Source: Aspidiotus rigidus
Taxonomy: Eukaryota > Arthropoda > Insecta > Hemiptera > Diaspididae
NCBI GenBank assembly: GCA_035079385.1
Contig: JAVHKY010000023.1
Span: forward strand, 7,208,001-7,272,000
Direction of reading: 5' to 3'
Length of the DNA: 64,000 bases
The notes under the pieces are model-generated. The model was not told where the DNA came from, did not search any database, and was given only the letters and a program-made list of their open reading frames with translations. Made by a program: the position numbers and the translations under genes. This document shows positions 1-64,000 of this stretch, in pieces (the stretch's first letter is position 1; every line of letters starts with the position of its first letter).

Positions 1-1746
1 ATGAAACAAGCGAGTTCAAGCATCGCATTAAAAATTTTCCTTCTAAAGCTCCCAATTTTATCGCAGGTTTGAAAATTTATTGAACCGCGTACCGCCCGTT
101 CAGACTGTGGTTGCAGGCATGAAGCCATAAATTAGCTAGCACTTGACAAACAAATAAAAGGTAAATACGCTGATACTGTAGAAGACGAAGAAAGTATAGT
201 AGCACGAGGGAAAAGGTGAGTTATGATATTCCGACTGATAATCGTAATATCCTTACGTTAATCGTAACATGATAGTAGAGCAGAAGAATTAGGTTTTTGG
301 TCGTGTTACGATTATTAGATAGTATCGTACTCGTAGTTTGCATCAAGATTATGATTTCATACATGAGAAAGGACTTTGTAAAGTTGTCAAAGCTGATTAA
401 CTCTTGTGAATAGATTTCATAATATATACGTGTACGTATTTAGCTGCAAGTAGCGCATGAATATTTGAGTGCATCTTATCCTACGTGAATTCCAATCTAC
501 GAGTAGGTGTATAGTTGAATCGTTCAACCGTATGAGATTATTTTAGAACTGGATCTGGATTGAAAAACCTCGGGCAAATGATAACATTTTGAAAATTCTG
601 TGTTTCAAAAGGAGAAAAGATAAATGATGCCATCTCGATAGGATAACCGTGGGCGTCATCACATTATTCTAAATATTAAAGCCCCGCTTACGGCCTCGTC
701 CTTCTCGTGAGGAAAAATTCTTTTATTTAAAGGATCCAAGAAATAATATTTTTGTTCTAGTACTTCTACCCAAAAAAGCTCGCCCGATCTCCGTTTGAGA
801 TAAGTTTATTAATTTTTCGATTACATCCAACCCTTCTTCACTCCGGATATTGTACACTCGAAACGTTATATTTATTCTTTGTTATTTCTTTTTTTTTTCC
901 TTCCTCTTTTTTTCTTCTGTACCGAAGGAATTTCGTGGAGGTAATTTCTTTCGAGCTTCGACGAGCCTCATTCAAGTTTCTTCGGAAATGTAATTGTATA
1001 GTGTGTGTATGAAAAATATCGAAATGACGGCGCCACTTTCCTCTTCTGAGAAAAAGAACATCGATAGGAAAATTTTAGCGAGTCGTTCTGATCGTATTTC
1101 GATAAAAAAGAAAAAAAAAAAAATTGACAATCTTGTATGTTTACCGTGCAAGCTGTACTTCACGGAAGAAGGCGGCTACAAAAAGTCTCAACAAGTTCGG
1201 TATTCAGCCAATAAAGAAAAACTCGTGCGTACGTACGTGAATTTGAAAAAAATTTCTTGTCCCCTTGAATTCCTTGTTCTCGATTTCATCACTAAGAGAC
1301 CTTGCGAAAGTTTTCTTATCCGAGTATGCTTCTGGACATCTTTCACGTCTCTACAAAATGACTTCGTTGAACAGTTTTTAAATCCATTTCTTTTGGTACG
1401 TATTTGAACCGAAATTGTAATTTGCTATACTTGTGTGAGTAATAGAGACAATTATGGAAGATGCATTAGGGTCGAATCGATACTTTTTGTATGAAATTAC
1501 GGTCATCCAAAGTTTATGACGAAGTAATGCATACGTACTGAGCTAAGGAGGTGGTACGGTCACCTTAACGTTACCACGAGACTCAACCTTCTGATCCATT
1601 CCCGGCTTTCTGATCTGCTTTATCATGGTGAGTTCGATCCATTTATTCGCTCCGTTAATGATGCATGCCGCACTTTTGAGCCTAAGTCAAGGAATAGGAA
1701 GAATCGTAAACTTGCCTCCTAATTCAATTCTAAAGCTTTGGCTAGT
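1..1746. other. no gene recognised
   Basis: AT-rich sequence with short A and T runs. A 137-codon open frame at 994-1407 (+) has a low-complexity lysine run and no recognisable domain, so I do not call it a gene. No RNA gene or repeat was recognised. Confidence 0.5.
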
Positions 1747-2288
1747 GAAAAACGACGGCTTCCTTAACGAAGTTAAACGAGGAACGCAGGAACCTGTAGT
1801 ATGAAGAAGACCTAGACCTACTATAGGTCTAGTATAATATTGTTTGAGAGTCTAAATTTTTCTCGAATCTCGAGCTATATATGATAGGAGGGGGACTTGG
1901 AAAAATTTCGACTCTCGAGTTACCTATATATGATAGGATATTATGATAAGAGGGGCTCAATAGTCGAAATTTTTTCAAGTCTCCCTCCTCCTATCATTTA
2001 TAGCTCGACAGTCGAAATTTTTTCTAAATCCCCCCCCCCCCCCCCCTCATCATATATAGCTCGAAAGTCGAAATGTTTTCCAAGTCCCTCTGCTATCATG
2101 TATGGCTCGAGAGTCGAAATTTTTTCGAAGTCCCTCTTCTATCTTAATTATATAGCTTGAGAGTCGAAATTTTTTCTAATTCCCTCTCCTATCATATATG
2201 GCTCAAGAGTCGGATTTTTTCCAAGTTTTTTGCTGGACGGCGCACGGCAAATTTCTCAAAAAGCCCCCCATAAAACAGGTTCCCTGTT
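1747..2288 (+). repeat. dispersed repeat family R45 (my label), copy 1
   Basis: The left end reads AACGACGGCTTCCTTAACGA followed by GAGGAACGCAGGAACCTG. The right end reads CCATAAAACAGGTTCCCTGT. The same ends recur at 24,266-24,612, 35,043-35,140, 49,990-50,230 and 56,200-56,515, so this is a mobile or dispersed repeat. The ends share GGAACCTG/CAGGTTCC as a short inverted repeat. The middle is a 45-bp minisatellite whose first units are inverted relative to the rest, giving a foldback layout. No protein is encoded. I infer a non-autonomous DNA or foldback element; the class is not established. Confidence 0.6.
1860..2232 (+). repeat. 45-bp minisatellite inside R45 copy 1
   Basis: Units read roughly as ATCATATATGGCTCGAGAGT, then CGAAATTTTTTCTAAGTCCC and a few C/T-rich bases, about 45 bp each. 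The first units (near 1,885-1,940) are in reverse orientation. A C-homopolymer of about 15 bases lies at about 2,031-2,046. The array ends in CTGGACGGCGCACGGC, the same terminator seen in copy 2 near 24,530. Confidence 0.75.
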
Positions 2289-2339
2289 GAAAGATCGTAT
2301 CGGTGATGGTACCTTTCAGCAATTTTAGCAACGTATCAT

Positions 2340-2721
2340 AAATTATAGTAAAATCTAATTCAATAGTGACGAATTGTCCCTCCTCGGGAAGGGCCTGAAG
2401 TTTGGGTTACCCCCTCTTAAAAATCAGGAGACTTTGGCCAACGTTGTGGCTGATCTCACAGTAAAAATCGACCCTGGTGTTAATATCCAAGAAAAATGCG
2501 CCGAAATGGTCCGTAACACTCCCCTCCCCAGCGTAAGTAATGTTGGGAGTGAATTGATTAAAGGTCTGAGGTGGAAGATTAGGGAGGTTGGGTTAATTGT
2601 CACGAAAACTGACGAAGGGAATACCGCAGTGGTCATGGAGAAGTCCTCTTACACTTCCAAGGTCCACGATGTGCTCAACGAATGCGGAGCTCAGGACCTT
2701 CCTAATTTTGTAAAAGAGTGA
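2340..2721 (+). pseudogene. Penelope-like element, N-terminal fragment
   Basis: The translated frame at 2,374-2,721 (115 residues) carries the N-terminal block found in the other PLE copies here: LPPLKNQETLANVVADL, then VTKTDEGNTAVVMEKSSY and SKVHDVL. The corresponding block in the copy at 42,361 is clearly homologous. The element is cut at 2,721 and abuts a PLE of opposite orientation, so the two are tail to tail. There is no RT or endonuclease on this fragment. Confidence 0.8.
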
Positions 2722-2878
2722 CAGAATACTCAAAGAGTAGAGTAAACGAAAAAACCAATTACAAAGACCGCAGATATAAAGGAGAAGATGCGAGATCTTT
2801 CGGTTAACAAACCATCATCGGGCAAAGTTAGAACGCCACTGACCCAGATACGACTCATAAAACAGAATACCAACGAGA

Positions 2879-3223
2879 TCAGGATTGAACGAGCGACCCC
2901 TCGCGAGGTGACTCAAACTCGTAGACCAATTCGACTAAACCTTCGTCGGGAAAATACCTGTTGAGTACGGTAATATCGTCACTGTTCAGATGACGCACTA
3001 TTTCGATATTTTCCAACGCAACGCGCTTGAAGTAAGAATTCTCCTTGTGGAGAAGGGTAGCCGAACCTTCCTTGAAACTATGACCACTGGAGATAAGGTG
3101 GTCCGCAAAGGCCGAATCACCCAAATTACCTTTCTTCCAGGCCTTAAGGTGCTCCTCTACTCGAATTCCAAGCTGGCGACCCATCTCGCCTATGTATACG
3201 CCGTTACAATCCCTGCACTCCAA
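2879..3223 (-). pseudogene. PLE GIY-YIG endonuclease domain (copy A)
   Basis: A 114-codon frame that continues the RT frame after a frameshift. It shows the PLE-type GIY-YIG nuclease: ECRDCNGVYIGEMGRQL (CxxC plus the YIG half), the catalytic-helix region RVEEHLKAW, then ADHLISSGH and LENIEIVRHLN, ending SLVQS. In PLEs this domain nicks target DNA for insertion. Here it is cut off from its RT, so it is non-functional. Confidence 0.85.
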
Positions 3224-4193
3224 TTGTACACCCCGCTCCTCTCTCCCCCGGGATGGGGTCCTTTAGCCTAACAAACGAACCCTTCATAGTAGTGAGGTTA
3301 TAAAAAGCAGGCCTGAAGCCAAAGGGGCGGAGGACACGAGTCAGCTTGGATGAAAACTCACCCAAAAACGGGAGCTTGATCCAACTTAATCTCTTATTAT
3401 TATTACCACTCAGATCGCGGGGGAGGGAAGTGGTAGAATCAAGGCCCTTCCTCGTAAGTTTTTTACGGACCGTACGGTCAATGTCCAAGTTGACCTCACT
3501 CACAGCGGCCAAGTGCTTAATGGTCGCCAGCTCCTTTTGGAAAGCTGGTTGACTTAGCGGAATGCTAGTCAGTCCATGAATGTAACTATTGAAGGCAGCG
3601 ATCTTATGAGAAAATGGACAGAAGGGCGATCCGTGGACAACTGTATCGGTCGAAGTATCCTTCCTGAATATCGCAAATTCATGGTCCCCATCTCTATCAA
3701 AGATGGTGAGATCCAGAAAGTTTATGGAAGAACCTCCAATTTCTGTAGTAAATTTTATGGAGGGATACATTTTATTCAGATACTGAAGAAACTCACCGAG
3801 GAGCTCTTGAGGACCGGTCCACGCACATAATATATCGTCCACATATCGGTGCCAGTAATGGATGTGACTCAGTAGCACTTGGCCAGAGGAAAACAAGTCA
3901 ACCTCAAATCTGGACATGAATATCTCCGAAACGAGAGAGTCCAAAGGAGAGCCGATGGGGATTCCTACCTCCTCAGGAAACTCATAAAATTTCCCATTGA
4001 ACTTACAGAAGTTAGGGGACCAGCACGCATTAAGGAGGCCAAAAAATTCCTGTATCTCGTTATGAGGAATGTTGAACTTTACAAGTAGGTCACCCATATA
4101 CTGCATAGTATGGGCCTTTGGTATGTTGGGAAAGAGGCCGGCTACATCAAATGAGCAGAGGCTAGTACCCGGATACGTTTCGGACCGTGTCAA
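3204..4193 (-). pseudogene. PLE reverse transcriptase fragment (copy A)
   Basis: A 329-codon frame. It begins in the RT palm (CSFDVAGLFPNIPKA), passes the catalytic YVDD in HRYVDDILCAWTG, then the INFLDLTIFDRDG block and the basic linker ending FGFRPAFYNLTTMKGSF. The N-terminal third of a normal PLE protein is missing. The frame is lost just before the CxxC of the endonuclease, where the next frame takes over. It is a decayed gene with no host role that I can see. Confidence 0.85.
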
Positions 4194-4299
4194 TTCTATT
4201 TGTAAAAGAGGTTAGGTTTCTCGTTAATAATAGTAAATTCATCATTGGGAAACCTCTAACCAAAAAAAGCCATTTTGGAACTTAACCCCGGCTACCAAA

Positions 4300-5530
4300 A
4301 ATTCATAAGGAAGGGTCTGTTGGTCTTCGAACTTTTGTAACTTTATTGGGAGATTCTACGAATTCTTTGAAGAGGTGGGGATCCTATTCGAGAGCGACCT
4401 GTTCTCTTCAGGCCGGGTGTTTGTGAGTCATATACACTATTGGCACAGGTACGTTGACGACGTTTTGTGTGCGTGGACCGGTCCAACAGAACTCCTTGGT
4501 GAGTTTCTTGATTATTCAAACAGCCTTTACCCTTCCATAAAATTTACACTGGAAGTTGGTGGCTCCGTTATTGTCTATTTCTGTCACTGACGGCGTCCAT
4601 CAATTTGGTATTTACAGAAAAAATATCCCGACCTACATTACTGTCCACGGGTCGTCATTTGTACCGGTTTCTCACGAAGTTGCTACTTTTAATAGCCTGA
4701 TACATCGCTTGATTCATATCCCATTGAGTCAAGCCGCTTTCCTGAAAGAATTAATGACTATAAAGCACCTGACTAGAGTCAATCAGGTCCGGGGTCGATG
4801 TTGACCTTATGGTTCGTAGGAGGCTAACAAGGAAATGCCTTGACTCTACGACCTCCCTCCCCCGGGATTTACTCCAAGATGGTAGCAAAATGGTGGATTA
4901 GGCTCCCATTTCTGGGCAAGTTTTCATTGCAGTTGGGCCGTATCCTCCGCCCCTTCGGTTTTCGACCAGCCTTCTATAATGTCAACACTGTTAAGAGCCT
5001 TTTCGTCAAATTAAAGGACCCTATCCCAGTGGCTGAGAGGGGATGGGTTTATAGAGTGGCTTGTGGAGATTGCCCTAGCGTTTATATTAGGATGACCATT
5101 AGAGTTGGCGAACACAAAAAAACTTGGAGGAAAAAGAAAGTAGAGGAGTCAGCCTTTGCTGATCATTTGATCGAAAGTGGACACAATTTTAAAGGGGGGT
5201 CCGTAGTCCTCCTTCATAGGGAAAACTCATACTCCAAACGTCTGGCCCTTGAGGAAATAGAAATCCTCCGATATCGGAATAATAGTAGGGTTACCGTTTT
5301 AAACAGGTACATTCCTGAAGAAGGATTGATCGAATTAGTCTACGGAAATGATTCTCAACTCGTAGCTTTGGTCATGATTTCGCTCGATGTCGCTTGTTCT
5401 CGTTGGTGTTGGGTTTAGTCGCTTTCCACACTTCGAGAATGGTTGATTAGCCGAAAGCGCTCGTGTTTTCAATTTTCGTGCGGTCTTTTTACATCTCTTT
5501 TCTGTGTTACTCTTTCGAGTATCCTCGTCT
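4300..5530 (+). mobile_element. Penelope-like element copy B, decayed
   Basis: Three short frames in sequence (4,375-4,590, 4,556-4,804 and 4,840-5,418) together cover an RT palm with HRYVDDVLCAWTG, the linker, and a GIY-YIG domain. In that domain the YIG motif has become VYIRMTIR, a damaged active site. The 3' tail runs to about 5,530 and has AATGGTTGATTAGCCGAAAG. At least two frameshifts make it inactive. A Jockey-type RT begins immediately after it. Confidence 0.8.
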
Positions 5531-5531
5531 T

Positions 5532-6990
5532 CTTTGAGAAACTTATCCGCTCTCGTCTCCTCAAAATAGTGGACAATTTTGAAATAGTCCCCTTGCACCA
5601 ATTTGGTTTTCGTGCCAAACATAGCACAATTGAGCAAGTGCACCGTGTGACCACGAAAATACGTAATGCCCTAGAAGCAAAAGAATTCTGCCCGGCAATC
5701 TACCTTGATGTTCAACAGGCGTTCGACCGTGTTTGGATCTCAGGCCTACTGCATAAAATAAGTGAATACCTTCCAACATCGTACACCGAGTTGCTACAGT
5801 CATACCTCACTCATAGGGAGTTTGAGGTTCACTATGGGGAGGCAGTCTCTACTGTCAAGCCCATCCTGGCTGGAGTTCCGCAGGGCAGTGTCCTAGGACC
5901 TCTCCTCTACGAGCTGTTCACTGCCGACATTCCAACCACGGGTAAAACAGAGCTGGCCACGTTCGCTGATGACACGGCCATCTTAGCCTCCCATCCTCAA
6001 CATGAGGTAGCGGTAGCTTATCTACAGGAAGCAGTTACAAAGGTAGCTAACTGGACAAAAAGGTGGAAAATTAAAGTAGATGCTCTCAAGTCAAAGTACG
6101 TGATGTACACTCTACGAAGCATTCCACCAACGAATATTATCCTCAATGATGAACGAATTCCAACCTCGCCCTCAGCCAAATACTTGGGTCTCAACATAGA
6201 CAGCCGCCTCAACTGGAGAACTCACTGTGAAAAAAGCGTGATGAACTTAAGCTCTGATTCCGCTCCCTGTTCTGGTTAATTAGAGCCCGTAGCAAACTCT
6301 CATGTTGGACCTGCCTGTGACGTTCTTAAATTAGTTCTTTCTCGCACGTGAAATCGCTCAACATATTCTATTTTAGACACCACTATTGCTAGTAATGTTC
6401 CCTTTCGTAACCTGTGCTCTACGGGTGGATCCAAAGAAGGTTCCAAAATGGCTTCTCTATCGATGAAAAAGTCTTGCTCTTCCGTATGGAAAACTCGGCC
6501 TCCGTTGTGTATCTGCCTCTCTTTTCTCTCTCGTTATCCTCCTTCCCGACTCGCTTTTCTCTATTCAAACATCCAACCCTATCATTTAGCGCATTCTCAT
6601 CCTGCTGCATGCCTTAGCGTCTTTTCTATCATCAATTTCCTTCCTCTAGACTCCTGGTCATATCGGCCTAAACCCAGCAGCACGTTCTGCAATCACTGAT
6701 ACCTCCTCTTTTTGGTGTATGACTTCTCTATGATCGTGGTACAACCTTCGCCATAAAGAAATATTCTTAGAGCGAATAAGAATTGAGCACCACCGCCCAA
6801 CCCACTCCTTCCATCTTCTTGGGCTCTCCCTTCCACCCTCGTGCCAATACTGCCATGCTGAGGAACTATTCGTTAATTTCCACTTTTCTCCTGTCCGTAC
6901 AACCTCAGAAATTCATTTTCTTTCTCCTCTTAAGCCTCCTCCGCCCGCCCCAACGTCTCAGAATCCATCACTTCCAATCAACTCCAATAC
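5532..6990 (+). pseudogene. Jockey-type non-LTR retrotransposon, decayed
   Basis: The frame open at 5,443-6,279 contains RT blocks from FEKLIRSRLL through HQFGFRAKHSTIEQV, YLDVQQAFDRVW, AGVPQGSVLGPLLY, the catalytic FADDTAI and AKYLGLNIDSRLNW. The order and spacing fit a Jockey-clade RT missing its endonuclease and ORF1. Reading continues in a shifted frame to about 6,300. A C-terminal scrap is visible at about 6,745-6,990: SRHKEIFLE-like residues, then THSFHLLGL and a CxxC. The element is 5'-truncated and frameshifted, hence dead. Confidence 0.8.
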
Positions 6991-9097
6991 TCCTTCTCGA
7001 GCTGACCCACCCATCGACAGACGAAATTGATACTGTTTTTCGTCAAAAAATTCCACAGAATTTGCGAAACAATATTTACTTCTCGAGTTTTCGAGGCCTA
7101 CAAAATTATTTAAAAGCACGTATAGGGACCCTTACAAAGGCTGAAAGAATTTTTATAGCATTTTTTATTTTTCACGAAATATTTTATACTTTTCCTTTTA
7201 TTCTCCCGTGAAGATTATGCAAATCTCCGCGTATCACTTAGGTGTGCAAGAAACGTGCTACGTATTGTACCAAGCAGAATAAATGGTATACCGTTACAAT
7301 ATTTATGAGTTGGGCCTTTGCATGTTTAATTATGGCGTCGTGCTGGCGAAGAACAGTAGATTGACGAGCCTACACGTAAATTTGATATAATTAGCGATCT
7401 AAAAAGGAAGGGTTATTTCTCAATTTGGTAATGTCAACGTTGTCGAGAGAAGTCACCTCTTTGTCAACGAATATCAAGAAGACGGAACGTTTATAATTTG
7501 TGAAGAAAAAGCAGCGAAAGGTCAACGTGATGGAATTACTATTTAAGAGAGAAAGCTGTACCTCGAGGGACAGTCGTTGTAGCTTCAGCAACGGTAATAA
7601 TATTAAATTTCCAAAACCGACTTGTACAAAACTTTATAGTTCTGAATTTCTGTTGTAAAATTCTCTGAAACCTCTTTACTAGAGACCAAACATTAACTTC
7701 GACCCATTCTCATCCTTTTGCGCAGAAGGAATTTCGAATTTGGTTAAATATGAATTTTTTTCTTCGTTTGGACTTGAAAGTTTTCTTCAAATTTCGTATT
7801 TCTTAAAAAACGTGTTGAATTATAGAACTGTAGTTCGTCCCGGCGTCTAAAAATTGGTTTTAGTCTCACCGTAGTTTGTCGAGTGGTAGCTCGCGATGAC
7901 CTGAAAATTTGAAATGACGTTTGTCGTAGTTTTGAACAAGCCTCGGACATTCCTAAAGCTTCTACATACAACTTTTAGAAACTCGTTTGGAAACAGTTAT
8001 CGGTACTTGGGAAAAGAAGGGAGGATGATCTTCAACGTCGAATTTTGAAAGAAAAACTCACCCATATATTTTCTACTTGTGTTAAGAATATTCAAGTTCG
8101 TTGACTCCGCTTCGATAACAAGCGACTTTTTGGTTTGAATCAAGAATTTAATATTTCGGTATACACGTTCCTTCGCTCGTGAATTATAATCGTAAGATCA
8201 AACTTTCATATATCGAGCAAATTTATGATATTCTCCCTCTTTTTATATATGCCGAAAAATAATTTAATTAAGAGAGAGCGAGAGGAGGGGCCGTACTGAC
8301 TTAAGAACGAGACTTATTGAGAAGGAAAACTGAATTTTATTGAAAATGCGGAAAAATAAATGAAAAAGATACGTGTAGACAGAACATCAGGCTATATATT
8401 TCGTTGGAAGTTTTTTGCACAATTTTCCAGTTTCTGATCAGTACACGCTTTAAGGATATTAACTTGCAACTCGAATACGGCGTTATCAAGTTTTTGTCAG
8501 CCTATAGTATGCTGTAGGCGTAAACGAAATTCGTCAGTCTTGTCGATACTCTTATGTCCGTTAACAATACTGGAAATTTAGTCTTTTCTATACGAAGAAA
8601 GTTTAACCCATCGTAACGAAGCGAGAAAGTAGTGCCTCGTAGATTGGATGATTCTCGCGAATAAATTGCGGCGGCACAATCTCGAGTTTTTTTTTTTTTC
8701 CTCGGCTGTCGAAAAGAACTATATAATAAAGTGAGAATTTTTCGCGGCTTTATTGAATAAACATGAATAGGTTTGGCGCAAAATTTATGTCGAAATAAGT
8801 CGAGTTGAAAAGTTTATTAAATCAGTCCAAGTTTTTCGATTTTTTATGTAAGCGTTACAATTTACGATTCGTTTGTCTGGGTCGTTATCCGTTGTTCCGC
8901 ATTTTATGAAATATGAGATTTCTAGCTCTCTTAATCGAATCAAGCTTTTATTGTTTCATTAAACGTTCGCGTACAATATCAGTGCCGAATTTGAGAAGGT
9001 AGTCTAAAGATTAGACATCATCAAGCGTACAAACTGAGCCTGGCCTACACTTTGGAAGTGTAAGAATAACAAGAGAGGAGATGGAGTTGGTATGTAG
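6991..9097. other. no gene recognised
   Basis: AT-rich sequence with several short open frames lacking recognisable motifs. I saw no repeat, RNA gene or transposon end here. Confidence 0.45.
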
Positions 9098-9930
9098 AAA
9101 TAGGGAGATTTAATCGTCACTAAGGCTGACAAGGGCAATGCTGTTGTGGTGATGGAGAAATCCGCCTATGCTTCTAAGGTCCACGAAGTGCTCCAGTGGT
9201 GTAGTGCTAAAAAGAGAGAGGATTTCAACTTCCCTAAGCATGTTAAAGAAGTTAGGAGTGTCATCAACAAGTGCGAGGCTATTATCGAAAATCCAGCTAT
9301 GAAAAAAGCCCTCCTTGTTCCTAACCACATGCCCCCCTCCTTTACGGGCTGCTCAAAGTGCATAAGAATAATATCCCGATGCGACTTGTGGTTTCATTCA
9401 TCTCCTCTCCCACCTATCTCCTTGCCAAATTCCTGGACCGTTGGTTCAAACATCGCATTGAGTTTGAATCTCCTCACTCGGTTTTGAATTCGGCCTCTTT
9501 AACTGACGTCCTGAAGGGTGTAAGTCTTCCCCCGGGAACGACCGTCTGCTCGTTTGATGTTGTTGGTTTGTTCCCGAATATTCCTAAGGCTGCTACTATC
9601 CAGCGTATGGGTGCGTTACTTGTCAATGCCAACTTCTCGCAATGAGTTTCAAGAATTTTTCGATCTCCTGAATCTTTGCTGGTCCCCCAACTGTTGTGAA
9701 TTCGAAGGGAAATTTTTCGAGTTCGCTGATGAAGTGAGGATCCCCATTGAATCACTTTTAGACTCTCTCATCTCTGAAATTTTCATGTCTAAGTTTGAAC
9801 TTGACCTCTTTTCCTCGAACCAGGTGTTACTTAATCATATTCACTACCGGCACAGGTACAGTGATGACGTTCTATACACCTGGACTGGTCCCCCAGATCT
9901 CCTTGGTGAATTTCTGAGGTATCTAAATTC
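9098..9930 (+). mobile_element. Penelope-like element copy C, 5' part
   Basis: Frames at 9,146-9,487, 9,358-9,645 and 9,554-9,964 cover, in order, the N-terminal block (ADKGNAVVVMEKSAYASK in a neighbouring copy), the LAKFLDRWFKHRIEFESPH block, the RT motif CSFDVVGLFPNIPKA and a palm motif RYSDDVLYTWTGP. The usual YVDD is YSDD here. Frameshifts separate the blocks. The element stops inside the RT at 9,930, where the Ty3/Gypsy element has inserted. It resumes at 17,811. Confidence 0.85.
9926..9930. repeat. target-site duplication of the Ty3/Gypsy insertion
   Basis: AATTC lies immediately left of the left LTR. The same AATTC follows the right LTR at 17,811-17,815. An uninterrupted PLE copy near 43,360 has this stretch once (CAATTCCTAGTACCC), so the 5-bp duplication is supported by an empty-site comparison. 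A 4-bp ATTC with one more LTR base is also possible. Confidence 0.85.
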
Positions 9931-10686
9931 TGTTACGAACGGATATCTTTCAGATCTTCTTTAACGTGTGGCGCTATTGACTACGCCAAGGAGCGGGGTT
10001 TAAGTAACCCCTGAAAGTCCCACCAACCACCACCTTTCTCTTCCTTAAGTTTGTCGTGACGGATTAAACGAGAACCGATATTACACTCGGCTATTCTGAC
10101 CCACACCACAAGCACTGGCGACCAAATACTTGTGATGATCTTCTCTGGAACAAGAATCTGCCGGATCGTTATTTTGCAGAACGACCGTCAACAACCGTCA
10201 ATAGACAATACTACGATATATGCGATATAGGCAATAGATACACCGTGAGAGCTGGCGACCAAACACTCACGATGCTCTTCGCTGGTACAGAAAATTACTG
10301 TATAAACAATATATGTTCAACACTCTAGTCGGCGACCGAACTAGAGAACTGCTGGCGACCAAACAGTTACAGTGAAGATGCTCGCAATCCGTCCTACTTA
10401 TATGTGCAAGGGTTGTGCCGTACCGTGCACATTTGCTGTGTCGTCGTATATTTGAAATAAGTATAATAATCAAAAAAATCAATAGCCGTCTCTAATTGCC
10501 TAATATCAACCACAATTCATTTATCGTTTAAATCACATGTAGACTAACGTTTTCCCGCGTTTTTATTAGTAGTACCGAATCAGAATCTCTCTTTCAAATC
10601 CGGCTCTTTGATTGGCGTTGCTCTCGCCTCGTTCTCGTGACGATCGTTTACTCGTATAGGTATCAGATTTTTTTTATTGTCGTAAT
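9931..10686 (-). repeat. LTR of the Ty3/Gypsy element (3' LTR)
   Basis: On the plus strand it begins TGTTACGAACGGATATC and ends TTGTCGTAAT. It carries short inverted ends (TTACGA/TCGTAA). It is almost identical to 17,054-17,810. A repeated GCTGGCGACCAAA motif occurs within it. It contains a 71-codon frame also present in the other LTR, which I regard as incidental. Confidence 0.92.
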
Positions 10687-10816
10687 ATACGGCCTTTCCT
10701 GACAGAGTTTGGTCCCCAAACTCCGATAATCGGCAAGTACTCTACTATTCAAGACATTATTTGGTGGCCCTGAAAAGGACCGATTTTTTTTTTTTTTTTT
10801 TGCGGATGCGGAAATC

Positions 10817-11092
10817 TTATCGGCGGCGTGGATGGAACTGGCAGGAGAGGGTATGACGACCCATACTTTTTCGACAACTTTGACAACGTTTCTCTTCGTC
10901 TTCTTTCAGTATATCATCTTCTTCTTGTGGCGATAGTCCCAATGATAAAACTTCATCATCATCTTTTTCAGCCATGAGTTTATCTGCAAAAGCGCTTAAT
11001 TCTTGGTCTATCTTGTAGTTTTGATTGAGAAGTTTTTGGAATTCGCCCTCCTCCGAATAACTGTGTATTTTATCCGGTATCACTTTCGGCAT
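10817..11092 (-). pseudogene. Ty3/Gypsy third frame, C-terminal part
   Basis: An acidic frame of about 91 codons downstream of pol in the element's orientation, starting at the ATG at 11,092. It ends with a cysteine/histidine cluster, CQSCRKSMGRHTLSCQFH (CX2CX6HX3CX2H), which could bind zinc. The frame immediately upstream lines up with it except for a 22-bp tandem duplication near 11,180-11,215, so I infer both were once one frame. The position is where some relatives carry env, but no signal peptide or membrane segment is visible, so I do not call it an envelope protein. Function unknown. Confidence 0.55.
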
Positions 11093-11099
11093 CACATTC

Positions 11100-11609
11100 T
11101 TAAGCGGGGTAACAAGGCGGGGATCTTCCTTCGATGGGCTGATCTTGATCGGAGGTCGAGATAACGTGGTACGAGGATTTCCTAGAGCAATTACGAGGAT
11201 TTCCTAGAGCAATCGGGGATGTCGGTAGCTTTAATAGTCGTTCTTTTCTTGTCATCATTTTCCCCGGACTTGGCGCGTGTAGTGAAATTGATTCTGGCGA
11301 TGGCACCGGTGCTGGTAGCGATCTCTCGACTGGCGGACGACTTGTATTCGTAGAGAATACGCGGATAGCCCCAAGAAGCCTTGATACATCCGGCGCGAAG
11401 CCCAGCTGATCGAATCGGGTGCGCAGCGCGATCGGAAGTTCATACGAGTTGGTCGGCAGTAGCCCCGCACCTCGACGTAGTATACGTATCTCCGTAAACA
11501 ATGAATTGATTAAGTGGTCTGACGCCGCAAAATACAACTCCACCATCTGGTTTCTTCGTCTTTCTTCATCCATCTTCGGTGTAATATTTTGGAAACTGTG
11601 TGAATTCAT
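11100..11609 (-). pseudogene. Ty3/Gypsy third frame, N-terminal part
   Basis: Begins at the ATG at 11,607-11,609 (MNSHSFQ) and lies between the end of pol (11,946) and the C-terminal piece at 10,817. It has an alpha-helical-looking N-terminal part (MVELYFAASDHLINSLF) followed by a proline/serine-rich stretch. Its reading is thrown off by a 22-bp exact tandem duplication at about 11,172-11,215, after which it soon terminates. No domain was recognised. It could be an accessory or gag-like protein of this lineage. Confidence 0.55.
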
Positions 11610-11945
11610 AAGTAACAACTGAATAGTACAAAATATTCGCAAACAGTAATTCTTTGCCGGTTTTGTCTTATACTTATATCAATCAATACTGGATATATGA
11701 ACCAATAGCCGCGAATCTTTCTGTGATTGGTCATTTTAGCAAGAATATCAGTTTTCGCGATTCTCTCTTCTCTTTTCCTCTTCTCTTTGTTTCTATTTTT
11801 GCGTAACGCGCGGTATCATGTATACTTTTACTGACATAGGTTTTGCTCTATTTTTTATTTTTTGCGTTTTCTTTTTCTTTTCTTCCTTCTTCTTAATTCT
11901 TTTTTTTTTTTTTTTTTTTAACGCGTGTACGTATAGGGTTTTTGT

Positions 11946-14900
11946 TTACATTTCTCCGGCGTCGGATACATCGGACTCCGCAGGCGAGTCGGCAAAAATC
12001 TCAATGCGCTTCAAGTGCTCTGGCGCATGTACTGCGTCATATTTTCTATGCTGTTTATCAAAATTTTCCACCTTATATCTATCATGTGGATACGGCTTGG
12101 TAATTTTGTACGGTCCTTTAAATCTCAATTTTGTTTTCGTCGCTGGGTGTTGATTGGTTATCAGCACATAATCTTCTTTATTAAATTTCCGAGCTGCACG
12201 GCGATTTTTATTCTTCTCCATCATTTTATTTTGCACTTCTTTATTTCTTTGTACGGCTTCGGCACGATTACTCATTCTTCTTTGCTCAAATTCATCTTGT
12301 GGAGTTTTCTCTGTCTCCTCTCGCCTATCAGGATCAATTTCGTTAACTAATGGAGCTTCGGCAGTTAATCTGGGTCGAAATCCTAGTAACAATTCATTCG
12401 GGGTTTTGCCTGTACTTTCGCTGACGGTGTTGTTGATGCTCATTGTCACTTGTGATAAATACTTGTCCCAAGATATTTCGTCAGGAATAATGGCTATAAG
12501 TTTATCCAGTACAACCGCGTTCAAGCGTTCCACCTGACCTGCCGCTCGAGGGGTGCTAACTGCTGTCAAAATCAAAAGAATTCCATGATCTTTGCAATAT
12601 TGAGCGAATTCATCGGATTTGAAAGCACTACCTCTGTCTGCAATAATTCGACGCGGAAAACCAAAGATACTAGCTAGTTGTTCGACAAATTTGATAACTC
12701 CGTTCGTTGTGGTTGATTTACTTGGCCACAACCAGACATACTTGGTGAACGCATCTACTATTACCAATAAATGCGTATTCTTTCTAGCAGTTTGCAAAAA
12801 GGGGCCTAAGTGATCCATATGAATTGTGTCCATTGGCAATTGCGGTTTTGGTATTGGGTGTAATTTCCCAGCTGATTCTCCTCGTTTTGGTTTGACATAT
12901 AAACAATTTAGGCAGGCTCTTAGATAATCCTCTACATATTTCCGCAGTTTCGGAAACCAAAAGCGTTGTCGAATTAACTCTTCTGTTTTTGTTACTCCCG
13001 GGTGTGCGTTATCGTCATGGTACATTCTCAATATTTGTGCTCGAGCGCTTCGTGGTACTACCCATTTCAAGCCTGTTTCTGCGCGTCGGTAAAGTCTACC
13101 TCTTTTTAATACGAAATCCCTTTTTATTTCCTTGGCTCTAGAAGTAGGTTTTTGCATATTTATGGCTTCCATAAGTTCACGACATTTTACATCTTGTAAT
13201 TGTGCAATTTTCACCCAATCATCTAAATCAAGCTCATTCATACGTTTAATATTAATCACTTTATCAGCTATTGTGTCTGTGTCTTGAGGATTCAGTTTTT
13301 CCACTGGACTTCTACTGAGAGCATCCACATGTTTCATGGAAGTCCCTGCTCGGTATTCTACATCAAATTCAAAATCTTGTATCAGAAGCCACCATCGCGC
13401 TATTCTAGGATTAATATCCTTTTTTGTCAGAGTGTATCTCAGTGCACTACAATCTGTGATTACTTTGAATTTTTTACCATATAGATATACTCTCATCCGT
13501 TGCAGCGATCTTACTATTGCCAGCGTTTCTAACTCGTAGGAGTGGTATTTCTTTTCATCATCCGTCGTCTGCTGGCTGAAATATAGCACAGGTTTTAGAG
13601 TATGATCGGGTTGTCGTCGCATGAGGATTCCTGCAATCCCTATGCTACTGGCGTCTGTATGCAACTCAGTTTCTGCAGCTGGATTGTAGATAGCCAATAC
13701 TGGCCTAGTAATCAACTTCTTTTTCAGAGTTTCAAAAGCCATTTGATGAGTTTGTTGCCAATTAAACTCGACTTCCTTTTTTGTCAACTTAGTTAGTGGG
13801 GATGCCAATAAACTGAAATCTTTAATAAATTTTCGAAAATAGCTAGCTAAACCTATAAATTGTCTAACTTCCTTGACACTTTTTGGTTGCGGAAATGATT
13901 CTACTGCTTGGATCTTCTCTATGCCTGGTCTCACTTGGCCATTTTCTATTTCTTGCCCAAGGTAGGATACTTTGTCAAACAGAAATCGGCATTTTTCTAG
14001 TCTCAACGTCAATTTCACTTTTCTCAAAGCTTCAAATATTTGTCTCAGCTTTTTCAAATTTTCTTTACAGTCTTTGGATGGAATCATTATGTCATCTAGG
14101 TATGCTACGATTCCTGATCCAGATAATGGGCCTAATATTGTATTAATGACTCTCTGGAACACTGCCCCTCCATTGGATAAACCAAATGGTTGTCGAAGCC
14201 ATTCAAATTGTCCATCAGGGGTGACAAAACTGGTCTTATCAATTGAATTGGGTTCCATAGGGATTTGCCAGTATCCCCAGGCTAAATCTAATGATGAAAA
14301 GTATTTTGCATCTAACATACAATCAATCAGATCGTCAATTCGGGGTAAAGGATATTGTTGTCTCACAATTTTTGAATTGAGTCTCCTAAAATCGCAACAC
14401 ATTCTCAATCCACCATCTTTCTTTTTGACCAACAATATAGGACTTGAATAAGGAGATTGCGAGTCACGAACTATGCCATATTTCTTCAGTTCCGCGATAT
14501 GCTCTTTCACATATTCTCTTTCAGAATGCGACAGACGATATGGTCTGTAAACGACAGGTTCTGGATCTAATAACGTTATTTCCATTGATCCTATTGTAGA
14601 CATGCCTAATTCACTTAAATCAGCAGCAAAACAATCACGAAATTCATTGATTAACTCCAACAATTGCTGTAGGTCTTCTTCTTTTACATTTTCCCCAACT
14701 ACACTTTGTAAGTCAGTTACAGTGAAGGGCTTCCCACGTTCATGTTGTACTTTTTCTGTAGTAATATCCAAATTAGCTTGGACTGCACGTGCTAAAATTC
14801 TTTTTGGACTCAGTTTTCTCTCTTTATCAGTCATATTAATTACAGGCAAGAAGCCATCTGGACTTGTTACACATCGAGGAATATAGATATCCGGTCCTTT

Positions 14901-17012
14901 CTGACCACCCTCTACAAATACAGTTGAACATTCCGGAATAGGCGTTTTCAATTTACAGAGACGCATAGTATATGGTGGTAAGACCAAATCTTCAGCTGGA
15001 GTCAAAGGTATTTTCCTACTATTTTCATCTATCTCTTCAGATTTCTCTGGAAAGAACCACCATTGACCCGCTTTAATGAAAGCTTCTAAATCAGTTCTGT
15101 ATAATATATCTTTCCCAATAACTATGTCTTCTTCTTGAAGATCATTAGGCACTATGTGTACCTCAAGTTTAGTCTTGTAGGCACCCAATGAAATATCTAT
15201 GTTTGCAACTCCTTTTGTGTAGCCACTATGTACTTTGCCATAAGCTATTATTTCATTACACTGTGGTACAATGGTTAATTGTAATTCTTCTGCAGTATCT
15301 TCCCTAACTGTTGTAATATCACTTCCACAATCAACAAAGCCAACTATCAACACATCATTGACTTTACATTCAGTATATCCCGCATTTGTCTTTCCTTCTC
15401 CCAAATTAAGTTTTCGGGAGGATAGTTTAGGGCAATTTTCGGCCTTGTGTCCGTACCAATTACATTTGGAGCATTGAATTTTATCTTTAGGGCAATCAGC
15501 TAACCGGTGTCCTACAGCAGAACAATTGAAACAAGTTATATTCTTCGCGTCTGGTTTCCCAGTTTTCTTTAGATCTTTTCCAGTTGGTTGATGGTTTTCA
15601 TTACGAGGTTCATTTTTGGGAGTGGAACTCTTACTAGTGTTTGAGTCACTGGGTCTTTTATCAGATCGATTCCAAGAATTATCAAAACCAAATCTACCGT
15701 TTCCTTTAAAAGGAGTCGTGGGTTTATTTTTCCAATTTATATTAGTCTTTCGACGGCACTGGCGGGCTATATGTCCTTCTTTATTACATATGTAACATTT
15801 CTTCTTTGTCATAGTAGGTGCAGAACTTTCCTGTACTACATCTTGCCGTGAAAATGGTAAAATACAGTGTTGATAAAGATCTTCAGGAGTTTCAAAACGA
15901 TGTGCTTTGCTACTGGTTTTAATAACTCTATCAGTTATTCCATCTATAATGTGATCCACCTGCTGCCATGGTGTTAGCTGACATGGCCGTAATAGAGCTA
16001 ACTTTGCAAAATAGTACTTTTCATAGCTTTCTCCTGCTTCCTTGACACGTTTCTTCATTTGTTCCATATCGACAGCATGGTCTCTTGATTCAGGGAAAGT
16101 GCGTAATAATAACTCCTTCCACTCTTCCCAAGAATATTGATAGTCAACCAAGTTATCATACCAATCGCACCCTATTCCACGAAGTCGCGCTTGCATGTGG
16201 TAAATTGTAGTGGTCTCAGTCCACTTGAACATATCTTTAAATTGTTCCAACGTGTGCAACCATTGCTGCGTTGTCCATTTTCTTTGACTAGGATCATACT
16301 CCGGTATGCTTTCCAATTTCATGGTTTGGTGTGTAGGCCATGACGCTCTTTTCTCATTCTGAGATAAGAGCAAGTTTATCAGTTCTTCTTGCCGTGCTAT
16401 CACAGACTGTAAAATCACTTCCGAGTCTGTACGCGCCCTCTTTGCGCTTTCATTAGGCAAATTCTCTTCCATTTCATTACTCTGTCTCTTTCTATGTGAA
16501 ACAGAACCTCCTTGGGAACCTTCAGTTTTCTCGGCATCCTGCGATTCATCTTCTATATCAATTCTATTCAAATCCATATCATCATGCAGGTTAGGACCGC
16601 GACTACGGAGCTTTCCCCGCGTCTGTGCCCCACCCCTGACCGACCGCGACTCCCCTTCCTTCTGAGGATTCGCTGGGCAAGTCTCTTCTCCTTGAAACTC
16701 CCCAATCAATCGGGGGTGTTCTACACCTCTACTCGAAGAATGAACATCTCTTGGGCGCACTAATGGTCGACCATCTGGTTTCCCACTAGACTTTTGCCCT
16801 CTCCTCCTTCGTGAGGAATTCTCAATTATCAAATCATTTCTCCGAGCAAAGGGCGCCGGGATATCTGCCATTTCCTCTTCGGCGGCTGCTGTTCCAACAT
16901 ATACTTGAGCTTCAACTTCCTGAATCATAGGTTCATCTTCATCTTCTGAACTTGGTGATACTTGTCGAAGAAGCCTATTATTCGTGGCTTTCAACTTTTG
17001 TCTCGTTAGCAT
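11946..17012 (-). CDS. Ty3/Gypsy gag-pol polyprotein
   Basis: A single uninterrupted frame of about 1,688 residues. The first ATG is at 17,010-17,012, about 41 bases inside the 5' LTR. In order: an acidic then basic N-terminus; a capsid-like region (about residues 200-390); three CCHC zinc knuckles near 408, 496 and 516 (for example CYICNKEGHIARQC); a retropepsin site at about 564, where the usual DT/SG reads DCGSD; RT with YLDD near 973; RNase H with TDASS near 1,123; an integrase zinc region (HHDDNAHPG with CLNCL) near 1,336; and a DDE core with MDHLGPF, ADRGSAF and GQVERLN near 1,406-1,496. Gag and pol are fused without a frameshift. The C-terminus has no chromodomain that I recognise. Codons are intact throughout, so the copy may be functional. 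Confidence 0.93.
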   Translation of the reverse strand: MLTRQKLKATNNRLLRQVSPSSEDEDEPMIQEVEAQVYVGTAAAEEEMADIPAPFARRNDLIIENSSRRRRGQKSSGKPDGRPLVRPRDVHSSSRGVEHPRLIGEFQGEETCPANPQKEGESRSVRGGAQTRGKLRSRGPNLHDDMDLNRIDIEDESQDAEKTEGSQGGSVSHRKRQSNEMEENLPNESAKRARTDSEVILQSVIARQEELINLLLSQNEKRASWPTHQTMKLESIPEYDPSQRKWTTQQWLHTLEQFKDMFKWTETTTIYHMQARLRGIGCDWYDNLVDYQYSWEEWKELLLRTFPESRDHAVDMEQMKKRVKEAGESYEKYYFAKLALLRPCQLTPWQQVDHIIDGITDRVIKTSSKAHRFETPEDLYQHCILPFSRQDVVQESSAPTMTKKKCYICNKEGHIARQCRRKTNINWKNKPTTPFKGNGRFGFDNSWNRSDKRPSDSNTSKSSTPKNEPRNENHQPTGKDLKKTGKPDAKNITCFNCSAVGHRLADCPKDKIQCSKCNWYGHKAENCPKLSSRKLNLGEGKTNAGYTECKVNDVLIVGFVDCGSDITTVREDTAEELQLTIVPQCNEIIAYGKVHSGYTKGVANIDISLGAYKTKLEVHIVPNDLQEEDIVIGKDILYRTDLEAFIKAGQWWFFPEKSEEIDENSRKIPLTPAEDLVLPPYTMRLCKLKTPIPECSTVFVEGGQKGPDIYIPRCVTSPDGFLPVINMTDKERKLSPKRILARAVQANLDITTEKVQHERGKPFTVTDLQSVVGENVKEEDLQQLLELINEFRDCFAADLSELGMSTIGSMEITLLDPEPVVYRPYRLSHSEREYVKEHIAELKKYGIVRDSQSPYSSPILLVKKKDGGLRMCCDFRRLNSKIVRQQYPLPRIDDLIDCMLDAKYFSSLDLAWGYWQIPMEPNSIDKTSFVTPDGQFEWLRQPFGLSNGGAVFQRVINTILGPLSGSGIVAYLDDIMIPSKDCKENLKKLRQIFEALRKVKLTLRLEKCRFLFDKVSYLGQEIENGQVRPGIEKIQAVESFPQPKSVKEVRQFIGLASYFRKFIKDFSLLASPLTKLTKKEVEFNWQQTHQMAFETLKKKLITRPVLAIYNPAAETELHTDASSIGIAGILMRRQPDHTLKPVLYFSQQTTDDEKKYHSYELETLAIVRSLQRMRVYLYGKKFKVITDCSALRYTLTKKDINPRIARWWLLIQDFEFDVEYRAGTSMKHVDALSRSPVEKLNPQDTDTIADKVINIKRMNELDLDDWVKIAQLQDVKCRELMEAINMQKPTSRAKEIKRDFVLKRGRLYRRAETGLKWVVPRSARAQILRMYHDDNAHPGVTKTEELIRQRFWFPKLRKYVEDYLRACLNCLYVKPKRGESAGKLHPIPKPQLPMDTIHMDHLGPFLQTARKNTHLLVIVDAFTKYVWLWPSKSTTTNGVIKFVEQLASIFGFPRRIIADRGSAFKSDEFAQYCKDHGILLILTAVSTPRAAGQVERLNAVVLDKLIAIIPDEISWDKYLSQVTMSINNTVSESTGKTPNELLLGFRPRLTAEAPLVNEIDPDRREETEKTPQDEFEQRRMSNRAEAVQRNKEVQNKMMEKNKNRRAARKFNKEDYVLITNQHPATKTKLRFKGPYKITKPYPHDRYKVENFDKQHRKYDAVHAPEHLKRIEIFADSPAESDVSDAGEM

Positions 17013-17053
17013 GATCAATCAGTGGTCGTGATTTCTTTATCCCACTTCTGAAA

Positions 17054-17810
17054 TGTTACGAACGGATATCTTTCAGATCTTCTTTAACGTGTGGCGCTAT
17101 TGACTACGCCAAGGAGCGGGGTTTAAGTAACCCCTGAAAGTCCCACCAACCACCACCTTTCTCCTCCTTAAGTTTGTCGTGACGGATTAAACGAGAACCG
17201 ATATTACACTCGGCTATTCTGACGCACACCACAAGCACTGGCGACCAAATACTTGTGATGATCTTCTCTGGAACAAGAATCTGCCGGATCGTTATTTTGC
17301 AGAACGACCGTCAACAACCGTCAATAGACAATACTACGATATATGCGATATAGGCAATAGATACACCGTGAGAGCTGGCGACCAAACACTCACGATGCTC
17401 TTCGCTGGTACAGAAAATTACTGTATAAACAATATATGTTCAACACTCTAGTCGGCGACCGAACTAGAGAACTGCTGGCGACCAAACAGTTACAGTGAAG
17501 ATGCTCGCAATCCGTCCTACTTATATGTGCAAGGGTTGTGCCGTACCGTGCACATTTGCTGTGTCGTCGTATATTTGAAATAAGTATAATAATCAAAAAA
17601 ATCAATAGCCGTCTCTAATTGCCTAATATCAACCACAATTCATTTATCGTTTAAATCACATGTAGACTAACGTTTTCCCGCGTTTTTATTAGTAGTACCG
17701 AATCAGAATCTCTCTTTCAAATCCGGCTCTTTGATTGGCGTTGCTCTCGCCTCGTTCTCGTGACGATCGTTTACTCGTATAGGTATCAGATTTTTTTTTA
17801 TTGTCGTAAT
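17054..17810 (-). repeat. LTR of the Ty3/Gypsy element (5' LTR)
   Basis: Matches 9,931-10,686 with about two substitutions and one extra T in the terminal T-run. In the element's orientation it is the promoter-bearing LTR. The adjacent internal sequence reads TTTCAGAAGTGGGATAAAG. This is where a primer-binding site should lie, but I could not assign a tRNA. It is followed at 17,811 by AATTC and the resumed PLE. Confidence 0.92.
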
Positions 17811-18351
17811 AATTCCTAGTACCCTTCCATAAAAATTTACTTTGGAAATAGTGATATTTTCCATTAACTTTTTGGATTTATCGATGTCTATAATAAACGG
17901 TATCTATGAATTTGGAATTTACAGGAAAGATACTACGACCGATATTTTAGTCCACGGAGGTTCGTTCCGTCCTGTTGTTCATAAGATGATTGCCTTTAAT
18001 AGCCTAGTTCACAGACTCACTCATGTCCCTTTCAGTCAGGCTGCTTTCAAGAAAGAATTACTCACAATAAAGCACCTGGCCAGAGTGAATGGGGTCAACG
18101 TTGTTGTTGATGTATTGGTTCGGAGGAAAGTTACGAGGAGCATTCTCGATTCCACCACCTCCTTCCCCCGAGACACGATCCGTGATCGTCGCAAGCGTTG
18201 GATCAGTCTCCCTTTCCTGGGGAAGTTCTCCTTCCAATTGGGTCGGGCCCTCCACCCGTTCTGCTTCAGACCCGCGTTTTACAACCCTACCACAGTCAAT
18301 GGGTTGTATGTGATGCTGAAGGATTCCATACCCCCCGCCCCCGTATGCAAA
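17811..18351 (+). mobile_element. Penelope-like element copy C, 3' part
   Basis: Resumes the PLE split at 9,930. The frame at 17,842-18,357 reads INFLDLSMSIINGIYEFG, RKDTTTDILVHGG, LTIKHLARVNGVNVVVD and FCFRPAFYNPTTVNGL, i.e. the RT-endonuclease linker. The GIY-YIG domain is absent. The copy stops at about 18,340 and another PLE follows in the same orientation, so the two are head-to-tail. Confidence 0.85.
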
Positions 18352-20210
18352 CTATAACAATAACCGAACACAACTTGGGAAATTTGGTAGGAGTGATCCA
18401 AGGTTTAACGAGGAAGGTTAAGGAGGGAGATTTAAACGTCACTAAGGCTGACAAGGGCAATGCTGTTGTGGTGATGGAGAAATCCGCCTATGCTTCTAAG
18501 GTCCACGAAGTGCTCCAGCAATGTGGTGCTAAAGAGAGTGAGGATTTCAGCTTCCCTAAGAATGTTAAATAAGTTAGGAGTGTCATCAACAAGTGCGAGG
18601 CTATTATCGGAACTCCAGCTATGAAAAAAACTCTCCTTCTCCTAACCTCACGCCCCCCTCCTTTACGGGCTGCTCAAAGTGCATAAGAATAATACCCCGA
18701 TGGGATTTGTGGTTTCATTTATCTCCTCTCCCACCTACCTCCTTGCCAAATTTCTGGACCGTTGGTTCAAACATCGCATTGAGTTTGAATCTCCTCACTC
18801 GGTCTTGAATTCGGGCACTTTAACTGACGTCCTGAAGGGTGTAAGTCTTCCCCCGGGAACGATCATGTGCTCGTTTGATGTTGTTGGTTTGTCCCCGAAT
18901 ATTCCTAAGGCTGCTTCTATCCAGCATATGGGTGAGCTACTTGTCAAAGCCAACATTCCTCACAATGAGTTTCAAGAATTTTTCGATCTCCTGAATCTTT
19001 GCTGGTCCCCCAACTGTTGTGAATTCGAAGGGAAATTTTTCGAGTTCCCTGATGAAGTAAGGATCCCTCTTGGATCACGTTTAGGCTCTCTCATCTCGGA
19101 AATTTTCATGCTTAAGTTTGAACTTGACCTCTTTTACTCGAACCGGGTGTTGCTTAATCATATCCACTATTGGCACAATTAGGGTATCTCAATTCCTAGT
19201 ACCCTTCCATAAAATTTACTTTGGAAAAAGGGTATTTTTCATCGATATCTATGATAGACGGTATCCATGTGTTTGGAATTTACAGGAAAGATACTACGAC
19301 CGATGTTTTAGTCCACGGTGGTTCGTTCGGTCCTGTTGCTCATAAGGTGGCTGCTTTTCACAGCCTAGTTCACAGACTGACTCGTATTCCTTTGAGTCAG
19401 TCTTCCTTCAATATAGAGTTACTCACAATAAAACACCTGGCCAGAGTGAATGGGGTCAATGTCGATGTTGACGTGATGATTCGGAGGAAAGTTACGAGGA
19501 GCATTCTCGATTCCACCACCTCCCACCCCCGAGACACGATCCGTGATCGCCGTTTGCGTTGGATCAGCGTCCCTTTCGTGGAGGAGTTCTCCCTCCAATT
19601 GGGTCGGGCCCTCCGCCCGTTTGGCTTCAGACCCGCGGTTTACAACCCTACCACAGTCAAAAGGTTGTTTGTGAGACTGAAGGACCCCATACCTGTTGAT
19701 GAGAGGAGTGGTATTTACAAGTTGGAATGTGGGGATTGTGGAGGCTTTTATATTGGTGAGACCAGCCGCCAAATGAAAGTTAGAGTAGTTGAGCACCGGA
19801 AGTCTTGGAAGAAGGGACACTTAGAGGAGTCGGCTATTGCTGATCATTTAATAAACAGTGGCCACAGCTCCCGCGAGGAATCCGAAAAGCTCCTCCATGA
19901 GGAGAATTCCTATCGTAAGCGCATCGCCCTCGAGCATATAGAGATAATGCGTCATCTAAACACCGACGGTGTCACTGTACTCAACTCGTACATTCCGGAA
20001 GATGGCCTGATCGAACTGCTTTATGATTCACACCGCGATTTCTCGTTTGGACAATCTTAATACCTTGCTCTTCTTTTCTGTTCGTCAGTTGCTTTCAATT
20101 GAGTCCTGATTGATGATGGTTTATTAACCGAAAGCGCTCGTCGTCTCAACTTTTTCTGCGGTTTGCATTGTTTACTCTTCCTTCGGAGTATTCTTCCTTT
20201 CGCGTTTATT
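18352..20210 (+). mobile_element. Penelope-like element copy D, near full length but broken
   Basis: Covers the N-terminal block (frame 18,198-18,572), the linker LAKFLDRWFKHRIEFESPH, the RT motif CSFDVVGLSPNIPKA, then a deletion near 19,178 where YWHRYVDD should be (the frame reads HIHYWHN and stops). The RT catalytic aspartates are therefore gone. The downstream frame 19,221-20,060 is open and carries the linker and an intact-looking GIY-YIG domain (CGDCGGFYIGETSRQMKVRV, then ADHLINSGH) ending FSFGQS. The 3' tail to about 20,210 has GATGATGG, eight bases, then CCGAAAGCGCTCGTCGTC. Confidence 0.85.
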
Positions 20211-20329
20211 ACAAGAGAGGGACTTGGAATAATTGACTCTCGAGCTATATATTATGATATTTCTATTGGGGTTTAAACCTGCACTAGATGGCGCTGCAAA
20301 ATTACCTGCGCTGGTGAAATTGAGTCAGT

Positions 20330-20400
20330 AGGGTCTGTTTGAGCTAGTCTATGAGAATGATTCTCATTTCGATGACTCGCTGGTACAATCTTGATCTTCA
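20330..20400 (+). pseudogene. PLE C-terminal scrap
   Basis: Translates as ELVYENDSHFDDSLVQS and a stop, matching the last residues of PLE endonuclease frames in this window, with a different ending from copy D. The RT and nuclease are absent. It is followed by tail-like sequence to about 20,545. Confidence 0.65.
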
Positions 20401-22762
20401 AATTGGTTTCTCTTTTTCTGTCTTCGTTGTTGTTGGATTAGTCGCTTTCGTTCGCGCTCGGAGGATAACAAATTTCAGCTGTTTATTCAGTGTGGTTTTA
20501 ATATTTCGCTACTCTCTTGTGGAGATTAGCCATCGGTAACGTAGTGGCGGGTATTTTGATTCCGCACACAGGCTTCAGGCGGGGCTGATACAGATAATGC
20601 AGATGGCAGAATCTGGAATTGATCGAAGGGGAGAAAGGTCGTAGGACTGATCGAATTGGGGACTGGTAATGAGGAAGCGGCCAGGCGTATCTGAATATTT
20701 TTAAGGCTTTCGACTTTAATCCCTTTGATACGTATGACGGGAGAAGAAAAAAGAGATCGAGGACTCTGTGTACAAAAGCATCAGAAACTTCAATCGAAAA
20801 TGATATTCCCATAGTTTCGCTCAATGCTATTGCAAGCGAATCAAGTATTACGAGTATTATCGTCATTATAAATTTTTCTTCACCTAGATATCGCGACAAT
20901 TGGTGATAAAATTTCTGGACAAATCTTTGTAGTGAAACTTTTTTAATATGCATGAAAAGACGACGAAAATGTTCAACAGTTTTTCGGGTTGTTAGGCTTA
21001 AGCGATGATTTTTTTTTCCTCTTTAAATTTTAGAACTTTCAACAACTGTTTAGCCGCAGGGTTTGGAACTTGACGTTGATACTTACAAATAAGATTTACT
21101 TTTATCCCTATTAAAACTCGAAAAAAAAATATATATATATGTATATTCGAGGATTTATTTCTGACGTTTACTTGTGTTGCAGACCGTAGGGCAAAGTTGG
21201 GAAGTTTTTCTCTCGTCTTTTTTTTTCTTCTTTCTCTTTGTCGGACTTTTACCTTTTTCAGAAATAAAGTGAAAAACTCAAGAAGGTGATAGTATAAAAA
21301 AGTTTTCGCCTTTGTGGAGTAAATTGAAACAAATTTGGTGAGAGCGCAGGAAAAAAAAAAGAAGTCGAAAAACACCGTCGTAATAAATTTTTGGTTGATT
21401 CTATTCGCGTGTACGCAGTACTTCGTCGGAGAATCCGATTTTGATTTATTTTTATATGTATTTTGTAACATTTTATAAGGAATGAAAAATAGGGTGAAAA
21501 AAAATTCTCAAGAGGCGCGGTATTAAAGTGTACTCGTATGTACTAGTAGTTGGGCCAAGTTTAATTAAATTGGAACTATAAACGCTTCGACAGGATAAAG
21601 AATGTGCTCCATATCCACGTGTAATGTCTATAGACAGTGAGCGATCTTTTTAATTTTATCGTTTCCATCGACCTATCTAATAACAAAGCCTATCTGCTGC
21701 AAAAAGAACTTAGTACAGCTTCATAGACTCCTCATAAAGTAGAAGTTATTGATGCTGAAGGGTAGTAAAAAAGAAGAACTGTACATGAGGGCAAACGTAA
21801 TATTTTACGAGAGATAAAAAAACATTTTATCATGTACTCCTAATCTCTGTTCGTTGATGAGATGCATAGATTTTGCGCAACAGCTCGTGTAGCATTTGCG
21901 TTTGGAATTTCAAATGAGTCTTTTCGAAAACTACTGCGTACGATGATGGAGCAATGAAATCAAATAACAACTTGATATCTTACAACATTTTGGATCTAGG
22001 TTCGACTGAAATTAGGATTTACTTTGATCAACGATTTTGCCATGTCAAACGTCTGATACTGATATTCACGTCTTTTATACTAAGTATGATAAATTCTATG
22101 CAGGTAGGTACTTGAAAATATTCATTAAAAATAAGAGTATTGAAAATCTGCGAAATAGTTTTATAACTCATTTCAAATTACCTCGAAACTTTTGACAAAA
22201 CTTCCTTATACAAACTTTTTCAATAACTTTAACCTTGATTGCTTTCATCGCGGTAAGTACGGTAGGTTGATACCTCATTCACCGGGAGGATTTTCTCTAT
22301 TTTAATGATATTCTCGACGCAAATTCGACGTCCGACTCACCAAAAATTGTTCTTTCTGCTACAAAGTGGTACAATTATGAAGCATCGTTGTAAATAGCGA
22401 GTGAAATTCCTACTGCGCGGACTAGATGAACTTCTGCAAGGTATATAGTTTCATATTTTTGATATCGAAATTTTCTCAACATTCTTCAGCAGGTTGACGA
22501 GAGTTATACGCTTCAACAAAGGTCTGCTCCATTTTCGAGAGCACATTAAAATAGGTCTTACCACAAATTTGTAAATTTATAGGTACATATATTTTTTTAC
22601 AAGCTTTTCACCATTTTAAGAGCGATTGGCTTGAGGTGTGCGATTCTGAAGAGTAAAGGTGACAATTGAAGTGGGAAATAAGTCAGGATCAGAGACTACA
22701 GCAGAGTCGATTAAACTGAACAGAGAACAAAAATATTAGTTTTGGTTTTTGTACTACATATT
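20401..22762. other. no gene recognised
   Basis: AT-rich sequence. The open frames near 20,498-20,953 and 20,998-21,471 on the minus strand have no recognisable motif. No repeat with a copy elsewhere in the window was seen beyond about 20,545. Confidence 0.45.
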
Positions 22763-22787
22763 TTATTCGATTGAAAAGCGTCGTAGG

Positions 22788-24265
22788 TCACAGGATGAAT
22801 CTGTCTTGTAGGAAACTTTGGAGAATTTTTGGAAGATTTCCTCGTAGACCGAATGTAAATAGTTGTTTACATATGTAATGTCTCCAGACCCGCGGGTATG
22901 CTTCTTGAAGATCGAAGAATATTGTATAGAGGAGGGATTTCGAAAGGAAGGCTTGTTGAATTTGGGTGTGGAGGTCGGCAAGAGCTTGAATTGAATTACG
23001 ACCTTTTCTGAAGCCGTATTGTACAGGGGATAGTAGATTGTTTTGTTCGAGGAACCACCAAAGTCTTTTGTTAATTATTTTTTGAAACAGTTTGCCCAAC
23101 ACACTGGTGAGGGCAATGGGCCGATATGAAGAGGGGGAAGACGGATCTTTCCCAGGTTTCAGAATAGGTACCTCCTGATAAAATCGAATTGAAAAGAGAA
23201 AGGAGATATTCAAGAGCGGTAGGGTGAAGATTTTTGAGCATAGTGGCATGTATGTTGTCCGGTCCTGGGGATGCATTTTTGAGATTTTTGTGTAGGGTTG
23301 AGGTGAGTTCGATTTGAGTGATTGGTTGATTGTAACAGTGAGTGTTTTCGGAGGAATCGAAATTTATCAGGGAGGATTCTGATTCATTTTTTTTTTGAAG
23401 GAATGAAGCGGAATAATTTGAGTTCGATGAGACAGAAGAAAAGTGGGAGACAAGTGCTTCGGCTATATCCTGTGTGTGTGTAAAGATTGAATCATTCATT
23501 TCTATGTGGTTAATTTGATGAGAAGAGAACCTCCCTGATAATTTCTTAATGTCTCTCCACATAGAGGCATTAGAAACAGGTTCATTGATATTGGCGACAA
23601 AAGATCTCCATGACTCCTTCTTTGCTGAACGGATCAGGAGTCTTGTTTTGGCTCTTAATTTTTTGTAGTTGATGAAATCGAGTTGAGAGCGAGAGCGGTT
23701 ATAAATTCGGTAAGCTTTGCGTCTGTTCTTAATGGCAATGTTGATTTCGTTTGACCACCATGGGACTTGTCTCGGTTTTAGTGTTCCTGAAGTGAGAGGT
23801 ATTGATGCTTCTGCAGCTTGAATTATAAATTTCGTAAATTGGGCGATTGCTGTTCGATCATTAGAGGGGTCGGGTAAAGAACTTGTGTCGTAGGTGAGAT
23901 CGCGAAATTTGGCCCAATTGGCTTCCTGGGTTTTCCAACGGGGAGTTGATTCAAGGGAAGGAGGGGAGGAGTCTGATGTTAATAGTATAGGGAAATGGTT
24001 GCTGTCGCATGAATCCGGGAGGGTAGACCAATTTAGTGTAGGAGTTATGGATGTTGAACAGAGCGTTAAATCAATGACCGAGAGGGATCCAGAGGACGAA
24101 TTTAGGTAGGTAGGAATTTGAGGGATGTTCAAGATGTTTAAGTCAGGAAAGGAAGATAGAATTTGGTCTATAATGTTACCTCGAGAGTTTGAGTGAAATT
24201 TACCATTTGTTATGATTCCCCATGTTGGGCTATGGGCATTAAAGTCTCCACATAGAACAAAAATT
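22788..24265 (-). pseudogene. LINE ORF2: end of endonuclease and start of RT
   Basis: The first frame (24,265 to about 23,180) opens with the endonuclease motif VLCGDFNAHSPTWG, then VIDLTL and SDSCDSNHFPILL, followed by a linker with NASPGPDNIHATMLKNL. The RT continues in another frame at 22,788-23,180: ILKPGKDPSSPSSYRPIALT, then LLSPVQYGFRKGRNS and FFDLQEAYPRVW. These blocks resemble I-clade RTs. A short deletion between the two removes the usual P-x-x-W-K segment. No FADD is reached. Confidence 0.85.
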
Positions 24266-24612
24266 ACGGCTTCCTTAACGAAGTTCAACGAGGAACGCAG
24301 GGAACCTGTTTTATGATTCGAATGAGATTTGGTATTGAAAATTCAAGGAAGCCTAGATCATATATAGCTCGACAGTCGAAATTTTTCCAAGTCCCCCTTC
24401 TATCATATATAGCTCGAGAGTCGAAATTTTTCTAAGTCCCCCTCCTATCATATATAGCTCGAGAGTCGAAATTTTTCTAAGTCCCTCTCCTATCATATAT
24501 GGCTCGAGGGTCGAAATTTTTCTAAGTTTTTCGCTGGACGGCGCACGGCGGACGGCGCACGGCGGACGGCAGATTTCTCAAATAGCCCCCCATAAAACAG
24601 GTTCCCTGTTAA
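24266..24612 (+). repeat. R45 repeat family, copy 2, inserted in LINE ORF2
   Basis: Begins CGGCTTCCTTAACGAAGTTC and ends CCATAAAACAGGTTCCCTGT. The flanking minus-strand LINE reading is interrupted exactly here, between the two halves of the endonuclease, so the repeat moved into the LINE. Four near-identical 45-bp units lie at about 24,358-24,522, then CTGGACGGCGCACGGCGGAC. Runs of A/T at both borders leave the duplication ambiguous (possibly AAAA). Confidence 0.8.
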
Positions 24613-25003
24613 AAGGGGAAGGGAGAGAGAGTATGAGATCAGAGATTTCTTGTGAATTAGTGTTATGAGAGGGGGGGATGTACAAAGAGCAGAAAGTAAT
24701 AGGTGTATTGTTGAGGTGAGGAATTTTTACCGAAATAGCTATATTTTGTAAAGTTTTGGGAGTTTGTACAGTGTGACTCTCAAGAGAGTTCAGGGCTAGT
24801 ATAGCTGTACCTCCACAGGCTTGGGAGGGGTTGAAGTAATCTTGTCTGTAGAAGTTGTACTGTTGTAAAGTAGTATTGTGGTTTTGTTTCAGATGGGTTT
24901 CTTGTAGAGCTATTATCAATGGTTGGTATTTTGAGATTAGTTGTTTCAGTTCTGCAGAACGTTGGAAGTAACCGTCCAAGTTCCATTGGAGAAGGGTAGT
25001 CAT
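24613..25003 (-). pseudogene. LINE ORF2, N-terminal endonuclease half
   Basis: Starts with an ATG at 25,001-25,003 and reads LLQWNLDGYFQRSAELKQL, then PLIIALQETHLK and AVSVKIP-like residues, i.e. the N-terminal half of an apurinic/apyrimidinic-type endonuclease that nicks target DNA. The QETH motif contains the metal-binding glutamate. It is cut after about 128 residues by the R45 insertion. Confidence 0.85.
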
Positions 25004-25221
25004 TTGAATAAATTAGAATAAGTGAGGTTAGTAAGGGGAGTTAAATGGTTCGTTTGGGTAAGGTTCGTGAGGGGAGCTTGAATTAAGCTGTTGTAATGTG
25101 TATGTTTAAATATCGAAGGAAAACTTGTCTGAGCAGTTATGAGTGAAATTACAAACATGATGATAGGAATATCAAAATGAGAAGTGACTAATATGCATAA
25201 TGTAAACATAGTCTACGAGAG

Positions 25222-25251
<30 letters not shown>
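25222..25251. repeat. A30 homopolymer in the LINE ORF1-ORF2 spacer
   Basis: Thirty A on the plus strand (T on the element's coding strand) between the ORF1 stop (25,270) and the ORF2 start (25,003). Its polarity is opposite to a poly(A) tail of this element, so it may mark a separate small insertion. Confidence 0.85.
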
Positions 25252-25253
<2 letters not shown>

Positions 25254-25269
25254 AGAGTTTATTTCCAAA

Positions 25270-26649
25270 TCAATTTGTTGACTGATTTGTTGATTCTGCG
25301 AGGTCTACCATTTTAACCGTGGATTGATTGAATTGGTTAATAATTCTCGTAATGCGGTTTTTGGTTCCTTTATGCTTCAGAGTTTCACGGAGTTTTTCCA
25401 AAGTTTCTACAAATTTTTGTGGGTCCGTAGAGTAGGCAGCGAGGTCAATATCCTTTGTTTTTGAGTTTTGTAGTTCGTTTACAAATTCGATAAGATCTTG
25501 AGGGTTGATCTTATGTTCATTGGCTTCAGATTGGCCGAATTCGGTAATAGCATTTTTTATTCCCGACGCTGTCATCAGATTTGGTTCTGCTAGATTGGAG
25601 TCTTCTTTTGACTTTTTATGTGTTGGTTTGTCAGTGGTTGAGGAGTTAGAATCGGATGTGCGGCGGAATTGTCTTTTCTGCGAGGGCGAATGAACTTCTT
25701 CTTCAGTCTCAATAATATTCGGATCTATATCCATTGCAGGTGGACTGGTGGATATAGGATCACTGATCGAGATTTCGGCATTTGAGGAGATGTTTGCTAT
25801 AGGCGTATTTGGATTTTCTTGGTCAAGAGATTTAGACCCTCGTTTCGATCGGGCTATTTTTAATTTTTCGTCGAAGGTGAGATTTTTATTATCTAGGTGA
25901 TCATGTGTCTGAGTTAAATTAGCGATTGGGTCTTTTTCAATTTTCTGGGATGAATTTGCGTTTTTGGAATCCTTTCCTTCATCGTCACTAGTGTTATTTG
26001 TCATTGGACAATTTGTTGCTTGGTGGGAACTGCTGTTGCAGAGGTGGCATCTCTGTTCTTCGTCTGTCAAGAAGACACGGTACGTCTCGTTTTCAAATGT
26101 GATAAGTAGAGATTCCGGGATTGTCAAGTTGTCTTCATCTTCAATGTAGATTCCTCTTCGAAAGCTAGTTACATGCGCATATTGAGATAGTTCCGATTCA
26201 GTGAATGATTTCGATGATAAACCAATGTGCAGTTCGTGTATTGCAGAAGTCGGTTTCACGTTGTAGTCGAGTAGAATGGAATTTGGTATGCATGGGTGGA
26301 CATTTGAGATTATTAATCTTCGAGAAGGAGCAACGAGTTTTCTTATGGTGGTCTGTTTATTTTTGATACAAATTGTCTTATGATTTTCCAGTAATTTTGT
26401 GACTGTGGATTCACTGTCTAGATAGATGCATATTCTTTTTTTTGCAATTTTTGATGCCGACAAAACATTTGGAGGGCCAACCAATCTCCCAATTGTGACA
26501 ATGTAATCAATTAAGGCGAGTTCTTCATCGTAGGATATTAGAATAGCCTGTTTTTTCGAAGGGTATGATTTAACTATTCTGGCGAATGAACGGTTGTACG
26601 TACCTGGTTGATGATTTTGAGCAGTTGATTGATTTTGCGTGGAGGACAT
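25270..26649 (-). CDS. LINE ORF1 nucleic-acid-binding protein
   Basis: An intact 459-residue frame with ATG at 26,647-26,649. The N-terminal 180 residues look like an RRM-like fold (IVTIGRLVGPPNVL, RICIYLDSE, RRLIISNVHPCIP). A single CCHC zinc knuckle, CHLCNSSSHQATNC, lies near residue 200. The rest is polar, S/N/D-rich, then helical near the C-terminus. ORF1 proteins of I/Jockey-type elements bind the element RNA. ORF2 is destroyed, so the frame is a fossil that remains open or the relic of a recent copy. Confidence 0.85.
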   Translation of the reverse strand: MSSTQNQSTAQNHQPGTYNRSFARIVKSYPSKKQAILISYDEELALIDYIVTIGRLVGPPNVLSASKIAKKRICIYLDSESTVTKLLENHKTICIKNKQTTIRKLVAPSRRLIISNVHPCIPNSILLDYNVKPTSAIHELHIGLSSKSFTESELSQYAHVTSFRRGIYIEDEDNLTIPESLLITFENETYRVFLTDEEQRCHLCNSSSHQATNCPMTNNTSDDEGKDSKNANSSQKIEKDPIANLTQTHDHLDNKNLTFDEKLKIARSKRGSKSLDQENPNTPIANISSNAEISISDPISTSPPAMDIDPNIIETEEEVHSPSQKRQFRRTSDSNSSTTDKPTHKKSKEDSNLAEPNLMTASGIKNAITEFGQSEANEHKINPQDLIEFVNELQNSKTKDIDLAAYSTDPQKFVETLEKLRETLKHKGTKNRITRIINQFNQSTVKMVDLAESTNQSTN

Positions 26650-26960
26650 TGTTGAAATAGTTTAACAGCCGGGCAGTAAGCCGCACGCTAAAACTTGTTT
26701 GATACCAGAGATAAGGCCGGAAGCCTTTAAATAGATACTACCACTTTGTTCACTTTAACACCGGAACACGCGACTGGTCGAGTGCAGATATTGATTGTGA
26801 CTGACAGGAACAGATTGAGACTAACCTTAGTAGCGGGTAAAAGTGTTGCCTGCTCTATCTGAAGGAAAATTACCTAATCCCAAGTAGTCAGTACGATTTT
26901 CAAAGTAGATGCTGTACCTCAGATACTGGAATTAGGTTAAAGAGGATAGCCGGCAGAAAT

Positions 26961-28504
26961 GCGTTCAACTCGATTCCATGGCAGAAGATATTGGAAGTCC
27001 TCATGGACGCACAAGTGCACGCGTACTTGCTCAGGATGATCAGCAACTATCTTAGCTGTCGACAAATCCCAACAGAGACGTCTGCTGGTACTCGTCCATA
27101 TCGATTTACTCCGTCACAGAAAATAGAAGGAAAAATTTACATCCCAAGAAATACTTTTTTTTTCAAAGTCAGCATAAATTTCTCGCACATATATCGAGGA
27201 ATCATTTCAAAAATTTGTCACGTCAAAAGTGACGATCTTTTTTTTCATGTACGATACGACAGCAAATCGATCGAAATGGCGTAAAAAGGTTTAAATAAAA
27301 CTTAGTAATTCTAATTTTCATATCTTTTCCATATTTTCCATCGTTTGGAGAAGATGAATTTTTAATTCGTCTTTTTCCTTTCTTACAAAAAAACTCATCA
27401 CCATATTTCCGAAAAATAAATAATTCCACTTCCTTTTTTGGCGGTATTGCGCGATACGCGACACAGATATGGTACACCAAATTCATTATAATATCAACGT
27501 ATTTTTTTCTTCCACAATCTAAATTTTGTATTTTATTTAAATATGGATTTTCGCAGATAATAAGAGGACTTACAGTGCTAGTGTTTTTAAACGCTTTATC
27601 GCGCTACAGTAGAAGAGATAATACTCAAAAGAGAAATTTTTATAAATTCAAAGATTCTATTTTGCCAGTTCGTCGGGCACTTCGAAACACTAAAGCGTCG
27701 ATGACCGGAAAAACTTCAAGTTATGACTATTCTTTTTGCGAAGCTATTTCGCTATAGCGCTCGTTATCCCTTCCCATTTTACTGTGAATCTCACTCTTGA
27801 ATTAGAAACCTTGAATTTCGAGTGCTAGCACTAAGCAAACGACGTTTACCAAGCTAGAATTGAAACTATTTCATTTCTTTAATATTACACCTAAGGGCTT
27901 CAGAAAATTTTAGTTTATGGTGCATTTAGATTCTGTAGAAAAAATCCCCGAGGAAAAATAAAAGGGGAAAAAAAGAAACAAATTGAGAGAAGAATAATGT
28001 ACTATAGGGCTTTGCCTGAGTAATAATTATGGCGAATGATGGAAATATGTAGAAAAATTCGATTGTTATACGAAAGCAAAAGAATTTTTGACTGCGACAT
28101 AGAAACTGTCCTATACAATCAAAATCACAATCTTAATCGACTGAATATATTTTTACACGCGGGAGTTTTTGTTCAAGCGAACAAAAAAACTGTTTTATGA
28201 GAAATTTTTCAACGAGTGCTCGGTGAAATACGTCAGAGTGTTGCCAGATGTAGTACAATCTCGGTGACATACTGAATTTTTGTGCGGATACATTTTTTTT
28301 TCAGTCTATGACAGCTCCGGAATCGTTTTCTCTCCAAAACAGCCCCGGAACTAGTTTCAGGTGTTCTAGCCCAATTTTATGGCTTGACAACTTACACTAG
28401 TCTCCTCTCATTTTTCTAAAAACGGTTTGCTGTATACTTACAGCTCGGGAGTAAGAATTCTTCAAGTCTCCAAGCTAGGTCAAAGTTCACTCTCTCTAGA
28501 ATCA
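26961..28504. other. no gene recognised
   Basis: AT-rich sequence with no recognised gene, repeat copy or RNA. The short frames at 26,991-27,284 and 27,575-27,757 lack recognisable motifs. Confidence 0.45.
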
Positions 28505-28640
28505 ATGCGTTTTTTAATTTTACGGTTGTCCATTATGAAGAGGAATACTCACAAAGAGTAAAAAAGACGAGTACAAAAACCGCAATAAAATTACACCACC
28601 AAGCGCTTTCGGCTAAACAGCCATTCTCGAGGCATAGAAA
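28505..28640 (-). mobile_element. isolated PLE 3' tail
   Basis: On the minus strand it contains GAATGGCTGTTTAGCCGAAAG and the downstream tail found in the other PLE copies, without coding sequence. An 11-base inverted repeat, GGAATACTCAC and GTGAGTATTCC, lies near 28,543 and 28,642. The next feature is the (CT)n tract. Confidence 0.65.
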
Positions 28641-28660
28641 TGTGAGTATTCCTTTTCATT

Positions 28661-28819
<159 letters not shown>

Positions 28820-29040
28820 CAAAAAAAAAAATAATAAACAATATATAAATAAATACAATATCGTCATGAAAACCTTTGAAATTTTTTTCCAAGTCTCATG
28901 ACTAAGTAGAAGCCCCCGCACTCAGATACGTACATGGGTACATTGGAAAATTGTTCGATGTTACCGAATTTGGTAGGTTCTAAGTCTCTCCCTTGCTGTC
29001 CATATGTAGCTCAGAAATATAATTGATTCCAAAGACTAAA

Positions 29041-30272
29041 ATTAGACGAATACGTTCCTCAAGGTTACGGCTATCCATAATAAACGCGAAAAACGAATAG
29101 TCCGAGGGAGAGTAAACAGTGCAAACCGCAGAAAAATACAAGACGACGAGCGCTTTCGGTTAATAAACCATCTTCAAGCCTGAAATGAAAGCAACTGACG
29201 AACAGAAAAGAAGAGCAGGGTATTAAGATTGTCCAAACGAGAAATCGCGATGTGAATCATAAACCAGTTCGATCAGGCTATCTTCCGGAATGTACGAGTT
29301 GAGTACAGTGATGCCGTCGGTGTTGAGATGACGCATTATCTCTATATGCTCGAGGGCGATGCGCTTACGATAGGAATTCTCCTCATGGAGGAGCTTTTCG
29401 GATTCCTTGCGGGAGCTGTGGCCACTGTTTATTAAATGATCAGCAAAACCTGACTCCCCTAGGTGTCCCTTCTTCCCAGACTTCAGGTGCTCAGCTACTC
29501 TAACTTTCATTTCGCGGCTGGTCTCACCAATATAAAAGCCTCCACAATCCCCACATTCCAACTTGTAAACACCACTCCTCTCATCAACGGGTATGGGATC
29601 CTTCAGTCTCACAAACAACCTCTTGACTGTGGTAGGGTTGTAAAACGCGGGTCTAAAGCCAAACATAGGGAGGGCCCGACCCAATTGGATGGAGAACTCC
29701 CCCAAGAAAGGGAGACTGATCCAACGCAAACGGCGATCACGGATCGTGTCTCGGAGGAGGGAGGTGGTGAAATCGAGAATGCTCCTCGTAACTTTCCTCC
29801 GAATCATCACGTCAACATCGACATTGACCCCATTCACTCTGGCCAGGTGTTTTATTGTGAGTAACTCTTTGTTGAAGGCAGACTGACTCAAAGGAATACG
29901 AGTCAGTCTGTGAACTAGGCTGTGAAAAGCAGCCATCTTATGAGCAACAGGACAGAACGAACCACCGTGGACTAAAACATCGGTCGTAGTATCTTTCCTG
30001 TAAATTCCAAATGCATACATACCGTCTATTATAGACATCGATAAATCCAAAAAGTTAATGGAAAATACCCCTATTTCCAACGTAAATTGATGGAAAGTTA
30101 CCAGGAATTGAGATACCTCAGATACTCATCAAGGAGATCTGGAGGACCAGTCCAGGTACATAGAACGTCATCAACGTACCTGTGCCAATAGTGAATATGA
30201 TTAAGTAACACCTGGTTCGAGTAAAGAGGTCAAGTTCAAACTTGGGCATGAAAATTTCCGAGATTAGAGAGC
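29041..30272 (-). mobile_element. Penelope-like element copy E, 3' part
   Basis: On the minus strand: 3' part of the RT (SLISEIFMPKFELDLF), linker, GIY-YIG nuclease, stop at 29,223 and a 3' tail to about 29,041. The palm aspartates near 30,180 sit in a shifted frame. The element is interrupted at 30,272 by an LTR element and resumes at 31,413. Confidence 0.85.
29223..30080 (-). pseudogene. PLE linker plus GIY-YIG endonuclease (copy E)
   Basis: A 285-codon open frame: INFLDLSMSIIDGMYAFG, RKDTTTDVLVHGGSFCP, LTIKHLARVNGVNVDVDV, FGFRPAFYNPTTVKRL, then ECGDCGGFYIGETSREMKV and ADHLINSGH, ending HRDFSFGQS. The nuclease half looks complete (CxxC, YIG, Arg and His/Glu helix). It lacks an in-frame RT upstream, so it is not a working retroelement protein. 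Confidence 0.85.
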
Positions 30273-30899
30273 TGTGGGAAATGCGAAAGGGGGGAATAGC
30301 TAGAGTGGCTTTGTTGCAGTGGAAGACGTGCTGAAAACTCAATCTGAGGAAATATCGAGACGTACAAGAGACATAAAATATATTTATTTAATTAAGAGGA
30401 TAAATCGAATAATTATAAGTCCGAAACGTGTCTGAATGTGTACCATGGTCGTCATCGACGGATCATCGGGAATCTAACGGACAGAGAATAAAACATCTAT
30501 CCGTCAGTCTCGCGAACGAGAGTAAGTCGATTAGAAATAAAAGAAGATTGAGGTCGTGGATCGTACAAGTCCTTAACGGGTCGAACCAGAATAATAAGAA
30601 GAGTCAAATTGTCAAAGAATAAGTACTTACATCGATTGGAACCATCATGAATTGCTGAGTCGGCGTCTGCTGATCCGACATCGTATCGCAAATGTTTGTC
30701 ATTGTTTATACGTAACTCGTAATCGAAATTCGTAGACAGTGGAAAAGGATTAATGAGAGAGTTTGAAGAGAGATATTGAAAATGGGTTGATTTTTCATTG
30801 CTATGGATTTCGTTATTTGTTTATCAGTCGGCTATTGCCGCAGCGATGAAACTTCAACTCCGGGAAGGAGTTGAAGTCGAAAATTGCAGATTTTCGACA
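30273..30899 (-). repeat. complete LTR of the deleted element
   Basis: About 627 bp with TG and CA ends. Its terminal 103 bases are repeated exactly at 31,310-31,412. On the coding orientation it begins TGTCGAAAATCTGC. The last part contains a palindrome, CTTCAACTCC and GGAGTTGAAG. Confidence 0.75.
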
Positions 30900-31309
30900 C
30901 TCCCCACCGCACGAAAGAAACTGATAGAATTTATTGGTTACTTCTAGCTATATTTATAATGATTGTAAGGTGGATGATAAGGTTGTAGATATTGAAGAAT
31001 TTAAAGTATTTTGTTGAAATTTTGTATGTGAGTCTGCGTATCAAATAAATTTGATAGTACTAAACTTGTCGGCGAGTATAATAAGCTGAAAAATTGTATA
31101 ATTGGGTTATTTTGATGGAAGTTTCAATTTTCGAATATCTTAGGATTATGATATTCGAGATAAGCGCGATAAGCATAAGCGTGCTTTGAAGTGCTAGTAA
31201 ATAGGTGTACTTATAGTTGTTTCTCCGTCTTCTGTATAGGGTCAGAGACGTCTAGGATAAGATAGTTCCATCATATTAATTATTTCAGTCCTTAATCTGG
31301 ACCATCCTG

Positions 31310-31412
31310 ATTGCTATGGATTTCGTTATTTGTTTATCAGTCGGCTATTGCCGCAGCGATGAAACTTCAACTCCGGGAAGGAGTTGAAGTCGAAAATTGC
31401 AGATTTTCGACA
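31310..31412 (-). repeat. remnant of the second LTR
   Basis: 103 bases identical by eye to 30,797-30,899. The missing 5xx bases were presumably lost together with the coding interior in one deletion after insertion. Confidence 0.8.
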
Positions 31413-32484
31413 AGAGCCTACAGGTGATCAAATAGGGATCCTTACTTCATCAGGAAATTGGAAAAATTTTCCTTCAAATTTACAGTAGTTGGGGGACCAG
31501 CAAATATTCAGAAGATCGAAAAATTACTGAAGCTCATTGTGAGGAATATTGGCTTTGACGAGTAGCCCACCCATACGCTGGATAGTAGCAGCCTTGGGAA
31601 TATTCGGGAACAAACCAACAACATCAAACGAGGAGATGGTCGTTCTCGGGGGAAGACTTACACCCTTCAGGACGTCAGTTAAAGAGGCGGAATTCAAGAC
31701 CAAGTGAGGAGATTCAAACTCAATGCGATGTTTGAACCAACGGTCCAGGAATTTGGCGAGGAGGTGGGTGGGAGAGGAGACGAAAGAAACAACGGGTCGC
31801 ATCGGGGTATTGTTCTTATGCACTTTGGGCAGCCCGTAGAGGAGGGGTGGTGTGGGGTTAGGAACGAGGAGGGCTTCTTTCAAAGCAGGAGTTTTGATAA
31901 TAGCCTAAATCTTTAACGTGCTTAGGAAAACTGAAATCATCACTCTCTTTAGCACCACACTGCTGGAGGACTTCATAGACCTTAGAAGAATAGGCCGACT
32001 TCTCCATCACCACAACAGCATTGCCCTTGTCAGCCTTAGTGACAATTAAATCTCCCTCTTTCATCTTCCTCTTCAAACCTTGAGTCACTCCTCCAATTTA
32101 TTACTCATGCGAGGGAGGGCGTTATTACGGACTAATTCGGCACAAACTTTCTGGGTATTAAAACCAGGACCAATTTTAACCGCAAGATCCGCAACAACAT
32201 TCGCCAAGGTTTCATCCTTCTTGAGGGAAGGTAAACTGAATTTCGAACCTTTCTCAAGGAGGGCAGTTTCGTTACTATTAAATACTATCTGACTATTATT
32301 TATGAGGGGAGATGGAATTTATGAACGACAACGCCGTCACTCACCCCTTCCTCATCCACGTCATCATTAACCTTCATTAGGGAGGACAACTTCTTATTCT
32401 TCTCCTCCTTCAAGCTCACCTCAAACTTCTGACACTTTAAATTGACGTCCCGTATAAAGTAATCAAACTCAAGGGGGAGGAGTA
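31413..32484 (-). mobile_element. Penelope-like element copy E, 5' part
   Basis: On the minus strand, frames at 31,858-32,088 (TQGLKRKMKEGDLIVTKAD, AVVVMEKSAYSSK) and 31,524-31,883 (LYGLPKVHKNNTPMRPVVSF, LDRWFKHRIEFESPH, SSFDVVGLFPNIPKA) give the N-terminal and early RT regions. The 5' leader extends to about 32,484, where an oppositely oriented PLE begins. An in-frame stop near 31,440 and frameshifts inactivate it. Confidence 0.85.
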
Positions 32485-33480
32485 TACCGGAGAGTGGAAA
32501 TAGGGGTATTTTCCATTAACTGTTTGGATTTATCGATCTCTATAATATACGGTATCCATAAGTTTGGAATTTACAGGAAAGATACTACGACCGATGTTTT
32601 AGTCCACGGTAGTTCGTTTGGTCCTGTTGGTCATAAGATGGCTGCTTTTCACAGCGTAGTTCACAGACTGACTCGTATTCCTTTGAGTCAGTCTGCCTTC
32701 AAGAAAGAGTAACTCACAATAAAACACGTGTCGATGATGACGTGATGGTTCGGAGGAAAGTTACGAGGAGCATTCTCGATTCCACCACCTCCCTCCCCCG
32801 AGACACGATCCGTGATCGCCGTTTGCGTTGGATCAGCCTCCCTTTCGTGGAGGAGTTCTCCATCCAATTGGGTCGAGCCCTCCCTATGTTTGGCTTTAGA
32901 CCCGCGTTTTACAACCCTACCACAGTCAAGAGGTTGTTTGTGAGACTGAAGGACCCCATACCTGTTGATGAGAGGAGTGGTGTTTACAAGTTGGAATGTG
33001 GGGATTGTGGAGGCTTTCATATTGGTGAGACCAGCCGCCAAATGAAAGTTAGAGTAGCTGAGCACCTGAAGTCTTGAAAGAAGGGACACTTAGAGGAGTC
33101 AGCTTTTGCTGATCATTTAATAAACAGTAGCCACAGCTTCCGCGAGGAATCCGAAAAGCTCCTCCATGAGGAGAATTCCTATCGTAAGCGCATCGCACTC
33201 GAGCATATAGAGATAATGCGTCATCTCAACACCGACGGTATCATTGTACTCAACTCGTACATTCCGGAAGATAGCCTGATCGAACTGGTTTATGATTCAC
33301 ACCGCGATTTCTCGTTTGGACAATCTTAATACCTTGCTCTTCTTTTCTGTTCGTCAGTTGCTTTCATTTCAGGCTTGAAGATGGTTTATCAACCGAAAGC
33401 GCTCGTCGTCTTGTATTTTTCTGCGGTTTGCACTGTTTACTCTCTCTTCGGTGTATTCGTTTTTCGCGTTTACTAAAATT
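32485..33480 (+). mobile_element. Penelope-like element copy F, 3' half
   Basis: Begins within the linker (INCLDLSISIIYGIHKFG), continues through the frame at 32,742-33,077 to the GIY-YIG motif CGDCGGFHIGETSRQMKV (YIG changed to HIG) and, after a TGA at 33,075, the nuclease C-terminus to about 33,327. The tail to about 33,480 carries GAAGATGG, eight bases, CCGAAAG. It lies head to head with copy E. Confidence 0.8.
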
Positions 33481-35042
33481 AGGTTAAAACCTCCTCTCCA
33501 TTTGTAAAGTTTTTCAAAGACCTAAAGGTGTGCAGAGCTTTACACTTGTTGAGAGGAAGGTGAACTTCCATTCTAAATTGAAAACTAGTTTTAGCTCTGT
33601 CGCGATCCTGCAATTATTCATGATACGCTTTTTCGTATGATACTCTGCAGTCAAAGAGAAAGAAGAGGCATCTCGCAAGGATCACGAATGAGAAATGAAA
33701 AAAAAAACGACAGAATGGTTCATTAGAGAAGAGATGGGGGAGTAATGAAAAGCAAAGTAAAGATAACGTGTGACACTGTCTTGAGGCGTATGAAAAAGCT
33801 TATTATTCAAACGATGAACTCCAAATGGTACTAATAAATTTGCGATACATTAACTTGCGTGAAGCTAAAACTGTTATCGTCAAAATAAATTTCAGCTAAA
33901 TTTCTTTCAGATTATTTTCGAATATCAACTCTGTTGTTTAACCTATGTTATAGAAATTCTATGCCCGAAACGGGGCTCGAAAAAATTTTATGTGTGTTTC
34001 AAAACATCGAAAATTCTCTATTTCGCGCATAGGCTCTTAAAATAGGCTTGAGAATTCAAATTTTTTTCGACGGTTGTCGAATGCGGATTCTTTTCGGAGA
34101 GGAAAAACTATCCGGAAACCGACATTTACAAGAAATTCGTATAATATGAAACCTGAAATTGTTTGACGAGATAGACGTGTACGGATGAAAGTATAGAATA
34201 CAAACAAGCACTGAGTGTGCATTTATAACGGAGAGAGATTAAAACGTTTGAATTTTGTATATTATTAAGACCGTGTGTATACAATCCTGTATTATAGTTA
34301 TGTTTGGGTGGTAAACATTGCTGACTAATAAAAATATACCGAAGCACTCTTTCTGTAAATTCAAATTTTCCCAATAATCTGTGTTATTTTACAGGATTTT
34401 CGAAAAATCTTCCGCCAACCTTCAATCTCAGACCTCCTAATAAGATACCGTTTCTAATAAAATCGATGTTCATTCATCGATTCAAATTATGTAGATGCTT
34501 ATTACTTTAAATTATAATGAACTTTTTTCTTATTAGAAATTAAGGCTCAAGAGGTAGGTCATGAATTTCTTGAATATTCACTCAACACCCTTCAAAAGAC
34601 GTGTCCGACAGAAGGGGGGCGTCCTTCCGATTTTACATAAACATAGAATTAGATGAAGACTGGGATAAAATTTCCAGTCAAATTACCTTGATTCAAATCA
34701 GCAATCTTTCATTGTTGTAGATATTATCAAGAGATAGGTCAGATTCAGCGGGAGTGAGTTCATCCATTGAGTTGGAATCGTGCACTACCTCGACAGCGGA
34801 TAAAATTATGAGGCGGCTTACTGCTCATTGCTGATGATGACCTTGACGTATCGTACTCATCTCGGACAGATCATCACCTATCGCAACGTCAACAGTCTTT
34901 GTAATCTCCAAAAATGAAGCCGAAGCCGACCGACTGAAATCAATCACGCTGCATGTACTCAAGAGTACCAACACTCTCTGCGAGTGCGTAGACCCCGTTT
35001 CCTTTGTAAATATTTACGACTAGTAGGAACGGAAACTTGGAA
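33481..35042. other. no gene recognised
   Basis: AT-rich sequence with short open frames only. No repeat copy or recognisable domain. Confidence 0.45.
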
Positions 35043-35140
35043 AAACGACGGCTCCCTTAATGAAGGTAAACGAGGAACGCGGGGAACCTATTCTATGGGT
35101 CGAATTGATTTTGGTATTGAGAATTCAAATTAAAATCTTG
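35043..35140 (+). repeat. R45 repeat family, copy 3 (left end only)
   Basis: Reads AACGACGGCTCCCTTAATGA, then AAACGAGGAACGCGGGGAAC and GGTATTGAGAATTCAA, matching the left ends of copies 1 and 2. No minisatellite units follow. Confidence 0.7.
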
Positions 35141-35220
35141 AAGAGTCTCATCAACACCACCTGAACAGAAGGCCGCAACATTCAGGCCTGGGCACGGATC
35201 GGAACGCGGATCACGCCGGA

Positions 35221-36456
35221 TCACGGATCAAAAATTGTCGATTCGTGGTCCATATTGAGATCATTTTGGGTGAGGCGGGTATGCCCTACTCTCAAACGAG
35301 AGAGGATTACCTCTTCTCGTCTGGAACTTCTGTGGGATAGGAACCAAGAGATGGGTTCCGATTTCATTTTTTGTAACTTGTTGTCTTTCCAATTTTTATG
35401 CCAAAGTTGAGAAATTTTTGCAGTATAATAATTTTTTCGATCTTCTGGTGGCGTGAGTATAGGGGAAAAAGTGTTTTTTTTTAGCTGTGTACTGCATCGT
35501 GTGGTGGGTAGTTGATATGGCCCGGAATCCAAATAAAAGAGAGGTTAGAGTCAATTGATTTGATCGACGTGATTAGTTCAAAACGGGTTTGTGAGAATCT
35601 GTCTAGAGTAGAGATATTTTTTATGCGGCTCAAGTTGAGAAATTTGAGAAAGACATGCCTATTAATTCGGCTGAGTAGATTGAAGCGGAATTACGTATTC
35701 GACGGGCTGTAATTTGTTTATGTATAGAATATGCGTTCTGATTGTATTTTGATCCATCATGTTAGACATATAAGGTGTGATTAGGGAATTCGTTCAATAA
35801 TTTCGTAATAATTATTGTTTTGTTCATTTTCGAAACTTCTGTAATATCGAGGCGGATGTTAGGTTGTGGAAAGGCCCGGGGGATTGTTGTCATGGTAGGC
35901 GCGAGGGAATTCAGTTTGAGTTTACGTGTGAGAGAAATTTCTTGATGAGTTCGAATAATGTCTCTTTGGGTGATCGATGAGGGATTTATTAATGCGAGAG
36001 ATGATAGAATGAGATAGAGAACGTTGAGGAAATTTCGATAGAGACACGAGAAAATTAGCCGCGAGGGTCCAGGAAATTAGAAAGAAGGTTCAACCGCTTC
36101 AATCTTGGGTTGGTTCTAAAGGCACCTCAAGGATATGGTTTTGTTGGTCAAGTTGTAAATTGGGGACCCGTAGTCTTTAGGGACCCGTGGTCTAATCGTG
36201 AGCGAGTTAAGTTTTTATACAGATTGAGTGGTAGTTTTCGATTGCAACCTGTCTCAGGCTGGGAGAGGTATTTTAGAATATTGAGTGATTTTATGAATTT
36301 GACTTTCAGTCGTTTAATGTGATGGAGCCATGAAACTTTGTTATCCAAATGGAGTCCCAAGAATTTAGTTGTGTTGGAGATCGAGATTTGGGAATTTTGT
36401 AGTCGAAGAGGAGAGGGAGTTAGACTTTGTTTTCTTTTACAATATGTGATTAAAAC

Positions 36457-36491
<35 letters not shown>

Positions 36492-36950
36492 GGAGAATTT
36501 AAATTTGCGTTCAGGCGACCATACTGAAATTTTATCAAGAGTTCGCTGGAAAAGTCTGTATGATTTGAGTGATACACTATAGTCGTCTGCAAATAACCCT
36601 ATTGTGTGATTGTAAAATATGTATTTTGAGGAAGAACGTTGTTGGTGATTAAAAAAAGGAGAATGCTGAGTACCCCTCTTTGAGGTACCTCAGTGTTAAA
36701 AGTTGGTCTTGGATTTTAAATTTTTACAGATCGTGTATGAAATAAACTCTTTCCAGCTAAAGTATTCGAGAGTTTGTAGAGTGACTGGCGTAGGAGGACA
36801 CGGGCACAAAGAGTTCTAAAATTATTTTTGACAGAACGGAATGGTGGAATTCTTGCTTTAGATCAGGTTTTCTTGTAAGGGTGTGTGCATCATTTCGCAA
36901 TTGTTTTTCTTCGTGATTTAATGATAAATTGAATTCCTTGCGACCTTCAG
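35221..36950 (-). pseudogene. I/Jockey-type non-LTR element, decayed
   Basis: Read on the minus strand, RT remnants come first (SLKSYRLFQRTLDKISVW at about 36,580-36,520, then MGLHLDNKVSWLHHIKRL at 36,360-36,148), then the C-terminal region SRREEVILSRLRVGHTRL at 35,532-35,221, typical of the region after RNase H. Frames are broken repeatedly, and a T31 run (36,459-36,489) splits the RT. No intact enzyme remains. Confidence 0.7.
36459..36489. repeat. T31 homopolymer within LINE remnant
   Basis: Thirty-one T on the plus strand, inside the RT remnant. It interrupts the minus-strand reading, so it is a later insertion or expansion. Confidence 0.85.
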
Positions 36951-38699
36951 TTTGGGAGGGCCTGAAAAGCGAAAAGTCTGTTTATTTGTTATATTCAACT
37001 CTTTTTCTTCTCTCACTCATTTCGAATCACCGTATATGAAATTCAAATCCGATAAAACTTCCAATATTCAACTTCTTGTCTACTTTTCTTTTTTGCCTTT
37101 ATGAAAAAAATATCCAAAGAGATTCCCCTCTGTAATGAAATACCATTTCTTCCATCAAAAATACCACGTAATTAGTACACAAGACCGTACAGAAAACGGT
37201 AGGCCTAATCTATAATCTTCGACGACGTTTCCCTCGTTTATGAGAAAATAATATTTTCTACGGAAGGTCAGCCAGAATACTCTTTTTATGGTGAAAGAAG
37301 AGTGTCGAGTGAACCGAAATGCAGCTATGAAAATTTTCACCTCTAATTTTGCCACGACTATAGGCTCGTTTACGGTAATTAAAATTCCTCGTGCGTTATG
37401 TAACCCCTAAGTTGAGCGAATAGAATCGCGTGCTTTTCCATTTCCTGTCGTATGAGAGGTTTACGAAGCCAGCATTCCCGGAGTAAAGATTAAAGGAAGT
37501 ATTTTCAACGCGCTAGAATATACAGTCTTACCATATTCGTGTTATAAATTTGGCGAAAACCTCGTAAATAAAACTTAATTCAATTTTGAAGTATCGTCGT
37601 GTCGTTTCAAATTTCGCAAGCGGAATCCTCCAATAATATTACCGACGATATAATGCGAGAATTTCGGCCGAAAATTTATTGCTGTTTCGCGTTATCCGCG
37701 AATGTGAAATGTATGTACCAGTAAACTTACGTATGTCGAAAGTGTAGACCGTTTCTTGGAGCTTTTTGTGTACAAATACCGCGTGTCAATTTTTATTTAT
37801 TCTCAATGCTTCGATGAGTCGTCAAATAAAAAACTAAGTTTAATATAATATGTAATGCTTTTCGGAAGAAAAACTACTTAAACGAGAATCAGTGTAATCC
37901 AGTTCGACGCAAACAAAAACTTTTTCGTGTTGCGAAAGAAAAACGAATTTTTCACGCTTTTGTGAGCGCGGACAATAACAGAAGTGTACTACAATCGCTC
38001 AAATATCTATAAGAAATTATTTTGTAGGAAAAAAAAGAAACGAAAACACTCTTAAATACGGAGCAAAATACTGAAACTAATTTCTATCGTGCTTCAACGT
38101 TCTACTTTAAGTGTGTTTATTAACAGCAAAAAATGGCTTTTATGACAAGATGAAGTCTTTACTGCACAAATACCTCCACCAGTCATTCCACAGAAATCTC
38201 GCAGCTCAATGAAAGTCATCTGAGATGGAGTTTTCTTCTTTTTTTTCACTTCGTTAATACAGTATGTATCTCGTTACTCAAGTTCCCTCCGTAGTAGGGA
38301 ACCAGGGGCCTGAAATTGAGATCTCGTAAGCCAGGCCAGGGTAAGAAATCAGGATGCCATGCCGTTGCAAATTTTGCAACGGCGAGCGGGGAAGCCGCAA
38401 GACCTGTATTCCACTGCAGAAGGTCTTCCAAAAAGTAGAACACATTGAGATTTAAACTTAAGAGTTTCAAAGATTGGCACTCTGAGTGTTATCGATTACT
38501 GAGTGAGTGATCATGACTGCGGCAAAATTTGAACCTTTTTCAATCAACTATAGAACTTCATTTTAAAAGAAAACTTATCTTACATTTTATTGCACTCTCG
38601 TTATAAAATCGAATTATAATCAATTTAACTACGCAGAACTATATTCCATCATTTTTTGCCCTCCTGAAGTTGACAGTATTTCAGTTCGAAACTATCCAC
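36951..38699. other. no gene recognised; one perfect 23-base palindrome
   Basis: AT-rich. At 38,361-38,383 GCCGTTGCAAA, T, TTTGCAACGGC form a perfect inverted repeat. The frame across it (38,246-38,470, minus) has no known domain. Confidence 0.5.
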
Positions 38700-39046
38700 G
38701 ATCACCTATCAGCAATATACCTGTTTAAGACGGTGAAGTCTTCATTATTCCGGTGACGTAATATTTCAATATTTTCTAAAGCCATACGCTTAAAGTATGA
38801 GTTTTCCCTATGGAGGAGGTTACCAGACTCCTCTTTGACTCTATGGTCACTTTCGATAAGGTGATCGGCAAAGGCCGACTCACCCAGGTTACCCTTCTCC
38901 CAAGCTTTTTTATGTTCATCGATTCTAATTTGTAGCTGACGGCCGGTCATTCCTTTAATAAACTCCGGGGCAAAACACCACTTCTGTCGGCTAGAGGAAT
39001 GGGGTCCTTCCAATGCGGCCGGTCGTGTCGTTTGTCTCGTCACCAA
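38700..39046 (-). pseudogene. PLE GIY-YIG endonuclease fragment (copy G)
   Basis: A 114-codon frame with TGRQLQIRIDEHKKAW, then GESAFADHLIESDH, ENSYFKRMALENIEILRHRN and VLNRYIADR. It resembles the endonuclease of copies A and B more than that of D-F. The CxxC/YIG start is lost, so the nuclease is inactive. Confidence 0.8.
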
Positions 39047-39129
39047 CTTACTTATTAGCTAAATTTATATATCGATGGTTCAAATCACGAGTAGATTGTA
39101 CCTCACCGTATTCAGTAAAGAACTCGGGC

Positions 39130-39800
39130 TCTTTGGCGGATACTTCCTCCGGAAACGACCTTGTACTCCTTTGATATTATAGGATTATTTCCTCACATCC
39201 CTCAGGCTGTTACTATCCAACACATGGGCGAGTTGCTCGTAAAATCGGGTGTCCCTCACGAGGAGATGGCGTAATTCTTTGATCTTCTGAGGGTTTCTTG
39301 AACTCCCAACTTCTGTAAATTTGAAGGAAAATTTTTCGAGTTGCCGGATGAGGTGGGGGGGGGGGCTCTCTGATATCCGAGGTATTCATGTCCAAATTTG
39401 AGATCGATTTTTTTTCCTCAGGCCAGGTGCTGTTAAATCACGTCTTTTACTGGCATAGATATGTGGACGACATACTTCGTGCGTGGATAGGTCCAGTTGA
39501 GCTCCTTAGTGAGTTTCTCACTTACTTAAATAGCCAAATACCCTTCCATAAAATTCACCCTGGAAGGGGGAGGTTCATTAATAAATTTTTTGGACTTGTC
39601 CATTTTCGTTGGAGATGGCGTCATGAATTTGGAATTTATAAAAAAGAAACGTCGACCGATATTACAATCCACGGGTCGTCCTTCTGTCCAACTGCACATA
39701 AGATCGCTACCTTCAATAGCTTGACCCATCCCCTGACTCATATTCCTTTATGTCACGACGCTTTCCAAAAGGAACTAAGAACAATTAAGCAACACGAAAA
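39130..39800 (+). pseudogene. PLE RT fragment (copy H)
   Basis: Contains a damaged pre-palm region, a G-run (about 39,356-39,366), then the frame at 39,388-39,849: MSKFEIDFFSSGQVLLNHVF, HRYVDDILRAWIGPVELL and, after a frameshift-like change, RKETSTDITIHGSSF-like residues. YVDD is present but the flanks are frameshifted. Head-to-head with copy G. Confidence 0.75.
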
Positions 39801-41044
39801 ACGAATACTCCGGTCCATTCAAAGTACACAATTTCTAGCAACTAATTGACCAATTTCAAAAACCACTCGATCGATAATGCGAATCCAGTTCATCATCTCC
39901 CATTGTACGACCCCATTTGAAAAAATAAATTTCAGCCCATCAGAAAAAAAAATCACCGTCCGAAGTGAAAATTACAATTTCTGCCTCCTCGTTTCCCGAT
40001 CCCATTCTTATATAGAACGTCACCGAAAAAAACCGGAAACATTTAATATTAAAATCGTTCGCGCCACGCGGGTTTCGCGAAACAACCTGTAAGCCTAATA
40101 TAAATTTGAAAAAGAATTAGTTTGGAAAGGAAAAACTTCCGCTTATGGTAATGTAATCCCGCTTCTCTAAAATTAAAGTCAAGAAGGTTTCTATAATACT
40201 GTACAAATAAAACTCGTTGCTAGTTTCGTGTCTTCTTTCCGCGTATTTAATAACCGTGTTTATCGTTCGAAGAGCGGGCTAACTCTCTTATGCCACCCTT
40301 AAAGTACCCAGAAAATTCGTAATTAAAAGTAAATACGTATCTTTCGAATGGCTGATGTACTTTATAAAGTAATAAGACCTCACCCTCTGAATGGCTGTAC
40401 ATATATGAGAGTCACTCGGGAAAAATTGAACACGATTCAATGAGGAAGTACGACACCCATCCGTGTAAGCGTTGATCTTCATTTCAAATTACGATCACAC
40501 AAAATGCGGCTGATGCCACTGTCATTCAGAAAACGTTCGGCTAATTTTACCCGCAGAAAACGAGCTCTTTTCTCTTCGGTTAATTTCCTCGTACGCATTC
40601 CGACCGCATATTGAAAGACTGGGTGGTTTTTCAACCGTTTAAATTCTTTAAAATCCTTGCACGTCACGAAAAGTTTCGTTCGAGTATAAATAGGAAACTT
40701 TTCCGGAATGACATTTCCATCTCGGCTTGCTTCGCCGAGCTAACCTTTTCTGCCATTGACGAGTTTTCAAATATTGTTTCTTCGTTCAAATGTCATCCAT
40801 TTCTGAGAATATGTTGACATGAGGCATCAATAGCGTATGAGTTATATAAATTTTGAAAGTCGATCAGCTATTTGTAAATTCTAGTCGCGTGTATCATTAG
40901 AATGCGAGGATGAAAACAAGAACCAAAAATAACGTATCGTTCTTCATTTTTTTTTTTTTTTTTTTTTTTTTTTCATTAGTTTGCGCGTAGAAAAGTTCAC
41001 AAAATATAAGGATGAAGAAATATTCAAGTTCATGAATAACGGAG
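39801..41044. other. no gene recognised
   Basis: AT-rich sequence with short frames and a T27 run at 40,947-40,973. No repeat copy recognised. Confidence 0.45.
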
Positions 41045-41330
41045 CTAACCAAAATACAAATCAATAAGGAAAGGGAACCTAAGTATGATGCTTGACAGAG
41101 GCCAATTTTTACCTACTGAAGCGTCGTCGTCGTCATGTCCTTTGCCCGTTGGCGTTGGCGTTGAGGAAGCTGACCTGGATTCGGATTTGTCGATCAATTT
41201 CCTTCTAGGTCTTCCTCTATTTCGTTTGGGCACTGGTGTATATTCCAATGCGGTTTTAGGCGATCTCGACTTATCCTTGTGTCAAACGTTCCTTCTGTCT
41301 GGATTATGGGTGTAACTCAGAGAGATTAGT
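41045..41330 (-). other. basic AT-hook-like frame, possibly a LINE C-terminus
   Basis: On the minus strand the frame reads ALEYTPVPKRNRGRPRRKLI followed by an S/T-rich and acidic stretch. GRPRR is an AT-hook core. The same arrangement (WTP-x-KR-x-RGRP) is common at the C-terminus of some LINE ORF2 relics, so an RTE-like remnant is an alternative. It has no ATG of its own near the start of the homologous-looking part. I do not claim a gene. Confidence 0.3.
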
Positions 41331-41562
41331 GAAGCGACCACTTAAAATGGTAACTAATATCTATGTGATCTCAAGAAAAAAGTTGGAAAGCCTAGTTTAG
41401 CCCCTCTCTAATATTATTTCTGCACTGATAAACTACATACTGTGAACCAGCCTGGTTCAGCCTCTCCTACAATGGTATCCAATATACTGCATATTGGGCC
41501 AAGCGTTACAAAAGAAAAATTTGATGACATCATAGCCTGTACCTTGAGACGAACACACTTTC

Positions 41563-41710
41563 CTCACTTGTGACCTGCGATGAGAAAAGGGTGCTCATTG
41601 CCCACTGATAAGAACACTATTTCTCTCTGATTAGATATTCAATCAGAGAGAAATTGTGTTCCTGCCAATGGGCAATGAGCATCCTTTTCTCATCGCAGTT
41701 CACATTTCAT
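41563..41710. repeat. long imperfect hairpin (about 65-bp arms)
   Basis: The left arm (from about 41,567 to 41,632) and right arm (41,641 to about 41,706) are inverted copies with few mismatches around an 8-base loop. Matching segments include TGCGATGAGAAAAGG with CCTTTTCTCATCGCA and TTTCTCTCTGATT with AATCAGAGAGAAA. It is likely a foldback MITE or a hairpin RNA source. Confidence 0.8.
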
Positions 41711-41889
41711 CAACTCGTTGAGTTCTCACCCCCAACCTTATTGACGTCATGACCTTGCGACATCATCATCTTTAAGCCTAAGACTATACTTTTATATGAC
41801 GTCATTAAGCCATGACACCGTGATCAATATGTTACATATTTTATGTGACGACATTTATATGTCCAAAATACATTAAGAAACGTATTATA

Positions 41890-42107
41890 ATGTACCGGAC
41901 GGAACCCAAAAGGACTGAGCACACGGCCCAATTTCAACGAAAACCTACCCAAATAAGGAAGTCAAGTCCAACATTTTCTGCTATCTAGGTGTGCATCCCT
42001 GGATAGGGGGGTGGTAGAATCGAGGCTTTTTCTGGTAACCCTCCTCTGGACCATTAGATCAATGTCCACCTTTACTTGATTCACCCTAGCCAGGTGCTTA
42101 ATTGTTA
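41890..42107 (-). pseudogene. PLE linker fragment (copy I)
   Basis: On the minus strand it matches the linker between RT and endonuclease: LTIKHLARVNQVKVDIDLMV, then a KSLDSTTPL-like stretch and LGRFSLKLGRVLSPFGF-like residues. No catalytic motif. Confidence 0.7.
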
Positions 42108-42109
42108 AA

Positions 42110-42168
42110 CGAATACGTTCCTCAAGGTTACGGCTATCCATAATAAACGCGAAAAACGTGAAAACGGT
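42110..42168 (-). repeat. PLE tail end, inverted at the head of copy J
   Basis: ACGAATACGTTCCTCAAGGT and the following bases to AACGCGAAAAACG are identical to 29,044-29,094, the extreme 3' tail of copy E. Here it directly precedes the 5' leader of copy J in the opposite sense. Confidence 0.75.
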
Positions 42169-44033
42169 CCCCCTCGAGTTTGATTAGTTTATGCGGAACG
42201 TCAATTTAAAGTGTCAGAAGTTTGAGGTGAACTTGAAGGAGAAGAAAAATAAGAAGTTGTCCTCCCTAATGAAGGTTAATGATGAGGTGGGTGAGGAAGG
42301 GGTGAGTGACGGTGTTGTCGTTCATAAATTCCATCCCTCCTCATAAATAATAGTCAGGTAGTGTTTAATAGTGACGAAACTGCCCTCCTTGAGAAAGGTT
42401 GGAAATTCAGTTTACCTCCCCTCAAGAAGGATGAAACCTTGGCGAATGTTGTTGCGGATCTCGCGGTTAAAATTGGTCCTGGTTTTAATACCCAGAAAGT
42501 TTGTGCCGAATTAGTCCGTAATAACGCCCTCCCTCGCATGAGTAATAAATTGGGAGGAGTGATTCAAGGTTTGAAGAGGAAGATGAAAGAGGGAGATTTA
42601 ATCGTCACTAAGGCTGACAAGGGCAATGCTGTTGTGGTGATGGAGAAGTCGGCCTATTCTTCTAAGGTCTATGAAGTCCTCCAGCAGTGTGGTGCTAGAG
42701 AAAGTGATGATTTCAGTTTTCCTAAGCACGTTAAAGATTTAGGCTATTATCAAGACTCCTGCTTTGAAAAGAGCCCTCCTTGTTCCTAGCCCCACACTCC
42801 CCTCCTCTTCGGGCTGCCCAAACTGCATAAGAATAATACCCCGATGCGACCCGTTGTTTCTTTCGTCTCCTCCCCCACCTACCTCCTTGCCAAATTCCTA
42901 GACCGTTGGTTCAAACATTGCGTTGATTTTGAATCTCCTCATTCGGTCTTGAATTCGGCCTCTTTAACTGACGTTCTGAAGGGTGTACGTCTTCCCCCGG
43001 GAACGACCATCTGCTCGTTTGATGTTGTTGGTTTGTTCCCGAATATTCCTAAGGCTGCTACTATCCAGCGTATGGGTGAGCTACTCGTCAAAGCCAACAT
43101 CCCTCACAATGAGCTTCATGAATTTTTCGATCTTCTGAATATTTGCTGGTCCCCCAACAAAATTTTTCCAATTTCCTGATGAAGTAGGGATCCTCATTGT
43201 CTCTCATCTTCGAAATTTTCATGTCTAAGTTTGAACTTGACCTCTTTTCCTCGAACCAGGTGTTACTTAATCATATTCACTACTGGCACAGGTACGTTGA
43301 TGACGTTCTATGTACCTGGACTGGTCCCCCAGATCTCCTTGGTGAGTTTCTGAGGTATCCCAATTCCTAGTACCCTTCCATAAAAATTTACTTTGGGAAT
43401 AGGGGTATTTTCCATTAACTTTTTGGATTCATCGATGTCTATAACAGACGGTATCTATGAATTGGGAATTTACAGGAAAGATACTACGACCGATGTTTTA
43501 GTCCACAGAGGTTCGTTCTGTCCTGTTGCTCATACGATGGCTGCCTTTAATAGCCTAGTTCACAGACTCACTCGTATCTCTTTGGGTCAGGCTGCTTTCA
43601 AGAAAGACTTACTCACAATTAAACACCTGGCCAGAGTGAATGGAGTCAACCTTCATGTTGACGTGTTGGTTCGGAGGAAAGTTACAAGGAGCATTCTTGA
43701 TTCCACCACCTCCCTCCCCCGAGACACGATCCGTGATCACCGTTTGCGTTGAATCAGTCTCCCTTTCTTGGGGAAGTTCTCCCTCCAATTGGGTCGAGCC
43801 CTCCGCCCCTTTGGCTTCAGACCCGCGTTCTACAACCCTACCACAGTCAAAAAATTGTTTGTGAGACTGAAGGACCCCATATCTGTTGATGAGAAGAGTG
43901 GTGTTTACAAGTTGGAATGTGGGGATTGTGGAGGCTTTTATATTGGTGAGACCAGCCGCCAAATGAAAGTTAGAGTAGCTGAGCATATGAAGTCTTGGAA
44001 GAAGGGACACTTAGAGGAGTCAGCTTTTGCTGG
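42169..44033 (+). mobile_element. Penelope-like element copy J, most complete copy
   Basis: Contains a 5' leader, the N-terminal frame 42,361-42,789 (LPPLKKDETLANVVADLAV, VTKADKGNAVVVMEKSAY), the RT frame 42,844-43,179 (VSSPTYLLAKFLDRWF, CSFDVVGLFPNIPKA), a palm with HRYVDDVLCTWTGP at about 43,290-43,320 and the linker and nuclease start (CGDCGGFYIGETSRQMKV) up to about 44,033. Frames are separated by at least four small lesions, including a deletion near 43,160. The nuclease is cut at ESAFAG, after which unrelated sequence begins. Confidence 0.85.
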
Positions 44034-44059
44034 TGATTGTTTCGTTATTATTTCTATAG

Positions 44060-44840
44060 TATGTATTTTTCTAGCGCTTTGGTCGCTATTGCCTCAACTT
44101 ACTATCCTCTGTAGCTCGCTCACCACTTCGGCAAAGTTTGTGGTTATATTTTCATTAGGTGGAGCAGTCGTTACCGATTCCATTTTGAGCTACTGATTCT
44201 CAAGAAGGAGTTCGTTGTATTCAACTCTTTTGGCTGCAAGCTGTTTTCGCTCTTCCTCCAGTTTTTGTTGTACGTCATTCATACTAGGAGGTAAATTCTG
44301 TCCCATGATTTCTATACCTGCTAGAGCACTTTGTAGTTCCAATAGTGTTTCGCTATGTTTTTTTCCAAGTGTAATAAGCTTGACATTACTTTCTTATAAG
44401 CCGTTTATTGCTTGTTCTCTCTCCTTTACTTCCTTACAGAGCTTGGTTCTGGCTTCCTCATTATCTTTTTCCAAATTCATTATGCAAAGCTCTAGTTCTT
44501 TTATATATGATACTGCCTTTGCTTTTCCCTCCTTCTCTCTAGTAAGTGAGCTACGTGTGGCATCCAACTTGGTTTTCAAAGTGGCATTCATTTCATTCAG
44601 TCCTGCCATTGATTCTTTATTGTCTAGCAGTCATTTTTTCCAGTGTGTTTTTCTCTGTTTAGAAAAAGCAGAAGACGCTCACGGTCTTCTGCTTTTTCTA
44701 AACATTATGTCTGAACCACGTACTTACGAGGACAATAGTTTCTCTTTCTCCAGGTCTTCCAACTTTTCATTGATGTTATCAAGCCTAGCATTCTTGTTAT
44801 AAGCAGCAGTCTCTTCTGTGGCACCAGCTACAACTGACGA
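44060..44840 (-). pseudogene. coiled-coil protein gene, decayed, unidentified
   Basis: On the minus strand, blocks of heptad-like sequence run in one direction: ARLDNINEKLEDLEKEKLLS (about 44,790-44,730), then MAGLNEMNATLKTKLDATRS through KEREQAINGL (44,609-44,394), and after a TAA, LELQSALAGIEIMGQNLPPS and VQQKLEEERKQLAAKRVEY to about 44,200. Two in-frame stops and a one-base slip break it. The break between the first two blocks has splice-like borders (GTAAGTA and TTTTTCTAAACAG, 44,655-44,727), so an intron is plausible. I do not recognise the family. It could be a host gene fragment or a retroelement gag. Confidence 0.5.
44657..44703. repeat. perfect 20-base-arm palindrome
   Basis: GTTTAGAAAAAGCAGAAGAC, a 7-base loop (GCTCACG), then GTCTTCTGCTTTTTCTAAAC. 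It lies inside the candidate intron of the coiled-coil remnant and supplies its pyrimidine tract and acceptor-like end. Confidence 0.95.
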
Positions 44841-45729
44841 CGACCAAATCAGTAATCAAAAAAGTCAAAAGCTTTGAAAGAAGTATGTGAACACGCTTTT
44901 AGGAGATCCTTTGCGACATAAAACGTATTTTTCAGCCCGGTAGTCAAAGTGTTAATTACATATTCGATTATATGACGAGACGGGTAACCTCGTAGCAATT
45001 ACGAAAATTGATTAATATTTTTCAACGAAACAAAAGAAACCTTTTTAGTAAATAATTTTGTTCGACGATCTCTCTCTTCCTGTCGCAATGTCGATGAAAA
45101 AGATTCATCAAATAAAAACACTAATATTGTGACAATTTCATGGGCAGCCGAAAATGTCACGTAACTTTGTCGCGGCCGATATATTGAAATCCTTCTATTG
45201 GCCCGATTATGTACAGTTGGTGCACTGTCCGTTGTGGGAATAACTCTATCCCCCTCTCCCCTAATTCTGTTACGACACGAAAGGTCGATAAAAGAAAAAA
45301 TAATACGTTCGATAATTCACCGTCATAGTATGTATTTTAGCCTGCGACGAAGCCAAGTTCAGTCTTTATTAATTTATGTCATGAATTATTATTCGACGAA
45401 ATTCGCTGGAAGAATGTCGTCCGTAATCGTAATTCTCGAGCGCAATGATCATGATTATTGTTTGTTTGTCGTAGAATAAGAACTAAAAGTGCAACTATTG
45501 AACTACGTATAGTTCATGAATATTATAAAATCTCCTCCCGTTTGTCGGTAGTCGGTACTTCGAGGAAACGGGAACACGGCAAGTGACCTTCCAGAACAAA
45601 TCTGATATCTAAAATCGAATAGACAAAAGCTCAATTCATATCGCTGGATAGAATCTATGTACAATGAAATGAAAGCGAATTCTTATTCATTGAATCTATT
45701 ACGAGCTATCGTGTGAGGAACCCAGCCTC
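44841..45729. other. no gene recognised
   Basis: AT-rich sequence with one short frame (45,198-45,479, +) lacking recognisable motifs. Confidence 0.45.
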
Positions 45730-46290
45730 CGTTTTTACTGCTGGGTTCGACTCACTATGACCCCAGCACTAACGCGTTTGCGTCACTCTCCATACCCTAA
45801 CCTCCATAAAATCATCAGTCACCTTCATCTGGATTCCAGGTTACATCGGTCACTATCAATATGAAAACGTTGACCGCCTACTTGCTCACCACAACTCAAC
45901 CCATTCACAAACTACTACCGCTCTAAAATCCTGGCTTTTTGGCAAGCCCTCTGGAAAAATTAACAAGTAAAAGCCTCCCTATCCATTGGTCCGCTTCAAA
46001 GAGAAATTCCCGCCACGAAGAAATCATCCTCATTTGTCTTAGGATTGGCCATACCCGGATCATCGACTCTTTCCTCCTCCTAGGTCTTCACGCTCCTCTG
46101 TCATTTAATTACAACTTTTCAGATAACCTTACAGTTCAACGTCTCTCCTCATGCCTTGTCCTTCAAAACCACCTACAATGTTCCACATCTATAACCTCCG
46201 CACTATCCAACAACTCAGAAACCGTCGCCAACTCCTTCAGTCATTTACGTTCTACCTATTTCTTCCGACTGTTGTAATTATAAATAACTA
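45730..46290 (+). pseudogene. I-type LINE RNase H and C-terminal remnant
   Basis: Near 45,818 the frame shows VTFIWIPGYIGH and NVDRLAHHN, the end of an RNase H domain (normally WIPGHxGIxGNExxD). Another frame (45,939-46,277) continues SRHEEIILICLRIGHTRI, then LLLGLHAPLSFN, the region following RNase H in I-type elements. The RT is absent, so this is a 5'-truncated and frameshifted copy that probably ends near 46,290. Confidence 0.75.
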
Positions 46291-47323
46291 GAGGTTGGCG
46301 GCGTACCTCCGGCGCGCCTTATTGAGTCGGTATCTGTGTTTTGTAGATGTTCGAATTTTAGAGGTATCTTGCGTCTCAAAGGGTCGCTTTGCTAGCTTTT
46401 TACATTTGTCAAAAATTTAGTACTGTTGATAGTATTTCATTTTTACCAATAACATTTACTGTATAGGAATGATAAAATCGCCCAACCTTCAAAGTTATTC
46501 TCGACTCTGAGATAAAATTTAGCGCTAAATCTGAATAAAATTATTAAGAAATTCTGCGAAGCACTAAAGTGGGTTAATGGGACCAAAAAGGGTCAATATT
46601 TCTCCATATCAAAAAAAGTCGACTAACCTTCAACGTTTTTCTTGATTCTAGGGTAAAATTGTGTGCTGAGTTGAAAAAAAAAACTGGCAAGAAACAACAG
46701 GAGTTTTTGCGGAAACAACCGCCTTGATCATTCACGGGGCCTCAGTCGATCTTTTACCGCGAGCATGTAATGGGAAACGAAGTCGCCAGTATCATTCTCT
46801 CCTTCGCCCGAAACAACAGCAGTTTTTGCGAAAGTATCCGCCTTGATCATACACGGAGACTCAGTCGATCTATGTTGAACCCAGGGATCATTCGCCTGCC
46901 TCTTTCAAACATGGGGTCTTGACCGTTTTCTTACCGCGTCGAGCTTGAGGATATCATTCCCTCCTCCGGATGAAACCCCAGAAAATTCCGGGCGTTCGTC
47001 TGCCTCAATCAAAGACTGAGCTGTAGCTGATCGCTCATCACGAGCAAGACCGGATTTGTGGTATCCTCCCATTGCCTGAATCAAGGAGTTTTATTTGCAC
47101 TTTGGCCCGCTTCCTTCATAGGTGGCGCGTCAGTTGATCTCTCATCGTAAGCACGCAACAGAAGACCAACTTTGCGTTCTTTGACTGAAACAACGAGAGT
47201 TTTCGCACTTTTCCCCGCTTTGATCATACGCAGAGCCCTAATCAATCTCTCACCGCGAACCTTCAATGGAAGATGAATTTGTCATCTCGCTCCAATCCCC
47301 AAATGAGGAGAATTTCCACAATT

Positions 47324-47400
47324 GAAGCGCTGCGTGGAAAAGGGGCCTCCGTCTAATGTATTTCTTATGTAACGGAGGCCCCTTTTCCACGAAGCGCTTC
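47324..47400. mobile_element. 77-bp hairpin mini-element with AATT duplication
   Basis: Arms of 29 bases (GAAGCGCTGCGTGGAAAAGG and nine more) pair with one mismatch around a 19-base loop. AATT precedes (47,320-47,323) and follows (47,401-47,404). The related copy 2 has the same neighbourhood without the hairpin and with one AATT (TTTCCGCAATTTCC near 57,612 on the reverse strand), so this is a precise insertion. No coding capacity. Confidence 0.85.
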
Positions 47401-47529
47401 AATTTCCTATTTCGGATCTGTCACCTGACGTTAGTTAATTTCTCACTCCGCGAGCACTCAACGGCAGACGATTTTGTCAACATTCCTTCCATCCCCGGGA
47501 TCAACAATTTTATTGCAAAATGATAAAAA

Positions 47530-49985
47530 TTTTCGATTTTTCATTTTGGAGATCATCTAGGACCATTTCAGTATTATTCTTGAACACGGCGCTGAATTTT
47601 ACTTCAGAATTGAGAAAAACTTTTGAAGATTACGCAACTTTTCATCTTGGAGGAATTGTGATTCTCTTTGAGCCCATCATCCCGTTTTGGTGCTCCAAAG
47701 TATTTTTTAAGCATCTTTTTCAGACTCAGCGCGAAAGTCCACTTGAAAATCAAATTAAAATGTGAAAGTTTAAACAATTTTCCAACTTGGGGGAATTTTG
47801 GCTCTTTTTGGGTCCATTAACCCTTTTTAAGTGCTTTGAAGAGCTTTTCAAGCATTTTTTTTCAGACTCAGCGCGAAATTCCACTTAAAAATTGAATTAC
47901 AATTCAAATTTAACAACTTGGGGGAATTTTGGCTCCTTTTGGGTCCATTAACCCTTTTTAAGTGCTTTGAAGAGCTTTTTAAGCATTTTTTTCAGACTCA
48001 GCGCGAAAGTCCACTTAAAAATCAAATTAAAATATGAAAGTTTGAACACTTTTTCAATTTGGGGAAATGTTGGCCCTTTTTTTGACCCATTAACACATTT
48101 TTGTGCTTCAAGGAATTTTTCAAGAATTTTTTTCGGACTCAGCGCAACATGGCACTTGAAAATCGAATGAAAATTTGAAAGTTTGAACGATTTACCAATT
48201 TAGTAAAATGTTGGCCCATTTTGGGCCCATTAACCCCTTTCTAGTACTTCGAAAAGCTGTTTGAGCATTTTTTTTCGGACCCAGCGCAAAATTCCACTTG
48301 AAAATCAAATTAAAATTTGAAAGTTTGAATTCTTTTCCCATTCGGGGAAATTTTGACCTTTTTTGGGCCCATTGATCCATATCGGTGCTTCGAAGAATTT
48401 TTTAAACATGTTTTTCGGACTCAGTGCGAAATTCCACTTAAAAATTGAATTACAATTCAAATTTTCCAACTTGGGAGAATTTTGGCTCTTTTTGGGCCCA
48501 TTAACTCTTTTTTAGGTGCATTGAAGAGTTTTTTAAGCATTTTTTTTTTGGACTCCGCGCAAAAGTTCACTAGAAAATCAAATTAAAATTTGAGAGTTTG
48601 AACGATTTTTCTATTTGGGGAAATTTTGATCCTTTTTGGGCCCATTGACCCATTTTGGTGCTTCAAGGAATTTTTCAAGCATTTAGTTTCGGACTCAGCA
48701 CAAAATGGGACTTGGAAATCGAATTAAAATTTGAAAGTTTGATCGATTTTCCAATTTGGGAAAATTTTGGCCCTTTCTGGTACTTCGAAGAACTGTTTGA
48801 GCATTTTTTTTTTTCGGACTCAGCGCAAAATTCCACTTGAAAGACAAATTAAAATTTGAAAGTTTAAAAAATTGTCCAATTTGGGGAAATTTTGTGGGCG
48901 CATTAACCCATGTCGGTGCTTCGAAGAATTTTTTAAACACGTTTTTCGGACTCAGCGCAAAATTCCACTTGAAAATTGAATCACAATTCAAATTTTCCAA
49001 CTTGGGAGAATTTTGGCTCTTTTTGGGTGCTTTGAAGAGCTTTTTAAGCATTTTTTTCGGACTCAGCGCAACATGGCACTTGAAAATTGAATTAAAATTT
49101 GAAAGTTTGAACGATTTACCAATTTAGGAAAATTTTGGCCCATTTTGGGCCCATTAACCCCTTTCTAGTACTTCAAAAAACTGTTTAAGCATTTTTTTTT
49201 CAGACTCAGCGCAAAATTCCACTTGAAAATCAAATTAAAATTTGAAAGTTTGAATACTTTTCCCATTCGGGGAAATGTTGACCTTTTTTGGGCCCATTGA
49301 TCCATATCGGTGCTTCAAAGAATTTTTTAAACACGTTTTTCGGACTCAGTGCGAAATTCCGCTTCAAAATCGAATTACAATTCAAATTTTCCAACTCTGA
49401 AGAATTTTGACTCTTTGTGGGCCCATAACCCCTTTTAGGTGCATTGAAGAGCTTTTTAAGCATTTTTTTTGGACTCCGCGCAAAAGTTCACTTGAAAATC
49501 AAATTAAAATTTGAGAGTTTGAACGATTTTTCTATTTGGGGAAATTTTGATCTTTTTTGGGCCCATTGACCCATTTTGGTGCTTCAAGGAATTTTTCAAG
49601 CATTTAGTTTCGGACTCAGCGCAAAATGGGACTTGGAAATGGAATTAAAATTTGAAAGTTTGATCGATTTTCCAATTTGGGGAAATTTTGGCCCTTTCTG
49701 GTACTTCGAAGAACTGTTTGAGCATTTTTTTTTCGGACTCAGCGCAAAATTCCACTTGAAAGTCAAATTAAAATTTGAAAGTTTAAATAATTGTCCAATT
49801 TGGTGAAATTTTGATGTTTTGTGGGCGCATTAACCCATGTCGGTGCTTCGAAGAATTTTTTAAAGATTTTTTTCGGACTCAGCGCGAAATTCGACTTAAA
49901 AATCGAATTACAATTCAAAAGTTTGAACAATTTTCCAACTTGGGGGCATTTTGACCCTTTTTGGCCTATTAACCCATTTTGGACT
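47530..49985. repeat. satellite array, about 17 units of 113-161 bp
   Basis: Each unit contains CGGACTCAGCGCAAAATTCC, then ACTTGAAAATCAAATTAAAA, TTTGAAAGTTTGAAC, a GGGGAAATTTTGG block and GGGCCCATTAACCC, ending near TGCTTCGAAGAATTTTT. Unit lengths vary because A/T runs and the middle block change. Starts of the CGGACTC motif lie near 47,711, 47,872, 47,993, 48,135 and so on to about 49,877. Confidence 0.85.
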
Positions 49986-49989
49986 CTCG

Positions 49990-50230
49990 ACCTATTCGAC
50001 AAAAATTTAGATTCTCAAACTATATTATACTAGGCTTATAGTAAGTCTAGGCCTTCTTTATACTAGCTTTATCTAGGCCTAGGCTTCTCGGAATTTTCAA
50101 TACCAAATCCCATTTGTCTCATAAAACTGGTTCTCTGCGTTCCTCGTTTCACTTTGTTAGAGAAGCCGTCGTTTTTAAGAAGTTTGCCGTGCCCTGTGCG
50201 CCGTACGCCGTCCGCAAAAAACTAATGGTG
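49990..50230 (-). repeat. R45 repeat family, copy 4
   Basis: On the minus strand it begins AACGACGGCTTCTCTAACAA and passes GAGGAACGCAGAGAACC and ATTTGGTATTGAAAATTCC, then CTAGGCCTAGATAAAGC-like sequence and an end near 49,990. GTGCGCCGTACGCCGTCCGC at about 50,197 echoes the GGACGGCGCACGGC end of other copies. Confidence 0.65.
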
Positions 50231-52541
50231 TCCCGAAGAGTCTAAATTTTTCTGTGTCTCCTCCTATAATATCTTGCTCGAAAGTCAAAATTTCCTCAAA
50301 GCGGAGAAGATGGCCGACAAACTGACCTAACTTGATGCGAAGACAAAAACCCAACTATAGGAGGGGGAGTTGGAAATATCTAGGGTGATAACATTTTTCA
50401 ACCCAGATTTGAGCTATGTAGGGGTGTTGAAATTGAAAAAATTTCGGGTGGGTCAGTTTTTGCAAAACATCGCGTTGCATAGCACATGGCAAAATTTTGA
50501 AGGAACCCCCAAAGAACAGATCCCCTAAGCTGAATATCGAAGTCAAATTTGTGCAATGAAATTGGTTCCCTAAATTTCTTCTTCCAATTCGTGGAGGAAG
50601 CCGTTCCTTTCCCAGATCCTTTGGTTTCTGAACGGACGCGGGCATTTCTCGTGGGTTTCCTTGCTACAAAATAATCTCCAGAATCTTGACATCAATTTCC
50701 GTTGCGAGATTGCTTAAAAATTTCTTTTAACTTCTCTATTTAGGTCGATTTCGCAACTAAAAAGGGAATGTTTTTTTTTTTTGGGGGGGGGGGGAGGAGG
50801 GGGACGGAAAAATTTGATGTTCATCAGTGGTGAACGTGTTCTACGGATCTCTCGATTCTACCATTTTGTGATAAATTAACTGGCTACAGTAGTTCATACT
50901 TCCAAACTTAATTGCGTTGGGAAGAAGAGTGGTAGAAAGAATAGAGACAACGTTTGCTCAGTCGATATCTACGTCGACGTTTTCAGTGGAAGCGAGGATC
51001 CCTCTCTAGGGTTAGAATCTGTAAGACTTAACATTGATCAGGCGAGGGGCCATAGCGTTGCGTAGAGGCATAAGAAGAACCATGGATGAGGGTATCCATG
51101 GAAGTAGCCTCCCCAATTATGCCAAATTCATGAAGCGTATGTTCTATACAAACATGGTGAGGACGAGAAAGTAAGTATTTTTGCATCCTATTTTCATTTA
51201 GAAAGGGATAGATGCATAGAAGTTAGAGATATGGGGCGAGGAAGAATGATAATACCACTTTTCCACTAGCTCTTATGGAAAAGTGATAACATCATTTGGC
51301 TTCACCCTGCAAGTTAGAGAGGAAATCTTGAATACGTCGGTGTTGTCGAAGTGAGGAAAAGAAATTATTTTCAAATTCGTTCATGAAGGTGTCGACCATT
51401 AAAGAACCAATAGGGTTATCCGTATTTTTCGGAAGAGGATAGAATTTGAAGCGCAATCAGACAAATCCAACCTTGAGTCGGGATAATTTTTTGAGGGGTT
51501 GTTAGTGAAATTTGTAAGAGAGATCGAAAGCTATCGAACAAACGAAAATCAAGTCTCTGCACGCCAAAAATTCGCTCTTGTACAACGATATGAAGATAAA
51601 CACAATCCTCCTCAACTTTCGAAGGCCCGTCCGACACGTGAGGAAAGTTTTTACGCTTCGAAGGTAAGCTCATTGGAAAGCTCGTTGAAAATAGCTAATA
51701 AAGAAGAAAACTTTTTTTTTTGAAATTTTTTTCGTTTTTGCTCGTACTGCGAAAATTAATTTACCGACTTGAGGTTGGATTTTTCTGACTTCTCTCTCTC
51801 TCTCTCAAGAGGCGAGTGGTGGATGACCAGCAGATATTAAAATGATTCATAAATTTATTAGCTTCCTCATGTAGGATGTGTTATTAGGTCACCAAACTTC
51901 GGATGTGCAATTTAGAAAGAGGAATTGATTTGAACACAATAGTATTGTGCAGATAGAAGGGGATACTTTGTACGTATGTAACTAGGACTAAGAGTAACAT
52001 CGGAATCGATCGTGTTAAATGTTAATTCATTTCCGATTGATTCATCCATGAAGTCGCATAAAAATTTCCCTAAATTTGAAATCGCCCAAGTATACACTAC
52101 TGTACGTCTAGCTTAACCTATGTGTAGGTTGTCTACATAATTGAATCTTCTAACCTTTCTTGAAATTAAAAATAATCTAACGTGTAACCTACTGAATTTG
52201 TAATTTTAATGAAGTTCGAAAAATCTTATAATTATTAGAAGCTATATCATCTCTTGAAAAACAATGTATCAGAAGATATACGTACCTAATCATAATTACA
52301 AATGTCCGAAGAAATCTTCATTTGACTACAGAATTAACATAACAGCTAAAAGTCCCCCTTTTGTAAATGGTTCATAATTTTTCGCGATTATATTTCTCTG
52401 TTATAAAGACAGCTGTAGGCTTCGCATTGAGAAGCAGTTTCTGTCGTTACGAAACTACTGGCGGCAGCGAATGCTATACCTCTTTTATAACATAGGATTA
52501 CATTTTCTAAAGAAGTTAAACTTATATCTTTGACAGTCGTG
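50231..52541. other. no gene recognised upstream of the decarboxylase
   Basis: Mixed sequence. A T12-G12-type run lies at about 50,769-50,793. Short frames lack motifs. No bacterial-looking gene or second gene of an operon was found in this flank. The last 150 bases (52,400-52,540) contain two TATAA-like boxes (52,402 and 52,486). Confidence 0.5.
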
Positions 52542-52542
52542 C

Positions 52543-52576
52543 TCAGTTTTCAATATTTGCTGTTTCAAAATGGATA
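52543..52576 (+). promoter_or_regulatory. Inr-DPE core promoter candidate for the decarboxylase
   Basis: TCAGTT at 52,543-52,548 matches the arthropod initiator (TCAGTY, A+1 = 52,545). GGATA at 52,572-52,576 occupies exactly +28 to +32 and matches the DPE consensus RGWYV. The leader would be 25 bases. The start context CAAAATGG is a strong insect Kozak sequence, and there is no Shine-Dalgarno-like purine tract. The match could be chance (roughly one in forty for the DPE once the Inr is given). Confidence 0.5.
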
Positions 52577-54780
52577 ACAACATACTAATAGTCGAATGTT
52601 TGGAATACGAATTCAGTCGAGCTGTGATCAGAGACATTAAAAAATTGTTGGGATGTTCTTATAACGTTATCACCTGCAGTACCCTGTCAGAAGCGGAGCT
52701 GATTGTCAAGTCGAACATTCCCCTGTGTTCATTGCTGTTTTCGAAATCTTTGGGTCATGCGCCCGGCGATTCAACGGCTCCTACGCCGGATTTGTTTGAG
52801 TCCAACGTGGTAGATATTCTACATGCCCGACAGCCAGGAGTGCCGACATTTTATCTGAATGAGGCCACAGAAGTCGACGTGGCCACTACACTCTTGACGA
52901 AAATCAAAGAAATTCTCTTCGTATGTCAGGACGGCGCGGAATTCATCCATGGAAGAATCGTTCATTTTGCCCAACGGTATTTGGAAAATTTATTACCAAC
53001 TTTTACGGACGATCTACGCAAATTCGCGGAAATTTACGAGTACTCGTGGACTATACCAGGCCACCAAGGGGTCGGTATGAAGAAAAGTCCCATCGGTAAA
53101 GCTTTTCTCGACTTTGTCGGGGACAGTGTCTTCAAATTGGATTTGAATAGCTCAAGATCCGACTTGGGATCTCTGTTGGGCCATTCTGGGCCGTTTTTAG
53201 AATCGGAAAAAGAGATTGCCAACATTTTCGGTGCAGAGATATCGTTCACTGGAGTTGTTGGCGGTTCTGGATCGAATCGAACAGTTATGCAGTATTGCAT
53301 GAGGGATAAGGATGTTGTCGTTGTTGACCGCAATTGTCACAAATCCATCGCACACGGTCTCATATTGACGGGGGCAATAGCCGAGTTTGTGAAACCGAGA
53401 AGGAACGAGTACGGCATTATCGGACCATTCAAAATCTCTGAATTGGAGGAAATAATGCAGGATCGGATGATAAGATACTTCGTCATGACTAATTGCACCT
53501 TTGATGGGCTTTGTTATTTCATTGACAAAGCTAAAGATGCTTTATCAAAGGTCAAGTACATCCATTATGATGAGGCTTGGTTTGCTTATGCGAAATTTCA
53601 CCCCATATACGAGGGCACGTATGCTATGCAAGGAGATTATAAAAATTATACGGGCGAATCAACAGTATTTGCGACGCATTCTACACACAAGATGCTGAAT
53701 GCTTTCGGACAAGGGTCATTCATCCATGTGAGGAGCGGTCGTGGTGATGATGCCAAAGTAGTCTCAGAGGATTTCAACCAGTCCTATATGATGCACACGA
53801 CTACATCTCCTTCTTATATTCTTGCAGCTTCGAACGATGTCTCTGCAAGCATGATGAAAGGTGATATGGGCAAATCGCTGGTGCAGGAGTCTCTTATTGA
53901 AGCCATCCATTTCAGGAAAACACTTTCGAGACTTTATTATGACCATACATCAAAAAAGGATCCACTTGATTGGTTTTTCAAACCGTGGAATCCCGAGAAA
54001 ATAGGTGACAAATTATTCCACGAGCTAAAAACGAAAAGTCTCATCGAACAAAAAAATTGGATTTTGAGCCCGAAAGATCTATGGCACGGGTTTGACGAGA
54101 TGGAAAAATCGTGGTGTATGTTGGATCCTCTCAAAGTAACCATAATAACGAAGTTTGAAAATATCCAGATTCCAGCTCCTCTGGTTTGTGTCTGGCTGGC
54201 TAGCAAAGGTGTCACTATTTGTCGGAATACGGAATTTACAATCATGTTCTTGTTTTCGATGGGAGTGACGAAAGGAAAGTGGATCACACTAGTGCAGTAT
54301 CTATCGGAGTTCAAAGAGTTCTACGACAAGGATCTTTGCTTACAAGACATATTACCCGACCTCGTAACGAAACATCCGGAATATGCCAACGAAGGACTGA
54401 AAAGTTTGGGAGACAAGATGATCAAATTCTTGGAAGTTAACGATTTGACCAGTCTTTCGAATGGAGCGGCCTCATATTTGCCGGCCAAGAGCGAAATGTC
54501 TTGTCGGGAAGCTTTCCAGCAAATACCCAGTTCGACCCAATTCGTCCCACTCGAACAGCTTTACAATCGCGTTTCAGCATCGTTCATCATTCCATATCCA
54601 CCTGGAATTCCCATAATAATTTCTGGCGAAAGATTCGGAGAGAAGGACAAGTGTCCGATCGTAAAGTACTTGCTGGCACTCGAACTTTGGGATGAAACAT
54701 TCCCTGGATTTGATCACGAGACGACCGGAGTGAAGAAGGACGAAAACTCAGGGAAGTTTCTGGTTTGTGTCACGAAATGA
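52570..54780 (+). CDS. bacterial-type arginine decarboxylase, AdiA-like, probable horizontally acquired gene
   Basis: An uninterrupted 736-residue frame. ATG at 52,570 is the first in frame, with CAAAATGG context. It is a fold-type-I, PLP-dependent Orn/Lys/Arg decarboxylase. Residues 1-125 form the N-terminal wing domain. PGHQGVG lies at 163-169, the cofactor-phosphate loop GGSGSNR at 231-237, NCHKS with the ring-stacking His at 257, DEAW with the ring-nitrogen Asp at 334, HSTHK with the Schiff-base Lys at 374, the FNQSYMMHTTTSPSY stretch at 402-416, and YPPGIP at 676-681. The length matches bacterial enzymes (about 710-755). Motif wording is nearer AdiA than CadA/SpeC, so L-arginine to agmatine plus CO2 is the likely reaction; lysine or ornithine cannot be excluded. 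It is cytosolic: there is no signal peptide or membrane segment. No introns, with arthropod transposons on both sides. Odd: ALSQAS after the lysine is AFGQGS, and PGHQGG lacks one glycine. Confidence 0.93.
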   Translation: MDNNILIVECLEYEFSRAVIRDIKKLLGCSYNVITCSTLSEAELIVKSNIPLCSLLFSKSLGHAPGDSTAPTPDLFESNVVDILHARQPGVPTFYLNEATEVDVATTLLTKIKEILFVCQDGAEFIHGRIVHFAQRYLENLLPTFTDDLRKFAEIYEYSWTIPGHQGVGMKKSPIGKAFLDFVGDSVFKLDLNSSRSDLGSLLGHSGPFLESEKEIANIFGAEISFTGVVGGSGSNRTVMQYCMRDKDVVVVDRNCHKSIAHGLILTGAIAEFVKPRRNEYGIIGPFKISELEEIMQDRMIRYFVMTNCTFDGLCYFIDKAKDALSKVKYIHYDEAWFAYAKFHPIYEGTYAMQGDYKNYTGESTVFATHSTHKMLNAFGQGSFIHVRSGRGDDAKVVSEDFNQSYMMHTTTSPSYILAASNDVSASMMKGDMGKSLVQESLIEAIHFRKTLSRLYYDHTSKKDPLDWFFKPWNPEKIGDKLFHELKTKSLIEQKNWILSPKDLWHGFDEMEKSWCMLDPLKVTIITKFENIQIPAPLVCVWLASKGVTICRNTEFTIMFLFSMGVTKGKWITLVQYLSEFKEFYDKDLCLQDILPDLVTKHPEYANEGLKSLGDKMIKFLEVNDLTSLSNGAASYLPAKSEMSCREAFQQIPSSTQFVPLEQLYNRVSASFIIPYPPGIPIIISGERFGEKDKCPIVKYLLALELWDETFPGFDHETTGVKKDENSGKFLVCVTK

Positions 54781-54919
54781 AGAATAATTGCAGTAAGTAT
54801 GGAGAGGTGCCCGGAAATATTCTAGCAGATGTAATAATTTGGACGTAGGTAATTATGTTTTAAACGTTTTGTAAGAAAGTGCAATATTGCCTGCCTAGAG
54901 GCGCTCTACTAGAAAAAAT

Positions 54920-54925
54920 AATAAA
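54920..54925 (+). terminator. polyadenylation signal AATAAA
   Basis: AATAAA lies 140 bases after the decarboxylase stop codon, within GAAAAAATAATAAAATTATT. Its position suits the 3' end of a eukaryotic transcript. A GTAAGTAT at about 54,793 could act as a donor in the 3' UTR but has no obvious acceptor. Confidence 0.6.
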
Positions 54926-56199
54926 ATTATTCTGTTTGAAAGTACGTGGTCCAAATTGAAAGAAATACTTTAGATCTGATTTGTATGTAAAGCTTAGGAC
55001 ACAGTTACAAAATTTGCTTCCAAAGGCTCAGAACCTTCGACGAACTTTAGGAGAAAGTTAAGGTAGTCCATCTACGAAAGGTTTTATCATTAGAGCTCTT
55101 AATCTTTCGAGATATTTCCGTCAATTTTCCAATAGCTTTCAACTTTTGAAGAACGTTTTACAAAAAAATTCGAATAGGACTGTATCTCTCTTCCTAAACG
55201 AAGAATAGGTGGATTTATAGTGATTTTCATGATCTTAGATTTAAAACCTGAAAACATTAGTCCCTCTCCTGAAAATCTCTTTCCTTAAGATTCACATATT
55301 AGCTGGGAGGGGAAGTTCAATAAATACATGAAGTCAATGTTATTTCCCCCTTCTCAGCCTGGTATAAACCTGCGGTGCCACAAGACGCAGATGAAAGAAA
55401 ATAAGATCGTTATTTTGTTCACATTAACAAGTAAAATCCAGAATATAATGTATAGATACGTATCTTAATGACGTGAGTCGTAAAGATCATATCCTCTCCC
55501 TCATTAATAAGAAGCGATCGAAAAGTGCATTAATTCTCTCTTCGAATTGTAATCAACTATACAAAGCATTCGTCCCTACTTTCTTTGTGAGAGGTCGTAT
55601 AAATATGGATTAGGATTCGCGATTAATTATTGTAATTATATACAAGAAATGCGAATTTTCGGGTCAGGAAATTTGCCCGCGAAAAAATTGGCGAACAGAA
55701 AAAACAGCCGAAAAGTGTGACCCAGAGAAAAAACTCTTTTGAGATATTGATCAGTATGAAAATTACCTGCGCGAAAAAACTTGTGTGAGAAATTCGACAA
55801 TGAAGAAATTTTCGAGTACTTGGAAAAAAAAAACCAAATTATATCCAGCTCCACCAAAAATAATCTGGCGCGGCCGAATAAATAAAGATCACTTTTATTG
55901 TTTTTCTCAATCTAGCTATCAGTTGAGACAGAATAATATTCGTTTTAATGAATATTGCAGGGCACTGGACACAATGAATACGGTCCGTCTAAAAAATTAA
56001 TACAGAAAGAGTGAGAGAGAACATTTTTTCCAAGGTACTGTCGAGGCTATCGGTAGTCCAGATAGTTTGTCTTAAAATTACCGGTACTATCGATAGTTTG
56101 AATGGAAAATATCGATCAGAAGAAAAGTACCTATGCTAGACGTAGGATAGATACTTTTCTCCTGGTCGTTATTTTTTCAAAAAGCGAGAAATGCATCTC
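54926..56199. other. no gene recognised downstream of the decarboxylase
   Basis: AT-rich sequence with no second bacterial-like gene. Short frames are without motifs. The repeat at 56,200 follows. Confidence 0.5.
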
Positions 56200-56515
56200 T
56201 ATGTTACCAGATGATGGACGCGACAAGAAAAATTTTGACTCTCGAGCTATACATGATATTTCTGAGTCCTCCTCCTACCATATTTAGCTTGGAGGTCAAA
56301 AGTTTTCCAAATTCCCCTACAGATTCGGTGACATTTTTCTGAAAAATTTTTTTCGACACAGCATTTTTCCGACTAAAATTTTTTCTGACACCAACTTTTG
56401 CCGACACGTGAAGCCTCAGAAAAAAAACGATATTACAATTTGTCTCATAAAACAGGTTTCCTGCGTTCCTCGTCGTTCAGGAAGCCTTCGTTTTTTCAAG
56501 TCCCACGTTTTTCCA
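56200..56515 (-). repeat. R45 repeat family, copy 5
   Basis: Contains one recognisable minisatellite unit (ACTCTCGAGCTATACATGAT) and a divergent one, and ends, read on the minus strand, with AACGAAGGCTTCCTGAACGA and GAGGAACGCAGGAAACCTGT. It is diverged from copies 1 and 2. The TA-flanked element at 56,590 lies in adjacent sequence that resembles the CTAGTATAATA of copy 1. Confidence 0.65.
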
Positions 56516-56589
56516 GGGCTGGATTAAGGGGGGAGGGCAAGTGGACCTTGGCCCCCGTTGGACTTAGTATTAGCAAACCTAGTATAATA

Positions 56590-56810
56590 CAGGGTGGACC
56601 AGAAAGATGTTACCAGTTAAATGGAAGTTTGCACTAAATCTGTTGTAGTGCGAAAACGCAAAACGTTAGATGTATAGTTTAAATGTAGGATTTTTGTATC
56701 TCAATTTTATCTTTAATTTGAGCCATATCCGAAGTTTCTACGACTTTTCTGAGCCGAGTTATGGGCCAAAATGTGCCGAAAATTCACCAAATCGCCAGGG
56801 TTCCCAAGAT
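56590..56810 (+). repeat. left terminal inverted repeat
   Basis: Begins at the TA-flanked end with CAGGGTGGACCAGAAAG and ends near GGGTTCCCAAGAT. Each segment recurs inverted at 58,636-58,851, with point differences such as TGGAAG/TGGGAG and AACGTTAG/AACATTAG. Confidence 0.85.
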
Positions 56811-58635
56811 AGGGCTTGAAAATTAATTAATTTACAGTATTGAACTGAATTTTGAGAATTTTAATAATTCAATTATTGTTTCTTAAGTGAATTTAGACGG
56901 GGAAAACGAAAAAAATAGTAACGAAATCCTAAGAAGCACCAAAATGGGTTAATGGGCCCAAAAAGGGTCAAAATTTCCCCAAGTTGGAAGATTGTTCAAA
57001 CTTTTGAATTGTAATTCGATTTTTGAGTGGAATTTCGCGCTGAGTCCGAAAAAAATGTTTGCAAAATTCTTCGAAGCACCGATACGGGATAATCGGCCCA
57101 AAAAAGGTCAAAATGTTCCCAAATTGGAAAATTGTCCAAAGTTTCAAATTTTTAATTAATTTTCAAGTGGAATTTTGCGTTGAGTCCGAAAAAAATGCAA
57201 AAGGCTCTTTGAAGCATCAAAAAGGGGTTTAATGGTCCCAAAGAGACCCAAAATTTTCCCAAATAGGAAAATCGTTCAAACTTTCGAATTTTAATTCGAT
57301 TTTCAAGTGGACCTTCGCACTGAGTCCGAAAAAAAATGCTTAGAAAATACTTCGGGGCACCGATGGGCTCAAAGAGAATAATTGTGTAATCTTCAAAAGT
57401 TGTTTTCAATTCTGAAGTAAAATTTAGCGCCGAGCCCTAGAATAATACTGAAATGGCCCTAGATGATCTCCAAAATGAAAAATCAAAAATTTTTCTCATT
57501 CTGCAGTGAGATTGCTAATTCAGAGGATGGAAGGAATGTCGACAAGTTCGTCTGCCGTTGAGTGCTCGCGGAGTGAGAGATCGATTAACGTCGGGTGACC
57601 GAACCGAAAGAGGAAATTGCGGAAATTCTCCTCATTTGGGGATTGGAGGGAGACGACAAATTCATCTTCCGTTGAAGGTTTGCGGTGAGAGATCGACTAG
57701 GGCTTTGTGTATGATCACAGCGCGGAAAAGTGCGAAAACTCTCGTTGTTTCGGTGAAAGAACGCAAAGTTGGTCTTCTGTTGCGTGCTTGCGACGAGAGA
57801 TCAACTGACGCCCCACCTATGAACGAAGCGGACCAAAGTACAAAAACTCTTTGATTCAGGCAGTGGGAGGATACCGCAAATCTGGTCTTGCTCGTGATGA
57901 GCGATCAGCTACAGCTATTGAAGCAGACGAACGGCTGGAATTTCTCGGGGTTTCACCTGGAGGAGGGAATGAAACCGTCAAGCTCGACTTTCGTCATGAA
58001 CTCGCTGTAAGGGAACGAACAAGACCCCGTGTTTGAACGAGGCAGTCCAATGATCTCTGTGTTCAACATAGATCGACTGAGGCCCCGTGTATGGTCAAGG
58101 CGGGTACTTCCGCTAAAACTCCTGTTTTTTCTCGCCAAGGAGAGTTCAACAGTTTTTGTTTTTTCAACTCAGTACACAATTTTATCCTAGAATCAAGAAC
58201 AACTTTGAAAGTTAGGCAATTTTTTTCGTATTGGATTAACTCATCTTGGTGCTTCGCAGAATTTTTCAACAATTTTATTCAGATTTAGCGCTAAATGTTA
58301 TCTCAGAATCGTGATAAACTTTGAAGGTTGGAGAAATTTTGACGCTTTTTGGGCCCATAAATCCATTTTGGTGCTTCGTAGAAATTTTTAACAATTTTAT
58401 TCAGATTCAACGCTAAATTTTATCTTAGAATCGGGAAAAACTTCAAAGATTAGGTGGTTTTATCATCTTTGTGAAATTTTGACCCTTTTTTGGCCCATTA
58501 ACCCATTTTAGTGCTTCGCAGAATTTTTTAACAATCTTATTCGGAGTCAGCGCTAAATTTTACTTCAGGATCGGGGCACATTTTGAAAATTACGCGATTC
58601 TTTCAATCAGGAAAATTGTTTTTTGATAATTCACA

Positions 58636-58851
58636 ATTTTGGGAACCCTTGTTGTAAAATTTCGGTACGTTTTGGTCCATAACTCGGTTCAGAAACGTCG
58701 TAGAAACTTCGGATATGGCTCAAATTTAAGATAAAACTGAGATACAAAATTCGTACATTTAAACTATACGTCTAATGTTTTGCTTTTTCGCGCTACGACA
58801 GATTTAGCGCAAACTCCCATTTAACTGGTAACATCTTTCTGGTCCACCCTG
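58636..58851 (-). repeat. right terminal inverted repeat
   Basis: Inverted partner of 56,590-56,810; ends TCTTTCTGGTCCACCCTG before TA. Confidence 0.85.
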
Positions 58852-59049
58852 TATACTGCATGAAGTAGCATCAATCAGACGCCCAGACACCCGGACGCAA
58901 ATTCCAGAATCAGGGGTAGGGCTGAGGTTCGACGTAAAAAACTTCCAAGTCCCAAGGTCATGCGCCCGGACGCAAATTTTAAATTAGGGTAGGGGTAGAG
59001 AAAAGACATGAAACATATCAAGTTTCGAGTTCTAATAAGTTGCTATCTG

Positions 59050-59880
59050 CTATGCGGGTGACACATGGGGGTATATTTTGCCGAAACAACTGTAGCGGTA
59101 AAGAGTTGGGTAAACCGGGTTCTAGAACTAGTAACACGTTGGATCGAGTCGGCCAAGCTTGAACTTGCAGCAGTTTGCACAAAGGCCGACCCGTTGAAAG
59201 GCGCCCGCAAGATGGGGAAAGTACCTGGGCATCTGATTCTGCTCAAAAATGAGCTTCAGACGTCATCTCCCGATGATGACGGAAAAAACGAGAAGGGTAG
59301 TTACCTAAACCGCCTGTTAAGAAACGTGGGAGGATCAAGAGCAGCAAGAAGAAGGATCGTGATGAGCACCGCATTATCGATCCTTCTACATGGTGGATCA
59401 GTGTGGGCCGACTCTGTAAAAATACCTTACATAAGAAGAGATATAAGAGCTGCGCTAATGGGTGTCAGTGCTTACCGCTCTGTCTCGACGGAGCCTCTTT
59501 CCCCAAAAATCGAGCTCTCTGCGTAGAGAGAGAGGTAGTTCTTAAAGCAAAGAAGAGGACAACGACCGACCAAGAGGCTTTACGGGTCAAGCAGGGGGTC
59601 AGCTGCTCTTGCTTATGAAGTGGAAAGCGATAATTACCCAGAATGAGTTAGGTAAAAAGACAACTCATGCGGTAACACACGACCTCGATGAGTGGATGAA
59701 CCAAGATCATGGCAGCTGAACTTTTACCTTGCCTTCTTGAGAAATTAAGGAAAGGCAACGTGTTCGCTGTGCAATCAAGGGCGGAATGATGGACCGCAGC
59801 ACACCTCATTTGAGGTTGAGGCGTGGAGGCGTGAGCGGGGTAAGTTTGGTCGGTCTTTTCAAAAAATTGAAGTCAATGAA
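59050..59880 (+). pseudogene. R1-clade LINE fragment
   Basis: The frame 59,065-59,526 reads VTRWIESAKLELAAVCTKAD, then GGSRAARRRIVMSTALSIL, LHGGSVWADSVKI and VSAYRSVSTEPLS, the thumb and post-RT region typical of R1 elements (VGG-x-R-x-S-R-R-R, LLYGAPVWA, SAYRTVS). A second frame continues CVEREVVLKAK, then a third CSLCNQ-like region followed by NDGPQHTSFEVEAWRRER. At least two frameshifts. The palm and endonuclease are absent. Confidence 0.8.
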
Positions 59881-62800
59881 AATAGCTTGGTAGCCCCCAT
59901 GCTAGGTTCTGGAGAATAATAGAACCAGGTGTCTGCATTTGAAGAAGATGAATGCAAAACCTCGCTATGGCCTACTCAACAAGTGTTGTACGAACCGCAC
60001 ACGAAAGAGGAGGAAGCATAGCTGAACTTTGAGAAGAAGATACTCCAACAGCGATTTACGATTATCTAAGTTGGTGTGGTTGTGTGTTCTAAAGTTTTGC
60101 GTGCCTGAGGTACTGCAGCTTGGCGATTGTTCATAAGGAGAGGGGGTTTGCCAAAGAGATTCTTTCAACATCGAAGTTATACCCGAAAGGGAGGATTCCG
60201 GTGAGTGTTGGAACGCAACCCACACCCACTCCACCATGGATGACGGGTGGCGCTACACATGCGACAAAAGCGATTTCTTACAACTCTTGTAAATATAAAA
60301 ATGATCGTCGGCCTAGAGTCAAAATGTCGTATCTCAGAAAATGGTAATTTTACAGGAGAGTCAAAAAACAACTTTCTATATGGTATACTGAATGGAGTTA
60401 CTTGTTATTTGTCGCATAATTAATGAATTATACATCATTTTATTATTCTAGAACGTTGAATTAGGTACCATCACGAGAACTAGAAACCATCATCAACTCA
60501 AAACCACTAATTTTGGGAGTTACGACCTTTTGACCTAGGCCGACGTGATGCATGTTCGAGTAATTAATACTTCACGATTAAATGAACACGAACTGATGAC
60601 CCTTTTTTAGCAGTCGCATAGCTCATAAATTAAAAAAAAAAAAATGATGTATATGAAAGTTCAAATAATATCCAGAATCGACTATTCAATTGATTTCCAT
60701 GTGTTATCGGTACAGCTGTGGATCAACATTTACGGACATTGATACGAAGAGCAAAAAGACTAGGAACGAAGATCACGCTTTAAGCTCATAGAGGAGGAGA
60801 GGGAGCTTGGAGCGAGGAAGTCACATGAAAAATTTTGAATTCTGATCTGTTGAAAGACTCGGAACGACCATAAGTTTGAGCTTTTTTGGACAGTCTGCCG
60901 AAGCAGCTCCAAAATCTTTTATAGTATAATTGCGATAATTTTTGTCGCTGATTAGATTCGATAAGATTTTTCCTTTTCTCCGTATCAAATAAATTCAAAT
61001 TGAGCTGAAATATTAATGTACAAGCAGATTCTCCGTTGAAGAAGAGTCAGAATTTTTGTTTCTCAGCCTGTATGTCTAAATTAGAGTACTGAAGTCTCCT
61101 AATTTGGCAGTCAATTATTCGGACAAAACTAGAACAAGATAGGAAGGACTTATGGTTGAAAAAATTTGAAAATAAACTCGCGCATACAGAGTATACGAAA
61201 TAGTGTACTCACTTAGCAAACCTATATGCATGAAAAGGATTCCTTTCCGATTAAGGGATAATGGATTGCGCCCTATACAGATTACGTGCAAACTGTTGCG
61301 CTCCGCTCGCGCTCTCATCAATACGAGTTTTAAAAACCATTTTCCGTCTACTTGTTCGTCCTCTGTAGGTTTCTTCTCTCTTTACGGTTCTCGTATCGTC
61401 ATCTCATGCGTTAGAAAAATAATAAATAAAATACTCTTTTTTTTTCAAATTTTATTCAAGTTACCTGCGTTTCTGTCTCTCCACTTCTACGACAATTTTC
61501 GAAAAAAAAAAAGGCTGGAAATTGAATACGAAGTTTTTCGTTATATGATTTGCAAACCACGAAAGGAAGTCGCACACGCCCGCCGAAGTGTAACGAGTCG
61601 AAAACCGACACGAAGGCTACATTAAAATTCAAATATAATGTACGTTAAATATTGTATGCGAAGTTGTATACGAGAATACGTATCACAGTATGGGCGAGAG
61701 ATAAACTTGATGATCGTGGAAACTATAATCGAGACTGAACGCGTTAGATTTCGGAAAATGGGTTGAAACAGAAAAGTTTACGTGCCGCATGTGAAACGTC
61801 TGCGCATTATTCCGATATTGTCGTTGCTAAGGGTGACGACGCGTATTGAATTGGTGTGTACAAGTATTATACGAGACTATTCAAGAGTGTAAGAAAAAAC
61901 ATATCTTTTTATTCATTTGATGAGTTTTATTGAAGCATACGAGTACTTAGTACCGGTACTTAATGATGAAGATTACCTGCCTAATTGGCAGACTATGAAC
62001 CATCTTTCAGTTGTAGAATCGAATACCCTCCTCAACCCCGGCGTCGCCGAAGGGAGGATTTCATTTAATCGTCTATAGACGCACTTCAAGTCTTGCACAG
62101 AAATTACGTGCAGAATAATTAAATCTAACGCCTAATCAATTTTCGTAAAAATTTCTTCAATACACGTTATGTGCGGTGAATAAGGGCCGTTGAAATTTAT
62201 AAAAGCCATATCAGAAAAATCGAGTGATTCCTTTCAAAGTTATACGTGAGGAAAAAAACTGGAACGAATCCGTATCCAATAATTGGGTGCTCAGAGTGGA
62301 AAAAGTGTGACGATTGTGTAGCGTCACAACTTTCCAAGGGGGGTAGTGCCCCTTGAAAGATGCTGAAAGTGTAGCCTAACCTATGCCCGAACAAGTCGAA
62401 CCAAAAAGAAAAGAAAACAGGGATGCCACTCTGTCTCATTAAATACATATAAAAGGTGTGGTCTGACAGAGAAGACCAATGAAGAATTTTGCCCAGATTT
62501 TCTTGAAAGCTGGGGGGACAAAACACCCACAATTTAGAAGCTAAGCTACACTTGCTAGCTTTCGGCGCTTTAAGAGAGGGTTACGCCTACTTGTTCCCTC
62601 TCCGAATGGAGTTATCGGCATATTCCACCGACGATTGACTTACAGAATAATTGTAATTAATGAAGATTCCTTCTACTCGTAATATTACCGTAGAAAGAAG
62701 ACTGAACGTATCATGAAATAAAATGACACTGGTTGGAGCCACGGAATAAAAACTATAATTATGCCCGGGTTACGAGCATGCAAGAACAGACAATTGAAAA

Positions 62801-64000
62801 ATCAAACGGATATATGCACCCGAAATACGGGTCAAAACTGATAATAATGGAATCGGTGAACGACAAACAATGCATGAACTTAATTATCAGGAAATGATTA
62901 AATGAGGTAACTCGTATTAATAGATACAGTTAATTATGATTAACTAAGATGTGTTTGTCCCAAAGAATCCCATTCGGGGTTGAATTTGGAACGAACCAAA
63001 AATGTGGAGAATGGAACTTGTCCATATCAAAATAAATCGGAAATACTGAACAATTTTAGAGTAGGGAATAGGAGCGTGTCGGCGCTGCGCGACCATCGCC
63101 TTGAATATCCTCGTTGGCCTTACCTGGCCCGACCATGGAAAATTTTCAAAAGTAAAATGAGCAAAAGCCCGTCTGGCAAGTCTCACTGGGCGAATGGGGT
63201 ACGTATATAAAAATAAAATAATAAAAGAAGAGAATTAAAGTCAAGTTATCGTAAATCAAATTACGTCCCAGATTCGAGGGAGACAAAACCACCAGCGGGG
63301 TGCTACAAAAATGTAGGTGAGCTCAAATAGGGTTCGGGGATACCGAAACTAGGTCGCGCGAGCCGCTAGCTCAACCCAAAACTTTTAAATGCGCTCATCG
63401 GCGCCCAAGTGTAATATTAAAAAATATATTGTACGAGCTTACTCGCACGATTCAAACAGTAAAAAAGAAAACGAATTAAAGGGTAAACGTAATTTAGCGT
63501 TCAAAACTTGGGAGTCTGCTATAATCAAATAATATTTTACTCACCGTAAATAAACGGAGCACATGTAGATCAGCTCGAAAACGCGCGCGTATCCGATGAT
63601 CTGCATCTGAAAAGAAATGTAACTTTTCCTCCAAAGAATAATTTTTACATCTCAGTAAGAGGACCTTTTGGGATTCAAGTTGAACGGTATAGGAATTTTT
63701 ACGAACATATTGTATAATAAAGAGTGTGGCGTTGATGCATAATCATAGTATAATAAAAGCAAGATAAGTGAAAAATAAGAAACATGGAAAATAGAGGAAT
63801 AATTATGAAAAGTGAAAAAGACGCCTGAGCGGCGACAAAACGAAAATATAAAAGGACGATATAAAATAATAACTAGTGACAGCAGTTGGTGGGTCGGTGT
63901 TGGAAACCGAGTGGAAACATCTCGGTGCAAAAGCTCCCGGAGAGGCATCCTGGCAAAATGGTACGAATGGCGAAATCATTGATATGAGTTGTTATTGGAT
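59881..64000. other. no gene recognised
   Basis: AT-rich sequence. Frames at 60,120-60,347, 61,203-61,625 (+) and 62,197-62,532 (-) lack known motifs. No repeat copy from elsewhere in the window, RNA gene or transposon end was recognised. An exon of a split gene could be hidden here. Confidence 0.45.

Follow-up and report, generated by a model that had tools for sequence, protein, structure and literature searches.

The nuclear genomes of the sap-feeding insects Bemisia and Planococcus carry bacterial metabolic genes, and in the available excerpts of the reports on them these include argH, dapF, CM, lysA and others, with several of the Bemisia genes being of Enterobacterales origin and lysA having been transferred to the two insects independently (PMC4607527, PMC5664097). 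Arginine decarboxylase (ADC) is not among the transferred genes named in the same excerpts. A paper on the Drosophila agmatine N-acetyltransferase states, in the part of it available, that little is known of agmatine biosynthesis or ADC in insects, citing one earlier ADC report, and that Drosophila is able to acetylate agmatine (PMC5647378). The transfer of bacterial genes to animals is a known kind of event, and it is an animal-acquired ADC that we did not find reported among the matches listed by our search of the open PMC literature (titles and the openings of abstracts). The words 'decarboxylase' and 'arginine' are absent from the main text of PMC5157087, but its supplements, which hold the 142 transferred genes of Bemisia, may already include an ADC from a whitefly.

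The window, by which we mean the whole 64-kb stretch of DNA that was analysed, covers positions 7208001–7272000 of contig C23 in a 441-Mb assembly of 102 contigs. The original prediction was of a bacterial-type ADC gene residing in an animal-type genome as a 736-codon frame free of stops, frameshifts and introns, and both the frame (736 aa, with no internal stop or frameshift) and the domain analysis of its product agree with this (Table 1). A six-frame search of the assembly returned three full-length stop-free matches, where a single gene had been claimed: the window gene itself (referred to here as C23) and copies on contigs C54 and C30 (100, 91 and 63% identical, respectively). The copies have frames of 736, 738 and 723 aa, lack introns in their coding parts, and are integrated at several loci in long contigs (10.3, 19.1 and 9.5 Mb) of a large, eukaryote-type genome. 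C54 and the window share 2.86 kb, and because this likeness extends into both flanks, a DNA-level duplication fits better than a retrocopy. C30 has only the coding region in common with C23, but the repeats adjacent to it are also present in the window; among these is a 45-bp minisatellite found at 2049–2226 and 24357–24527 of the window and next to the C30 copy (L085, ~7116–8225), where it is open in several frames.

Table 1. Features of the window at and around the AdiA-type gene (positions are those of the window).
Feature	Position	Strand	Basis or remark
Copy C23 of the AdiA-type arginine decarboxylase gene, coding part free of introns (ATG at 52570, stop ends at 54780)	52570..54780	+	Frame, domains, structural matches, genome search
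HSTHK motif, residues 370–374; K374 aligns with PLP-binding K386 of bacterial Adc	53677..53691	+	Alignment
DEAW motif, residues 334–337	53569..53580	+	Alignment
Stretch common with the C54 copy, 89%; gene with ~290 bp of 5' flank and ~350 bp of 3' flank	52283..55128	+	Comparison with C54
141-bp minisatellite array, upstream	47704..49701		Repeat search
Related 140-bp minisatellite, downstream, inverted orientation	56907..57335		Repeat search
TATAAA-like site, suggestive only	52402..52407	+	No counterpart in C54 or C30 up to 260 bp from the start
TCAGT, insect-initiator-like, suggestive only; also 30 bp before the C54 ATG	52543..52547	+	Sequence inspection
Start context TCAAAATG, identical in all three copies, insect-like	52565..52572	+	Comparison of copies
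AATAAA, candidate polyadenylation signal, 140 bp past the stop	54920..54925	+	Sequence inspection

The gene had also been placed between transposons, and this part of the prediction did not hold, as the nearest neighbours that we found are minisatellite arrays. Ten other frames of the window were tested, and three matched reverse-transcriptase/endonuclease families (one under the Pfam cut-off), all of them distant from the gene. We note that the 140- and 141-bp minisatellites flank the gene in inverted orientation, with one pair of arms 88% complementary over 238 nt. By eye, a 1690-aa frame at 11946–17018 (reverse strand) resembles a Gypsy-type retroelement, judged on motifs which we take to be of that type, and reverse-transcriptase/endonuclease frames together with frames that look Penelope-like occur at 3204–6276, 17842–20060, 22788–26649 and 29223–30080, the last having 12 database relatives of up to 75% identity. 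No tRNA or Rfam matches were found in the 64-kb window. The start context and the TCAGT site were likened to the insect start-context and initiator consensus sequences, respectively, and downstream of C54 there is an AATAAA at +3 and an ATTAAA at +32; the TATAAA-like and initiator-like sites were set aside as promoter evidence because they are inconsistent between the copies. Base composition is likewise uninformative, since the third-position G+C of the copies (0.47–0.48) falls inside the range of six bacterial relatives (0.34–0.67).

All three OKR_DC domains are present in the C23 protein, the major (PF01276, 4e-119), C-terminal (PF03711, 2.3e-31) and N-terminal (PF03709, 2.1e-09), and of the six NCBIfam models matched, the arginine decarboxylase PRK15029 was best at 746 bits (746.1), ahead of the lysine models (486 for LdcC, and 428) and the ornithine models (299, 286 and 270). 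It should be noted that this score falls short of the curated PRK15029 cut-off of 1167 bits, and we therefore regard C23 as an AdiA-type relative and not as an AdiA equivalog. The predicted landmarks HSTHK, DEAW, GGSGSNR and YPPGIP (from residue 676) are all there, as is NCHKS (from residue 255), but the phosphate-loop motif GGSGSNR departs from the GTSGSNR that bacteria mostly have. DEAW presumably has a role towards the PLP ring. PGHQGG is one glycine short in each of the three host copies, and the bacterial LLDH is replaced by LLGH in C23 and C30 and by LLGR in C54. The copies also share changes at residues conserved among ADCs, namely E259A (A261), P269A (A271), Y271F, P570I and D202G (G204), and have a shortened loop at 541–547. 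From the alignment, K374 is the predicted PLP-bearing lysine of C23, as it is matched with K386, which is given as the PLP lysine of P. stuartii Adc in the available excerpt of PMC8983666. The nearest solved structures are the bacterial ADCs 7p9b, 2vyc and 5xx1 (~627 bits), and the AF2 model (pLDDT 77.7) returned ADC chains at Foldseek ranks 1–12. With a TM-score of ~0.70, an rmsd of ~14, and residues 142–180 and 182–198 unreliable at a pLDDT below 50, the model supports the fold only, which would be of the bacterial ADC type overall.

In our careful 39-row tree the host copies form one clade (100/100) inside an eight-row clade (100/100) which includes the Serratia proteins P0002 and P0111 plus P0001, P0004 and P0055, and is itself nested within bacterial, largely gammaproteobacterial, ADCs. 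A quick tree of 60 rows agrees with this, and LdcI and SpeF rows were included in neither. AU tests were made on a 38-row quick tree with clades picked once the tree was known, and here a constraint that groups all 32 bacteria of the ADC clade and leaves the host copies outside was rejected (p-AU 0.007), while for an eight-row group that is enterobacterial in part the same constraint gave a p-AU of 0.03. Placement inside or beside the Serratia-type clade was not distinguished (p 0.20 in the tree without P0055), and the exact sister is unsure because the host branch, at 1.4–1.8 changes per column, is long and the composition of the host rows was flagged as unusual. P0055, a long-branched ADC among the JGI proteins, joins the host copies at 94/99; it may derive from a symbiont or from a different host, or be drawn there by long-branch attraction. 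The best listed protein relatives of the copies are at most 47% identical, no bacterial near-twin was found among the best 80 loci of at least 593 matched stretches (best 45%), no viral-contig relative was found in a single scan using the query's own patterns, and no eukaryotic relative was named among the best 120 of 3896 and the best 120 of 3885 protein matches, many rows of which have no organism label. Judged by sequence, the copies are one clade within bacterial AdiA-type ADCs, beside or inside the Serratia-type enzymes; changes common to all of them, such as the shortened loop and D202G, are in keeping with one transfer and later duplication, and the transfer looks old. The bacterial origin claimed earlier is upheld by the tree and the AU tests.

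The retention under selection that had also been proposed is evident from comparisons between the copies. Pairwise dN/dS, determined by four methods, was 0.22–0.32 for C23–C54, 0.26–0.35 for C23–C30 and 0.29–0.39 for C54–C30 (NG86 bootstrap 95% limits 0.17–0.30, 0.20–0.32 and 0.22–0.36, respectively). The flanks of C23 and C54 have diverged by 0.11 (5') and 0.17 (3') substitutions per site, which is close to dS (0.145–0.19), unlike dN (0.04–0.05), and their 152 single-base differences include no stops where ~6.2 would be expected under neutrality (P ~0.002). When polarised by C30, the changes in C23 are 24 nonsynonymous and 34 synonymous, and those in C54 are 37 and 25 (unpolarised, 11 and 21), which suggests that C54 is under weaker constraint. 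By domain, NG86 dN/dS was 0.14–0.21 for the PLP and aminotransferase parts, 0.11–0.24 for the linker and 0.34–0.43 for the wing and C-terminal parts. C23 keeps 60 of the 62 columns that are invariant in 59 bacterial and archaeal relatives (C54 and C30 each keep 59, with C54 lacking the invariant H203), and 129 of the 144 that are invariant in 38 ADC-clade rows (C54, 128; C30, 125); outside these 144 columns the copies are 35–37% identical to the best protein match, P0001 (C23, 36%). Purifying selection has kept the protein, and has been weaker for C54.

These results bear on two readings in which the gene would have no role in the host. The protein family is bacterial, as would be seen with bacterial contamination or a misassembly, but the low identity to the best listed relatives speaks against this, as do the three loci, each on a long contig of its own and with repeats in common, and with C23 lying within a 10.3-Mb contig we rule contamination out and attach almost no probability to it. 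That the copies are recent insertions now decaying without function would accord with the relaxed constraint on C54, and with the lack of a TATAAA-like site within 260 bp upstream of that copy; we consider this very improbable, however, as pairwise dN/dS is well below 1 and all three frames are intact even though dS between C30 and the other copies has reached 0.68–0.98.

Two further readings accept a working protein and differ over what it does. On the basis of the phylogeny the likely substrate is arginine, and the likely activity the conversion of L-arginine to agmatine. The original prediction had offered an alternative polyamine route, and the path from arginine through agmatine to putrescine is indeed standard in bacteria and plants, but this is weakened by our exon-by-exon six-frame genome search, which found no match to PF00491 (arginase/agmatinase) or PF04371 (agmatine deiminase), the controls being prokaryote genomes only (positive in 8/14 for PF00491, 5/14 for PF04371 and 13/14 for PF02784). 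Such searches can overlook split genes. The same search recovered the ornithine decarboxylase (ODC) family, PF02784, as apparently three genes on C3, in pieces or across stops as introns would cause, and as one single frame on C20. With ODC-like genes present and neither standard route to putrescine matched, we do not expect agmatine to be turned into putrescine along those routes; we favour arginine disposal, or agmatine as an end product, over polyamine synthesis, which we hold to be improbable. A shift to a basic amino acid other than arginine, to an amine or to a non-catalytic role is unlikely but carries more weight, as C23 scores under the PRK15029 cut-off and all copies are changed at ADC-conserved sites (including D202, E259 and P269), which suggests that substrate or regulation may have shifted. 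Set against this are the PLP lysine and nearly all of the invariant columns kept by C23, and the nesting of the copies among ADCs in trees from which LdcI and SpeF were absent.

We note that the seven PF02784 matches at C3:18334189–18353540 (L087–L093), apparently three adjacent intron-split genes, look like a local expansion of ODC relatives. The C20 frame is a bacterial-type lysA (diaminopimelate decarboxylase; TIGR01048, 430 bits against a cut-off of 298) of 411 aa in one frame (L086:1384–2619; C20 near 4393246–4393950), and is a second bacterial-type metabolic gene in this genome. A gene of this kind would suit a sap-feeding hemipteran as host, which is the group that we consider probable.

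The explanation that we prefer, and consider probable, is of one old transfer of an enterobacterial-type adiA, with duplications and retention of an arginine decarboxylase that serves arginine disposal and/or agmatine supply. One such gene would have entered the nuclear genome of an ancestor of the host, probably a sap-feeding hemipteran, and been duplicated at least twice, with the copies retained under selection. The protein would be a cytosolic fold-type-I decarboxylase with PLP on K374 that converts L-arginine to agmatine and CO2, and as our search matched no enzyme leading from agmatine to putrescine, agmatine is a probable end product, perhaps excreted or acylated; the gene would then serve disposal and/or supply and not polyamine synthesis. 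The gene, its copies, their place in long contigs, the nesting among bacterial enzymes, the selection and the protein family are established by the results above; arginine specificity, the cytosolic location, the fate of agmatine, the host group and the single transfer are what we infer here. More tentatively, agmatine itself might be the selected product of the three genes derived from one Enterobacterales transfer, with no step from agmatine to polyamines, whether it acts as a sink for arginine, as an endogenous signalling amine or as an amine delivered into the tissue of the host plant. Little is understood of where insects obtain agmatine, a question that becomes testable with a bacterial-type ADC kept under selection in three copies in an animal.

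Compared with known systems, C23 is like the biodegradative, acid-induced AdiA/Adc enzymes of E. coli (2VYC), Salmonella (5XX1) and P. stuartii (7P9B) in having the three domains, the PLP lysine and the invariant core, in grouping within the ADC clade and in its best fold matches, and is ~44–46% identical to the Salmonella-type protein. It differs from them in its eukaryote-type genome, shortened loop, fast-changing wing domain and a PRK15029 score under the cut-off. Animal ODC (PF02784) is also a PLP-dependent basic amino acid decarboxylase, but has a different fold (fold type III) and is encoded in the same genome by separate, apparently intron-split genes. Ddl, which Planococcus citri has according to the excerpt available of a review (PMC5664097), had no match in our genome search. 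As in Bemisia and Planococcus, a lysA is found here, and the host is probably likewise a sap-feeding hemipteran, but the transfers described in the available portions of those reports mostly complete biosynthesis, whereas the C23 enzyme would consume arginine and would thus be a transfer that degrades an amino acid.
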